Of a stretch of DNA of 64,000 bases, positions 1-64,000 are shown piece after piece. The stretch's first letter is position 1. The number at the start of each line of letters is the position of its first letter. Where the stretch lies: NCBI GenBank assembly GCA_963920765.1, contig OY987244.1:12092501-12156500 (forward strand). The letters run 5' to 3'. Both the position numbers and the translations under genes were made by a program. This DNA comes from Ulota crispa. Lineage: Eukaryota > Streptophyta > Bryopsida > Orthotrichales > Orthotrichaceae. A model generated the notes under the pieces. That model was given only the letters and a program-made list of their open reading frames with translations. It did no database searches and was not told the origin of the DNA.

Positions 1-346
1 ATGAAAGGAGCACTTTCTAAATGGATGTCTTAATGTAAGAAAAGCTTAAAAAAAAAATCTCATCACTTGTAAGTTCAAATTTTTAATTAAACAAAAATAA
101 TCCGGACTCACTAGTGCAAGTGATAAAAAAGTCCTTTCCAGAGGTCCAATAGGCCCTTTCAAGGGTACCCTGATCGTGCCATCACCCTTGTGCCATTTTA
201 ACAAATTTTTTTTTTACTATTGGGATAACAAAAGAAATTATAAAAACTAGATGCAAATTGACTGGAAGTCAAATCTTGAAGGCAAGCTTCTCAAGTTCTA
301 TATATGTAGGATTTTTGCATGAAAATCTGTTGGGGCCAAAGCCATT
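1..346. other. Intergenic, nothing recognised
   Basis: AT-rich DNA with stops in all frames. I see no exon, repeat array or element end here. Confidence 0.5.
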
Positions 347-441
347 GCATCAACCTCATTGAATAGCATCAACCTCATCAAATAGCATCAACCTCATCAA
401 ATAGCATCAACCTCATCAAATAGCATCAACCTCATCAAATA
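347..441. repeat. 19-bp tandem repeat, five units
   Basis: Five consecutive units of the form GCATCAACCTCATCAAATA. The first unit differs by two bases and the rest are identical. A sixth GCAT starts the flank. The array is short and has no coding potential that I can support. Confidence 0.95.
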
Positions 442-1094
442 GCATGCTTTTTCTTTGCCAATGTCTTCAATGCAAATGCAGCGCACAAAAATTTGCAATA
501 AAGGGGTACAAGACAATTAGAGGTGTGTATATGATGTTCTTCAATCATACACTAATCCCTATTGAACATTCCTTGTAAAAATGAACTTGTCTAAACACGT
601 AGAAAAAACATGTAGAAATTGATATGTTGCTCAAAGCAATTATTTTTTCTTGATGGCAAATTTTCACCACAACGTTACTTGGATTTTTGTTGGATTTGAC
701 ACTGGCTGCCTTAGAGGATAATTGACCGAGTTATCCTAAAACTTCCCCAAATAACAACCTAGCTTAACTCATTTCCTACTGGTATCCTTAGCTCAAGTTT
801 AATCACATAGTCTGATAGGGGAAATGAAAAGCTACCACCATTGGTGGGGTGTTGCCCAAGGCACAAATACCAAGCGGCAAAACACCTTCAGGGGCACGCA
901 AATGATATCTTTCGCTCACAAAAGACATTGAGAGTTCTTGAAGACAAATCTTGGTAGAGCAGCTCTTCCTTTGTTTCCTTTGACCTTCAATTTATTAGCA
1001 GGTCACGGTTTAGTGTCTAAGAGCCTCCCCAATCCAGCCGTTAGGAGGCACGGAAAATACCTGTACCAAGAGTTCATCCGGGCGTGAATGAAAA
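442..1094. other. Intergenic, no gene seen
   Basis: No open exon or clear repeat. At 1,021 the motif TAAGAGCCTCCCCAATCC resembles the PIF/Harbinger-type ends seen elsewhere in the window (elements H, I and K). The reverse complement of a similar end lies near 1,446-1,465, so an old element may begin here. Confidence 0.4.
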
Positions 1095-1797
1095 TCAGGG
1101 CTTCAATGCAGCAAGTACTAGTAACTGCATTTTTTAGGGCTCCCCATGCAAGAGCCTTCCCTTGCATGTTTGCACTATTTGGAGAGTCCTGAATATCACT
1201 CCACTGACTCCAATTGCAATTTCAGATATTTTTGACATGAATTTCATCACATAAGCACTTAAAAAATAAATAAACTATTAAAAAATTGTGTTTAGTAAGT
1301 GTCAAAACTTGTTTGCATTGGGGCTGCTAGATTGGAAAATGCCCCTGCTCTATAACTCAACCAAAGTCAGAAAGAACCAAATGAATTGCGTAACTCAACC
1401 AAAGTCAGACACAATTTGACAAAGTTTTCCGAGCTTCTTTCTCAGCTGGATTGGGAATGGTCTTACCCAATGTCGCTGAAACATTGGCACAGAAAACCTA
1501 TCACCGGCTCACTACACGGCAAGGCCATTTTCCAACCTCCCAGCCCCCAATGCAAACAAGTTATGACACTCACTAAACACAATTTTTTACATGTTTATGT
1601 CTTTTTTAAGTGTTTATGTGAGGAGATTCATGTCAAAAACATCTAAAATTGCATTAGAGTCAAAGAATCAGACACTCTAGAATGGTATGCAGGAATCTCC
1701 AAATAATGCAAGTATGCAAGGGAAGAGCTCTTGCATGGGGAGTCTTGAAAAATACAGTTGCAAATATATGCTGCATTAAAGCCCTGATTTTCAATGA
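1095..1797. mobile_element. Fold-back element N (inverted repeat of about 260-bp arms)
   Basis: Positions 1,095-1,353 and 1,528-1,797 are diverged inverted copies, both carrying the GAAAATCAGGGCTT and CTCCCCATGCAAGAGC motifs. The loop of about 175 bp holds no convincing gene. The small plus-strand ORF across 1,386-1,646 runs through one arm and is treated as chance. The superfamily is unclear because no target duplication could be fixed. Confidence 0.7.
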
Positions 1798-1990
1798 AGC
1801 CTAGTTTAACACTCTGTACAAACTTTCATGTGCCTTGCTATTGCTACATTGTGAATGCTCTAAGTGGCATCTTTGATTTGGCTAAACGTCTTGGTCCCCA
1901 ACTCTTTATGTCTATGAACATGTGTGCTTCTAAAGAATTCTAAATTTGAGTTACTAGCCTATCGCTTAAAATGAAAGCCGCAATGTGCCT

Positions 1991-3127
1991 ATCCACACTC
2001 GCAACCCCACATCCACATCCACACTCGCAACTCCCACATCCACACTCGCAACTCCCACATCCACATCCACACTCGCAACCCCCACATCCACATCCACACT
2101 CGCAACCCCCCACATCCACATCCACACTCGCAACCCCACATCCACATCCACACTCGCAACTCCCACATCCACATCCACACTCGCAACCCCCACATCCACA
2201 TCCACACTCGCAACCTCCACATCCACATCCACACTTGCAACCCCCACATCCACATCCACACTCGCAACTCCCACATCCACATCCACACTCGCAACCCCCA
2301 CATCCGCATCCACACTCGCAACCTCCACATCCACATCCACACTTGCAACCCCCACATCCACATCCACACTCGCAACTCCCACATCCACATCCACACTCGC
2401 AACCCCCACATCCACACTCGCAACCCCCACATCCACATCCACACTTGCAACCTCCACATCCACATCCACACTCGCAACCCCCACATCCACATCCACACTC
2501 GCAACCTCCACATCCACATCCACACTCGCAACCCCCACATCCACATCCACACTCGCAACTCCCACATCCACATCCACACTCGCAATCCCCACATCCACAT
2601 CCACACTCGCAACCCCCACATCCACATCCACACTCGCAACCCCACATCCACATCCACACTTGCAACCCCACATCCACATCCACACTTGCAACCCCCACAT
2701 CCACATCCACACTCGCAACTCCCACATCCACATCCACACTCGCAACCCCCACATCCACATCCACACTCGCAACCCCCACATCTACATCCACACTCGCAAC
2801 CCCACATCCACATCCACACTCGCAACCCCCACATCCACATCCACACTCGCAACCCCCACATCCACATCCACACTCGCAACCCCCACATCCACATCCACAC
2901 TCGCAACCCCACATCCACATCCACACTCGCAACCCCCACATCCACATCCACACTCGCAACTCCCACATCCACATCCACACTCGCAACCCCCACATCCACA
3001 TCCACACTCGCAACTCCCACATCCACATCCACACTCGCAACCCCCACATCCACATCCACACTCGCAACCCCACATCCACATCCACACTCGCAACCCCCAC
3101 ATCCACATCCACACTCGCAACTCCCAC
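1991..3127. repeat. Minisatellite of about 27-bp units, about 42 copies
   Basis: Repeats of CCACAT CCACAT CCACACTCGCAA plus CCC, with units of 26, 27 or 28 bp and a few short units lacking one CCACAT. Variants are CTTGCAA for CTCGCAA and CTCC for CCCC. Open frames of up to about 400 codons exist on both strands in several frames at once. They are a by-product of the stop-free unit, because unit length is not held to multiples of three. Treated as non-coding satellite. Confidence 0.97.
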
Positions 3128-3182
3128 CGTCGCTCTCTGTCATTGCATGTCATTGCATGCCAAGTGGTTTAAGGTTTAGGAT

Positions 3183-3660
3183 TCAAGTGACCAAAAAGAA
3201 AAGATATGCAAGTGAACAAGGAAAAAAAAAAACACACCAAGCAAGTGAGCACACCTTCCTCTTTTCTTCTTTCCTCTTCTTCTTCTTCATTTTTTCTTCC
3301 CTCTCCTCTCGCCACCTTGCAAGTTTACGATTGCCGCCTCCTACCATCCAAGCAATGACGCCCATGGCCGCCGTAGAAACCATGCCACACATCGCAATTA
3401 TGATTTCAGAAACAGGATGTATCTTGCAAGGAAACAACAACACAAATGCTCCAAACACACAAACCCCACTCCTTCTTCATTTCCCAATTCCTCCACCAAA
3501 CTGGAAAGTAATCAATGCTGCACCGCAAGGGGATGCTATGGCACGACTCCCAAAAAGCGAAAGCTGTTGCAGCAGCAATCCATTGGCAAAGGAAGTTTGC
3601 AGGACTCCTCGAGCAGTCGCAAGGAGCAAGGTCCAAAGGGTTTTGTAATCGGGAATAAGA
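3183..3660 (-). pseudogene. Diverged second copy of the 45.8-kb membrane-protein gene
   Basis: Read on the minus strand, the segment around 3,410-3,530 matches the last exon of the gene at 46,082-46,235. Shared features are the ELGNE..GVGFV stretch and then FGAFVLLFPCKIHPVSE against FGASVSLFSCRMRPFVE. A hydrophobic segment follows and then a very basic tail (WREEREEKMKKKKRKEEKRK). Relative to the 46-kb copy about 7 nt are missing between the GVGFV and FGA motifs, so the two halves are in different frames. Upstream (3,530-3,660) is GC-richer and open in more than one frame, so the exon there is unresolved. Fold-back H starts 10 bp beyond it. No family recognised; possibly a pseudogene. Confidence 0.45.
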
Positions 3661-3669
3661 GCCGGCTAA

Positions 3670-4200
3670 GGGCATCATCAATCCAGCTCTGGATATTTGG
3701 CGGGGACTGGGTCTGCAAAATCCTTGCTATTTTTTTTGCTGGTGTATAATTAGAAAATGAGATTACTATCATTGGAAGCGTGTGCAAAAATTCGTCAAAC
3801 AAATAAAATGACATATGGTATTGGAAATTGGACAAACAAATTAACGCCCATTGAAAAAATAGCTAAAAGACAAACAACACGGCAAACCATGTCTAATAAA
3901 GAATAATGAGATAGTGGCACTCCAAATTCATTTCAAATTCAAAATTTGAAATGCCACTATCTCATTATTCTTTATTAGGCATGGTTTGCCGTGTTGTTTG
4001 TCTTTTAGCTATTTTTTCAATGGGCATTAATTTGTTTGTCCAATTTCCAATACCATATGTCATTTTATTTGTTTGACAAGTTTTTGCACACGCTTCCAAT
4101 GATAGTAATCTCATTTTCTAATTATACACTAGCAAAAAAATAGCAAGGATTTTGCAAACCCAGTCCCCGCCAAATACCCAGTGCTGGATTGATGATGCCC
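3670..4200. mobile_element. Element H: near-perfect palindrome with TAA target site (PIF/Harbinger-like MITE)
   Basis: Arms of about 260 bp run from GGGCATCATCAATCCAGC to a short centre near 3,943 and return as the reverse complement ending GATGATGCCC. TAA flanks both sides (3,667-3,669 and 4,201-4,203). A 3-bp TAA duplication is typical of PIF/Harbinger elements. The arms are nearly identical, so the insertion is young or the copy is kept by gene conversion. Transcription would give a long hairpin RNA. Confidence 0.85.
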
Positions 4201-4203
4201 TAA

Positions 4204-4335
4204 GAGCATCTTCAATGCATCACTAGGAATAAGGCGGCACCGGCATTTTTCTCAAAATTTGATACTAAAATAACTGAACTCCACCAAGAGAAACGCCGGT
4301 GCTGCCCCGTTCCTAGTGATGCATTGAAGATGCTC
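4204..4335. mobile_element. Element I: 132-bp PIF/Harbinger-like MITE
   Basis: Terminal inverted repeats GAGCATCTTCAATGCATCAC with TAA on both sides. The left TAA (4,201-4,203) is the same triplet that closes element H and the right TAA (4,336-4,338) opens element J, so the three stand end to end. Confidence 0.9.
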
Positions 4336-4338
4336 TAA

Positions 4339-4753
4339 GGTAGAAATACCATAAACAGTTAAAATAAGGCACTTTAGCCTGAAGATATGGAGAATTTCTT
4401 GAGAAGTTAAGTTCAATCTGTGGAGAAACAAGGATAAGAGTTCCACTTGTGGAGAAATAAGGATAAGAGTTCAATTTGTGGAGAAACAAGGATAAGGAAG
4501 AGTGCAAAAAAAAAAAATCTCAAAAATGAATATTTTATGAAATATAAATGTGGAGTTAGGGTTTGGACCGATTCTAGTTTCATAGGTGCACCTTAAATGG
4601 TTACCTCTAGAACCTTGTTCCAAAATAAGTTTGAACCAATCAAATGCAAGGAAAGAGAATCTTTCTGAAATCTCTTTCAAAGCCAACTCTTGTTGGTTTA
4701 AGAACACTCTACACTGCCATTATCGGGCAATAACCATTTATGGTATTTCTACC
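4339..4753. mobile_element. Element J: 415-bp MITE with TAA/TTA flanks
   Basis: Ends GGTAGAAATACCATAAA and its reverse complement TTTATGGTATTTCTACC, flanked by TAA on the left and TTA on the right. The interior contains the 29-bp tandem repeat at 4,412-4,498. Probably PIF/Harbinger-type from the 3-bp target; the class is inferred from ends only. Confidence 0.75.
4412..4498. repeat. 29-bp tandem repeat, three units
   Basis: Three units built on TGTGGAGAAACAAGGATAAG with two to four differences each, inside element J. Confidence 0.9.
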
Positions 4754-4764
4754 TTAGGTTTTCA

Positions 4765-5331
4765 TCTGACACATTCATCTTTTCCCCTTGTAAAATTTGG
4801 TGCTTTACTTTCTTTTGATTTTTTTTTCCAAGTTGTAGTAGACTAAGATTCCTTGGTTTTTCACCATTTGGATCAAAGTAATTCATATTTCTCAATTTTA
4901 CATAAATCCTCCAATTTTGCCTAGTCTATATGCAAATTTCATGGCCTTATGGCATTGCAAGATTTTACAAAGTATGATTCACACCTCCAATTCATTTGAA
5001 AATTCTCCCACACTTACGTAACTTGGTCTTCTACATGGAAAAAAAACCTCAACTTTGTGTAAAGCAATTTTTTTGATATAGGAGAGGTCAAAGGCTTTTG
5101 AAAATTTTGGGTAGCAAGGATTTTTTTTTTTTCATTTTAGATATCAATATCTCACTCCTCTATATCTAGAATGAGCTAATTTTTTTCCACAAGTACCTCC
5201 CATAGTCTAGAACATGATCCTATGGCTAGATTTCAAAATAAAACTTTTTTTCTACCTTTCCACTCATTCCCCAAAAAATGACAGTTTGAGTGACTTTCAT
5301 AGAAAAAAGGGCTTAGGCCTTTCAGGGTTAA
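4765..5331. mobile_element. TTAA element A1, left part lost
   Basis: The right end GGGCTTAGGCCTTTCAGGGTTAA (split: GGGCTTAGG then CCTTTCAGGGTTAA) matches the ends of the 900-bp class at 52,084 and 57,326. The interior matches 52,087-52,690 in reverse complement. The left side stops where element J ends, so this is a truncated copy. Confidence 0.75.
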
Positions 5332-6629
5332 TTAGCACTTGAGTGTTAGATAGTTTTTCAAAACCTTTTTTTAAGCTCTTTTCTCTTTCTCTCCTTCTCT
5401 CTTCACTTATATAGGTTTTCTAAGACATGGAAAGAATTTAAGAAAAGATGGCATGGGAATTTCAGGTTGTTTCATATTCTTTTTGCAAAACATATTGTGT
5501 AATATTGAGTTATAAATAAGAGCATTTGGAGATGGACGTTTTTTTTATTTGTTTCCAATCTCAAAATTTATGTTATGATTTTTTTGGTTAGTTCAAAATT
5601 CAGTGTTTACGTGTATTTTGTCATTTATATAGCTTTAACTCTTTCTTTCATGTCTGTATTTTGTAAGGAGTTTATGTTGGAAGCCAAGGTAATTATAGGT
5701 GTTATTGCAGTCTTTTCCCTAATAGCATGTTTAGCAAATTATGAGAAAAACCCCAAAACGTTTCTTTCAAATCCATTTTTTATTCACATACTACCTTTTG
5801 GAAAGAAAAATAATGTTTCCATTTATACGTGATTTTCCATGTTTGTAGTACAACTTACCCTATTTGTGGCAACTACAAAGGTAGTTTAATTGACGCAAAC
5901 ACTAATGGAGATGATAAAATCTTATATTTAGGATTAACGAGGTTTAATTAACTTCAAGTTCAATGAATTTTGCAATATTAATCATAGAAATAGTGTTGAG
6001 CATGATTTTTACTTTGAAACCATCAATTTACAAGTTGGATTTTCTATGTTGTAATATTTTTTAAACACAAACACTAACGCATGTAGATTTCTTCACTCAG
6101 CGAGGCAAGACCCCGCAGGCCCGCATCAACTATCACGAAGCACAATTTCATATTTGAAATGTACAAGTTCTTATATCCTTACAGTTGTTTATGAATGCTT
6201 CAAGCAGTAGGGTTTTTGTGCTCATAGGTACAACTTCATTTAATTATATTTCTTGTAAATTTGAAATTTGAACCATGCAAATTTAGTTGAATGGTGCTTA
6301 CTCAACAAAAATTTAAAATTAGAAAACATATGAACACCTCCTTTTTTTAAGAGGTGGACAACAAAAGAGCAAAAGCACGTGATCATTATGCATAACAATA
6401 CGATTGCTCACATACTCACTCAATGCATGGAAATTCAAACACACAGGACTGCAATTTCATGCACAATTGTCGTTCCTAGTTGTAGGATTAATGTCTTGAA
6501 AACAAAACATTGAACAGCCATTGTTCATACATTCCAAATCAACTGATACTATGGAATTGCTTATAATGCAAACTCCATCTATAAAACTAACAAAGTAGAG
6601 GAGAGTGTTTATAGTGTTCATCTATCTAT
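5332..6629. other. Intergenic, no gene seen
   Basis: AT-rich. One 85-codon ORF (5,575-5,832, +) has a hydrophobic start but no recognisable family, no splice context and no second copy, so it is not called. Confidence 0.45.
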
Positions 6630-6951
6630 CATTTTATCTATACTACTAAGTGGAAGGATTTCTCTCATTGACTTCATGCTCTTTTTTAAAATCTTTTAGA
6701 ATTTTTGGGTGTAAGTTGAAGCAATAAAGGACGCCCAAGATATAGAATATTAAGTGCCCTCCAACCATGTCCTTTTCCAAAATTTTCTAGAATTTCATGG
6801 TGGAAGTTGGAACAATGAAATTTACCTCAAATACAAAACATCAAATGCCCTTTAAGTCTTCAACTATGTGTTATGAAACCAACAAAACGTCAAGTCCCCC
6901 TAGCAAAGTATTAAATGTAGCATTGTGATGAAGGGAGTTAGTGTTTTTGGT

Positions 6952-7607
6952 TTAACCCCTCACCGCCCAAGGGGACCAAAATTGTCCACGCCTGTTTGTA
7001 ATTTGGGATTTAATTAAGTTTCTTTCAAGATTAATTACAATAATTTTTATTTTTTTAAAGTTCTTGTTGAGGTCTTGTTTTAGTATCAAAAGTTTGATTT
7101 TGAAAATGACTAAGTATGATTTGTCTATTCAAGATTTTGTGAAAGGGTGTCCATTGCAATTCTTCACTTTCTAGTGTTGAGGGCTCTTGGATATGAGCCT
7201 CAAGTACACTAGGACTTGGAGAAAATACTACATTAGAAATTGAATTAAATTTTTTGTAGAATAGATTTTGAGAAGCTATAAATTGATTTGGGTTATACAT
7301 ATTATACTTTACATACTTATATTTTTTAGGTACCCTCAATTTTAGATTTGAGATGTGAAAAGAGGATTGAAAGACTTCAAATCAATTTCACAATTTTAAC
7401 ACCCTCATGATCAAATCTTATAATCTTTTAATCCATAAGAGATGTTGCTGTTTTTTCTTTTCCCATGTAAACTCTAACATGTCTAGCTTGAATTTGTGTG
7501 GTTACATTTCAAAAAAACTAACAAAATTCATCAAAATATTGGCATTTTGTTTACTTTAGAGCATATGTTGAGATGCTCAAGATCTACCTTGGGCGGTGAG
7601 GGGTTAA
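6952..7607. mobile_element. TTAA element D1 (656 bp)
   Basis: Starts TTAACCCCTCACCGCCCAAG and ends in its reverse complement, with TTAA at 6,952-6,955 and 7,604-7,607. Closely related to D2 at 21,810. No transposase. The TTAA target with CCC ends is piggyBac-like; Kolobok and Sola3 also use TTAA. Confidence 0.92.
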
Positions 7608-7655
7608 AAGCAAGACCAAAATGCTCATGCATCATGGTTAGATTCTAGACTAGTT

Positions 7656-8382
7656 GGGTAGTTGCAAGAAACACTTCATAGTTTTGTCTCAAACACCCTT
7701 AAAACTAGTAGTACTAGGTAGTACTATGAGCTTTTGAAATAATTTTTTTTAAATAAAATAAAATATGGACAATTTGTAAAGCACTTAAAATAGCATACTC
7801 ATTAAAATTTAGACCTAGAGATTTTTTATTCTAAAAGTTATGCACAAAACAAAATCACCAACAAAAAGCCAATTTCTATCTTGCTTTTTAGAAAATAGTA
7901 AAATAATTCAAAAAAATAAAATAAAAACTAGCCATTTGAGAACCCATTAAACACATTCACATGGTACAATTGCTTTGTTGAGGAATTTCTTCATATTTTG
8001 CCAATGAAGGGAGATAGAATGCCCACTTTGAGACAATGCAGATGCCATGGAATTTATAATTTTGCAAAACCCTTCTATAAATGCATGTAAGCATGCTCCA
8101 TAAACAACATCCTTGATTCATAGCCCTAAAAAAGCTATTTTGGACCCAAAATAGTACTAAAAACCCCCAAAATGGCCAAGGTAGACACCTATTCAAGGGT
8201 TGTTTAAAAATAGTTAATTAATTTAAAAAACCGCAAAAATTACCAAAGGTCTGTAACTATGACATGTACCTTCTTCTGAAATTTCAACTCAAAAAAATTA
8301 ATGAGCAAAAATTACAAGCCAAAAAGCACCCGCAAGAGGTGAAGGGGACAAAAAGTAGTACAAGTGTTTCTTGCAATCACCC
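7656..8382. mobile_element. Element E1 (727 bp), 4-bp target duplication AGTT
   Basis: Terminal inverted repeat GGGTAGTTGCAAGAAACACTT (two halves: GGGTAGTTGCAAG and AAACACTT), with the right end reading GGGTGATTGCAAG in reverse. AGTT flanks both sides (7,652-7,655 and 8,383-8,386). About 90% alike to E2 at 35,753. The interior has no transposase; the minus ORF at 7,957-8,196 recurs only because E2 is a copy. Confidence 0.88.
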
Positions 8383-8540
8383 AGTTGTGAAATATTGATG
8401 TTTTTTAAAGTAAATCAATATTAGAATCAAGAATCTAAACCAATTGATTTATGAGATATCAACTTTACATGAAATTAAATATTGTGTTCCCATACATGTC
8501 CAACTTGGGCAAAGTGTGTGCCCATATACTAGTGTTTGTG

Positions 8541-8904
8541 TTAGAAGGGTATATAAAAAATGGAGAAAATAGTGTTCCATGATAACATTACAAAAAACAT
8601 AAAACCTAGTTGCAAAATTGTGACATGAAGTCTAAAATCACTGCTAAACATATTTTCAAACTAGTGATGTTGATACGCAAGGCATAACATGTATAATTGC
8701 AAAAATATTGCAAACAATATTGAAATCTAGTTTTGAAATGTTGCAACATACGATGTGGTTGGAATGTTGCACATCTTGTACATATGCATGGCGCTTCACC
8801 ATTCTAAATCCACTGCAAGGTCGTGCCCAATTTTTGGTTACATGTGCTGCAAAATTATAGTTAAACCCATTGCAAGCGTTGCCTTTTTGTTTTAATTTGA
8901 GAAT
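8541..8904. other. Intergenic, nothing recognised
   Basis: AT-rich spacer between repeat S and palindromic element Q, without open exons. Confidence 0.4.
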
Positions 8905-10880
8905 GTACAGTGGCCTACAATCTAGTTTTGTTCACCCGGTTTTACATTCGGTTTTCATTTCAAATAACTTGGCATTTTAGAATAGGATTCTCATTTCCAG
9001 AATCTTGAATCACTAACTTTTAACTCTTACTCAATCCCAATCAAGCATATTTAATTTTGAGTTTCAAAAAACCAAAACCCTAATTTTGGTGAATTATTTT
9101 ACATAATATTCATGATTTTACATGATAAATGATCAAAAAAATTTGGTGATGAATTTTTGAAACTTGATTGCATAGATCATAGGAAACATTCATACACACA
9201 TCTTTCCTTCTAACAAGCATCTCCAAAATGACTTAAAATTTCTTCTATGTAGATTGTAATGTTGAAGTAATCACGACCAAATCTTGTAAATTAGATATTC
9301 ATGTATTTTTAACTATAATTTGGCAAAATAACCATATCAATATGCTCAAAGATTCAAATTTAATCATGTTGTATAAGTCAAATAGCAAAATTTGATTATT
9401 ATAAAGAAATATCTAATTTTTTGGGGGGTGCAGTGAGAGGTAGCAGTAGAAAACTATGTGCAAACAAATGATAGGGTGGGTAAAATACATTTGAGATAAA
9501 AATTACAATTTGATTTTTTATACTATAGGGTACAACAAAACCATGAGATGTCTTTGAATTACTATAGGGTATAGAAAAATAGGTCCAATTAGAAAAAATT
9601 AGACCTAAGATACCCCCATTTTATTCTTTTTTTCAGCCAAAAGTACTAAATGTCGCTGCCTTGTGAGTGGCATATTCAAATTGTTCAATAATTTTATAGA
9701 CTTTACTAATTTCTACAACATACGTTGGCTAGCTTTAGGTGGTTGTCATTTGATTTTGGAAATTGGTTGTTCTTGCTTCAAGCCCTTTGTTTGTCATTCT
9801 CGTTGTTCAAGGTTCAGTTGGGATTTGGGAATTGCTCAGTATGTCTTTTCCATTGTCTCTGTTTTTTGGCTACTATTCAAAAAATGTTTCTTACATATTA
9901 TTTTGCATATTGTGAAGCCATGTACAATACCTTGAAGCAAACATACATATCATATGTTTTTGCCAATCAAAGAGTTTGCATAAAATAAATTATATTTGAT
10001 GATTTCTTGTTGTGCACCATAATTTTGTAAAGCATATTATTTTGCATAATGTGAAAACATGTACAATACAATGAATCAAACAATGCACATTAAATTAAAA
10101 ATAATATGATACCTTCCTAGTAAACGAGCGTCACTGAAATTTTTTATGGAAGATAAAATAATAGTATTGAGTACATTTTTTTGTTAAGTTATGGTTGAAA
10201 CTTGAAAATAGTCATTAGTAGGGGAAAAAACTGAAAGTTTGAAAGAAATTTAATGTCTAACAAAAATTGTAGTAGAATTTTTTGTTTGATCTAATTTACC
10301 ATATCATTTATTCATATCAATTTAGAGTTATAAGTAATGCAAGCCCCTACTTTAATAACCCAAAGTAGGAAATTACATAATGATAGGGTGTTTAAAAAAT
10401 AAAAAATAAAACATATATCCCTCTAAAAAATATTTGGTGTTTGCACCTATCCCCTTATTTTTTTACACATTGATCCCCTTGAGTCTAATTTACAAGATTT
10501 GGTTGTAATCACCTCAACATTAAAATCTACATAGAAGAAACTTTTTTTTTTGAGATGCTTGTTAGAAGGAAAGATGTGTGTATGGGTGTTTCCTATGATC
10601 TATGCAATCAAGTTTCAAAAATTCATCACCAATTTTTTTTAATCATTTATCATGTAAAATCATGAATATTATGTAAAATAATTCACCAAAATTAGGGTTT
10701 TGGTTTTTTGAAACTCAAAATTAAATATGCTTGATTGGGATTGAGTAAGAGTTAAAGGCTAGTGATTCAAGACTCTGGAAATGAGAATCCTATTCTAAAA
10801 TGCCAAGGGATTTGCATTGAATTATAAACTGCATGTAAAACCGGATGAATAAAACTAGATTGTAGGCCATTGTATATGAC
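8905..10880. mobile_element. Element Q: about 1.98 kb with long (about 380-bp) terminal inverted repeats
   Basis: The left arm starts near GTGGCCTACAATCTAGTTTT and runs to about 9,300. The right arm (about 10,480-10,880) is its reverse complement, sharing CCAAAACCCTAATTTTGG and CATGATTTTACATGATAAA. The interior (9,300-10,480) contains a weak internal duplication (9,895-9,960 against 10,020-10,090) and two overlapping 87-90 codon ORFs without recognisable family. No target duplication could be fixed. Related arms recur in element R and at 49,915. Confidence 0.75.
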
Positions 10881-10999
10881 ACCCATCCACTGCTAGGGGG
10901 ACAAGAATGTAGTGTATTGTTAGCTGGTTGAAATTGCCAAAAAGAAACTAGTTGGTATTTGTAACTACCAAACATAAAACCAACATAAATTTTCAGTAA

Positions 11000-11265
11000 G
11001 AGCTTCTCCACCGGTCTAGGTTCATTCAAAGTTTTTCATTTGTTTTGGGCGGCCCTCAAGCTCCTTGATCTCCACCCATGCTCTTCAAAAAGGCAACCTT
11101 GCTCTCCAACACACTCCAAAATAATCATTTGACCACTCATCAAGGAAAGTAGAGGATAAAGTTCACTAAACTTAAAATGAATGGAGATGAGTAGTGTATA
11201 GGAGGGCCCTTGCTAGAAACTTGCTAGAAACGGTATGACATATTGTTTTGAGAGGGTCCACAACA
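11000..11265. mobile_element. Element K3, truncated PIF/Harbinger-like MITE
   Basis: Left end TAA then GAGCTTCTCCACCGGTCTAG. The interior matches K1 and K2 in reverse orientation, including GATCTCCACCCATGCTCTT and CTTGCTAGA. The other end is not found, so this copy is incomplete. Confidence 0.7.
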
Positions 11266-11269
11266 CTTT

Positions 11270-11594
11270 TTGTCCACTTTGTGCCTTTAAGTTTTTGGCA
11301 AAATTTTGCCTATATCTTACCTTGATTTTGGACTGGCTATTGTTACACTAGAAAAATCATTTGAAAAAATGGATGAAATTGCCAAGTCCCTCCCCTAGCA
11401 AACACAATGTTTGCCAAAATTAGGATGAATGCTACTAAAATTAGTACATTTTATAGATGAACATGCACAAGTACATGATTCTATCCATTTTTGTCCAAAT
11501 TTTTCTTACATGTTTGCATTGTTGGGTGCCAATCTTGTAACTAATGTAAGAACAAAATTTAAAGGTTGCGGTGGAGATGCGCATGCTCTAAGTC
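11270..11594. repeat. Dispersed repeat L, copy 1
   Basis: Aligns with 38,885-39,117 plus 41,804-41,863, and more weakly in reverse with 43,010-43,131. Shared motifs are GCCTATATCTTACC, AAAAATGGATG and TTTATAGATGAA. No coding capacity; class unknown. Confidence 0.6.
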
Positions 11595-11597
11595 TAA

Positions 11598-11910
11598 GAG
11601 CATCTCCACCGGTGACTCCAAACCGCTCAAAGTGGATGAAATATACTGCGGCCCCTCTCAAAAGCCTTTGTTGACAGTGTGTCATGCTGAGTCTAGCAAG
11701 GGCCTTTCAAGCCACTATTCATTCACTATTCACTTTAAGTTTAGTTGATTATATTCTCTACTTTCCTTAATAAGTGGTCAACTGCTTATTTATGGGGCGT
11801 GTTGGAGTGTGAGACCACCTTTTTGAAGAGCATGGATGGAGATCCAAGGGCTTGAGGCCAGCCAAAACAAATGGAAAACCTTGAAAGAGCACGGACCGGT
11901 GGAGATGCTC
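11598..11910. mobile_element. Element K1, 313-bp PIF/Harbinger-like MITE
   Basis: Ends GAGCATCTCCACCGGTGACT and ACCGGTGGAGATGCTC, flanked by TAA at 11,595-11,597 and 11,911-11,913. The right TAA is shared with K2. Confidence 0.9.
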
Positions 11911-11913
11911 TAA

Positions 11914-12227
11914 GAGCAGCTTCACCGGTGACTCCAACATGTTGAAATTGGATGAAATATGCTTAGGCCCCTCTCAAAACCCTCTCTAGACACTTGGTCT
12001 TGCCGTGTGTAGCAAGGGCCCTTCAAGCCACTATTCATTCACTATTCACCTGAAGTTTAGTGACTTTTATTCTCTACTTTCCTTGATAAGTGGCCAACTG
12101 CTTATTTATGGGGTGTGTTGGAGTGTAAGGCCACCTTTTGAAAGAGCATAAGTGGAGATCAAAGAGCTTGAGGGCCAGCCAAAATAGATGGAAAATTTTC
12201 AAAGTGCCCAAACGGGTGGAGATGCTC
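11914..12227. mobile_element. Element K2, 314-bp PIF/Harbinger-like MITE
   Basis: About 85% like K1 and in the same orientation. Ends GAGCAGCTTCACCGGTGACT and GGGTGGAGATGCTC, flanked by TAA at 11,911-11,913 (shared with K1) and 12,228-12,230. Confidence 0.9.
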
Positions 12228-12318
12228 TAAACATAATATAACACAGTATAAATATTTATAGGAAACATATCCAGTCCGGTTTTAGCCAGCGCAGCTACAA
12301 CTCTTCCTCGAATGCTAC

Positions 12319-12479
12319 GCTCACTCTTCCTCGATTTCTGAGCTCACTCTTCCTCGATTTCTGAGCTCACTCTTCCTCGATTTCTGAGCTCACTCTTCCT
12401 CGATTTCTGAGCTCACTCTTCCTCGATTTCTGAGCTCACTCTTCCTCGATTTCTGAGCTCACTCTTATCCCAATGCTAC
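12319..12479. repeat. 23-bp tandem repeat, seven units
   Basis: Units of GCTCACTCTTCCTCGATTTC plus TGA; the last is degenerate. The duplicated segment at 53,270-53,300 holds only about one unit, so the array expanded after the duplication. The unit length is not a multiple of three, so an exon crossing it would shift frame. Confidence 0.95.
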
Positions 12480-12552
12480 GCTCACTCTTCCTCGATTTCT
12501 GAGCTCCCACTTTCTCGGACCACATGTGGCCAAACTTGGCCCAAACCGGTTC

Positions 12553-12640
12553 CTATTTTGCCACCGGGGTTGCGCAGATCTGGTCCTTCGTCGCCTGGAA
12601 GTTCCACTCCTTTCCCGGTGATGATGAACGGGAATTTGAT
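12553..12640 (-). CDS. Possible terminal exon, unrecognised
   Basis: In one minus-strand frame the two duplicated copies (here and near 53,344-53,420) read KEWNFQATKDQICATPVAK and KEWSFSATKDQICKTPVAK, each followed by TAG at the same place. Several differences are at third codon positions. The next frame is also open, so the call is weak. Upstream, copy 3 has a stop in this frame, so an intron or loss of function must be assumed. No family recognised. Confidence 0.2.
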
Positions 12641-13221
12641 ATACAAGCGTTCGCTGTGCGATCTATGCGATCTATTACAGTTTGTATTTGAAAGTTTGTA
12701 ACGTACCACATTGTTCAGTAATACATAATTATATAGAGGTTTGGTGTTCTATGCTACAAATGATGTACACAAGTCACAAGTGAACAATACCTTCAGATTT
12801 TTGGTGAGTTTATATGTTTTGCATTTGATAAGTGCCACATCAACTAAATGTGGATCATCCAAAGTCCATATTAAGTAATAACCCAAAAAAGGGGATTCAA
12901 TTTGAAAAACCTTAAAAAGTATTTGCATAGCATCAAGAGATCGATCAACACTTGCAAAACGTCAAGAGATTTAAGTCCAAATAAAAGTCATGTAACACTT
13001 CAGGGACAATAACATGCAAAGTGTTCGTAGATCTGCAATTTTTAGGGACTTAGAGAGTTCTGATATAATTCCTATGAATAGTCCAGAAGTATCTAATTTG
13101 TAATAGTATGAGTTTTCTTCACTTTTCCTCCATAAATTCACCATGAATTCAATCCTTCACAAACATAGCTGAACTTTTTACGGCTTACAAAAGACATGTG
13201 ATTTCATCTCTTACATATACC

Positions 13222-13716
13222 ACAGGGAGCGTATAACGCGTTATTCGTTAAATTGGGAAAACGGAGGTCCCATTTTGTACCCACCTAAAACCCAAAAAGT
13301 TACCTTAAACCAGATTTGAAGGTATCAAATTCTACTTGAGCCACTAAAATAATTTCCCTTGCAAATTTCTTCTCTCAGGTGAGGTCATGTGGACCAATTT
13401 CAAGAATACTCCTGAAAATGAACTAAAAGCTTCAAAAATCCAAAGATCCCACTTTGTAAGCATATTCCCAAATTAACAAATAACACATTGTATATAAATC
13501 TCCGTGATGTTCACTTGTGAGGTCTAACTTTTTCTTGTGTAAATCTTCCCTGAGTCTCAACTTCTTCCGTGTTGAAATACAGAAAATTCAACATGAAAGA
13601 AGTTGAGACTAAGAGAAAATTTACACAAGAAAAAGTTGGACCTCACAGAAGAACTACTGTAATTCCCCGTGTAATTCCCCCGTGAGCATTAGGGGGGATT
13701 TATATACGCTCCCTGT
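13222..13716. mobile_element. Element G: palindromic MITE, split by F1
   Basis: Ends ACAGGGAGCGTAT..ATAAATC and GATTTATATACGCTCCCTGT. The interior is a second palindrome (AACTTCTT..AAGAAGTT, GAGGTC..GACCTC). F1 sits in its left terminal repeat at GTAT. Without F1 the element is about 236 bp. The paralogous positions near 36,805 and 54,915 lack it, which marks it as inserted after the segment duplicated. Target duplication not resolved; class unknown. Confidence 0.8.
13235..13489. mobile_element. Element F1 (255 bp), 4-bp target duplication GTAT
   Basis: Ends AACGCGTTATTCGTTAAATT and the reverse complement of AATGTGTTATTTGTTAATTT. GTAT flanks both sides (13,231-13,234 and 13,490-13,493). Inserted in element G. 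Same family as the five other F copies. Confidence 0.92.
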
Positions 13717-14052
13717 AACGAGCAAAACGTTTCATCCATGTATAGCGGCAAAACGAAGCATACAACGTGAGAAATTTTGAAGTTTTAAAACATGGAGAGA
13801 GCTTTGGGTTCACGAATCCCACCACACAGATAAAGAATCTATGCTCATGCGAGCGATATTAAGTTATATTCCACTCTAATGTCGGCAGGCAAAACCTGGA
13901 CTTTCAACAGATCTACGCAAGTTTTGCATTCTGGAGTATAATTACATGGGTCCAAGTCACTCTCACTATATAGCCAGTGGACTCTGGTGTGGAACCAGAA
14001 ATGAGCAAACACATCATTCAACTATTCCAGCTCCTTTAAAAAAAGCCTGGCT

Positions 14053-14823
14053 TTACCCAAGAGCAACGTCTGCCCAGCCACAATCGAGCTTGGGCCAGAT
14101 CACGCACTCGGAAACGTTGACTCGTGCTTCGGGCAGCTCCGCCAACCAGCCCAGTTCAGGAGCATCCTCTTGAGCCACAGGAGCTCCTATGTTTGCATTC
14201 AGCTGTTGAGGAATTGGCGGTGCAGGGCCCGGTGCAGGGACGATTTCGACGTCGTTCTCGATCATCCTGAACAAACACACAATCTTTTTGAATATTTGGA
14301 CTCTCGGTACCGGTACGTGGCTAAATTCAGGAAGGCACAGACGCTCGATCCTTGTCAACAAAGCTGCAGAGCAGATCTCTTTGCCAGCTTATACTAATTC
14401 ATGCGCCCAGTCCCCTGTCAAACACCGCCTTCTCAAATACCAAATCCTCTATTCTCTAATGATACTGCACTATTGATAACCAGTACTTCTCGAATACTGA
14501 TAATTAGGAACAATTTAGTCACCGGCTGAGTTAGGCCCGTCTTGGAGTTGATAGAAAATTAAGCTAGAGTGAAAGGGAGAGATCAGCAGGCGCAAGGGAT
14601 GAATGTGCCCACGCAAGCAAAGCAACTGACAAAGATGACAACGTAATCAAACGTTGAACGTTGAGCACTGTGACACGAACAATCAAAGACGACACAGAAA
14701 TCAGGTGAGAATCAGGTGCATATATATCTGGCATGGGCTGCGAATCAGCTCTGCAAAAGAGGACGACGTTGACACAGGTCAGGAAGGAGACCTGTTGACT
14801 CCGGGCTCCGGTGCTGCTGCCAT
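14053..14823 (-). CDS. Unrecognised small protein, tandem-family copy 1
   Basis: The best-supported part is the last exon, 14,053-14,266. It opens after a TTGTTCAG acceptor and reads MIENDVEIVPAP..PQQ, then DAPELGWLAELPEARVNVS, ECVIWPKLDCGWADVALG and a TAA stop. Copies 2 and 3 keep this C-terminus almost unchanged and stop at the same codon, while the proline-rich N-terminal part of the exon differs by whole-codon indels. That pattern indicates selection on protein. A start at 14,823 (CACCCATGG context) reads MAAAPEPGVNRS in all three copies with small changes and is followed by an AG-GT donor candidate. The exon(s) between are not fixed. No domain recognised. Small (probably about 100 aa), soluble by composition, no signal peptide seen. 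Confidence 0.5.
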
Positions 14824-14960
14824 GGGTGCTCTCGACGACGCTCCACGCTGCAGTAACTATCGCTCAAGATCGCTGGAGGCTGACGGAATTGATAATGCCA
14901 CAAGCAGAAGCAATGGAACTCTGCATATGGACATGAGCTAGGTCGTAGTGCAGACACTTG

Positions 14961-15302
14961 GCTTTATGAAACAATCCCGTAAGTGCCACAAAACGTGCCA
15001 CTCTTCAGAGATATCCGGTTCGGAAAAGAGATTAATATATTTTTGGGAAAATGGAATATGCGGTATTGGGGCGGTGGGGTCGGCGGTTTTTGGTAAGCAC
15101 TGCACATTCAGACCTTCAATAATATGACATTCTAGAATGTGCCAGTAGGCAAATATGACCAATCGATGGTTAGTGGGTGTTCACACCATCAATACCTCAA
15201 ACATTAACTAAGTATAGCTTTGAAGAATACATTTTTCTTGCAGTTAGACATGTCACATAACTTGAGCATATTGGAAGAATACGGTTGGAATTCCTCATGA
15301 GA
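14961..15302. other. Intergenic upstream of family copy 1
   Basis: Would be the promoter side of the minus-strand gene at 14.05-14.82 kb. No clear TATA box or conserved block could be fixed. Confidence 0.3.
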
Positions 15303-15469
15303 ATACATTAGTGGAAAACTCCTTCCAAAACAACAGAAAACCAACAGTTTCTTGTTCATTTGGGCACTTGCACACGCTAATTGACTAATTTAACAGAATT
15401 CTGTAAAAAACTAAATACGTTATGTTGATTTGGACACCATTATTTAAATCAACAAAAATTTTGGAATCT

Positions 15470-16990
15470 TTTGAAGATCTTTTGGGAATTTTTTGTGAAT
15501 CTTTAAGAATCTTCAAGAATCTCTTAAGAATCATTCAAAATCTTTTCAAGATTTTAAAGAATAGTTAAGAATCTTTTTGAGATTTTAGAATCTTTTTGGA
15601 ATCTTTGAGAATCTTTTAGAATCTTTGGGAATCTTTTCAAGTTTTTTTGGAATCTTTGAGAATGTTTGAGAACAATTAAGAATCTTTGAGAATCTTTGAG
15701 AATCTTTGAGAATCTTTGAGAATCTTTGAGAATCTTTGAGAATCTTTGAGAATCTTTGAAAATCTTTGAAAATCTTTGGAAATCTTTTCAAGTTTTTTTT
15801 GGAATCTTTGAGAATGTTTGAGAACAATTGAGAATGTTAGAGAATCTATGAGAATCTTTGAGAATCTTTTAGGAATCTTTGAGACTCTTTTAGAATCTTT
15901 GGAAATCTTTTCACATATTTTTGGAATCTTTAAGATTGTTTGAGAACAATTGAAAATCTTTGAGAATCTTTTTCAAATCTTTGAGAATCTTTTGGAATCT
16001 TTGGGAATCTTTTCAAGTTTTTTTGGAATCTTTAAGAATTTTTGAGAACAATTGAGAATCTTTGAGAATCTTTTAGGAATTTTTTTGGAATCTTTGAGAA
16101 TCTTTTGAAATCTTTGGGAATCTTTTCAAGTTTGTTTGAGAATCTTTGGAAATTTTTGAGAATCTTCTTGAAATCTATGAGAACCTTCTTGAAATCTTTG
16201 AGAATCTTTTAGGAAGACTTGAGAATTCTTGAGAATCTTTGAGAATCTTTTGGAATCTTTGGGAATCTTTTCAAGTTTTTTTGGAATCTTTAAGAATTTT
16301 TGAGAACAATTGAGAATCTTTGAGAATCTTTTAGGAATTTTTTTGGAATCTTTGAGAATCTTTTGAAATCTTTGGGAATCTTTTCAAGTTTGTTTGAGAA
16401 TCTTTGGAAATTTTTGAGAATCTTCTTGAAATCTATGAGAACCTTCTTGAAATCTTTGAGAATCTTTTAGGAAGACTTGAGAATTCTTGAGAATCTTTGA
16501 GAATATTTTGGAATACTTGAAAATCTTTGGAACTGTTCTAGGAAATTTTGAATTTTTTTTGAGAATTTTTGAAAATCTTTAAAAATAATCTTAGAATCTT
16601 CCTAGAAGCTTTGAGAAGCTTTGAGAATCTTTAAGAATCTTCTTGGAATCTTCTTGGAAGCTTTGAGAAGCTTTGAAAATTTTTAAGAATCTTTGGGAAT
16701 CTTTGGGAATCTTCTTGGAAATTTTAAAATCTTTGAGAATCTTTGAGAATTTTCAAGAACCTTTTTGGAATCTTTGAGAATCTTTTTAAAATCTTTATGA
16801 GATTTGTTAAAGTATTTCAAACTATTTATAGAAATAGAATCTCTTAGACTGAGTTAGAGTCTTTTAGGAATCTTTTTGTAATTCATCAAAATACTTTAAA
16901 ATATTTTTAATAAAAAAACTATCACAATAGTTTAGGTTTGTTTCTAAAATCTTTCTAAAATCTTTTTGGACCTCATTAAAATGTTTTGAA
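15470..16990. repeat. Degenerate GAATCTTTGA array (about 1.5 kb)
   Basis: Runs of GAATCTTTGA-like 10-12 bp units with many variants (GGAATC, TTTTGG, TTCAAG). The tightest part is at 15,677-15,770. The minus-strand frame KILKDSQRFS is a translation artefact of the unit. Flanks grade into ordinary AT-rich DNA. Confidence 0.93.
15975..16490. repeat. 258-bp direct duplication inside the GAATCTTTGA array
   Basis: The block beginning at TTTGGAATCTTTGGGAATC near 15,991 recurs at 16,249. By eye the two 258-bp copies are identical or nearly so, although the surrounding units are heavily diverged. Confidence 0.88.
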
Positions 16991-17651
16991 GTTTTAAAAA
17001 ATAAAAGGAGTTTTCAAAAAAAAAAGAATCTTTTAGAAGTTTGAGTGTACATTGACTTGTCTTATTTTCTTTACTTTTTACAATTTGGTTAGATTTAAAA
17101 TTAGCAGCCTTTAAAGTCAAGTAAAAACATGACCATAATAATAAAAAAATCAATAGTTTTCTGTTGATCTGGACACTTTTGGACACAACTTCACTAATTC
17201 AACAAAATTTTATATAAAAAGTACAACATTTTGTTGTTTTAAATACCAAAATTTCTTTACAAACAAATATAAAAGATGCTTCTCAATTCTTTGAAGAAAT
17301 CATAAATGTCCCTTAAGGATTAAAAGTACCAAAAATATCTTTGTGTTACATGATAACCAAGTGTATAGTTTAATGCAAATTCTTACAAGAAACCAAAGGT
17401 GATTTTTACATTTCAAATAACACAAGGATGTATTTAACATTTCAAAATAGAAGAGTTATTTTATTAATTTTCCAAAATAATAGGAGTATAATTGATATTC
17501 CTACAAAATAAGGAATATTTTTTATGTTTCAAATATTTTTGGCGTAAACTTGATATTTTGAAAGACTTAAAGGGTATTTTTAGTAATTTTCCTTCTATTA
17601 CTAACCAAATGAATGAATAAAAAACAATCTTATAAAATATTTTTATAAGCT
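16991..17651. other. AT-rich spacer, no gene seen
   Basis: The part near 17,150-17,220 resembles 15,360-15,420 (..CTGTTGATCTGGACAC..), probably interior sequence of a decayed CACTA-type element. No exon supported. Confidence 0.35.
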
Positions 17652-17660
17652 TTAAAAGAT

Positions 17661-18071
17661 GGGAATTGATATGTGTACCACATCCTTCCAATTACTATAC
17701 CACACCACAAGGTGAATTTTAGATTTCTACCATCAAAAAGCTGAATTTGAAAATTTTGAATTGAGATTTGGACTTAGAGACCATGGTATTGTCTAAAACC
17801 ATAAAAAAATTGCAGTTCAACAACACCCAATGAAAAAGTTTAGTTAGGGAGAAAATTATTAATTTTATTTTTGTTTGTAAAAAAAGATAAGCTTTTTCAT
17901 TGGGTGTTGTTGAATTACAACCTTTTTTATGGTCCTAGACAATATCATGGTCTCTAAGTCCAAATTTGAATTCAAAATTCTCAAACTCAAGTTTTTGATG
18001 GTAAAAATCTAAAATTTACCCCGGGGGTGTGGTATAGTAGTTCAAAGGGTGTGGTTCACATATTAATGCCC
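17661..18071. mobile_element. Element O1: 411-bp MULE-type fold-back with 9-bp target duplication
   Basis: Ends GGGAATTGATATGTGTACCAC and, reversed, GGGCATTAATATGTGAACCAC (both shown by their first 20 bases). The arms extend about 160 bp around a short AT-rich centre. Flanks TTAAAAGAT (17,652-17,660) and TTAAAAAAT (18,072-18,080) match at 8 of 9, the target length of Mutator-like elements. Confidence 0.85.
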
Positions 18072-18589
18072 TTAAAAAATATCCAAAACTATTCAAAAGT
18101 CTATAGAATTTTGATTTTATAATTGCAAGGTTTTAATTCCGTAACTTTTCACGATTTCATGTTATTTAAAGCTATCAAACTATGGAGGTTATTTTAACAA
18201 AATAAGGTATTTTTTACAAAAAAAACTAGCACTAAATAATAATTCTTAATGAATCCAACCTTTGCCTACAGCAATCTTTATGAGATTTGTGAATTCCAAA
18301 AAGAATTTATGAACAAAACCAAAAGGATGGAAATAAACAATTTATTTAAAATTTCTAAACACCTTCTCTGATTTTAGCTCATAACTTTTGATAAAATGAT
18401 TGAAATCCAAAAAAATTGTTGAAGGTGAAAGTAAAATATATTTACTAACTTTTCTTAGTTCTAGGTTTTTTGAAAAAAGTCCTTTAATGGGCGGAAATAG
18501 CCTCCAAAGTCTACTGGATTACTAAAAACATGAACATTTAATGTACAAATAGAATCAAGATACCAATGTGCACATGTGTGTGTGCACAT

Positions 18590-18775
18590 TCTCTAGTGGT
18601 TTTTGAGAATGTGGTAAAGTTGTGGAGTGTGAGCCCAAAGGTGGGTGGTTCAAACCCCACTACCGGCAGACTTGCCTAGAGGCTCAAGCAGTTGCCTGGT
18701 GATGCAAGCAGCTTCTTGAAGGTTTGGACAGCTGTCCGATGATGCAGGTTGCTGCTCAGCCCTTTAAAAAATTCA
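18590..18775 (+). mobile_element. Candidate tRNA-derived SINE
   Basis: A pol III A-box-like TGGTAAAGTTGTGG is followed about 35 bp on by a B-box-like GTGGTTCAAACCCCACT. Then comes a body of about 110 bp (CAGTTGCCTGGTGATGCAAG..) and an AT-rich tail from 18,770. The order and spacing fit a tRNA-related head. No second copy was seen in the window, so the family assignment is tentative. Confidence 0.4.
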
Positions 18776-18859
18776 CTTTTTCATAAAATAAAATAAAATT
18801 CTATGAAAATAATAAAATAAAAATAAAAACAAAATAAATTGAACAACATAAAATACGTG

Positions 18860-19028
18860 AAAAGTAACAAAATATCAACAAAAAATTAACAAGAAACAGC
18901 AAATAATCAATAAAAAATCAACAAAAAATCAACAAAAAAGTACCCAAATTAACTTGACCAAATCTAGAGAAAAATCAACAATTTTTGGTTGAAATTCTGT
19001 TGATTTTGTGCTGAATTTTCTACTAGTG
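18860..19028. mobile_element. CACTA-type terminus (right end)
   Basis: Read from 19,028 backwards the sequence starts CACTAGTAGAAAATTCAGC, close to the classic CACTA/En-Spm end, and carries repeated TTGTTGATTTTT subterminal motifs. A CATTAGTGGAAAACT motif at about 15,308 could be the other end of a 3.7-kb element, but flanking 3-bp duplications do not match. Confidence 0.45.
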
Positions 19029-19767
19029 TGAAGGTGCATTGTGAAGCAGGAATTTTTAACAAATCTTGGTGTAATTTCAACCAATACTGTTTTGGTTTTT
19101 TCAACCCTCTAATCACATACCACCTCAGATTGGCTTGATTATTATCCTAAACTCTTCACTTCCCAATTCTCCAAACCCGTCCCCTTCGCCACATCATCAA
19201 ATTTGGTGACATGCTCTTTTTGCAAATCAAAAAGGACCTTAATAGACCATATGATGGTCAACCAGTTCTTAATGGGTTAATTAGAGTCCCATGAAGTTTA
19301 TTTTAGTAAAGGGACTCCACGGACCAATACTATAGAGTGGCTTTTACCTTAGAGTTGTTTTAATTAAAGTAACTGAAGGACCAATAGTAGAGAAGGACTT
19401 TTACTTTATGTCCTATCTCCTTAGTATATAGTTGAAAGCCTACTTTGAAATAGATGAGATGCATTTCATAATATATATTACATACTCCATATTTCTTACT
19501 TTTCTTCTTGCATGCTTTGTTTTTTTTTAATCTTTTTGTGGCTTTGTTTTTAGAAGAAGATTGTATTCTATGGTATCTTTCCATCACTTAATTTGAAATA
19601 GGCTGTAACTAGAATCTCATATATTTCCCAAAGCAAACCCTTGTCAACATGACAGCGCTTAAATATAAATGTCTACTTAGTGTCTTTGTGTTCTTTTAAT
19701 TTTTTTCATTATTCAATTCATGAGTGAGAACTCATGTTTTGAAGTCACATTTTGATAATAAACATAT
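19029..19767. other. Intergenic, no gene seen
   Basis: Contains a diverged direct repeat of about 45 bp (19,308-19,350 and 19,366-19,408, sharing GGACCAATA..AGAG..GCTTTTAC). No exon supported. Confidence 0.4.
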
Positions 19768-20179
19768 GGGAATTCATACAATACCACCCCTTCTCAACTA
19801 TTTCACCACATTTAATATGTATGGAAAGTATTTACAATATTAAAGTAGGTGTGGACTATGGGCAAAACATCACTAATTTGAAAATAAAACTTGACATAGA
19901 AGTTGCAACTATAATTTTGCTTTTTAGCTCTAGATCTTGCTTGAGATATCATTTAAAAAGTCTAAATTAGTATTAGTATAATTTATATATTTTTAAATTG
20001 ATGCTACAAGCAGGATTTGGAGCTCAAAAAGAAAATTACAGTTGCATCTTCTATGTGAAGTTGTATTTTCAAATTAGGGATGCTTTGCCCATGGCCCAAA
20101 CCTGCTTTAATATTGTAAATACTGGCCATATACACTAGATGTGGTAGAATAGTAAAAAATGGGTGCTACATCAATTTCC
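19768..20179. mobile_element. Element V: about 412-bp fold-back related to O1
   Basis: The arms share TATTTACAATATTAAAG and CATGGGCAAA-type motifs. Ends GGGAATTCATACAATACC and, reversed, GGAAATTGATGTAGCACC resemble those of O1. A 9-bp target (TAAACATAT / TAAACTTCA) matches at only 6 of 9, so age or assignment is uncertain. Confidence 0.7.
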
Positions 20180-20339
20180 TAAACTTCAATGTACTCATTG
20201 ACTATACAAGGAGGAATTCTAAAAATTTGAACCAAAAAAACATGAAGGAAAAATATACAATCAAATGGATTGAGAGAAGGTAAGTTAGGTAACTATATGT
20301 AAACATGAGAACTGTTTAAAATCAGTCATTGCCTATAGG

Positions 20340-20840
20340 TCTTCATATCTATACTACCAAGTGAGAGCCTAACCTTCACTAACTTTATGGCCTTTTCTAA
20401 AACATTCTAGAACTTCTTGGTGGAAGTTGAAGTAGTAAAAATTCTCTAACTTATATGTTCAATACTAAGCTCCTTCCACTTACATCCTTCTCCAAGATCT
20501 TATAGAACTTCTTGGTGGAAGTTGAAACAATAAAGGATACCCCAAATACAAAACAACAAAACGCCCTTCAACCATGTTTTAAAAAACCAAAAATTGCCAA
20601 TCGCTCCTAACAAAGTATTAAGAAGTAACATTGTGACGAAGGCAACTATTACTTTTGGTTTCAAAATAAGACTAAAATGATAGTGCATCAATGTTAGATT
20701 TTGAACCAATTACATCAAGATTACATACTTAACCAATTCATTTGTGAGATATTGATTTATTGTAAAATAGAACATTGCATTACCCATACATGTCCAACTC
20801 CAACAAATTGTCTGCATGTGTATTAGTTGTGATCATGTGA
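20340..20840. repeat. Dispersed repeat S, copy 2 (uninterrupted)
   Basis: Aligns with the flanks of D1 and E1 at 6,630-8,540 and lacks both, so it shows the pre-insertion state. The 69-codon minus ORF inside has no recognisable family. Confidence 0.65.
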
Positions 20841-21005
20841 TTATCACAAAGAGGTCAAGATGTGAGATTAAAGTGATCCACATCTGATATCACAAAGGGA
20901 CTTGTAATCTTTTTCTTTTTAAAAAAATTTAAGAACAAACTCAGTTTTTTCTATAGTTGGAGGGACAAGACATGAGATCCGTATACACTATTTACACTAG
21001 CTGAA

Positions 21006-21256
21006 AACGCAACATTCATCAATTTGGGGAAAAAACTGATTTTGGGATTTCTGAGTATTTCATTTTCAAAAGTTCTTAGTTGATTTATAGTAAATTTTGT
21101 GATGATTTCTTCAAAATCCTCTGTCAATGACAAAGTATCTTGAAGGAATTATCAAAAACTCTTAGGAATCACTAAAATATTTTTGCACATGCAAAATATA
21201 GTATCCCAAAATCCACTATGGGAAATTGTTTTGCCCAAAGTAACAAATATCAAGTT
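21006..21256. mobile_element. Element F6 (251 bp)
   Basis: Ends AACGCAACATTCATCAATTT and, reversed, AACTTGATATTTGTTACTTT. Flanks TGAA and TCAA match at 3 of 4. The interior aligns with F5 in reverse. An older copy of family F. Confidence 0.75.
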
Positions 21257-21260
21257 TCAA

Positions 21261-21809
21261 GCATGAGAAGACTTAGTGTCATTTCTTTTAGCATACAATT
21301 TTATAATCTATATGTCAATTTTGGTCAAATCTTAATACTAAAACCCTCATGTTATTGTTAGTCTAGATTCTTTACTAATTCAAAACTCATATTCACTTGC
21401 ATACCATGATGAAAGTGCATTTTCTACATGTAGTGTGGCATGCAGTCCAAGACTTCTTTGAGTAGCTCTAAATATTTGATATACAACTTTTGGAGACTTG
21501 TTGATTCACAATAAAGGATTTACATTCTATACTCCAAGTTGTATTGTTGCTTTTTTGCATGACTAGCACAAACGCTACCCCAAGAACCCATAGTACCCTG
21601 ATTCATGCAACAAATCCAAGAAAGTTGTTTAGCAAATCCAAAAACATGTTTGGTAAATCCAAAAACTTGTTTCGTAAATCACTCGGAAAACTAGACATCC
21701 TTTATAATAACAATGCCTTTGACTTCTCATAGTTATGACAAATTGTATAAAAAGTTTTTGATTTTGGCAGCTATATAACAAATTCTAGCTGATTTTAAAC
21801 ATGTCTTTG
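21261..21809. other. Intergenic, no gene seen
   Basis: A 62-codon plus ORF at 21,544 contains a short internal repeat (SKSKN.F.KSKNLFRKS). No family recognised, so it is not called. Confidence 0.4.
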
Positions 21810-22462
21810 TTAACCCCTCACCGCCCAAAGGGCCCAAATTGGGCTTATCTGAGTTTTATTCAAAAATCAGTTTAACCTTTCTACAAAAAATTTTTAGTGA
21901 TTATAATTATTTTAAAACTCCTATTGGAGTCTAGTTTCAACATCAAGAGTCTGATTTTGAAAATGAATGAAAGTAATTTGTCCATTCAAGATTTTGTGCA
22001 AGACTGTCCATTGCAAATCTTCACTTTCTAGTGTTGAAGGCTCTTGGAAATGAGCTTCAAATACACTAGAACTTAGAGAAAAAATCACATTAAAAATTCA
22101 ATTTAAAAACTATAGAATAGATTTTGAGAAGCCGTAAATTGATTGGGGTTAAGCATGTTATACTTTACATACTCATATTTTTTTGGTACCCTCAATTTTA
22201 GTTTTGAGATGCAAAAAGAAGATTGAAAGGCTTCAAATCACTTTTGCACTTTTAACACCCTTGTGATCAAACATTATAATCTTTCAATCCATAAATGATA
22301 TTGTTGTGAATTTTTTCCTATGTGATCTATAACATGTCTACTTTAAATTTGTACAATTGTGTTTTAGAAAAATTTGATAACATTGATCAAAATGCTAGCA
22401 CTTTGTTCACTTTCAAACAAATTCTAAGAGACTCCAAACTACCATGGGCGGTGAGGGGTTAA
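21810..22462. mobile_element. TTAA element D2 (653 bp)
   Basis: Starts TTAACCCCTCACCGCCCAAA and ends in the reverse complement CATGGGCGGTGAGGGGTTAA. TTAA lies at both ends. Roughly 80% like D1 and in the same orientation. No transposase. Confidence 0.92.
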
Positions 22463-22834
22463 TATCTGACAAGACAACAAAATAGTTTCATTCTCTTCCT
22501 TGAAGTTCTTACAGACTTGTAATTTGACTAAGAAACATGTCACGATTTAGCAATGTTCAATACAAACAAGAACAACTAACTAGGACAATCACAAAAACAC
22601 CGCCATACAAAAAGTGAGCAGTAGAGCATTTTTTTTTGTAAAATGGAGCCACGTTGGCAACAAGTTGACATATTATGACAAATTTGGACGCATGTGATTC
22701 AATCCCTCCACCCTATAACCCAATGGACGGATGACAGCTATAATTTGTCAAATTGAGTAACAAAGCCAAATAATTCAAACATGTTATTTAATAAGCTATT
22801 GGAGGAGTACCCTAACTACACCTACTTAAAATAA

Positions 22835-23384
22835 GGAGAAATTATCTGGATACCCTAAAGTTTGCCTTATTTGTGTAGATATCCTTGGTTTCTCAAATAT
22901 TGCACAAATACAGTTGGACCATAATTTTCAAGCACTTTTATTATTGTGTATGTCACTTCCTTCTCCCTTCAACACACATTGCTATTTCTCTGTTGTATTG
23001 CACTCCCTATTTTAACCCTTAAAGCACAACAAGGCATCATATATACATGGTTGTATAATTCGCATTTGCTACCCCGTACAAGGTTTTAATTTGGGATCTC
23101 AAGTAACTCATTAGAACCACTTTGATCTATTCTTGAACTTCTTTGTTGATCTCAAATGCAGTAAAGGTGTGAATCTATTTCAAATACAAGAAAAACACCT
23201 TGTATTCTATTGGTCGCATTGGCCAACTCCGTCCTTTAGGGGTTAACATTGAGCATGAAGGAAATAGCGTGCATAACAAATAAGACGCTTGAAAATTATG
23301 GTCCAAGGGTATTTGTGCTATATCTGGAAAACTAGGGGTATCTACACAAATAAGGCAAACTTCAAGGTATTTAGATAATTTCCC
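22835..23384. mobile_element. Element C1: MULE-type MITE with 9-bp target duplication, split by B1
   Basis: Ends GGAGAAATTATCTGGATACC and, reversed, GGGAAATTATCTAAATACC. Flanks TTAAAATAA (22,826-22,834) and TTAAATTAA (23,385-23,393) match at 8 of 9. TTAA element B1 occupies its centre. Without B1 it is about 315 bp, close to C2. Confidence 0.85.
23012..23246. mobile_element. TTAA element B1 (235 bp), nested in C1
   Basis: Starts TTAACCCTTAAAGCACAAC and ends CCGTCCTTTAGGGGTTAA. Same family as B2 and B3 in reverse orientation, sharing CAAATACAAGAAAAACACC and the GATCTCAAATGCAGTAAAGG motif. C2 at 48,485 gives the empty site. Confidence 0.9.
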
Positions 23385-23393
23385 TTAAATTAA

Positions 23394-23858
23394 TTGTTAG
23401 GTTTAAGGTTTAATCACTAATGATAAAAGACTTGTTGTTAGTAAGTCCCGTTGTTAAGGTGGTGATCACTCTCAACAATCTATGTTTGTTCATTGAGCAA
23501 TATTTTGGAGTGTTTACATTTAAGTAGAAATTGCAATTAGATGTGGTTGCTTATAACCCACACCTCTTTAATTAAAAATGACTCAAGGAATAAACTAAGA
23601 CATACTAAACACTACACATGTTGAAGATAACAATAAGTTTTTTAATTTCATTAGCAAAAGCTTTTACATGTTTTAGAGAATATTAAAAAAAACCCAAGGC
23701 TTCAAGCTTCCGGCAGATTAGACAGTATTGAATTTAGCACATAACAAGTATGTTACTTCAAATTTTGAGGTAGCTGCTTCCACTACAACTATAAAGGGAC
23801 CCAAAATAAAATGATGTGGTATTACGTATAAATTGGTACTAAGCAAAACAAAGCACAT
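23394..23858. other. Intergenic, no gene seen
   Basis: AT-rich spacer between C1 and F5 with no supported exon or element end. Confidence 0.4.
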
Positions 23859-24108
23859 GACATGATATTTGTTAATTTGGGAAAAAGTCTTTCCCAAAAC
23901 AAATTGTAGGGATATTGAATTTCTCATTTTAGAGAATATTTTGGTGATTTAAAGGAATTATGTTGATAATTCCTTCAAGGCATTTTGTCACTAATGTAAG
24001 GTCTTAAAGAAATGATCATAAAATTTACTGTAAATCATCATAAAAAATTTAGAAAAATTAAAAAGTCCCAAAATTCATGTGTTCTCTAGAGTTAACAAAT
24101 ATTGCATT
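23859..24108. mobile_element. Element F5 (250 bp)
   Basis: Ends GACATGATATTTGTTAATTT and, reversed, AATGCAATATTTGTTAACT. Flanks ACAT and ACAA match at 3 of 4. The interior aligns with F6 in opposite orientation. Confidence 0.72.
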
Positions 24109-24129
24109 ACAAAGTCAATGTTAGAAATG

Positions 24130-24775
24130 AAACATACCTACGCCAGCGTAGAGATGAGGTCCACAGAAAAGTTTCCTTGTTTGCAAGTAAGTATCTGTGG
24201 CTACAAACACAATTAATAGAATAGTGGCACCAAGCAAATGGATCCCCAAATTAAGTAACAATCTTTAAACCCCCCTTTGACAAGAACTTGTCTGACTTGC
24301 ATCACATCACATCACATCCATTCTCTCGCCCTTGTCAAGTTTGCACTTTTCGATATCCACATCAGGATTTTTCTAATAGAAGCCAAGCTTTCTAAGTTTA
24401 ATAAAACATTGTACTTCTCCCATACAACCTCTCAATATGTTGTAAATTCATAAATTGACAAAGCAAGACTCCACAATACAAAGTTTCAACAGATACTGGA
24501 TAAAATTACAATGTAATCATATTCTACGATACAACAATGGAGATTGCATAGTATGTTAGAAGCAATTTTCACAGACAGTGTACTTTGAATGATAACATAA
24601 TTGTTTGGAACAAGTTTTGAAGGAAGCCATTGCAATGAGTCACCCAGAAAGCATATACCATGCAGAGAAACATCCATACGACTTACCTCAAGTACATTCC
24701 AAGGCTTAACTCTAGCAAAAATTATGTCCTGAACTCCCAAGTATGCTTTTCACGGACTGCAATTGGAAGAATGTT
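24130..24775 (-). CDS. Exon-like fragments, unrecognised
   Basis: Two minus-strand stretches have splice-like borders. Around 24,690-24,760 an acceptor TTGCAG is followed by a stretch readable as AYLGVQDIIFARVKPWNVLE and a GAG-GTAAGT donor. Around 24,135-24,200 a stretch readable as TRKLFCGPHLYAGVG ends in TAG-GTATGT. Their frames cannot be joined with confidence and one needs a shifted acceptor to stay open. Possibly remains of a host gene downstream of the murG fragment. No family recognised. Confidence 0.2.
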
Positions 24776-25119
24776 ATTCCCCATTATACATGTGGACCAA
24801 TATAAAGTGATCATCTCCATGAGGATCACTTGGTAGTGCAGATGTTTGCATCACACGGCCAGACAGTGATTACCTCCTGAGTACATGCTCTAGGCAAAAA
24901 TGCACCTCGGGGAGATCACTCCCTTGTAATTTATGGTATACACATGAGTTAAGAGGGTATATGATGGAGGACTATTTACCTTAATTGTTGTATTTTAGAT
25001 GACCGTATTATTACATAAAAAGCTACAAGAGGCATATTTCTTGCACCTTATTTTTTTTTTGCAAATTCCTTGATTTTATTTTAAAGTGGAGCTACTTTAT
25101 TTATAAAATTTATTTGTTC

Positions 25120-25400
25120 AGTTTGATCATATCTTCACTATTCTTTGTAGAAAAATCTTTCTATTACAAACAAGTATATGATGTATATCATAAAACCCAA
25201 TAACAAGCACATAAATTGAAGGGTCATTATAATCTTTCAACTCACAAGTGATGCTATTGTGTTTATTTTTTTCTATGTGATTTGTGACATATCTAATTTG
25301 AATTTGTATGATTATGATTCTAAAGAATTGATACAAATTATCAAAACATTGGCTTTTTGTTCAAATTAGAGCAAATTCTTAGAACCTCAAAAATGGCCTT
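25120..25400. mobile_element. Decayed fragment of a D-type TTAA element
   Basis: Aligns with the right third of D1 and D2, sharing CATTATAATCTTTCAA, TCTATGTGATTTGTGACAT and the AACATTGGCTTTTTGTTCA motif. The TTAA end itself has been lost. Confidence 0.6.
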
Positions 25401-26217
25401 GCCAAGTGACTAGGGCCTCCCATTGTACCAAGCCCTAACAAGTGGCTTCCTCATGGGGATTTGGTCATCAAATTGTGGCATTGCCTAAAATGGAATATCC
25501 TAGTTGTGAGCACTAACACCCAACAAAGAGATCCACAACCCTAGATTAAATAATTGTAGTGAATATAAATCTTTGTTATCTACCCTCCATTGTTAGCTTT
25601 CTTTGTTATACTATAAAAAATTTGTGCATCTCCTATTTGTTAAGGCTAATTTATTAATAAAAATTTCTACTACCAATTGTTTTTGCATACCCTACTTTAT
25701 ATGTATTACAATATATAGTATTTCATGGACCTTATAGTAACCCTACATATTATATAATTTTTTTGTTCTTTGAATTAAATGAACCCTATCTTTTAACTCA
25801 CGTAGTTCCTAAAAAATTGACTAGTGATCTCCCCAAGAAATGCGCATGTTTTCCTGGTCAATAACAACACCAAGCCAGTAGTAGTGAACATTGCTAAAAT
25901 GTGGAATATGGACATTGCAAAAGTTCATAGAATAAACATGAGTCTAATTGTTGCCGGCAACTTGTGTACTGCTTGGTTTCTAGTTTTGCTTTGTTGATAA
26001 GAGCGTGCCTAAATGAGATAGACAGGAAAGAGATGAAATATCATGATAGAACATGGGCATGTTAACTTGGTCATTTTTGAAGTTGGGAAGAATAGAACTT
26101 ACGCTAAAAAAGCATCCAAGGGAAGAGAATACATGAAAAATACCTTGCAAATAAAATTGCCCTTTCAGTATATCTGAGGCAAAGGTCTGGAATGGTCACC
26201 CATTTCCTAACATAGGC
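25401..26217. other. Intergenic, no gene seen
   Basis: Downstream of the murG fragment stop. AT-rich, no open exon or repeat recognised. Confidence 0.4.
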
Positions 26218-26879
26218 TTATGCTGTCAATGAGAGTACATGTTCAGCTAGCTCTTTTGTTGCATTTGGTCTCGCTATATCTAGAGTAGTACTTTGCATCC
26301 TCTTCTGCATTGCCTCGTCACCTATAAAGAAAGAAAGATTGCATTAGCAACGTTTCATACTTCCCTACAAGACAATATACACAAAGCTTGCATGTAGTAA
26401 AAAAATTCTGATTACCAATAGAATTAAAGAAAAGAGAAGGTTAAACAGGAACTACTCAATGAAAGAGAAAGGAGCTTAAGCTTGGCACCTAAAATCCTTA
26501 AAATCTCTGTTGCAACATTAGCTGCATTGAGATCTTGTTTTGGTAAAATAGTGGCAGCACCAGCCTCAACCGTGGGTTGAGCATTCTTCATCTGATGATC
26601 CTCAGCTACGAAGGTCGATAGAATCTGTTGCCAATCCCCAACGCTTAGCGCACTGTTGTAACAACATCACTGTACACTGCCATAAATCTAAAGGAAATTG
26701 TGCAAAACAGTCATATCACAATACACACAAGTCATAGAATTCATCCATCTCATTTTGTCAAAGCGCATACCAAAATGGCCGGTGTGGCAGTGACCAACAA
26801 GTCGTTACAAGTTATTGCACCTGCCCGTGCTACTACAATATCAGCAATGGCATACATCAGCTCCATAGCATCCACATAG
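26218..26879 (-). pseudogene. murG: C-terminal fragment of murG-type UDP-GlcNAc transferase, three exons
   Basis: MurG moves GlcNAc from UDP-GlcNAc onto lipid I; in plants it belongs to the plastid peptidoglycan pathway. Three exons join in phase: 26,879-26,771 (YVDAMELMYAIADIVVARAG, then AITCNDLLVTATPAIL), 26,624-26,489 (ILSTFVAEDHQMKNAQ..EAGAATILPKQDLN) and 26,321-26,218 (GDEAMQKRMQ..RPNATKELAEHVLSLTA, stop TAA). Borders are GT-AG. The RAGA motif, the DHQ..NA nucleotide-sugar motif and the EAGAA segment are the family's C-terminal hallmarks. The usual acidic residue after RAGA is shifted (TCNDL for T.xEL), the usual Gly-Lys/Leu-Pro reads TATP, and the IPSP turn reads LST. No N-terminal exons are seen upstream, where MITE P2 sits. 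It is therefore a truncated copy, probably non-functional, made by DNA duplication because introns remain. Confidence 0.8.
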
Positions 26880-26983
26880 CTAGCACTCATTCAAATAAAC
26901 CAACAATCAATTTTAGCAAATTTTACTCTTAGTCTTAAACTCAATTAGCTTTCCTAAATCTCCCCAAATTACACTTGTGAATA

Positions 26984-27402
26984 CACCCTTTGTCCCTCTA
27001 AAAAGTTCCAAATCAAACACATTTCTTGTACCACTAAAAAGCTCTATTTTGCTGATTTCAAATGCTGAGAAAGCATTTGTCATGTTCAATGACCTCATGG
27101 GGGCAAGTTAAGCCATTAGAGAGCATTCCTATCCTGGCAAGCTTGGCTTTGCCCATATGAGGTACCATTGTTGCTATTAGTCATCAACAACAAGGAGCAA
27201 TGCAACATGCACAAATACGGTACTTCTTTACATGGAATTTGAGTGTGGCCCCAAACAACAATATCAACATTAGTTGTTTTGCATACATTTGGTAAATAGT
27301 AAATTGATTCTAGAATGCATGTGTCACTAGCAAAAAGACTAAAAACACACAATTTATCCTTTGCAAAGAAGTTTTTTGGACATTTTAGAGGGACCAAGGG
27401 AG
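26984..27402. mobile_element. Element P2: 419-bp Stowaway-like MITE
   Basis: Ends CACCCTTTGTCCCTCTAAAA and, reversed, CTCCCTTGGTCCCTCTAAAA, flanked by TA at 26,982-26,983 and 27,403-27,404. Same family as P1 (shared CAATGACCTCATGGGGGCAA and CTTTGCCCATATGAGGTA). TA targets and CTCCCTC ends are those of Stowaway (Tc1/mariner) MITEs. Confidence 0.85.
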
Positions 27403-27673
27403 TAGTTTTCATCATTTCTTTTGTTGAGCCTCTCCTCTTGCAATTAAAACAAAGATAAACTTGCATGTAACTATAACAAGAGCCTCCTCTAGTTTTCTTT
27501 CTAAAATGTGACACTTGTAGCTCCAACTTTGATGCCCAATATTGAAATTGAGAATTTTGGGTTCTCCCACAAGAGTTTGGCTTTTTCAAGAAAGCGTGTC
27601 CACAATGACTACTGAAATGACTTGATTACAGTCGTGGAGTAAAATTTGTACGCAAGGGAATATGAAGGGATAC

Positions 27674-27819
27674 CTTAGCAGAAAGGAGTAACGGGTGAGA
27701 GTAGCAGGGATGGTGAGCAAGGCGCGTTGAAAGAAGAAATTGTCATCAAAATCAAGTTGGATTTGATCAACATTGTGAATACCTAGGTTTGCATTGAAAT
27801 TCTCAAGCGTTGCGCTGGT
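27674..27819 (-). CDS. Exon-like open stretch, unrecognised
   Basis: Minus-strand frame reading TSATLENFNANLGIHNVDQI and QLDFDDNFFFQRALLTIPAT, then LTRYSFLL, ending at a CTAAG-GTATCC donor. Mixed composition and a good donor suggest a real or former exon. It could belong to the gene that donated the murG fragment or to an unrelated one. No family recognised. Confidence 0.25.
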
Positions 27820-29649
27820 TTAAATTCCAACTCCAACTCTGCTGTTGGAACTTCTTCTTTGGCGTATCAACAATCAAAGACAACAATTTCCCAACTAATG
27901 TTTTTATTAGCGCTTGAATTTGGAAATGATCACACGTGGTCACTTCTACATGAAAATTGAAGTGTATCAATGCAAGAGATTTATGAAATCTAGAAAAATA
28001 TACCAACATATAAGAAATCATACAAAACATCCATAAATGGAATAATTGTGTTCTATAAAGTGCAAAACTAAACTATAGACTTTAAAGTGAATTTTGTAGT
28101 TAGAATCAAGCACAACAAATAATAAGTTTGAATAGGTGGAGAGGAAAGAAGCGGTCAAGTTAGATGCAACTCACAATATGACTAATTGGGACCTTTCTTC
28201 TTCTTGGATGAGTTTCCCAATACTATTTTGCAAAGTGGTTTCATACGCTTGAGAGAATCAGTTGTACCCTCTAATGGAACAAAAATATCTATTGGATTAT
28301 GTACCCTTTCATATGATCTACCTTTTAACTCCATAATCGTACTTTGTAATGTATCAATGCCTGATAATACATGTTGTTGCAACCAAGATTCTCCTTCAAC
28401 CATTTTCTCTAAAATAGAGAATTGCCTTCTAATCTTTTGGGTGAGGTCTATAGGTGTTTCTTGCCTTGGAGGTACTACAATGGAACAGGGGTCTCTCAAA
28501 ATCTCGTCATAAGAAACAAAGCAAGAAGCACGTTCTTCTAGAGAAGCAAAAGTTGTCATTTGTGACACATCACAATTTTGAAGGTTTTGTGGCACTGTCC
28601 ACTTTCCACCAACTTGTGAATCAAAGTACCTCTCACACGCTCCAACCAATTGCTAATTAGTTGCTCCAAAAATCAATTGGAATACTCTCAAGACATGTTT
28701 GCATATATTTGCTTGTCCAACTTTAGCACAACTACAATTTGCCCATTCAGATGATGGATTAGATATATAATAATCCACCTTGGTTTTGTGGCTACCATCT
28801 TGAACTAGTACAGAACCGTTTGGATTGGATGGAAAGAGAACATCTTCTTCTTTAATTTTTCCTGCCTTCAATACCATATCACAAATAATCTCATTTTTGT
28901 GTTTGTTTTTCACAAAACCATGGCATTTAAGGAAGTTCAAGTACCAATAATGGTGTATAAGATTGGAAGTCAAGAACCATACCAACCAATCAAGTCGTTT
29001 AGGTCTTAGAGTTTTCTAACTCAAAGCTTGTTGTTGTTTGAGGACATTGTGATATGCTTCAATAGCAGCATTTGTATCTTGTCCAGCATGAGGAAATTGC
29101 CTTGTTGCTTTTATCCACATACCTAATACATTTCATAACAAAATAACAAGTTAGCTTTGTTTAAATGGAACGAAACTTAGATACAGTAATTTATATACAA
29201 ATCAACAACTTTAAAAACTACATATAATTCAAAATTGAAACAAATTCTAAAAGTGGTTAGTTTGCACTAAATAAAAGGAATGACTCACCAATCTTAGAAA
29301 CCCAAGTTTGTTTAAAATATGTGATGAAGGAAGTTTCACTTGAGTATTGAGTGAATATTTGGTCCAATAAGGTACAAGCCACTTCTTCTGATTCCACTAC
29401 TGTCTTGTTATAAGAGACCATGTACATTACCATGCCAAGTTTTTTCATTATGTCCACTCTTACTTCAAGGGACCAAACCTTTTTAATCAAGTGATTTAGC
29501 CAACAACGTTGAACATGCCATAGGCATAGCAAAATTGCAACTGAATTGCCCCAAACAAGCCTGTGTTCACAAAGAAAATAGATTAGAAATTTAGGTTTTG
29601 AAATTCTATAACTCATTGTAATTGAAGAAGACAAAAAAATCAATCAAAT

Positions 29650-30970
29650 TATTTGTGACATTTCAAATGAATTTTTTATACTAAAGATATTAGTGATCAT
29701 ATAAAATTCAAACACCTTAAGAATGCAGTGAATTTTTTGTACTATTAAACCAAAAAGTGGTGATTACAAGGAATTGACCAACTTTTAATATAAAGTTACA
29801 TATATACAATTAAAGGTGTCTTTGCCTTTGTAACCCACTAACTATTGCACCAGTAAGTGCCAAAATTTCATAAATAGGAAAAATCCTTAAAAGAAAGAGA
29901 CATGTACAGTAGTTATTGTGCACTAAACTCTATGGCCAAGAAAAAGTACCAACCATAGTTTTATACCCAATACTACCTGGAAAGCTGAGAACAAAGTGAA
30001 AATAATTTTAGAAAACAAATCTTTATCTTCAAGTAATTCAAAGTGAACGGTGGAAAGCATGGCAAAACCCTACATTAAAAAAAACAATGATGATGTAAGT
30101 TCCCCTTTTTAGCTATTTGATACTCAAGTTTGAGAAGTTAGTGGGATTTAGGATGTGACATACAATATGAAATGATCTAAGATTTGACTCTAAAGTCCTA
30201 AACCACTGTAAATACAAAGTGTGAGAGCAGTTTAATCATTTAAACTATAAAAGTTCAAATTTTGAATAATAGATGAATTTAAGTAGGTTCTACACAAAGA
30301 AGGAATTGTTTTTTTAATTAACGTATATTTTATCATATTTTTATGTTGGTTTTTTGACATTATAGAATACCTATATTAATTTTTTTCTCAGATACTCTAT
30401 AGTACAAAGAAACTTAGTTTTGTTTTGCTTCAACAAACTAACATTATTAATTTGAATTACTGGAGTTCTAAAATGACTTTATAACGTAAGAGAAAAATGT
30501 AAAGAAAATCCACAATAAGGATATGAAGTTGTCATCCTAATAAAAACAAAGTCTGTTTTTCAATATACTCTAGAAATTTATTAACAATTCTAGATTATTT
30601 AATTTAAGTTTCAATGTTAAGTATTGGTGAGAATAATAGCATAAATAGTGAAATGAATATGATGAATGGATCATGTTTTACTGTATGGAATCTCACAAGT
30701 TATGTTAATTTCTTGAATTGTATGTGATATTGCATCTTTACATCTCTAAAAATCCAAAATATCCCTAGTCAAGCTAGTAAACTGTAGTCAATTTAAATTT
30801 ACTTATAAAAAGTCAAATTCAATCTTGTCATGCTCATGTTTTTGTAGGTCTGAAAATAATGGCAGAAGTTTTGCTAAAACATCAACTGCAAACCTTCAAA
30901 CCTTCATGTGTGAATGACATACAGCAATGTGTACACGCGTGGTTTAACAAAGTGCATCATTAAAATTGAG
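29650..30970. other. Intron-like AT-rich gap of the MULE gene
   Basis: Very AT-rich, no open exon, no recognisable element ends. Lies between MULE exons at 31.3 and 29.5 kb together with O2. Confidence 0.45.
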
Positions 30971-30981
30971 TAACTTTTTTT

Positions 30982-31245
30982 GGGAATTGATATGTGCACA
31001 CCCAGTGGTTAATATATATGCACACCCGGTGGTTAAAATATGCACACCCGATGGTTAATATATGCACACCCAAGTAGTTAAGTTTTAGGTATTTGCTAGT
31101 AATAAATTAAATTTGGAAAGTTTGAATTCATATTTGGATTTAGAGACCTTGAGTTACTGTAGAACCACAAAGGATGTTATAATTGAAAAATGTCTAATGA
31201 AAATGTTCAAGTTTTTTACAAACAAGGGTAAAGATAATAATTTGC
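30982..31245. mobile_element. Element O2: partial copy of MULE-type fold-back O
   Basis: Begins GGGAATTGATATGTGCACACC like O1 (first 20 bases compared) and shares GGATTTAGAGACC and the TAATGAAAATG..CAAGTTTTT block. The right arm is missing. Contains the four-unit repeat at 30,990-31,081. Confidence 0.65.
30990..31081. repeat. About 22-bp tandem repeat, four units
   Basis: Four units of TATGCACACCCGGTGGTTAA plus two A/T bases, with small length changes, inside O2. It appears to be local amplification of the element's terminal sequence. Confidence 0.9.
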
Positions 31246-33189
31246 CCCTTAGCTAAGCTAAGCATTCACAAACTCACAAGGAAAACAAGGAGATTATTGC
31301 TAAATTTTGATAACTTACCTGACAACATTGATTTCCACGTCCGCATTATCCACCATGAAAGCATTTGGTTTCCAATCAAGGTTTAGTGTCCTCATTTTAT
31401 CATTGATTTTTGACATCCACAATGATATATCATCACCCTTGGCACTATCAATGATTATCCATGCTACCGGGATGCCATTGCAATAAGTATCAAATACCAT
31501 AAGTGTAAACAAGTGATATTGCAATAGTCCACAAATTGAATTAGTAAGATGTAATAATACAATGTGTAAATAGTTTATGTTTTTTCCGATTTCAAAGTAA
31601 AACATACATAATTTTTTTTGAACATGTTATAATTTATTTTAGCATTATCTTATTTCATACCTATAAAGCACTTGTAGAACATCCCTACAAATTTTATGAT
31701 ATCTAAAGTATATTTAGGTGACAAGTTAATACCATTTTTGATGAAAATAACACAATTTTATATATCAAATTTCTGAAAATTTCTATATAATACAAAGGAA
31801 ATTGCATTTTCACTTCAAAAAAATGATTTTTTGATTTATGAGAATGTCACTTCATATATACTAGCAACAAGCAATCAAGAAAAAAGATAGGTACCTTATA
31901 CTTATTTGTTCCAAATGTGGCATCACAAACTATAATGCTTTTATGGCCAAATTCTAACATTTTGTTAGATTGCCAAGGTGATTATAAACCTAATATATAG
32001 GCTTCAGATTCCCTTGAGCTTGAAATCTTGTTTTGTTAGGAAAAAACCAAGTCTAGATGCTCTTTCATCCACATATCAACACTAATACAATCATCTTTGT
32101 GTTTTTGATATTTTTTCTTGGTCCATTTTCTAGAGAGATTCATAATATCTCTCATCAAAAGGTAATTGTCTCCTGAAATATCTTCTTCATGTCCATGGAC
32201 ATCAAACTTTGCTTGCAATAATTGTGTATGTTGAGCAATAATTTGAGATGCAGTACAATTTTTAGACAAATTTTCCTCAATCCACGCTCTCATTGGGAAA
32301 GATAAATTTTGTGTATAGCCTTTTGTTTTTCTGCACTTGGATCTAAATAACCGTGACAATGGACTCCTTCTTTATCAGTATGCCCTACATGATAATATAT
32401 TATCTGTGATACACTTAGCCACAAGTATAATTGCTTAACTGAAAAATAACATAGACATCCTCTTTTTATAGGAGGACCTCCTTCAGCACTGTACAATCTA
32501 CTATTAGATCCACTTTTGGGTTTGGAGGATTTATCACTCAAGGACAATAGTGGAGTTTGAAAGTCTTCAGGACCATATGAGCATTCATACCTACAAAAGA
32601 AAAACAAAATTATTACAAACATATAATAACATTCTTATGCATTGATTTGTGTTTGATAGCATTAGAGGATCTTCTAAAGTTTTGCATAGAAAGCCCAAAA
32701 TACATGACCGGTCTGGATCTAGTTAAATAATCTGTTTGGAGTGTATCCTTAAACCTGACATTACTACACACTGTAATATGGATTTTGTTTCTTTTACCTT
32801 CTTAGCAATGATGTATTATTTTCTAAATAACCATAATAAATTCTATTACAAAACCTCCACAGAAAAGCAATATTCAATCATTTGAGGAGTACTTAGGTTT
32901 GGGAATTTTTGGTTTTTCACCCTCAAAAGAGTATTTATTGAAAATTCTTTCAAACAAATCCGGATGTCCCAAAATTGGAATTTTTCTCAAATCAATACAT
33001 ATTTTGTTCATAACTGTCCAATTATTGCAATGACAAGCGTTGCATATGTGTTTGTGAAAAAATTGAGGTTTAAATTGACATTGTTGAACAAATTGATGAT
33101 GTTGCATGAATCTTTTATTTCTGGGAGAGCTGAATTTGATTATTTTTTAGACAAGCTTAAAAACTACATAAGATAGGAGATAACTTTAA

Positions 33190-33719
33190 ACTTGACATGT
33201 TAGAGATTCCAAAGAAAAAGAAAACACAACAATATCACTTTTAGTTTGATTTTAACATTTGAACATGAGAGTGTTAAAACTGCAAAAGTGACTTGAGGTT
33301 TTCTAATCCTTATTTCACATGTCAAATCTAAAAAGTTGGTCATCAAAAAAATATGAGGTTTAAGGTCATTTCATGTTTAACCTCAACCAGTTTACGGCAT
33401 TCAAAATCTACACTTGTATTTTTTTTTAAATGGATTTCTAATGTGGATTTTTCTCCAAGCTCTAGTGTATTTGAGGGTCATTTTCAAGACCTTCCAACAC
33501 TAGAAAATTCAAGATTGTAGTGGACATCCTTGTACAAAATCTTGAATAGAAAAATCATGAACATTCCTTTTCAAAATCAGATTTTTGATGTTGAAAATAG
33601 ACTTCAAATCAAACTTGTGTTCAAAAGAAAATACCAAAAATGGTAATTTGATAAGATTTTATTTGTCTTCAAAGTTTTGCAAACACCCAAATTTGGTGCC
33701 TTGGGCATTTAGGGATTAA
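33190..33719. mobile_element. D-type TTAA element D3, left end lost
   Basis: The right end GCCTTGGGCATTTAGGGATTAA (last 20 bases compared) closes at TTAA 33,716-33,719. The interior aligns with D1 reversed (GACATGTTAGAG, CAACAATATCA, CTAGTGTATTTGAGG). The left TTAA is not found; sequence homology fades near 33,190, next to a MULE exon. Confidence 0.7.
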
Positions 33720-34379
33720 AGACTCAAAAAAAGGGAAAGGGTGATATTAGCACAAGGACCTCTATATTGGTACAATAAGAATTCTTTTATGTCAAAAAAA
33801 GTATCCAGAAATTTGGTGTTCACAATATTCTTTGAGAGAGAGAATTGGCAATTTTAGTCACTTTTTCACTCCAAGTTTTAGTGTTAAGGTGGTTGCTAGG
33901 TATACTAAACACACCAATCTGTGGACCTACGGTGTTAAGTTCATGTTCTTCACATAGAGAAAAATGTAGCTTTTTGGAAATTCACCACTAGGAGACCTAT
34001 ATGGAAGTATTGAAATCATCTTTTGATGTAGACCTTGAACTGATTAATCTACTAGGGTAGAAGGGGATAAAATTAGACTAATCACAAAAAAAAAAAGACT
34101 AATCTTATTTGTATCTTTCCTCATGTACAAATTGAAGTTTTCCCACCCTTAAATGAACACACAAATGTGTTTAATAAACCGAGCTATCAATCAATGTCAA
34201 ACGAGGCAAAATTGACATAAACTCTCACAAAAAAGTATATTGTGTCTTTAAATTTGAGGTAAGATAAGAAAACTTATTATAATCAAACATGTTTGTTAGC
34301 AATAGAGTGTAATCAATTGTTGATTTCATTCATTTTTTCAATGTATGTAAATACAAAGAAGAGGAACATATCAAGTTTG
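33720..34379. other. Intron-like spacer, no gene seen
   Basis: AT-rich DNA between D3 and the presumed first MULE exon. No exon or element end recognised. Confidence 0.4.
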
Positions 34380-34659
34380 TCAAAGGAAATTTGTAGCTTG
34401 TGGCCTCTTCAATTCTCCAAGGTCTTTTTTCTTAACAACTTGAACTTTAAAGGTTGTTGGTGCTATTGGATTTTCACACTCTCCTTTAATAAAATCATTA
34501 ATTAAAGTTGATGGAATGTAAGTCACTAAAACTCCCTTCAACTCTGACGTACCTAAAACTTTATGCATTTCTTTCTCAAACTTCAAAGCTTCATAACTCA
34601 AATGTCCATTGACAACTTGGACCACAAACGGACAATCAGCACTTGACATACTTGATTTC

Positions 34660-35089
34660 AAACCCTAAAATTTAATACCACCCTAAACCCAAGTAAACAA
34701 CTACACACAAATATGAGGAGAATGACAAAGAAAGAGATCTAAGATTCAAAAAGATAGAATAACTAGAAGCCTAAACAATGAAGAGAGAGACTTAAGAATA
34801 AAAAGAAATGACAACTACAAGATATAATACAAAGAGAAGGGTTTAAGTTTCAAAAAGATAGAAAAACTACAAGATAGAATAACAAAGAGAGATTTCAAAT
34901 TCATAAGAAAAAGACAAGTAGAAAGAGAGAATAACAATATGAACTTGTACACATCTCCAATGTGCACTGATTTAACTAAGACTTGCTTGCTGGTATAGTA
35001 CAGCCGCATCCAGATTCCAACATTCCTGCTTGACAACTCTCTAAGCATAATCAACAAAATGGTAACTCTAGTAGGACCAGCACCCCTCC
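34660..35089. other. Upstream flank of the MULE gene, nothing recognised
   Basis: Purine-rich plus strand with repeated ACAAAGAGAGA-type runs; no exon supported. Confidence 0.35.
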
Positions 35090-35302
35090 ATGTCAACTAA
35101 CTCAGCTCCCACCAGCATCAGCAACATAAAAAATGAAGAGAAACATTTTCTCAAAATGTCCAGGGACCCTTGTCAGCTCCCAGGCAATCGCAATTACCAA
35201 AGCCAAGAGGCCAAAGCACGATGTGGTGTCTTGAGCCCCGAAACCTTTGAGATCTCAGATGAGGTCCCATGCCTCATCTTGAACATGGATGAAAGTTTTT
35301 AA
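35090..35302 (+). CDS. Possible exon, unrecognised
   Basis: GC-richer 70-codon open frame reading ..NEEKHFLKMSRDPCQLPGN, then EAKARCGVLSPETFEISDEV and PCLILNMDESF-stop. Codon mix looks more protein-like than neighbouring ORFs, but there is no second copy or known domain. It could equally be interior sequence of the CACTA-like element ending at 35,750. Confidence 0.22.
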   Translation: MSTNSAPTSISNIKNEEKHFLKMSRDPCQLPGNRNYQSQEAKARCGVLSPETFEISDEVPCLILNMDESF

Positions 35303-35434
35303 GACGTAGTTATGAAATATTTTCTGGGCCCACGCTGGGGCAACTCGTTGGGAGGGACAGCCAAAGTAAATAGTTTGTTTTTAGCTCTGACATTGCTGGG
35401 GCCCAGATTGACATATGTGCAGTAAATCGAGCCC

Positions 35435-35750
35435 TGTAGCCGCAGTGCTGGCAAATTTTAGTTATTTTATTTTATTTTTTAATTAAAAATCATATATATA
35501 TCATGAACTTTTTTGATAAAAATTAGAAACGAACAACAAAAAAGAACAAAAAAAGAACATAAAAAGAACAGAATTAGAACAAAAATAGAACAAAAAAGGC
35601 ACAAAAATTAATAGAAAAACAACAAAAGTCAACAGAAAAACAACAAACTCTTGTCAAAAAGTGTCCAAACTAACGCGTCCAAAGCAACAGGAAAAATCAA
35701 CAATTTTGAGTTGAAATTTTGTTGATTTTCTATCAAATTTTTTGCTAGTG
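35435..35750. mobile_element. CACTA-type terminus (right end at 35,750)
   Basis: Read backwards from 35,750 the sequence starts CACTAGCAAAAAATTTGATA, like the end at 19,028, followed by the same AAAATCAACAAAATTTCAAC subterminal motif. CAGTGCTGGCAAATTTT near 35,440 might be the opposite end of a short derivative. Element E2 sits directly beside it. Confidence 0.4.
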
Positions 35751-35752
35751 AT

Positions 35753-36483
35753 GGGTAGTTGCAAGAATGACATGCCAATTTTGTCTTAAACACCCTTAGT
35801 ACTATGTAGTACTATGAAGTACTATGAGCTTTTGAAATAATTTTTTTTAAATAAAATAAAATATGGACAATTTGTAAAGCACTTAAAATAGCATACTCAT
35901 TAAAATTTAGACCTAGAGATTTTTTATTCTAAAAGTTATGCACAAAACAAAATCACCAACAAAAAGCCAATTTCTTTCTTGCTTTTTAGAAAATAGTAAA
36001 ATAATTCAAAAAAATAAAATAAAAATTGGCCATTTGAGAACCCATTAAACACATTCACATGGTACAATTGCTTTGTTGAGGAATTTCTTTGCATTTTGCC
36101 AATGAAGGGAGATAGAATGCCCACTTTGAGACAATGCAGATGCCATGGAATTTATAATTTTGCAAAACCCTTTTATAAATGCATGTAAGCATGCTCCATA
36201 AACAACATCCTTGAATTATAGCCGTAGAAAAGCTTTTCTGGACCCAAAATAGTACTAAAAACCTCCAAAATGGCCAAGGTAGATACCCATTCAAGGGCTG
36301 CTTAAAAATAGCAAAATAATTTTAAAAAACACCAAAAAATCACTAAATGTCAATAACTTGCATGTTCATGTTACTTTAAAAGGATAAGTCAATATGACTT
36401 CTTTTGCAAAGATTACAAGCAAGAAACAAGTAGCAAAAAGTGAGGAAGACAAAATGTAAAACAAATCATTCTTGCAATCACCT
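35753..36483. mobile_element. Element E2 (731 bp), 4-bp target duplication TGAT
   Basis: Starts GGGTAGTTGCAAGAATGA and ends TCATTCTTGCAATCACCT. TGAT flanks both sides (35,749-35,752 and 36,484-36,487). Nearly identical to E1 over most of its length. No transposase. Confidence 0.87.
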
Positions 36484-36625
36484 TGATGTGAGGGGTGGCC
36501 AATCAAATTATTTTTGACCCACCAATAATTGGTCGGATGGGGTTTTAGAAAAACTAGAATCCCATCCAGCGTCCCACCTATTATCGATAGGCTAGAAGTA
36601 GTTTGACCGGCCATAAAGGATGCCC
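36484..36625. mobile_element. MITE X, copy in segment 2 (left end cut by E2)
   Basis: Aligns with 54,599-54,747 (GTGAGGGGTG..GACCCACCAA.., ..CCATAAAGGATGCCC). Its left end is replaced by E2. Segment copy 1 lacks it. Confidence 0.7.
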
Positions 36626-37145
36626 TTAGAGAGTTCTGATATAATTTTCATGATACAATTCCCATGAACAGTCCAGAAGTAGCTGACGTGTCATAGTATA
36701 AGATTTCTCCACTTTTCCTCCACAAATCCACCATGAATTCAATCCCTCACAAAAAAATCTGAAAGTTTTACGGCATACAAAAGATATGTGATTTCATCTC
36801 TCACATAAACGTACAGAACGTTTCATCCATCGGTTTAGCGGCAAAACGAAGCATACAACGTGAGAAATACTGATTGAAGCTTCAAAACATGGAGAGAGCT
36901 TTGGGTTCACGAATCCCACCACACAGACAAAGAAACAATGCGCATGCGAGCGATATTAAGGTATATTCCACTCTAATGTCGGCAGGCAAAAACCTGGACT
37001 TTCAACAGATCTACGCAAGTTCTGCGTTCTGGAGTATAAATACATGGGTTCAAGTCACTCGAGATCATTATCCAGAGTACTCTGGTGTGGAACCAGAAAT
37101 GAGCAAACACATCAACTATTCCGGTTCCTTTAAAAAAAACTGGCT

Positions 37146-37909
37146 TCACCCAAGAGCAACGTCTGCCCAGCCACCATCGAGCTTGGGCCAGATCACGCAC
37201 TCAGAAACGTTGACTCGTGCGTCGGGAAGGTCAGCCAACCAACCCAGTTCAGGAGCATCCTCTTGAGCCACATGAGCTCCTAAGACCGCATTCACCTGTT
37301 GAGGAACTGGCGGTTGAGCGTTGATGCCTTCGTTCCCAATCATCCTGAAAAAACACACAAACTTTTTGAACATTCGGACTCTCGGTATATATCCCGCCAT
37401 CCCGGTACGTGGCTATATTCAGGAAGGCACTAGTCTAACATTCCTTGTCAACTAAGCTGCAGAGCAAATCTCATTGACAGCTCATTCTAATTCATACGCC
37501 CAGTCCCCTATCCAACACCGCCTTCTCAAAAACCAAATCCTCTGTTCTCTACTGATACTGCACTGTTGATAATTAGTACTTCTCTAATGCATGCTGATAA
37601 TTAGGAACAATTTAGACACCGGCTGGGTCTGGGAGTTGATAGAATTCAAGTCAGAGTGAAGGGGAGAGAATGAACGGCAGGCGCAATGAATGAATGTGCG
37701 AACGCAAGCAGAGCAACTGACAAAGATGACAACGTAATCAGACGTTGAACGTACGTCGAGCAATGTGACACGAACAATCAAAGACGTCACACAAATCTGG
37801 TGGATATCTGGCATGGGCTGCGACTCAGCTCCGCAAAAGAGAACGACGACGACGACGCAGTTCAGGAACGAGACCTGTTGGCTCCGTGCTCCGGTGCTGC
37901 TGCAGCCAT
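37146..37909 (-). CDS. Unrecognised small protein, tandem-family copy 2
   Basis: The last exon 37,146-37,344 opens after a TTTTTCAG acceptor and reads MIGNEGINAQPPVPQQVNAV, LGAHVAQEDAPELGWLADLP, DARVNVSECVIWPKLDGGWA, DVALG, then TGA. The presumed start at 37,909 reads MAAAAPEHGANRS. A middle block that might be an exon in copies 1 and 3 carries stops here in every frame I tried, so this copy may be inactive or the block may be intron. No domain recognised. Confidence 0.45.
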
Positions 37910-38240
37910 GGGTATTCTCGACGACGCTCCACGTACGCTGCAGTAACTATGGCTGAAGATCGCTGGAGGGTGACGGAATTGAGATTGCCACAAGCAGATT
38001 GAAACAGTGGATCGAGCTCTACTGGTGGACGTGTGAGGTGAGTACAGACGAAGGAGAGCTTTTATTCACTTCTGAAGAGGAATCGAAGGAGAGAAGAACA
38101 GTTGCCACTGCAATGAAACTTTCATTGGCTTCCTTCACTGGAGGGTCCCTTTTGCTCCGCCCAGCGAATTCCACACGCTAGCTCTGGCCCAATCAGCTCC
38201 CTCCACCCAGGCGGAGAATTAAAACCCGGGTGAACAATGT
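37910..38240 (-). promoter_or_regulatory. Presumed promoter side of family copy 2
   Basis: GC-richer DNA upstream of the ATG at 37,909 on the minus strand. No TATA box or known element could be fixed, so this is by position only. Confidence 0.2.
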
Positions 38241-38454
38241 TATGAAATGACACCCAATGTACCGATACTGTACACAGTCCAGTACTAAAATACATGTAAA
38301 CAATAAAAGAGCAGAGACGGAACAGTGCGAAGCTGGTCAACCTGGCCACCTGGGAATCACTAATACTACAAAAAGAGGTGCAAAGGCCTACTCCTGCAGA
38401 GGAAAAGATAGTGTAACAGTTGCCTGCGGAGGAACTAAGGTAAGGTAAGTGTTG

Positions 38455-38631
38455 CCATTCCTGACCCTTTATGAACTTGTCCCCAATTCCGACTTTCTGT
38501 TCACAAGGAACAGATTTTAGAATCAATATGTACGCATTAGGGACATGAAGAGTCGTAATTGGAGACAGGTCTGGATTGGGGACATCTACCTTATGTACAC
38601 TCATAAGCGTCAAGCTAAGGGTTTTGAACAT
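38455..38631 (-). CDS. Exon-like open frame, unrecognised
   Basis: Minus-strand frame from 38,631 reads MFKTLSLTLMSVHKVDVPNP, DLSPITTLHVPNAYILILKS, VPCEQKVGIGDKFIKGQEWQ, HLPYL. Composition is protein-like, unlike the continuation (to 38,122), which crosses the duplicated flank. No family recognised and no second copy in the window. Confidence 0.28.
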
Positions 38632-38884
38632 AGCAAATTATAGGATCCTGTTAGGAACAGAAAAATAATGAGTTTACACTTTTGAATGTACTATTTGGGT
38701 ATTGTGAGGATAAGTTGTGAGTTTTTAAAGAGCAAAATGCCATTGCACCCATAACCACTATTAAGATTTCATGTTCACATGTTGTACATCCTTGTCATTA
38801 CATCTATTCACTTCCACAAATTTTTCAAGATTTCAGAGGTGATGGTTATGTGGACACTAACGCTTATGGGTGTACATACCTTAG

Positions 38885-39117
38885 AGAGCAAGGAAATTTT
38901 TATTGGCTAAAATTTGCCTATATCTTACCTAAAACTTTGAATGGCGATTGCAACACTAGAAGATTATGGTGAAAAAATGGATGGTATAGTCAAATTCTTC
39001 ACCAGCTAAGCACCAGGTTTGCCAAATTTTGGATGAAGCTTACTAAAGTAGATTTTATAGATGAATGTGCATGCTTCATGAATTTTATCTGTTTCTATCC
39101 ATATTTTCCTTACATGC
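38885..39117. repeat. Dispersed repeat L, copy 2 (continues at 41,804)
   Basis: Matches 11,270-11,594. TTAA element A2 is inserted in it at 39,118, and the match resumes at AATCTTGGTG.. at 41,804. Confidence 0.6.
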
Positions 39118-39260
39118 TTAACCCCTAAAGGACCACTTGTCCGGTTGTCCCTACAGAGGACAAATGGGATTTTGGGCATGTACTTATGGCTAAATAACTT
39201 TGTGTAATTTTTTGAAACTTTTATGGAAGATGGGGAATTCAAAGATTTGTGTGGGCATCT

Positions 39261-41207
39261 TGTGGAGTAAGATTTTTGATCACTTTATTTGTAAACCTAG
39301 TCTAGGGATGAGTTTGTTCAATGAGGCTATTTCTCATAGGTTTGCAAGACTCTTTCAATTGTACTTAAAATCTGAGTAGGAAGTTCTTTTATTAATTGGA
39401 TTATGGCTATGCTCCTAATTGCCATTAGGATGTTTTACTCTTAATTAATGCCCAAGTAAAGTTAGAATGTTCAAATCTAATTGCTTTTTTTCTTCTTCTT
39501 TAACCTCCAATTTCTTGAAGCTTTCTTTCTCCAGCTCCAAATCTTTTTTTTTTATCTTTTCCAATCAACTTTGCAGCTTCACAGATCTATATCTTTTTAC
39601 TCCAAGCTGGACTTAATTATCCTTAGAGCCACTCGGAATTGCATTACTTTATTCTCTCTCTTACTTCCCCAAATAGGCTGGTATACTCTTTTCTTAGAGC
39701 ACTTCTTTCCAACTCGGAACATTAGTACTCAATTCTCCACTCGGCTGAGTCTCTCAAAGACTCATTTTCCAAATTGGAATTACATTCTTTCTTTTTCTAT
39801 CACTTTCCCACTCAAAATATTCTCTCAACCACTCTCAAAGCTCCTTTTGTTCTCAACGTCATATTCGTTAATTTGGGCCAAGGGTACTTTTTGGGACTTT
39901 CAAATTTTGAAGTGAAGATTTTAGGTGATCACCTAGAACCAAGCTCAGCATTTTTTAATGTATAGGTGTCCTCACCTGAGAGGAGGAATTTGCAAGGGAA
40001 AAAATCTTAGTGGCTCAGACTAAATCTGATACTTTCAAATCTGGTTTAAGTAAATTTTGGGTTTAAGGTGACGTACAGAGTGGAACATCCCAGTGGCCCA
40101 AATTAACAAATATGACGTTTCTCTTAGTTTATCACCAATCCAACTTGGATTATTTTGCTCATACTCTCACTTTCTTATTAGGATTATTTCTTCTCAATTG
40201 TCTCTCTCCTCAATTTGGCTGGTATTCCCAATAATTCTCCAAGTAGGTATTTTATCCTCCTCCTACTTGGCTGATTTCTCCCCTTGCTATATCACTCTAA
40301 CTCTAGTTTGGATCTTTCTAGCTACAATCGTCCACTTGGCAGATTTTTATTTAAAACCCAAGAAGAATCAATTGGGTTAAGCTCACAGCTCTAACTTAAT
40401 ATATTGCTTTTTATTCTCTCACTTTGAAATCCTATTTGAATTCTATTTGTGCTTTTGATTTGGCTTTCAAGTTAGAACTATAACAACAGAAATCAAACAA
40501 GCAAAATCAGACAACATCTCTCAAGATTCCTTCCCACTCAGTCAATTCAATTAGAAATCCACATGCATTCACACAATTAAATTCAATCCAATTGATCAAC
40601 CATATAAGCACAAGTAGGAAATTTCACACACATGCTACAAATAGTAAAACTCTTCTCCAATTAGAAACTCTCCAACTAGGCTTCAATTTTTCTCACATGC
40701 TCAAAACAATTTTGGTTAACTCCCCAGTTGGAATACAACTTCAATCTCAAGCACACACAATCCTTCTCATAACTGAGATCATTCCAAATCAAATATACAA
40801 ACATATAATTCAATCCCACTCAAATTCTTACACACTCAAGCGAAGCACAAATTGGACACACCACAACTTGCATAATCAACAGAACAATTCAAACAAATAG
40901 CTATGTATTAACAAGCAAACAAATTGAACACACAAAAGCAGCCAACTTGGCTGGACACTGCGCTCCAAGCACATGGTCCTTTCCTCTTCCTTCTCTTCCT
41001 ACTTGTACACTTCTGCTCACCCCTCCAGAACTTTCTACTTGCCTCTTCCATGAAAACTCTCGATTGTTGGTGAATTTCGTTCTTTTGTAATCTCAACAAC
41101 CTAATTGTGAACTTATAACAACCCAATTGCACTTAAACTGCTGAAAATGAAGAAAAGAATACCTATTCGTTAAATTTTAGCAAATAAGCACAACTAGGCA
41201 TTCTACA
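39261..41207. mobile_element. Solo LTR of an LTR retrotransposon, inserted in A2
   Basis: Begins TGTGGAGT and ends ATTCTACA, with CATCT on both sides (39,256-39,260 and 41,208-41,212), the 5-bp duplication usual for LTR elements. About 1.68 kb without nested F3. It carries no coding region, as expected for a lone LTR. Superfamily cannot be told from the LTR alone. Younger than A2, older than F3. The long pyrimidine-rich ORF at 39,481 is read as LTR sequence, not a gene. Confidence 0.75.
39855..40119. mobile_element. Element F3 (265 bp), 4-bp target duplication TCTC
   Basis: Ends AACGTCATATTCGTTAATTT and, reversed, AACGTCATATTTGTTAATTT. TCTC flanks both sides (39,851-39,854 and 40,120-40,123). 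Nested in the solo LTR. Confidence 0.93.
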
Positions 41208-41867
41208 CATCTAGTTTTTACCTCATTTTGACATTTATTGAAGAAGTTAAAAATGAATTTATGAGAATTTTTGTTTGGAGAGCAGTCCAAAACTTTTTTT
41301 TAAATCGTATTTTTTAAAACAAAAACTTGAGGTTAGTTCTTTAGACTTAAGTATATGTGGGAAGCTTTGAATCATTCAATTTTGATTGATGAGATGAAAG
41401 TTATGAGAAGTTTTAGTTTGCAGGTAGGTATGGAAAATCTCACAACTATGCCTACACGCAAACTTAAACTTCTCATAACTTTCATCTCATCAATTAGAAT
41501 TGAATGATTCAAAGCTTCTCAGATAAGCGTAAGTTTAAAGAACTAACCTCAAATTTTTATTTTAAAAAAATGTGATTTTTAAAGAATTTTTTGGGTTGCC
41601 CGCCGAACAAAAATTCTCATAAATTCATTTTTAACTTCTTCACTAAATGTTTGAATGAGGTAAAAATTAGATGCTCACACAAATCTTTGAATTCCCTATC
41701 TTCCATGAAAGTTGCAAAAAATTACACAATATTGTTTAGTCATAAGTACATACCCAAAATCCCATTTGTCTCGCGTAGGGACAAGTGGTCCTTTAGGGGT
41801 TAAATCTTGGTGTGCATGCTGCTCTAATATCAAAAATGCAAAAAATAAACCTTGCTATAATGTAACA

Positions 41868-42124
41868 AATGCCATATTCGTTAAATTGGGAAAAAGGGTA
41901 CAAAGTGGGACTTTTGAAAGATTAAGGTGGTCACCTTAATCTAAGCTCTAGCTTTTTTTTGGGTACACGTGGCCTCTCTTGAGAGGAGGAATTTGTGAGG
42001 GAAAAAATCATAATGACCCAAATTGAATCTAATACCTTTAAATCTGGTTTAAGGTGGTTGTTTTGGATTAAGGTGAGGTACAAAATGGTACCCAATATTT
42101 TCCCAATTTTGTGAATATGGCGTT
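41868..42124. mobile_element. Element F4 (257 bp), 4-bp target duplication AACA
   Basis: Ends AATGCCATATTCGTTAAATT and, reversed, AACGCCATATTCACAAAATT. AACA flanks both sides (41,864-41,867 and 42,125-42,128). The interior shares TTGAGAGGAGGAATTTG with F2 and F3. Confidence 0.93.
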
Positions 42125-42174
42125 AACAGTTGCCAACTCGGAGACATTGAAAATGAGACCCAATGTACTATAAA

Positions 42175-42972
42175 CAAGTAAACCCTTCACCTCTTGCGGG
42201 TGGTTTTTGCCCCTCCTATCTTTTGCGTACCAAGTAATTTTGACCTGGAACTTTAGAGTAATGTTCACTTCAAAGTTTAAAGTTATAAACGTTCAAATTT
42301 TTTTTTTTAAATTTTTAATTTTACTGTTTTTAAGTGGATCCCTACCTTTGAGGTTTTGGAGGTTTTTGGTACTATTTTGGGTCCAAAAAAAAAAATTTGT
42401 GCCACAAATCAGGGAAGTGGTTTATTAGGCATCATTACATGGATGTATAGAAGGGTTTCACAAAATTCTAAATTCCATGCCATGCACATTGTCTCAAAAT
42501 GGGCATCCATTCTCCCTGCATTGGTAAAATAAAAAAAACTTCCTCCAAAAACCACTTGCATAAGGTGAAGCTACTCAAAGAGATAAAAAATGGCCATTTT
42601 TTGTTTTAGTTTTTGGGGTTTTTTGTAATTAATAAAATTGAAAACATGGTAGCCTAGAAAGTCTAGTAACTTTTGCTCCACATGCCTGCCTAGTACCTCC
42701 ATTATTGGCACTACATAGTACCATTGACCATTGACATCATCTGAGGATGTGAATTTTTGTTTCATCCCTTCCGAATTGCCATAATTGATAGTTGGCCTTC
42801 CTAAATAACATGCCACATGCCTCCTTCCCAATAGATTTGGGATGGGAGTGACAGTTCAAATTTCCACTACAAGGATGCTGTGTAGTACTTGCAATACTGG
42901 TAGCACTGCTAGTGTTACACCCAAAAAGAGTCATTCTGAGACAAAAACGTGAAATCTTTCTTGCAATCACCC
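42175..42972. mobile_element. Element E3, reversed and diverged, left end lost
   Basis: The right end TTTCTTGCAATCACCC matches E1. The interior aligns with E1 reversed (CACCTCTTGCGGGTG, GTACTATTTTGGGTCC, TTGTCTCAAAATGGGCAT). The left terminus is not found. Confidence 0.72.
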
Positions 42973-43009
42973 ATCTACTAATATTAGTATCTTTCATTCA
43001 AGAATTTTC

Positions 43010-43131
43010 AAACTTGATGTTAATTTGGGGATGGATTTGGCAATTACATCCACTTTTTGACCTGATTATTCTAGTGTAAGGGGACCCAGCCACAAAACAA
43101 GATAAGATTTTGGCAAAATGTTGTCAATATT
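43010..43131. repeat. Dispersed repeat L, copy 3 (reversed fragment)
   Basis: Weak reverse-complement match to 11,290-11,400 (TCTAGTGTAA, AAATCCATCC..). It ends where TTAA element A3 begins. Confidence 0.4.
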
Positions 43132-44028
43132 TTAACCCGTAAAGGTTTGGGCTTTATGAGAACTCGGGCAGGCTCTAATTATTAACTTCATAATTTGTAT
43201 TTTTTTCATGAAATTTTGAGGATGGATGCTACTCATCATAATCTACATGTGAAGCTTTATTTCATGCCATTCCGATAAGTAATGCAAAAGTTAGAAGGTT
43301 TCTTCAATTTCAATGTCAAATCGGGCAGCAAAAAATATATTCTATTTTTTTTTTTAATATAGTTTTATAGATTGATACCTACTCAAAAAAATGGAATCAC
43401 TCAATTCCAAATAATGAGGTAAGAGTTAAAGGGAGTTTTATTTTGCGGGCAATGAAGGTAGGAAGAGGAAAAAAATCATATGAAGTTATCTTTTACTCTC
43501 AATTTTGAAAATTTTCAAATGAAAATGAACATGAAAGTTCCTGATTGTTTGTTAGAGCATTCTCACTATTGGGATTAACAATTTTCAAATTCTTTCAAAA
43601 CTTATTAGCATATGAGTTATATCTTTCATTCATTGATACCTTTCACTTTACAACTTTTGTAAAAATGAATCCAAATTTTTTTGGTTGATTTTTTTTACAT
43701 ATGCTTTCAACCCATTTTTCAACATATTGCCAAAATTGCACAAGAAATACAAAATGCGTGTTTTTCTCTAAAAAGTTTGAAAAACAAAACTTCACCTTCT
43801 AGAAGGACTAGAAAAGCCTACATTTTGAAGTTTAGGCACATTGATCTTGCAATAGGTGGGGATATTCATTTTGAAATTTTGGGACAGTGTACTTGTGCAA
43901 GCCAACCAAAGGATCCTACGGTTGGATTTGTTAAAAAGTAAGTTTTAATGAAGATTTTGACCTAGGTTATAGGACTAGTATTTGAAGCAGTTTTGGGCCT
44001 CTAAACACAAAAGAGTTTTAGGGGTTAA
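43132..44028. mobile_element. TTAA element A3 (897 bp)
   Basis: Starts TTAACCCGTAAAGGTTTGGG and ends AGAGTTTTAGGGGTTAA with TTAA at both ends. Length and layout fit the 900-bp class. The interior is diverged, with one 86-codon ORF (43,681-43,941, +) that matches no other copy or known transposase. Confidence 0.8.
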
Positions 44029-45834
44029 AGCTTGCTAAGTCCTAGTCTCCTAGACTCCATTTATCCAAGTAAGTAAGGTAGGAGGCTAGCAAATGGACCA
44101 TCTAAGAAAAAGTGAGCTTTTGTGGAAAAATCAAGGCAACTTAGTAAAATGAAAATATTTTTGGTAGAAAGCCAAAGAATATATAGTTTTGTGGCTGTTT
44201 AAATTGGTTTTTTTTGAGTTAGTATGAATTAACTACAATTTATCAAAGCAAAATGTGCATAGGTAGCTATTCTTGATCATAGGTGGTAGCATTTATGTTG
44301 CAAAGGCGGCTTGTAAATGGAACACATGATTCCAAAAAGCAACCACTACAAAGTCAAGAATGCTCCAATAGGGTTTTGAAAGCATGCAAGCAGCCAAGCA
44401 CCCATTCCATATTCTAATACTCAAATCATGATTAAAAACACGTTTTCATTTATTTTAGTATGACTAGTATCTATATTTTACCAAAAGACAAATGTGAACG
44501 CAATTATGACCAACAAGCACACTCAACATCGGCTCATGTCACTATCTTAAGTTCCTAAAAGAGTGCATACATAAGTACAATTTTTGAACATAGAAAATGT
44601 GACTCATTTAAGAACCTCTGTGCACTGTTCTTGTGACCCCTACATGGTCGGTTCAAAATGCTTGGTCCAAATTAGAGCCTCCTACCTTAGGGGCATTTGG
44701 AGGATTGGTTCACCTCAAGATTTTTGTTTTTGTAGCTTTTAAGGCCATATGGTAATTTTTAATGGTGCAATTATAGCCACACAAGATTTTTTAAAGTGTA
44801 AAATTAGGTTTTAAGTATTTACATTCTAATCTTGTTAATTATGAACAATTTTTGAAAATCAAAAATTGGTATTGCAAGAATGAATTTTATGAAAACTTGA
44901 GTTACAAAACCCAATTTTTTTAAACAAAAGAGGCATTATCTTAAAGAAACTTAAGGGCGGCTTGATTTTTAAATAATATGGCTCCACATGGCTCAAAGAT
45001 CATGTTTTTTTTGCTTAATTTCCTAATTGATTGGCTATAAGTAGCAACATATTCTTTTTTCTAATGCATGGCAAGCATCTAGATTTGGAAAATTGAGCAA
45101 CATCTAGCACCATGATGCTATTTTTTCTTCATATTTCATATTTTTGTATAAGCATGTAGCTTGAGTTTTTTTATAGCTTTCTGGCTTTTAAAAGTCTAAA
45201 AAAAGAACCCTGATTTACCTTGGCTCATTTCAAAGAGTTTGGTCACTTTTGGTTTAGCATCCCATCTCCCCCAGTGCTTTGCAATCTTTCACCAAATTGT
45301 GTATTGCCACAAGTCACTTGCTGCCAAGGCTTAGCGGCATTAGGCCTTTGGCCTTGACACACTATTGAGGATTGAGGAGATCCTGAGTTCATACGTAGGC
45401 ATTGGGCAAGGTACTTGTTGTATATTACCAAACTACTGTGGGTCAAATGACTTGATTTTTTTTCAAAAATGAACATGTGGGTTTTTTTATAGGGTTTATC
45501 TATTAACAAAGGTATCAAAGGTATCAAGGATGGAATTCACTACCAAGAGATGATAGTTTAAAATTCACAATAATAAGGTCCTATGTACACGTTCGTAGGT
45601 GGAATTTATTATTTTGACAAAAAATCCTTGTTCATGGCTCACAGCTCGGATCCCCGCTCATGAAATAACATTCCCCTTGAAGATGGTACCTGACTATAGA
45701 ACCATGCAACTAGGGGTTAGAGTGCTTGGATAGTAGCATTTACGTATCACTTGCTGCTAGGTTGTTTTGGAATTCTCTTTAAGCACGTACAAGCTAAGCT
45801 TTTAGGGTTTAGGATTTTCAAGTTCTTAATTCAG
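44029..45834. other. Intergenic, no gene seen
   Basis: AT-rich DNA. The block 45,250-45,420 is GC-richer (CAGTGCTTTGCAATCTTTCA, GGCATTAGGCCTTTGGCC) and may be part of an upstream exon or an unknown repeat; no frame can be defended. Confidence 0.4.
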
Positions 45835-46235
45835 TTTTCTTTGACAAATGGAAGAGAGTTGATAGAATCATTGCTTTGTCTTGGCAGCCAAACGGCTTTA
45901 TCTCGCACACTCTCAACATACAGGTGAATGATGCACCGGAGGTGCTTGATAGAGTAACAAGAATCTTTGGCAAGTATACAATATTCAGGTAGGGTTTTGA
46001 TTGATGCTGCTTGTCTTTCTATGACCAAATGATATTTTAATTTCTTCTTTCTTGAAGGTTACACTATCTCTCTGTTCACAGGCTACCAAAGGAATTGGGG
46101 AACGAAGGAGTGGGGTTTGTGTGGTATTTTTTTGGAGCATCAGTGTCGTTGTTTTCTTGCAGGATGAGACCTTTTGTGGAAATTGTATTTGTTTCAAATG
46201 CCATAGTTTTTACTATTGTGGGAATCTTTGTTTAG
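45835..46235 (+). CDS. Unrecognised small membrane protein (two C-terminal exons)
   Basis: Exon 45,835-45,988 follows a TTAATTCAG acceptor and reads FFDKWKRVDRIIALSWQPNG, FISHTLNIQVNDAPEVLDRV, TRIFGKYTIF, with donor CAG-GTAGGG. Exon 46,082-46,235 follows GTTCACAG and reads R-LPKELGNEGVGFVWYFFG, ASVSLFSCRMRPFVEIVFVS, NAIVFTIVGIFV, TAG. The join keeps phase (TTC AG-G). Two hydrophobic segments (GVGFVWYFFGASVSLF and EIVFVSNAIVFTIVGIFV) predict a membrane protein. After TAG the same frame stays open to TGA at 46,355-46,357 with a basic coiled-coil-like tail (VARSVEEVTKVVAKSAEKVK). The 3.2-kb copy also has a basic tail at that place, so the TAG may be a recent truncation. Upstream exons not found. 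No family recognised. Confidence 0.6.
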
Positions 46236-46357
46236 GTAGCATTGGACACTAAGAATAAAATGGTAAGGACCAGAGAAGTAGTTGCAAGGAGCGTAGAGGA
46301 AGTCACAAAAGTAGTTGCAAAGAGCGCGGAAAAAGTGAAAAAGAAAATCCAAATTTG
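46236..46357 (+). other. In-frame extension after the TAG of the 45.8-kb gene
   Basis: Forty codons stay open in the gene's own frame: VALDTKNKMVRTREVVARSV, EEVTKVVAKSAEKVKKKIQI, TGA. The heptad-like spacing of V and A with K and E between them suggests an amphipathic helix. It is either a former C-terminus or, less likely, reached by read-through. Confidence 0.4.
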
Positions 46358-46379
46358 AAATACTTGGGCAGATTGGAGC

Positions 46380-46853
46380 AGAGGTTGCTTGTTTCAGATT
46401 TCCCAGACAACAAAGGCGTTGTAGATTTAGTGCGTGGTTAATGCAGGGTTATGCATAGTAGGGTTAGGGTTCAGGTAGTACAGATATAGGGTTTAGGCTT
46501 TTATCAATGTAGGCGCTTTGAAGGTTCAAGCTATTTCCTAGCAAAAATCTGTTTCTGTATACTTCACAAGCAGCTGCATGCAGCTGAAGTTTGCAAAGCC
46601 TTTCAGGAATCTCGATGAACGAGTGATCTTCAGAAATGCAGCTGTTCGAAAATCAACAAAAATATTTTTTCGGCAACCGAAGCTGAACCTAAGAATGACC
46701 AGGTTCACCATAGCTAGTCAGTAGACAGCCGCCGAGAAGCTAGACTGGAGGATGCGCACAGCAACTCGGCAGGATATGTCAACATTGGCACTTCTGCTGA
46801 AAGACAGAAAAACGAGGTGTTCAAAAGTAGGCATGAGATTTAGGATAATTAAC
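46380..46853. other. Downstream flank of the 45.8-kb gene
   Basis: Mixed-composition DNA, probably 3' untranslated or old host sequence. No exon supported. Confidence 0.35.
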
Positions 46854-46855
46854 TA

Positions 46856-47442
46856 CTCCCTCTGTCCCAATATAAAGCTCCAAATTAGGCATAGTTCTTG
46901 TCCCACTAAAAATAACTCATTTTTGCTAATTTTGATTGTTGAGAAAGCACTTGTCATGTCCAATGATCTAATGGGGGCAAGTTAAGCAATTAAAGAGCAT
47001 TCCTCTCCTAACAAGTTTGGCCTTGCCCATATGAGGTATCATAGTTGCTATTAATCTTTAAATCATCTATAATGAGGAGTTAGCAACATGTACAAATATG
47101 GTACTTTTTGCATGGAAGCTGAATGCCCAAACGGCAACATCAAATTTGGAGATTTTGCACACATTTGGTAGATGGTATATTGATTCTAGAACACGTGTCA
47201 TTAATATAAAAACTAAAATAATGAGGAGCCGGCAGCCTTCACAAACTATGCACAAATATGGTACTTTTCACATGGAATTTGGGCGTCTAAACAGCAACAT
47301 AAAAACTAGAGATTTTGCACATATTTGGTAGGTGATATATTGATTCTAGAATGCATTTGTTACTGGCATAAGCATAATGACTAAGAGTACAGTTAATTCC
47401 TCATGGAGAATTTTTTGGAGCTTTATAATAGGACAGAGGGAG
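46856..47442. mobile_element. Element P1: 587-bp Stowaway-like MITE with internal duplication
   Basis: Ends CTCCCTCTGTCCCAATATAA and, reversed, CTCCCTCTGTCCTATTATAA, flanked by TA at 46,854-46,855 and 47,443-47,444. An internal block (ACAAATATGGTACTTTTTGC.. at 47,091) recurs at 47,249, about 157 bp on, which explains why it is longer than P2. Confidence 0.9.
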
Positions 47443-47444
47443 TA

Positions 47445-48475
47445 CTTCATTGAGGATTCTATCTTTTAGTTGTTCTTGAAAAACTAGGAGGAGCGGCTAG
47501 ATTTTGAGAATCTTCTCGGGTTTTGAGATTCCTTGTGTTGAGTTTCTGCCTTTGTCACCAAAAACAGACAAGTTTTCAGGGATGTCAAAGTCCTTTTCTG
47601 GTTTTTGTTCCATATGTAACACATGTATCGCTCAAGAATTTTGTCTTCAAGCAAGAGTTCTAACCATGATGCTTACTATGGTATCATTTTCCCTAAACCC
47701 AATTTTACAATTTCGCCCAAATCTTAAACTCCAATTATTTCTTGTCCTGCATCTCCATGAGCCACATGATCTTGAATAACTGGACAGCAGCCAAGCGTAG
47801 CATAGAGGAATTTAGACCTCGTTGACTGTAGAAGTCAATATCTTTGGTTCTCTCCCTGATTAACTTACTCTTGAGAAATGATGGCTGCTCTCTGGACACA
47901 TCAGAGTATTAACCTTCTATTTACAGAAATGGTTTGCAGATAAAACACCATTGAATGCTCTCATGTTCTTAGAAAAGCTCGCTGATGGAGAGACAAAGCC
48001 TTACCCACTCGAAAGAGGGAAGTTGACAATATACTATGGAAAGTGAGTGGCTCAACAGAACATAACAGCAGACAAACTCCTTTGTCATACTGCACCAATT
48101 TCTTAACCATACTAGAAAATCTGCAATATACTCACAAATGGTGACCTGACGGGTCATGTCCACCGTTGAAGGGTTGATTCCCACCTCCCGTGAGAACAAT
48201 GCTATAGTGCATGACACTTATAATCAACAACTATTGGTCAAACAATAAATACTATACTAAAGCACAACACATATACTCATTAATTCAAAAATAATTTCAC
48301 CACCAAACGGGACAAACACTAAGTTTCATTGTGGTGGACTTGATTTTTTGATAATTTTTTTTTTGACAAAGCCTTCGGCTAACCACTTGAATTGGGAGTT
48401 GTTAGTTATATAGTAAGTGTCATGCACCATGCAAGTGATTCAAGTCTGGATCTATGTGTAACCAAGTATTTAGTA
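47445..48475. other. Intergenic, no gene seen
   Basis: Moderate GC in places (47,500-47,760) with short ORFs only. No family recognised. Confidence 0.35.
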
Positions 48476-48484
48476 AAGAAACAT

Positions 48485-48808
48485 GGGAAAATGTCATGGA
48501 TACCCCTAAAGTTTGCAATATTTACATAGATACCCCTGCTTTTTCAGATATGACACACATACGCGTTGGACCAAAATTTTCAGATGTTTCTTTTATTGTG
48601 CATGCCACTTCCCTTCTTTCTTTGTGCGCACATTGCTTCTTCCTTTGTTTCATTACATTCCCTTTATCAACATTGGTCATGAAGGAAGTATGAGCACAAC
48701 AAATAAATGCCTAAAGATTATGGTCCAAGTATATTTGTGTAATTTCTGAAAAAACAAGGGTATCTATGTAAATATTACAAACTTCCGGGGTATCTATGAA
48801 ATTTTCCC
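48485..48808. mobile_element. Element C2: 324-bp MULE-type MITE with 9-bp target duplication
   Basis: Ends GGGAAAATGTCATGGATACC and, reversed, GGGAAAATTTCATAGATACC. Flanks AAGAAACAT (48,476-48,484) and AAGAAAAAT (48,809-48,817) match at 8 of 9. Uninterrupted relative of C1. Confidence 0.88.
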
Positions 48809-48849
48809 AAGAAAAATCTAACTCTACTTTAGAATAATACTTTCGAAAG

Positions 48850-49079
48850 AATTTAAAGCAAAAATCCATGCCGGCCTTAGAATTGGAGGATCCACAAGCA
48901 ACAACGATGTTTACACTGCAAGCTTGTTTGCTGTTCGTGCGTTTTGCAACTTCAAATCAGCATGGAAGTTCACCCTTAATTTTTCTTATCTCTTGGAGTC
49001 ATGTTTGAAGGGCTATTTTGTGTATTTAAAGAATGATGATTTTTCATACGGAACGGACTTGCACTCTTCGAAGAGATAA
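48850..49079 (+). CDS. Exon-like open stretch, unrecognised
   Basis: GC-richer open frame KAKIHAGLRIGGSTSNNDVY, TASLFAVRAFCNFKSAWKFT, then LNFSYLLESCLKGYFVYLKN and a TAA stop at 49,077. A second frame with an ATG (MPALELEDPQATTMFTLQAC..) is also open for 46 codons, so I cannot choose. No family recognised. Confidence 0.22.
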
Positions 49080-49313
49080 AGTACTTGCAAAGTGGAGTAT
49101 AAACCCGTGTTTCGGAAACTCAAGAAGATTTACTCGAGAATGTTTTACAATTCTGGATGAATGAAAATGACAAGTTTTGTGCATGTTCGCTCCTGAAATT
49201 ATCAAGGGATCTCTACAGGAATGATGCTTTAAGCATGCCTCCTGCAGTTCTTCATCAGACGCAAAGCCAGACGTACCAGTCAGCTAAAACCATGCAATGA
49301 AGCAGGATCTCAA

Positions 49314-49470
49314 CACTACAAGAAAACTGTGACACGTCCGAATTGACTAAAATGTTTAAATTGACAAAAATTTGACAAAAACATGTCCAATTTGATAAAA
49401 ATTTATCTAAATTAAGGTGACCTAATTGACAAAAAAGTGTCCAATTTGACATTGTTCTCATGTCTTGATC
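49314..49470. mobile_element. CACTA-type terminus (left end)
   Basis: CACTACAAGAAAACTGTGAC is the canonical plant CACTA end. It is followed by repeated TTGACAAAAA / GTGTCCAATTTG subterminal motifs. No matching right end was found within the window, so the element is truncated or very decayed. Confidence 0.6.
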
Positions 49471-49914
49471 AAGACATGATCCAAGGGATTCTACCCTGTA
49501 TGATTGAAACTATGATTTAGTTGCAATTACAGTACCCCCAAACATCAGCATTCACCGTAGCCTTGCTGGAACTTGAACTCAACCAGACCACTCCCAATTG
49601 CGTTAATTTTATATGTACCAGTAAATACTAGAGCTAAATTTGGGAAAAAGTACTCGAGTTTGTTCAGGATTATGCACCGAATAGCCCTTTGAGTGACCAT
49701 GAGTAAGTATGGGGAGCCCTAACCCTAAATCGTTTTTGAACTCTGACTTGTGACACGCAATGCACTTCTGCTAACATCCTTGTGGTGGACAGTTTTTTTG
49801 TATGTTATGCTTTGCATCATGTACAGGACATGTACAGTACAGTACCCAAAAGAAAGAGTACACAACACCCATTTATGGCATCCAAAGAGGTATGTATAGT
49901 ATAATAAAGAATAC
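49471..49914. other. Intergenic, no gene seen
   Basis: No open exon or element end recognised. GTACAGGACATGTACAGTAC near 49,818 is a short local palindrome. Confidence 0.35.
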
Positions 49915-50270
49915 AACTGACATTTCATTCTCACATTTTCATATGAGATTCTCATGCAATTTTGATCAAGCGTATCAAATTTCAGTTACTAAAACTCAAA
50001 ATTCTATTTTTGGTAAATGGTTTTGTGTCAATATCATGGTTTTACAAGAAACTTGATAAATAAATAGTGGTGATGAATTTTTGAGATTTGATTGCATGGA
50101 TATATAGGAGTCATCCATATGCACATCTTCCTTTCAAACAAACATTTCCAAAAAAATCAAAATTCCTTCTATAGAGGTTATAATGTTAGGGTGATTATGA
50201 CCAAATTTAGTAAAATTCAAATTTCTTCAAGGAAATTAGTTTTTGGCAAAAAAATGGTGCAATTGTTGCT
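49915..50270. mobile_element. Single-arm fragment related to elements Q and R
   Basis: Aligns with the arms of R (57,890-58,130) and Q (9,030-9,290): GATCAAGCGTATCAAAT, GATGAATTTTTGAGATTTGA, TCCATATGCACATCTTCC. Only one arm is present. Confidence 0.6.
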
Positions 50271-50425
50271 TTAGCCTATTTAGTTATGAATGAGGAGGAG
50301 AAACTTAATGAGGGTGAAAGAAAAACTTTTGAGGATCATAAGGGCAAAAGCCTCAAAACAATAGTTTTGGGACCAAATGTAGGGAATGATCTTTCACCTA
50401 TTATGTCATGTATGACACATGCTAC

Positions 50426-50659
50426 TTAACCCCTAAATGTCTCAGCGTGCTGGTCTGACCAATACAATATAGGGTGTTTTTCTTGTATTTGGAATGGATC
50501 CACACCTCTACTACATTTGAGACCAACAAAGAAGTCGGAGAAGAGATCAATGCGGTTCTAGTGAGCTACTTGAGACCCCAAATTAAAATTTCTTATTGGT
50601 AGCAAATGACAATTATACGTCAATGTATATACTATGCCCTATGGACATTTAAGGGTTAA
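50426..50659. mobile_element. TTAA element B2 (234 bp)
   Basis: Starts TTAACCCCTAAATGTCTCAG and ends CTATGGACATTTAAGGGTTAA (last 20 bases compared), with TTAA at both ends. Aligns end to end with B3 and, reversed, with B1. Confidence 0.92.
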
Positions 50660-52083
50660 GCAACATTGTCTACAAATCTAGGTTTTATCCACTATTGCAA
50701 TTTATAGCACATTTAGAGCTAGAGTATGGCAGGTTTTGTTATTATCATATGCAGCATAATATAAATACAAAATAAGATCAAATAAAAAAATAAACATGTA
50801 CATATATGTATATATAAACAAGTGTGAATGCACTATGTACAAAACTAGATTAATGACCCAACAAAATATATTCTACACTAGTACATGTGTGTCCTATGGA
50901 CACACTTTGGAATATAATCCATTAAATGCTCAAACTTGTCTCCCAAGGCCTTTTGACAATAGATATATGAATAAGTAAATGAGTCTCACCACAATATATT
51001 TTGAATATTTGACAATAGTTATAGGCACCAGTCTGTCCAATAAGATGCAAAATCATTTCAAGCCCAATAACGCAAAACACTTCCCCCGCAAGAATACAGT
51101 TCTTACTTTTTATTCGCACACTCCAATTTCAAACTTTACCCTTGCAAAAATATAATTGTCTTTGTTTAATAAACATTCCCTAAAGCATAATTTATTTAAT
51201 AACCATAAAACACCTTATTTGTTATAATGAAAGAATGGGGTCCTCTCAAAATAAATTTGTTAGATTTTGACCAAAATCAGCAATTTCCATCCAAAATCAC
51301 TCATTTCTATTAAAATGAGAGATTTCAGCTTGAATTGAGCTGAATTGACCTAAAACCTTTCAATTTTAAGTCAAATTTGAAAACTTTTAAGTCAAATCAG
51401 CTCAAATCAAGTTGAATTGACCTAAAACCTTTTGTCAAATTGACATTTTTTCTTTTTGAATTTTGGGTATTTTACCTTTCATTTCACTGGGATACTCTCA
51501 TTATAACAAATATGGTGTTTCATAGAGATTTTTACCCACACAATAAAAAGAACATCACTATTTTCTCACGCTTAAAAATGTTACTAATTTTTTACCTACA
51601 CAAATTTTTTTCTCACACTTAAAAATGTTACTAATTTTTTACCTACACAAATTTTTTACCCACATAGTAATTATTCATATGATTCTGTTATATACTTTTA
51701 ATTTTTACCCAAGCATTTTTTTACGCATGCAATTTTTCCCATGCAGCAAGTTTTCCGTACGCAAGTTTTTTACCTTCAAGTTTTCAACTAATGCCGACCG
51801 ACAGGCTAATCTATTATATATAGATTTTAGACTTTAGATGTGGGTTGCTTTAAAAAGTAGTGCATATAATGAGAGGCAAAGAAACTAAACAAATACTCTG
51901 TAAAATTGTAAAAGTTTATTCACCAAAATAATTTAAAAACTAATGATTGTGATCTTGATTTTGAAAAGACTAATTGTACATCTTTCTAAGTTGTAGAACA
52001 TTAAAATTTGTGTGATCTTCAAGTTCAATTTTTTTTTGTTGTTCTTCAAAGACATTAAAAAATATATTCTCCTCATGTTCATA
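50660..52083. other. Intergenic, AT-rich, no gene seen
   Basis: Contains a direct duplication of about 66 bp (around 51,571-51,655, built on AAAAATGTTACTAATTTTTT) and a duplicated GAATTGACCTAAAACCTTT motif (51,342 and 51,414). No exon supported. Confidence 0.45.
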
Positions 52084-52988
52084 TTAACCCTTATAGGTCC
52101 AAGCCCTTTTTTTTTGTGAAAGTCACTCAAAATTGTCACTTTTGGGGGAATGAATAGAAAAGTCAGAAAAATTGTTTTCTTTGGAAATCCAACCGTTGGA
52201 TCTTGCCCTTGACTATGGAAGGTACTTGTGTGAAAAAAATCAGCTCATTCTAGATGTAAAGGAGTGAGATATTGACGTCTAAAGAGAGAAAAAAAAAGAT
52301 TTTTTCTGTGTTGCCCAAAAATTTTAGAAGCCTTTGATAGCTCTTATATCAAAACAATTGCTCTACACAAAGTTGAGGTTTTTTTTCCCATGTAGAAGAC
52401 CAAGTTAGGTAAGTACGGGAGAATTTCAAATGAATTAGAGGTGTGAATCATACTTTGTAAAATCTTGCAATGCCGTAAGGGCATAAGGCCATGAAATTTG
52501 CATATACACTAGGCAAAATTGGAGGATTTATGTAAAGTTGAGAAATTTGAATTACTTTGATCCAAATGGTGAAAACCAAGGAATATTAGTCTCCTGCCTC
52601 TACTCCAATTTGGGAAAAAAAAGTCAAAAAATAAATACACAAATTGCTCAAAAAAGTAAAGCGCCAAATTTTACAAGGGGCAAAATTGAATGATTCAAAG
52701 CAGCCCACATGTACACAAATCTAAAGAACCAAATTCAATTTTTTATTTAAAAAAAAGAGCTTTTTTTTGGGCTGCCCGCTTCTCCCTTGTTTTTCAGTTA
52801 TTCATGCATAACTTCTTTTGTAAATGTTGGAATGAAGAAAACATTATAAGATGCACACGTAGATCTTTGAATTCTTCATCTTCCAAAAAAGTTTCAAAAA
52901 ATCACACAAAGTAGTCTAGTTTAGTTGTAAGTACATGCCCAAAACCCCACTTGGCCCCCAAGGGACCACTTGGGCCTTTAGGGGTTAA
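52084..52988. mobile_element. TTAA element A4 (905 bp)
   Basis: Starts TTAACCCTTATAGGTCCAAG and ends CTTGGGCCTTTAGGGGTTAA, with TTAA at both ends. Aligns over nearly its whole length with A5 in the opposite orientation. No transposase. Confidence 0.92.
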
Positions 52989-53807
52989 CCAATAACAAGC
53001 CTTCTTGCTTGAAAAAGTAAATAGAATCTTCATCATTGCTTACTCAACTTATTAATTGAACAAAAAAAAGTAAATTTTAGAAGAATTGCCATGGCTTGGG
53101 AAAATGAAAATTTTGCAGTGCAAAAGAGAAAATTTTGGCTCTTTCTTTTCATCCGAAAGTGCACAAGAGACGGTGTTTTCCTGTAAGGGTGGAGCTGCTC
53201 TAAACATAATATAACATAGTATAAATAAAGGAAACATATCCGGTCCGGTTTTAGCAAGTGCAGCTGCAACTCTTCCTCAAATGCTGAGCTCACTCTTTCT
53301 CGGACCACATGACTGTGGCCAAACGTGGCCCAAACCGGTTCCTATTTTGCCACAGGCGTTTTACAGATCTGGTCCTTCGTCGCCGAGAAGCTCCACTCCT
53401 TTCCCGGTGATGATCAACGGAAATTTGATAAACGTTTGCTATGCAATCTATTGCTGTGTGATCTATTACAATAAGTTTGTATTTGAAAGCTTGTAACCAT
53501 ATTGTTCAATACTTAATACAAACTTATATAGAGGTTTGGTGTTCTATGCTACAATGTGCACAAGTGACAATACCTTCAGATTTTTGGTAAGCATGTCTTG
53601 CATTTGATATAACTCATATAATTGCCGCATCAACAACCAAATGTGGAATAACCCAAAAAGGCTTCAATTTGGAAAATATTTAAAAGTATTTGCATAGCAT
53701 CAACTGCCATCAAGAGATTAACACTTGCATAGCATCAAGAGATCAGTACTTGCATAACATTAAGAGATTTAAGTCCAAACAAAAGTCATAAATGTAACAC
53801 TTGAGGG

Positions 53808-54547
53808 GGGTGATTGCAAGAAATGGGTGTCCTGTATTTTATCCCCTATCCCCGGGCAACATGTTATAGGGTCATATCTTTTGCTTGAGAAGCGTGATTG
53901 AGATGAAATTTTGAATGAAGGCAGAGTTAGAAGTTACAAATGTTCACTAATTTGTGAGAATTTTTATAAATTATTTTGGTATTTTTTGTACGTTTTAGAT
54001 TGCATGTCTACCTTTGTTGTTTTGGTGGTTTTCAATACTACATTGGGTCATAAACTTTGAATTTGGGCCCACAAATTTGGGTAGAGATTTATGAGGCAAA
54101 GATACACGTATCTAGCAACCGGATTTTCAAGATTCCAACTTCTCTGTCTTGCACATTCACTCAAAGTGAGCATCCTTTCTCCCTCCATTGGTGAAAGACC
54201 AAAACATTTTTTCCAAAAGTAACTGCACCAATTAAAGTTAATGAGGGAGATCAAAAATGACCATTTTTTGCTTTATTTTTTTGAAGTTTTTTACTATTTT
54301 CTAAAAAGCAAGAAGGAAATTGTCTTTTTGTTGGTGATTTCTATCCCTCTATTTTTGTGCATAACTTTTAGAATAAAAAGTTTCTAGGTCTGATTTTTCA
54401 CAAGTATGCTACTTTAAGTGCTTTACAAATTTTCCATATTTTATTTTATTTTTGAAAATTTTATTTCAAAAACTCATATTACTACCTAAGACTACCAGTT
54501 TTAAGGGTGTTTAACACAAAACTGTGAAGTGTTTCTTGCAATGACCT
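53808..54547. mobile_element. Element E4 (about 740 bp), diverged
   Basis: Starts GGGTGATTGCAAGAAATGGG and ends AGTGTTTCTTGCAATGACCT. Aligns with E3 and with E1 reversed. Segment copy 1 (near 13,000) is the empty site, reading ..AACACTTCAGGG-ACAATAAC... A 4-bp AGGG/AAAG target is possible but not perfect. Confidence 0.8.
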
Positions 54548-54598
54548 AAAGAGAATAACTTGCAAAATGTTAATAAATATGCAACATTTAAAGATTTA

Positions 54599-54747
54599 GG
54601 ACATCCTTCCATGTGAGGGGTGATCGGTCAAATTATTTCTGACCCACCAATTGATCGGATGGGGTTTTAAAAAAACTAGAATCCCATTCAACGTCCCACC
54701 ACTTATCGGTGGGCTAGAAATAGTTTGACAGGCCATAAAGGATGCCC
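54599..54747. mobile_element. MITE X (149 bp), shared by segment copies 2 and 3
   Basis: Ends GGACATCCTTCCATG and, reversed, GGGCATCCTTTATGG. Copy 1 at 13,045 reads straight through TTTAGGGAC-TTAGAGAG without it. Class unknown. Confidence 0.7.
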
Positions 54748-55256
54748 TTAGAGAGTTCTGATATAATTTCTATGAACAGTCCAGAAGTAGCTAACGTGTC
54801 ATAGTATGAGATTTCTCCACTTTTCCTCCACAAATCCACCATGAATTCAATCCCTCACAAACAAATCTGAACTTTTAACGGCATACAAAAGATATTTGAT
54901 TTCATCTCTCACACAAACGAACAAAACGTTTCATCCATGTATAGCGGCAAAACGAAGCATACAACGTGATAAATACTGATTGAAGCTTCAAAACATGGAG
55001 AAAGCTTTGGGTTCACGAATCCCACCACACAGATAAAGAAACAATGCGCATGCGAGCGATATTAAGTTATATTCCACTCTACTGTCGGCAGGCAAAAACC
55101 TGCCAGTGGACTTTCAACAGATCTACGCAAGTTTTGTATTCTGGAGTATAAATACATGGTCCAAGCCACTCTCACTATCCAGTGTCCTCTGGTGTAGAAC
55201 CAGATCTAAATGAGCAAACACATCCACTATTCCAATTCCTTTAAAAAAAACTGGCT

Positions 55257-56008
55257 TTACCCAAGAGCAACATCTGCCCAGCCACCATCGAGCTTGGGCC
55301 AGATCAAGCACTCAGGAACGTTGACTCGTGCTTCGGGAAGGTCAGCCAACCAGCCCAGTTCAGGAGCATCCTGTTGAGCCTCAGGAGCTCCTAAAATCGC
55401 ATTCATCTGTTGAGGATTTGCAGGTGCAGGGACGATTTCGTCGTTCTCGATCATCCTGAACAAACACACAAGCTATTTGAACATTCTGACTTTCGGTATC
55501 CCTGGTACGTGGCTAAATTCAGGAAGGGACTGACGCTCGATCCTTGTCAACAAAGCTGCAGAGCAGATCTCTCATTGCCAGCTCATTCTAATTCATACGC
55601 CCAGTCCCCTGTCCAACACCACCTTCTCAAAAACCGAATCCTCTGTTCTCTAATGATACTGCACTGCACTGCTGAAAACCAGTACTTCTGTAATGCTGAT
55701 AATCAGGAATAATTTAGACACCGACTGGATCTGGGAGGGTTTAGAAAAATTCATGTCAGAGTGAAGGGGAGATCGAGAACAGCAGGCGCAATGGATATAC
55801 CAACGCTAGCAAAGCAACTGACAAAGACGAACACGTAATCAGACGTTCAACGTTGAGCAATGTAACACGAACTGTCTAAACGTCACAGAATTTTGTTGAG
55901 AATCAGGTGGATATCCGGCATGGATTGCGAAAGCTTCGCTGGACAGAACGACGTTGACACAGGTCAGGAAGGAGACCTGTTGACTCCGGGCTCTGGTGCT
56001 GCTGCCAT
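55257..56008 (-). CDS. Unrecognised small protein, tandem-family copy 3
   Basis: The last exon 55,257-55,455 opens after TTGTTCAG and reads MIENDEIVPAPANPQQMNAI, LGAPEAQQDAPELGWLADLP, EARVNVPECLIWPKLDGGWA, DVALG, then TAA. The presumed start at 56,008 reads MAAAPEPGVNRS in a CACCCATGG context, followed by an ACAG-GTCTCC donor candidate. A middle stretch near 55,520-55,560 (GCAG acceptor, then SFVDKDRASVPS) is shared with copy 1 and may be an exon. The order and spacing of parts match copies 1 and 2, consistent with one gene unit of about 0.76 kb. No domain recognised. Confidence 0.5.
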
Positions 56009-56177
56009 GGGTGCTCTCGACGACGCTCCACGCTGCAGTAACTATCGCTCAAGATCGCTGGAGGCTGACGGGATTGAAAATGCACAAGCAGAAGCAATGG
56101 AACTCTGCATATCAGTGTTTTTTTTTTCTGGCGACAGAGTGCTGGTTTCATCCACTCTACGCCGTTCCCTCTGAAAA

Positions 56178-56231
56178 TACAATGTTGACCGTGACAACAA
56201 TGTTGACCGTGACAACAATGTTGATTGGACA
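56178..56231. repeat. 18-bp tandem repeat, three units
   Basis: Three units of ACAATGTTGACCGTGACA, the third degenerate. Located upstream of family copy 3 and absent from copies 1 and 2. Confidence 0.9.
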
Positions 56232-56405
56232 ACAGAGCAAAATTGCGCCTGCGCCAGAAAAAAAACGCTGACGTCTGCATACAGGCTTGTCGTAGAGCAG
56301 ACTATCCACTCAAAAGACAGGTCTGTAGTATTACATAATCAACTGCGGTTGTTCTATTCTTCGAAGGAGCGAGGAAGGAGAGAGGTATCAGTTGCCGAGG
56401 AAATG

Positions 56406-57566
56406 AACGCGTTATTCGTTAAGCCCGAAAGGCCCATTGTCCCTTCGGGGGACAAATGGGATTTCAAGCATGTACCTATGGTTAAGATATTCTGAAACTT
56501 TTATCGAAGGTGAGGAATTCAAAAATCTATATGGAAAAGTAATTTTTTCTTCATTTCAACATTTATTGAAGAAGTTATGCATGAATATCTCAAAAATGCT
56601 GCTCCCTGCGCAGCCAATTTTTTTTTAAATTTCATTTTGTTCAAATAATTATCTGAAATAGGTTCTTTAGACTTATATAGATGTGGGGAGCTTTGAATCA
56701 TTCAATTTTGATAGAAGAGATGAAAGTTATGAGGAGTTTTGTTTGTGGGCAGTTCTAGATTCTCTATTCTAAAATAAACTTTGAAATCCTTTATTTTACT
56801 CAATTTTCACTATTTTGGAAAAAAAACAAAACCAAAGGATGTAGATTGTTTATCACAACATTATAACCATAGGGATTTGCATTTTTCATTTTAATAATTA
56901 AATTCTTAACAATTTAGTGTTTTGACCCCTTCTCTACTTCTTTTTATTTACTATTTTTTCCCATGTGTTGTATAGTTCCCAATGATTTGAAAATCCTCCC
57001 ACACATACCTAACTTGGTTTTTTACATGGGAAAAAACCTCAACTTTGCGTAGAGCAAATTTTTTGATATAGGAGTGGCCAACGGCTTCTGAAATTTTTGG
57101 ACAGTACAAAAAAAACTATTTTTTTCACTTCACATGTAAATATCTCACTCCTTTTCACTTGGAATAAGCTCATTTTTTTCCCGAAGTACCTCATATTGTC
57201 TAGAGCAAGATCTTATGGTTAGATTTTAAAAAATAAGAAATAAAAACACCATTTCTTTCATTACCTCAAAAGTGACAGTTTTTAGTGTTTTTTATAGGGA
57301 AAAGGGCTTGGTCCTTTAGGGGTTAAATTGGGAAAAAACTTACATTTTGAGACTTTTGAAGGTTTTATTGAGACCTCTTGAAATTGAGCTCAGTGATTTT
57401 TTTGGGTACACGTGTCCTCACTTGAGAGGAGGAATTTGCGAGAAAAAAATCTTAATGGCTCAAATTGAATCTGATACCTTTGAATCTGATTTAAAGTGAC
57501 TTTTTGGGTTTAAGGTGAATTACAAAATGGTACCTCCGTTTTTCTCAATTTAACGAATAATGCTTT
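56406..57566. mobile_element. Element F2, 4-bp target duplication AATG, split by A5
   Basis: Ends AACGCGTTATTCG-TTAA and, reversed, AAAGCATTATTCGTTAAATT. AATG flanks both sides (56,402-56,405 and 57,567-57,570). A5 occupies the TTAA within its left terminal repeat; without A5 it is about 253 bp. Confidence 0.93.
56419..57326. mobile_element. TTAA element A5 (908 bp), nested in F2
   Basis: Starts TTAAGCCCGAAAGGCCCATT and ends CTTGGTCCTTTAGGGGTTAA. TTAA lies at 56,419-56,422 and 57,323-57,326. The uninterrupted F terminus TTATTCG-TTAA-ATTGGG proves that TTAA was the target and was duplicated. Confidence 0.95.
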
Positions 57567-57570
57567 AATG

Positions 57571-57810
57571 AAAGTAAGACACGTACTCATGTATACAGCA
57601 GGAAATGTAAATAAGCAGAGAGGAACATTGCGAGATGCGAAATTGATCACCTGGCCACCTGGGAACCCGCCTGGGAATCACTAAATATTATAAGAAGACG
57701 TGCAATGGCCTACTCCTGCCGAGAAATGATAGAGTAGTAGTTGCCTAGGCAATGAAAGTGAGGCCCAATGAACTGTACAAACAAGTAAAAGAGCAGAGAG
57801 GAACACAAAG
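57571..57810. repeat. Diverged copy of the 38.24-38.44 kb flank
   Basis: Shares CACCTGGCCACCTGGGAA, GGCCTACTCCTGC and AAAAGAGCAGAGA with 38,240-38,440. It is the promoter-distal end of the duplicated segment, displaced by F2/A5 on one side and R on the other. Confidence 0.6.
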
Positions 57811-58695
57811 TGTACAATCGGGTCCATTAATCTTACAAACTGTCTTTTTTGAGGCATTTAGATTTTTGAATGAAATGTGGAGTACAATTGGTATGTTTTT
57901 GTCCAAAAATTTATCATTGCATTCTCACGTAATCCCAATCAAGCGTACCAAATCTTAATTTCAAAAAAGGAAAATTTCATTTGTGGTGAAATTTCAAAGC
58001 AAAATTTCATGGTTTTACATGGTATTTTATTAACAACAATTAGTGATGAATTTTTGAGATTTGATTTTATGGGTATGAAGGAAACATCCATATGCACATC
58101 TTCCATTCTAAAAAATACTTCCTTAAGTAACAAAAATTTGATCAATACAAGATTTAATGAAACTTGTGATAGGCCCAAATCACAAAATTTTATTTTATTT
58201 TATGAAAATCAAGTTTTATTGTTTGACTCAAATATTGTGACTAAGTTTGTATTTTTGAACATAATATCTTGTTTACTTGATGAAAAGCTAGTTAAAAAAT
58301 AAAAAATATGTATTTTACAAGATTTGGGCCTATCACAAGTTTCATTAAATCTTGTATTGATCAAATTTTTGTTACTTAAGGGGGTTTTTTTTAGCATGGA
58401 AGATGTGCATATAGATGCTTCCTTCATACTCATGAAATCAAATCTCAAACATTCATCACTAATTGTTTTTAATAATATACCATGTAAAACCATGAAATTT
58501 TGCTTTGAAATTTCACCACAAATGAGGTTTTACTTTTTTGAAATTGATATTTGATATACTTGATTGAGATAACGTGAAAATGTAATGATAAATTTTTGTA
58601 CAGAAATATACCAATTTTACTCCACATTTCATTAAAAAAATTGAATGCCTCTAAAACGCAGTTCGTAAGATTAATGGATCCGACTGTACAGTTGC
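57811..58695. mobile_element. Element R: about 885-bp palindrome
   Basis: Arms of about 420 bp around 58,240. Outer ends TGTACAATCGGGTCCATTAA and, reversed, TGTACAGTCGGATCCATTAA. Inner parts share GTGATAGGCCCAAATC and GATCAATACAAGATTTAATG. ORFs on both strands mirror each other because of the palindrome. Related to Q by arm sequence. No target duplication was found. Confidence 0.85.
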
Positions 58696-58875
58696 TGACC
58701 GAGGAAATGAGATGGAGATCCAAACTCCAACGTACTATAGAGTATAGACTGGGTAGAGTATTACTGTTAATTTTGGCCTTTGTCTGTACATCCGGGTCCC
58801 ACGCACAAATACATATGTGAGCAGATTGAGTCCCAGCTTTTAAAATTGGTTTTTTTTGTTGATTGCGCGCAGCCT

Positions 58876-59789
58876 TTAACCCTTTAAAGACCACACTCAT
58901 TTTCACAAAATCTATTAGAAACTGGCGCACTAAACTGAAATGCATAGTTGAATCAAATGTGGACCTAGTTTGCATAGTCCAACCATACGAATGGGAAGAA
59001 CACCTTATTTCATATAAATCGTCAAAATTTCAACCAGATTCACCATTAGAGGTGAAATATTATAATGATTGAGTGAGCCGTATGTGGAAAATCTCTAGTT
59101 TTTCATGCTTGTGTGGTTTCGAATGTTAACGTTTCATGCAAGCTTTGATTGAGGAGGGCCTTACATTTCTAAAAAGCACGGTTCCCCACCTTTCCAATAA
59201 GACTAGTTTCACACAAAATGGATAAAAATAGCAATCACAAGGTGTAGCTAAGTGGACAAAAAGGGTCAAAAATCCCACTTTCTTTGCTACCCTAAAACAA
59301 TTTTACAAGAAGTTTGATAAATGCTATGGAAAATTGGGCATGTGAAAACAATCAAGAATTGGCCTTAAATGTAAGATGACAAATTTTTAAGATGAAATGA
59401 TAGCACCATTTCAATAGATCTTCAAATACTACAATTATACTACTACCGTGTAGAGAAACAATACATGCGTATTTCTTAAGCAGTTTGAAATTTTTTAAGA
59501 TTGTACAATTGAAATTTTACATTCTTTTGGATGTTTGATGTATTGTGTTGTTACTTTGATCCATCTTTGACCAAATATGGATACGTATTTTGAGGCCATG
59601 TTTTATAAACACCATTATTTATCAACTCATATACCCGATTCCATTGTCGTATTTTTGGTTGGATGCAAAATTCTTGTGACCTTAAGCGTTCTTCAAGAAC
59701 AATTTCCAAATTGTTGAGTGATTTTACTCTATAGGCCAAAAACCACTCTACCGAACCAAAATATGGTTCGGTGGTCTCTAAAGGGTTAA
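58876..59789. mobile_element. TTAA array member 1 (914 bp)
   Basis: Starts TTAACCCTTTAAAGACCACA and ends GTGGTCTCTAAAGGGTTAA. Its right TTAA (59,786-59,789) is also the left TTAA of member 2. No transposase; the 103-codon minus ORF at 59,551 has no recognisable family. Confidence 0.9.
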
Positions 59790-60025
59790 TCCTTAAAGGA
59801 CCAAGGAGACCTTTGAGGTCAATACAATATTTGGTATTTTCTTGTATTTGGAATGTATCCACACCTTTACAGCATTTGAGATCAACAAAGAAGTTAGAAT
59901 ATAGATCAATGCAGTTCTAGTGAGCTAGTCAAGCTCCCAAATTAAAACTTTTTATTGGTAGCAAATGCCAGTTATATGGTAGTATATATAGTATGTAATA
60001 CGTAGAGCGGTCCTTTAAGGATTAA
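59786..60025. mobile_element. TTAA array member 2 = B3 (240 bp)
   Basis: Starts TTAATCCTTAAAGGACCAAG and ends CGGTCCTTTAAGGATTAA. Aligns end to end with B2. Shares its TTAA with members 1 and 3. Confidence 0.93.
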
Positions 60026-60807
60026 CCCCTGAGCGGCCAGGCCGTTTTCACCAAAATCAGGATTTTTGGAGATCAACCACTTTGATGCATTGTATCTCGG
60101 TCAATTGGATGATCCACAAAAAGTGACCATTGAAAGCAGTGGAGCACCTACTTAGAAAAATTGACTTGCAAATTTTGGGAACAATTCACAGCGAGAGATG
60201 GGAGATTATAACATTTGATCAAATAGCATGTGATGACAAAATCTCAAATTTTGGTAGGTAGTTGCTATTTGATGATTTTTACAAAATTCTATAAGACCTG
60301 GATTCATCTCAAATTTTGTGAGTAGCAAGATTAGATGTGAACACACACAAATGTAAATTATTAAAAATTGCACTTCTTTTTATGTCAAGTTTTAGGGCTT
60401 CAAATAGCTATTGCGTGGAAAACAATGACCGGCACATGCAATGATGGTTGCCATAATAAGGATCTAGAACATGCTTGAACCCTTGCCAACAACTTTCCCG
60501 CTACCGCAAAGCTTACACAAGGAAGCTTGCAAGGGATATTGACCGGTTGTAGCATGTAAAATGCTGCTTGCCAGCACGCCCCGTACGGTGCCACCACTCC
60601 CCGTATGGTGTTTTCACCCAATCAAATCTCTTATAGCACTTATACAACATTTGGCTTTCCTTGCCATTATTCCATTGGCATGGACAATTTGAATGCCTTC
60701 ATAATTGTAGTGTATAGTGAGACCAAAAAGTTAGATCTAGTCCCTCAAAACAGGGCTTGAAAATCATAGGAGGCAATATCTAGGGCGCTGGGGCTCTCAG
60801 GAGTTAA
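60022..60807. mobile_element. TTAA array member 3 (786 bp)
   Basis: Starts TTAACCCCTGAGCGGCCAGG and ends GGGGCTCTCAGGAGTTAA. Shares TTAA with members 2 and 4. The interior has CACGCCCCGTACGGTGCC followed by a second CCCCGTATGGTG. No transposase. Confidence 0.88.
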
Positions 60808-61730
60808 TCCCTAAATGCCCAAGGCACCAGATTCTAATGTCCAAAAAATTTCAAGAAACTTTGAAACCCTGTTGTAGGCACATTTTTTTTTTGAGGTTTT
60901 TTTTTGGAAAAGTTGCGCACTAAAGTTAGTTTCACCGTTCAAATTCAACTTCCTTCATATCTTATTCCATTTGTTTTTTGTGGAAGGTTAACTACAAGCA
61001 TAAATTTTATGTCATGAATAGTGTTGTGAATAGTATTGTGAATAGTGTCACAGAGCCTATGAGAAGTTGCCACATTGAAAAGACAAGCATCAAGTTGAGC
61101 AAAAGGTGAAGATTTCCCTTGGACACTCCCTTGGGCAATAAGGGCCTTTTTACTAAAATTTTAACATCTAACAAAATCTAAAAGTGGTTTTGGACCAATT
61201 TCACTTGGAATGTTTTTGTTATCAAAATTAGAATCTATTCACCATTGAAAATTCTTTCATTCATAATGATTTTTGGTCAAATAATTGAAGCTAAAATTTT
61301 GTTGTATTGAACAGTTGCATTTTGATAGTTGAGTTGCATGCTCATTTGTGAAATCCACGTGGTGAAATCGTGGGCATGGATTTGGAAGAGGGGCCATTGG
61401 TTTTGAAGTAACAACACTAAACACTAAAGCATCCTAATTGGTTGTTTCCCAATTTTATATCCAAAAGTTGCCAATTTGCATTAGAAGTTTTGGGCAGCTC
61501 CAAAAAAAGCAAAAAATTCCATACTCATCATCATTCAATCACAAATCTCTTAAAATCCGCACAACCATTTTGGATTCTTTTTGGGTAGTGCCATCTAGAA
61601 ACGTTGAAGTTCAAGATTCAACGGTTACAATTTTGTTTTGATGTTTAATAATGATCTTACAAGAGCAATTCAAAAACTTCAAAACTACCTTCCAAAAACA
61701 AGAAAAACACCCTTGGGCATTTAGGGATTA
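60804..61730. mobile_element. TTAA array member 4 (927 bp)
   Basis: Perfect 20-bp terminal inverted repeats TTAATCCCTAAATGCCCAAG. Shares TTAA with members 3 and 5. Contains a short GTGAATAGT tandem near 61,018-61,050. No transposase. Confidence 0.93.
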
Positions 61731-62084
61731 ACCCCTAAAGGTTGAAGAGGACAATTATCGTCCTTTGGGTACAAAAAAAGTAGTTTAGGGATTGGAAAAA
61801 AAACTTTTTTTATTCAATTTTTTTTCAAAAGTGGTCATTGCAAGGTTTTTCACCACGGAGTGCTAAAATTGGATTGATTGAAAGTCCTCACGTTTTTCAA
61901 AATTGAAAATTGTGAGGACATTCACAACCATGGTTGATAAGTCCCCTCTTGCCCTTCTTACAAATTTCATATGAGCAACATGCACTATTGACTTTTCCGG
62001 GCACAGCTGAACACTGTAGCTGTACAGTGTACAGTGTACGGCAGGCCACTGGCCACTACTATGGGCCCTGCGTTTAAGGGTTAA
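61727..62084. mobile_element. TTAA array member 5 (358 bp)
   Basis: Starts TTAACCCCTAAAGGTTGAAG and ends CCTGCGTTTAAGGGTTAA. Shares its left TTAA with member 4. The interior is partly palindromic (TTTTCAAAATTGAAAA and TGTACAGTGTACAGTGTACG). Confidence 0.88.
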
Positions 62085-62398
62085 TTTGCAATTTTCTGGG
62101 AGTAGGGCGAGTCGCCCCTTAGCAAATGCGAGGGGAGCTATGATGGCGACCAATTTTATTTTATTGGTTGAAACTTGAAACTCTGGCTCTACGACCAGAT
62201 TTGTAATCAGTTTGTGGCACCCCGGAATTTTTAGAGGGTCCGATGTTATGGCGAGGGCATTTTTTTCGTAGTCACTATTATGGCGAGAGGGAAGATTATT
62301 TTGAATGGTTTATGGCGACTCTGATTTTGGTGAAGCAGGGTTAGTGGCTCCCACTTCAACAATTCAGTAGAGTTAGGATCCAGTGAGTGCAACAAATG
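62085..62398. other. Spacer between TTAA elements, no gene seen
   Basis: GC-richer than the neighbours and repeats TATGGCGA motifs (62,139, 62,248, 62,280, 62,312). No open exon supported. Confidence 0.4.
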
Positions 62399-63796
62399 TT
62401 AACCCCTAAAGGACCAAGCCCCTTTTTGGGGATAAATGGGATTTTGGGCATGTATCTATGGGTAAATTACTTTGCGTGATTTTTAAAAGTTTTATGGAAG
62501 ATGGGGAGTTCAAAGATTTATTTGGGCATCTTTTTTTTTTCTTCATTTTGACATTTATTGAAAAAGTTAAAAACAAATTTTTGGAAAAAAGTCCAAATTG
62601 GGCAACCCAAAAAATTCTTAAAAATTGCATTTAAAAAAAACTAAAGATATGAAATTGGTTCTTTAGACTTATATGTAGGTGGGGAGCTTTCAATTATTCA
62701 ATTTTCATTGATGAGATGAAAGTTATGAGAAGTTTTTGTTTGCAAGTAGGTGTGATTTGTGTGATGTGAAATTTAAAGTCGTACATACTATTGCATTGAA
62801 AACACAATTTAATTCCAAATTGCATGTTACATACATCCTTGAGTCCCTATTTAACCTCTAAAATCCAAAGCTGTGTTTTTCACCAAAATCGCACCAAAAC
62901 TGCCATTTCTAGTGCAAGTACCAAATATTAGAAAAAAAACATTTTTTGACACATGTAGCCATAAGATCTTGTACTACCTTAGTATTAAAAGATGTGAAAA
63001 AAAATTCAAAATTTTTCACCATATAGACTGTTATATATTTGAGTTTGAATTGACATAAAGCCATTTTTTGTTCGTGCAAAAATCCTAGCAGATGCATTTT
63101 ACAAAGTCATATTTGTATGATTTTTTTTCAAAATGTTTGTAATTTTTTGGGCTTGTTCTTCAAAGCAAGTTGGTTACATACTAGAAAGATTTCAAAATCT
63201 CTTGGCATTGTAAAACACATGGAAAAAAAATAGTGAGTATGGGGATGTAGAGAATGATTCAAACCACTAAATTGTTAAGAACTTAATTGTGGAAATAAAA
63301 AATTCCAATCCCAATGGTTGTAATGTTTTAATAAGCAATCTACATATGTAGATTTTGTTTTTTTTTCCTAAGTATTGAAAATTGAGTAAAATAAAAGACT
63401 TCAAAGTTATTTCAAAGTAGAGAATCCATAACTGCCCCCAAACAAAATCTCCTCGTAACTTTCATCCCATTGATCAAAATGGAATGATTCAAAGCTTCCC
63501 ATGTATATAAATATCTAAAGAACCAATTTCAAAAACAAACGTTCAACATGTAACTTTTTAAGAAGTTTTTTGAGCTGCCCATCTTGCCCGCTAGCCAAGA
63601 AAAGAAAACTACATATCATGCAATAACTTTTGAACCGCGAAGTCAAAAGTTATGAAAGTTGTTGGGCCTTAAAGCTACTCCTTAGACACATCATGGGTGA
63701 AAATTTTAAAGAAAAAAAGTGAAAAAACTCACTGGTAGTGAGCTACTTAAAATTGCTATGTTGCCAAAAAAGGGTGTTCATAACTTTAGGGGTTAA
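62399..63796. mobile_element. TTAA element A6 (1,398 bp), probably compound
   Basis: Starts TTAACCCCTAAAGGACCAAG and ends ATAACTTTAGGGGTTAA with TTAA at both ends. Arms 62,560-62,745 and 63,416-63,600 are inverted copies. The longer size than A4/A5 is explained by extra sequence beginning at a second TTAACCTCTAAAATCC at 62,851, likely another TTAA element whose right end is lost or shared. Confidence 0.8.
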
Positions 63797-64000
63797 TAAC
63801 AGAATATTGTAATTTTTGAAATGCAAACTGTACAAAGCTTGGCATATATATATCCCTGGACACTGGAAAGGTTTTTCTAAGGTAGGAACACCCAGCGTTC
63901 GTGTCCCCATAACCGTCACCTTTGAAATCTTGAAAAATCTATGGAAGTAAGTAGATGTAATTACAACGATATACAACATGTGAACATGAAACCATAATGT
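63797..64000. other. Window edge, nothing recognised
   Basis: No feature recognised in the last 200 bp. Confidence 0.4.

Follow-up and report, generated by a model that had tools for sequence, protein, structure and literature searches.

The window, the whole 64,000-nucleotide stretch of DNA analysed here (35% G+C), holds between positions 58876 and 62084 four, probably five, distinct small DNA transposons which lie end to end and have a TTAA in common with each neighbour. Direct reading of the sequence divides this interval into five TTAA-bounded units, E1 to E5, without spacer between neighbours; these units, their junctions and the relatives described below carry no strand assignment. E1 (58876..59789) is a MITE-like TTAA element of 914 bp with TIR TTAACCCTTTARAGACCAC, whose 19-bp ends differ by one mismatch and were independently recovered by an inverted-repeat search (95%; one mismatch, TTAA included). 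E2 (59786..60025), a TTAA MITE of 240 bp with TIR TTAATCCTTAAAGGACC and 17-bp perfect ends, is followed by E3 (60022..60807), a putative TTAA element of 786 bp with a degraded TIR, bounded by the ends of E2 and E4. E4 (60804..61731) is a TTAA element of 928 bp with TIR TTAATCCCTAAATGCCCAAGG, which has 21-bp perfect ends, given as 26-bp arms (96%) by the inverted-repeat search, and a 30-bp end match at 33690-33719. The last unit, E5 (61728..62084), is a putative TTAA element of 357 bp with a sound left end. The shared TTAAs, read directly from the sequence, stand at 59786..59789 (E1/E2), 60022..60025 (E2/E3), 60804..60807 (E3/E4) and 61728..61731 (E4/E5), each with terminus-like sequence on both flanks. 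A preliminary description of this DNA had listed single TTAAs at 59,786, 60,022, 60,804 and 61,727; all four are present with a spacer of zero, the last having been placed one base too low. Its wording that the elements stand head to tail has no meaning here, as element ends are symmetric.

E1, E2 and E4 are sound elements, whereas the ends of E3 are degraded and the right end of E5 (62084) is weak. Counted without the TTAA, the TIR measures 15 bp with one mismatch in E1, 13 bp in E2 and 17 bp in E4, and is imperfect in E3. A study on coral gives the terminal motif CC[C/T]T and a TIR of 12-19 bp as criteria for piggyBac-type MITEs (PMC2872659); E1, E2 and E4 lie within this length range and E5 does not, while the first bases are CCCT at both ends of E1 and at the right end of E5, and TCCT, TCCC, CCCC or CTCC at the other array ends. 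What supports E3 is terminus-like sequence lying between the neighbouring ends of E2 and E4, its end match (11 of 16 inner bases) being by itself not above a direct-repeat control. The left end of E5 matches an end at 63796 better (11/16) than its own mate (9/16), and 16 of 487 TTAA sites, the mate included, reach 9/16 against it. Beyond the array, after a spacer of 315 bp, stand pieces of another family, the C family (62399..63796, no strand assigned), consisting of a left part at 62399-62854, which is 70-77% like parts of C1, C2 and C3 with ends at 81%, and a rearranged stretch ending at 63796, within which 63188-63531 matches C3 in inverted order (81%). Of the sixth element announced at this distance, a C-family left end is present at 62399; since the unit behind it is rearranged, with an uncertain right end, we rejected a simple element E6 of 1398 bp.

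The five interiors are unrelated to one another except for two short weak matches (E2/E4, 21 bp; E1/E4, 32 bp). Second copies of E1 (search at E 1e-4) and of E3 are absent from the window. E2 has two solo relatives, one at 50426..50659 (83% over 177 bp) and one inside another repeat at 23012..23246 (78% over 193 bp, reaching the left TTAA of E2), and these align with each other from TTAA to TTAA at 79%. The unrelated interiors and the E2 relatives support the earlier claim of serial insertion as opposed to tandem duplication. That the array is a tandem duplication or an assembly artefact is a reading for which no sign was seen and to which we give next to no credence, given that duplication would not yield unrelated interiors and that false joins would have had to fall exactly on a TTAA between matching ends four times.

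Over the first 16 inner bases, the left end of each element matches its own right mate at 14 (E1), 13 (E2), 11 (E3), 16 (E4) and 9 (E5) positions, and with 63 matches in 5x16 bases this own-mate arrangement scores best among the 120 ways of pairing the five elements, for which the mean is 48.6. Adding E6 makes it equal in score to an alternative in which E5 and E6 exchange right ends. We also scanned TTAA pairs 100-4000 bp apart, comparing 16 inner bases as inverted repeats with a direct-repeat control. The scan recovered E1, E2, E3 and E4 with the same scores, but inverted matches at 10, 11, 12, 13 and 14 of 16 numbered 68, 16, 8, 4 and 3 against 73, 28, 9, 6 and 4 in the control, that is, without excess; only pairs matching at 16/16 were in excess (8 against 1), several of the eight being arms of fold-back repeats. 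Because 16/16 is the sole class above the control, end pairing alone proves only E4. Support beyond pairing comes for E2 from its solo relatives and for E1 from the 19-bp match with one mismatch, TTAA included.

The statement that terminal repeats match within each element therefore stands in so far as own-mate pairing is best, with E3 and E5 remaining weak, but the accompanying statement that they do not match between neighbours was wrong, because the ends share a motif and the left end of E2 fits the right end of E4 as well as its own mate (13/16 in both cases; local score 19 against 26 for the mate). One motif, TTAA-YCCYTWAARGRCC (also given as TTAAYCCYTWAARGRCC(A)), fits eight of the ten array ends with at most 3 mismatches in 14; the right ends of E3 and E5 have 5 mismatches, a level reached by many other TTAA sites. 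Inside E1 to E5, no terminus of this type, with up to 5 mismatches, occurs besides those at the junctions and outer ends. A common end motif would be what cross-mobilisation by one transposase lineage needs.

For counting purposes, 14 elements were called in the window, all with a TTAA at both ends, this being part of the calling. They comprise a family with two members (6952-7607 and 21810-22462), the three members of the E2 family (E2, 23012-23246 and 50426-50659), the four of the C family (39118-41803, 52084-52988, 56419-57326 and the rearranged 62399-63796), and 43132-44028, E1, E3, E4 and E5; the count excludes a partial copy of the C family that ends at 5331, as well as an end at 33719. 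Paralogous sites that lack the insertion were sought for four elements, each flank being tested against 200 random stretches. The E2 relative at 23012-23246 has such an unfilled site near 48669, whose flanks match at 44/60 and 51/62 positions, better in each case than any of the 200 random stretches, and which has TCAA in place of the TTAA. At 39118-41803 the left flank was above random and the right one (41/61) was above the 95% level but not above the best random stretch, TTGC standing opposite the TTAA. The sites for 43132-44028 and 56419-57326, with a single TTAA at the breakpoint, were set aside as full unfilled sites since only one flank beats the random stretches. A search of the window gave no unfilled version of the array site. 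About 180 bp to the left of the array lies a large near-palindromic element (57808-58693; self-match 84% over 894 bp), to which sequence within 8903-10877 and 49948-50227 is related.

We think it likely that the array arose from non-autonomous, piggyBac-type cut-and-paste elements moved in trans, which inserted serially at each other's edge TTAAs. As published, piggyBac elements insert into TTAA with its duplication and leave TTAA overhangs upon excision (PMC7351741), and autointegration into TTAAs of their own DNA is reported, with no self-avoidance (PMC3952818). A transposase encoded elsewhere would move the elements in trans, each insertion duplicating the target TTAA; where the target was the edge TTAA of a resident element, the two would end up with one common TTAA and both outer ends kept, and repeated edge insertion would build a chain. 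Because such an insertion leaves both elements whole with one TTAA, the arrangement needs no new chemistry. Edge TTAAs were probably favoured as targets in this process, possibly through bound transposase, proximity of ends, or joining by TTAA overhangs before insertion.

The order of arrival bears on a different possibility, in which several excised elements were ligated through their TTAA overhangs, either mutually or within the gap left by excision, ahead of reintegration or in its course, so that the array came in one step. Excised Paramecium segments, described in a 2017 study, reportedly count in favour of such joining. The one-step reading predicts a single long, non-nested chain with one TTAA at each join, and when piggyBac hairpins are opened, the transposon is left with a 4-nt TTAA overhang and the donor gap with complementary ones (PMC7351741). 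Against it, the two E2 relatives stand without E1 or E3 sequence alongside, and the unequal divergence of the ends (from 9 to 16 of 16 matches) hints at different ages, even if some asymmetry may have been present initially. We regard arrival in one step as improbable and serial arrival as the better account. Also unlikely, though worth stating, is a broader version in which TTAA elements with different interiors and one end motif are either joined via overhangs or recruited by end-bound transposase, their arrays growing as non-nested, still-mobile mosaics that can yield composite transposons.

Whether serial insertion requires a preference for edges was approached by simulating random serial insertion into TTAAs, with 13 elements and 390 ancestral TTAAs; all chance figures given here are post hoc, from one locus selected for its striking look. 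At least four shared junctions arose in 0.016% of runs with 13 elements and 0.10% with 16, the corresponding figures for a chain of five being 0.0005% and 0.003% (200,000 runs each); with 14 elements, at least four shared junctions arose in 0.05% of 20,000 runs. It could be argued that unbiased insertion into a transposon-dense stretch suffices, the chain having been noticed because many windows were read, and a large genome could hold such a chain somewhere. Shared junctions are indeed expected by chance, at 0.34-0.52 per window and 0.83-1.16 in the dense stretch. Yet when insertion was confined to the last 14, 8 or 5.4 kb, at least four shared junctions arose in only 0.34%, 0.31% and 0.73% of runs (100,000 each), and a chain of five in 0.03-0.36%. 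Moreover, no similar terminus is found in the interior of the array elements, and if four insertions strike TTAAs of the array itself, the probability that every one lies at an edge and none inside is 0.017 on average (0.003-0.064 depending on order), a figure independent of local element density. Chance is on these grounds an improbable explanation.

Serial insertion with favoured edge TTAAs can also be put in terms of strength. Edge insertions make up 4 of the 14 called elements, or 29% (95% interval 8-58%), and the edge weight that best fits four shared junctions among 14 is about 15-20, with weights from 5 to 60 not strongly excluded on the values tried. None of the other nine called elements adjoins a relative, and at a weight of 20 a chain of five appeared in only 7.6% of 4,000 runs; a uniform edge preference therefore fits the count of junctions better than it fits a single long chain. 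In permutations over the 487 TTAAs, the back-to-back count was 3 under a strict YCC setting (expected 0.66, p 0.02) and 5 under each of two other settings (expected 0.90, p 0.0015; expected 0.99, p 0.0013), the counts of 5 each taking in one extra doubtful site (23410 and 52985); these p values are post hoc, because these ends contributed to the motif and the appearance of the locus led to its choice. Taken together, the simulations and the fitted weight suggest, from one post hoc locus, a preference for the TTAA at a resident's edge; a relative may already have bound or opened this TTAA, as the preliminary description proposed.

Such a preference might instead belong to the target sequence, the transposase favouring, at any location, TTAAs whose context resembles GGGTTAACCC. 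Edge TTAAs carry that context on one side by definition, and weak flank preferences are described for Daphnia Pokey (PMC3849761), but the flanks of the nine solitary insertions have 34% G+C against 33% for all 487 TTAAs, a comparison of small n, and we hold this reading to be very unlikely.

The array is a further example of an arrangement already published for Daphnia Pokey/mPok of the piggyBac superfamily, which likewise target TTAA and include MITEs about 750 bp long and edge-inserted elements (PMC3849761). As with Pokey/mPok, one element stands in the TTAA that flanks another, here at four junctions, and the 29% share of edge insertions is of an order similar to that published for Daphnia. 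The differences from that account are that the Daphnia members are all Pokey or Pokey-derived, whereas here up to five unrelated interiors occur in one chain, and that the transposase is known in Daphnia, whereas here the scanned frames yielded none. The non-autonomous SaTar MULEs of guayule and rice also form linear arrays, in which unrelated small elements stand end to end without nesting, but they belong to the Mutator type, make 10-bp duplications and target microsatellites instead of TTAA (PMC5907723); at the four junctions here a single TTAA stands, with neither such duplications nor microsatellite flanks. Pineapple Ac-mMITE clusters are also non-nested and were ascribed to several independent insertion events and not to tandem duplication; their intervals consist of almost pure (TA)n, with no single shared TTAA (PMC8449440). 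In Pithovirus, a giant virus, adjacent M1 and M2 repeats have the target dinucleotide in common, and the same source states, after Jiang and Wessler 2001, that MITE multimers account for 11% of rice MITEs (PMC10664404). Among TTAA MITEs of piggyBac type, the coral CMITEs are able to form tandem arrays too, but their array members and spacers are alike and were read there as replication slippage (PMC2872659). What is less usual here is how mixed the chain is, with up to five members of distinct sequence, and the Daphnia-type arrangement is now seen in another eukaryote. The chain lends itself to a clean test of whether insertion by TTAA transposases is biased towards the edges of resident relatives; if it is, composite mobile elements could arise by way of such arrays, since a whole block could be moved by two compatible outer ends.

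The array members look like non-coding piggyBac-type MITEs, and the transposase acting on them would probably be of piggyBac type. Kolobok elements have a TTAA target too and are a possible alternative. No piggyBac-type transposase was found among the 20 of 70 frames of at least 85 aa outside satellites that were scanned against Pfam. A candidate autonomous element is 39118-41803, with perfect 16-bp ends; two of its four internal frames of at least 85 aa were scanned, with nothing above the curated cut-off. On the minus strand, 28185-31626 has weak similarity to a SWIM zinc finger (28656-29015) and to the ZSWIM1-3 RNase-H-like domain (31318-31626), both below curated cut-offs, and one stop codon separates the frames 28185-28652 and 28656-29015; judged by sequence, this may possibly be a decayed Mutator-like transposase gene.

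A search of viral_contigs gave no match to one end motif, one degenerate back-to-back motif or the protein fragment adjoining the SWIM match. One degenerate-end scan of genome_contigs gave a single match, on an Arcobacter MAG contig, where about two chance matches are expected by estimate; the first 960 bases of this contig show only weak similarity to the window, most clearly at end motifs (E 0.015 to 0.18), other matches being equally weak. Its start (L001 1-940) has 40% G+C against 29% and carries a TTAACCCTTTAAGGACCAAGG end; it may be foreign DNA that entered the bin, or the match may be due to chance.

Long frames in the window exceed eight Markov simulations under each of codes 1, 6, 10 and 15, and because this excess appears under every code tried, a ciliate genetic code is not indicated. 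Three copies of a 1.2-kb repeat of unknown type, 83-85% alike, lie at 13717-14928, 36808-37998 and 54916-56112. An array of units of about 10 bp at 15459-16796 has a 258-bp higher-order copy, 98% alike, and a 27-bp tandem repeat of about 43 copies at 1991-3127 has long open stretches in six frames, on both strands.
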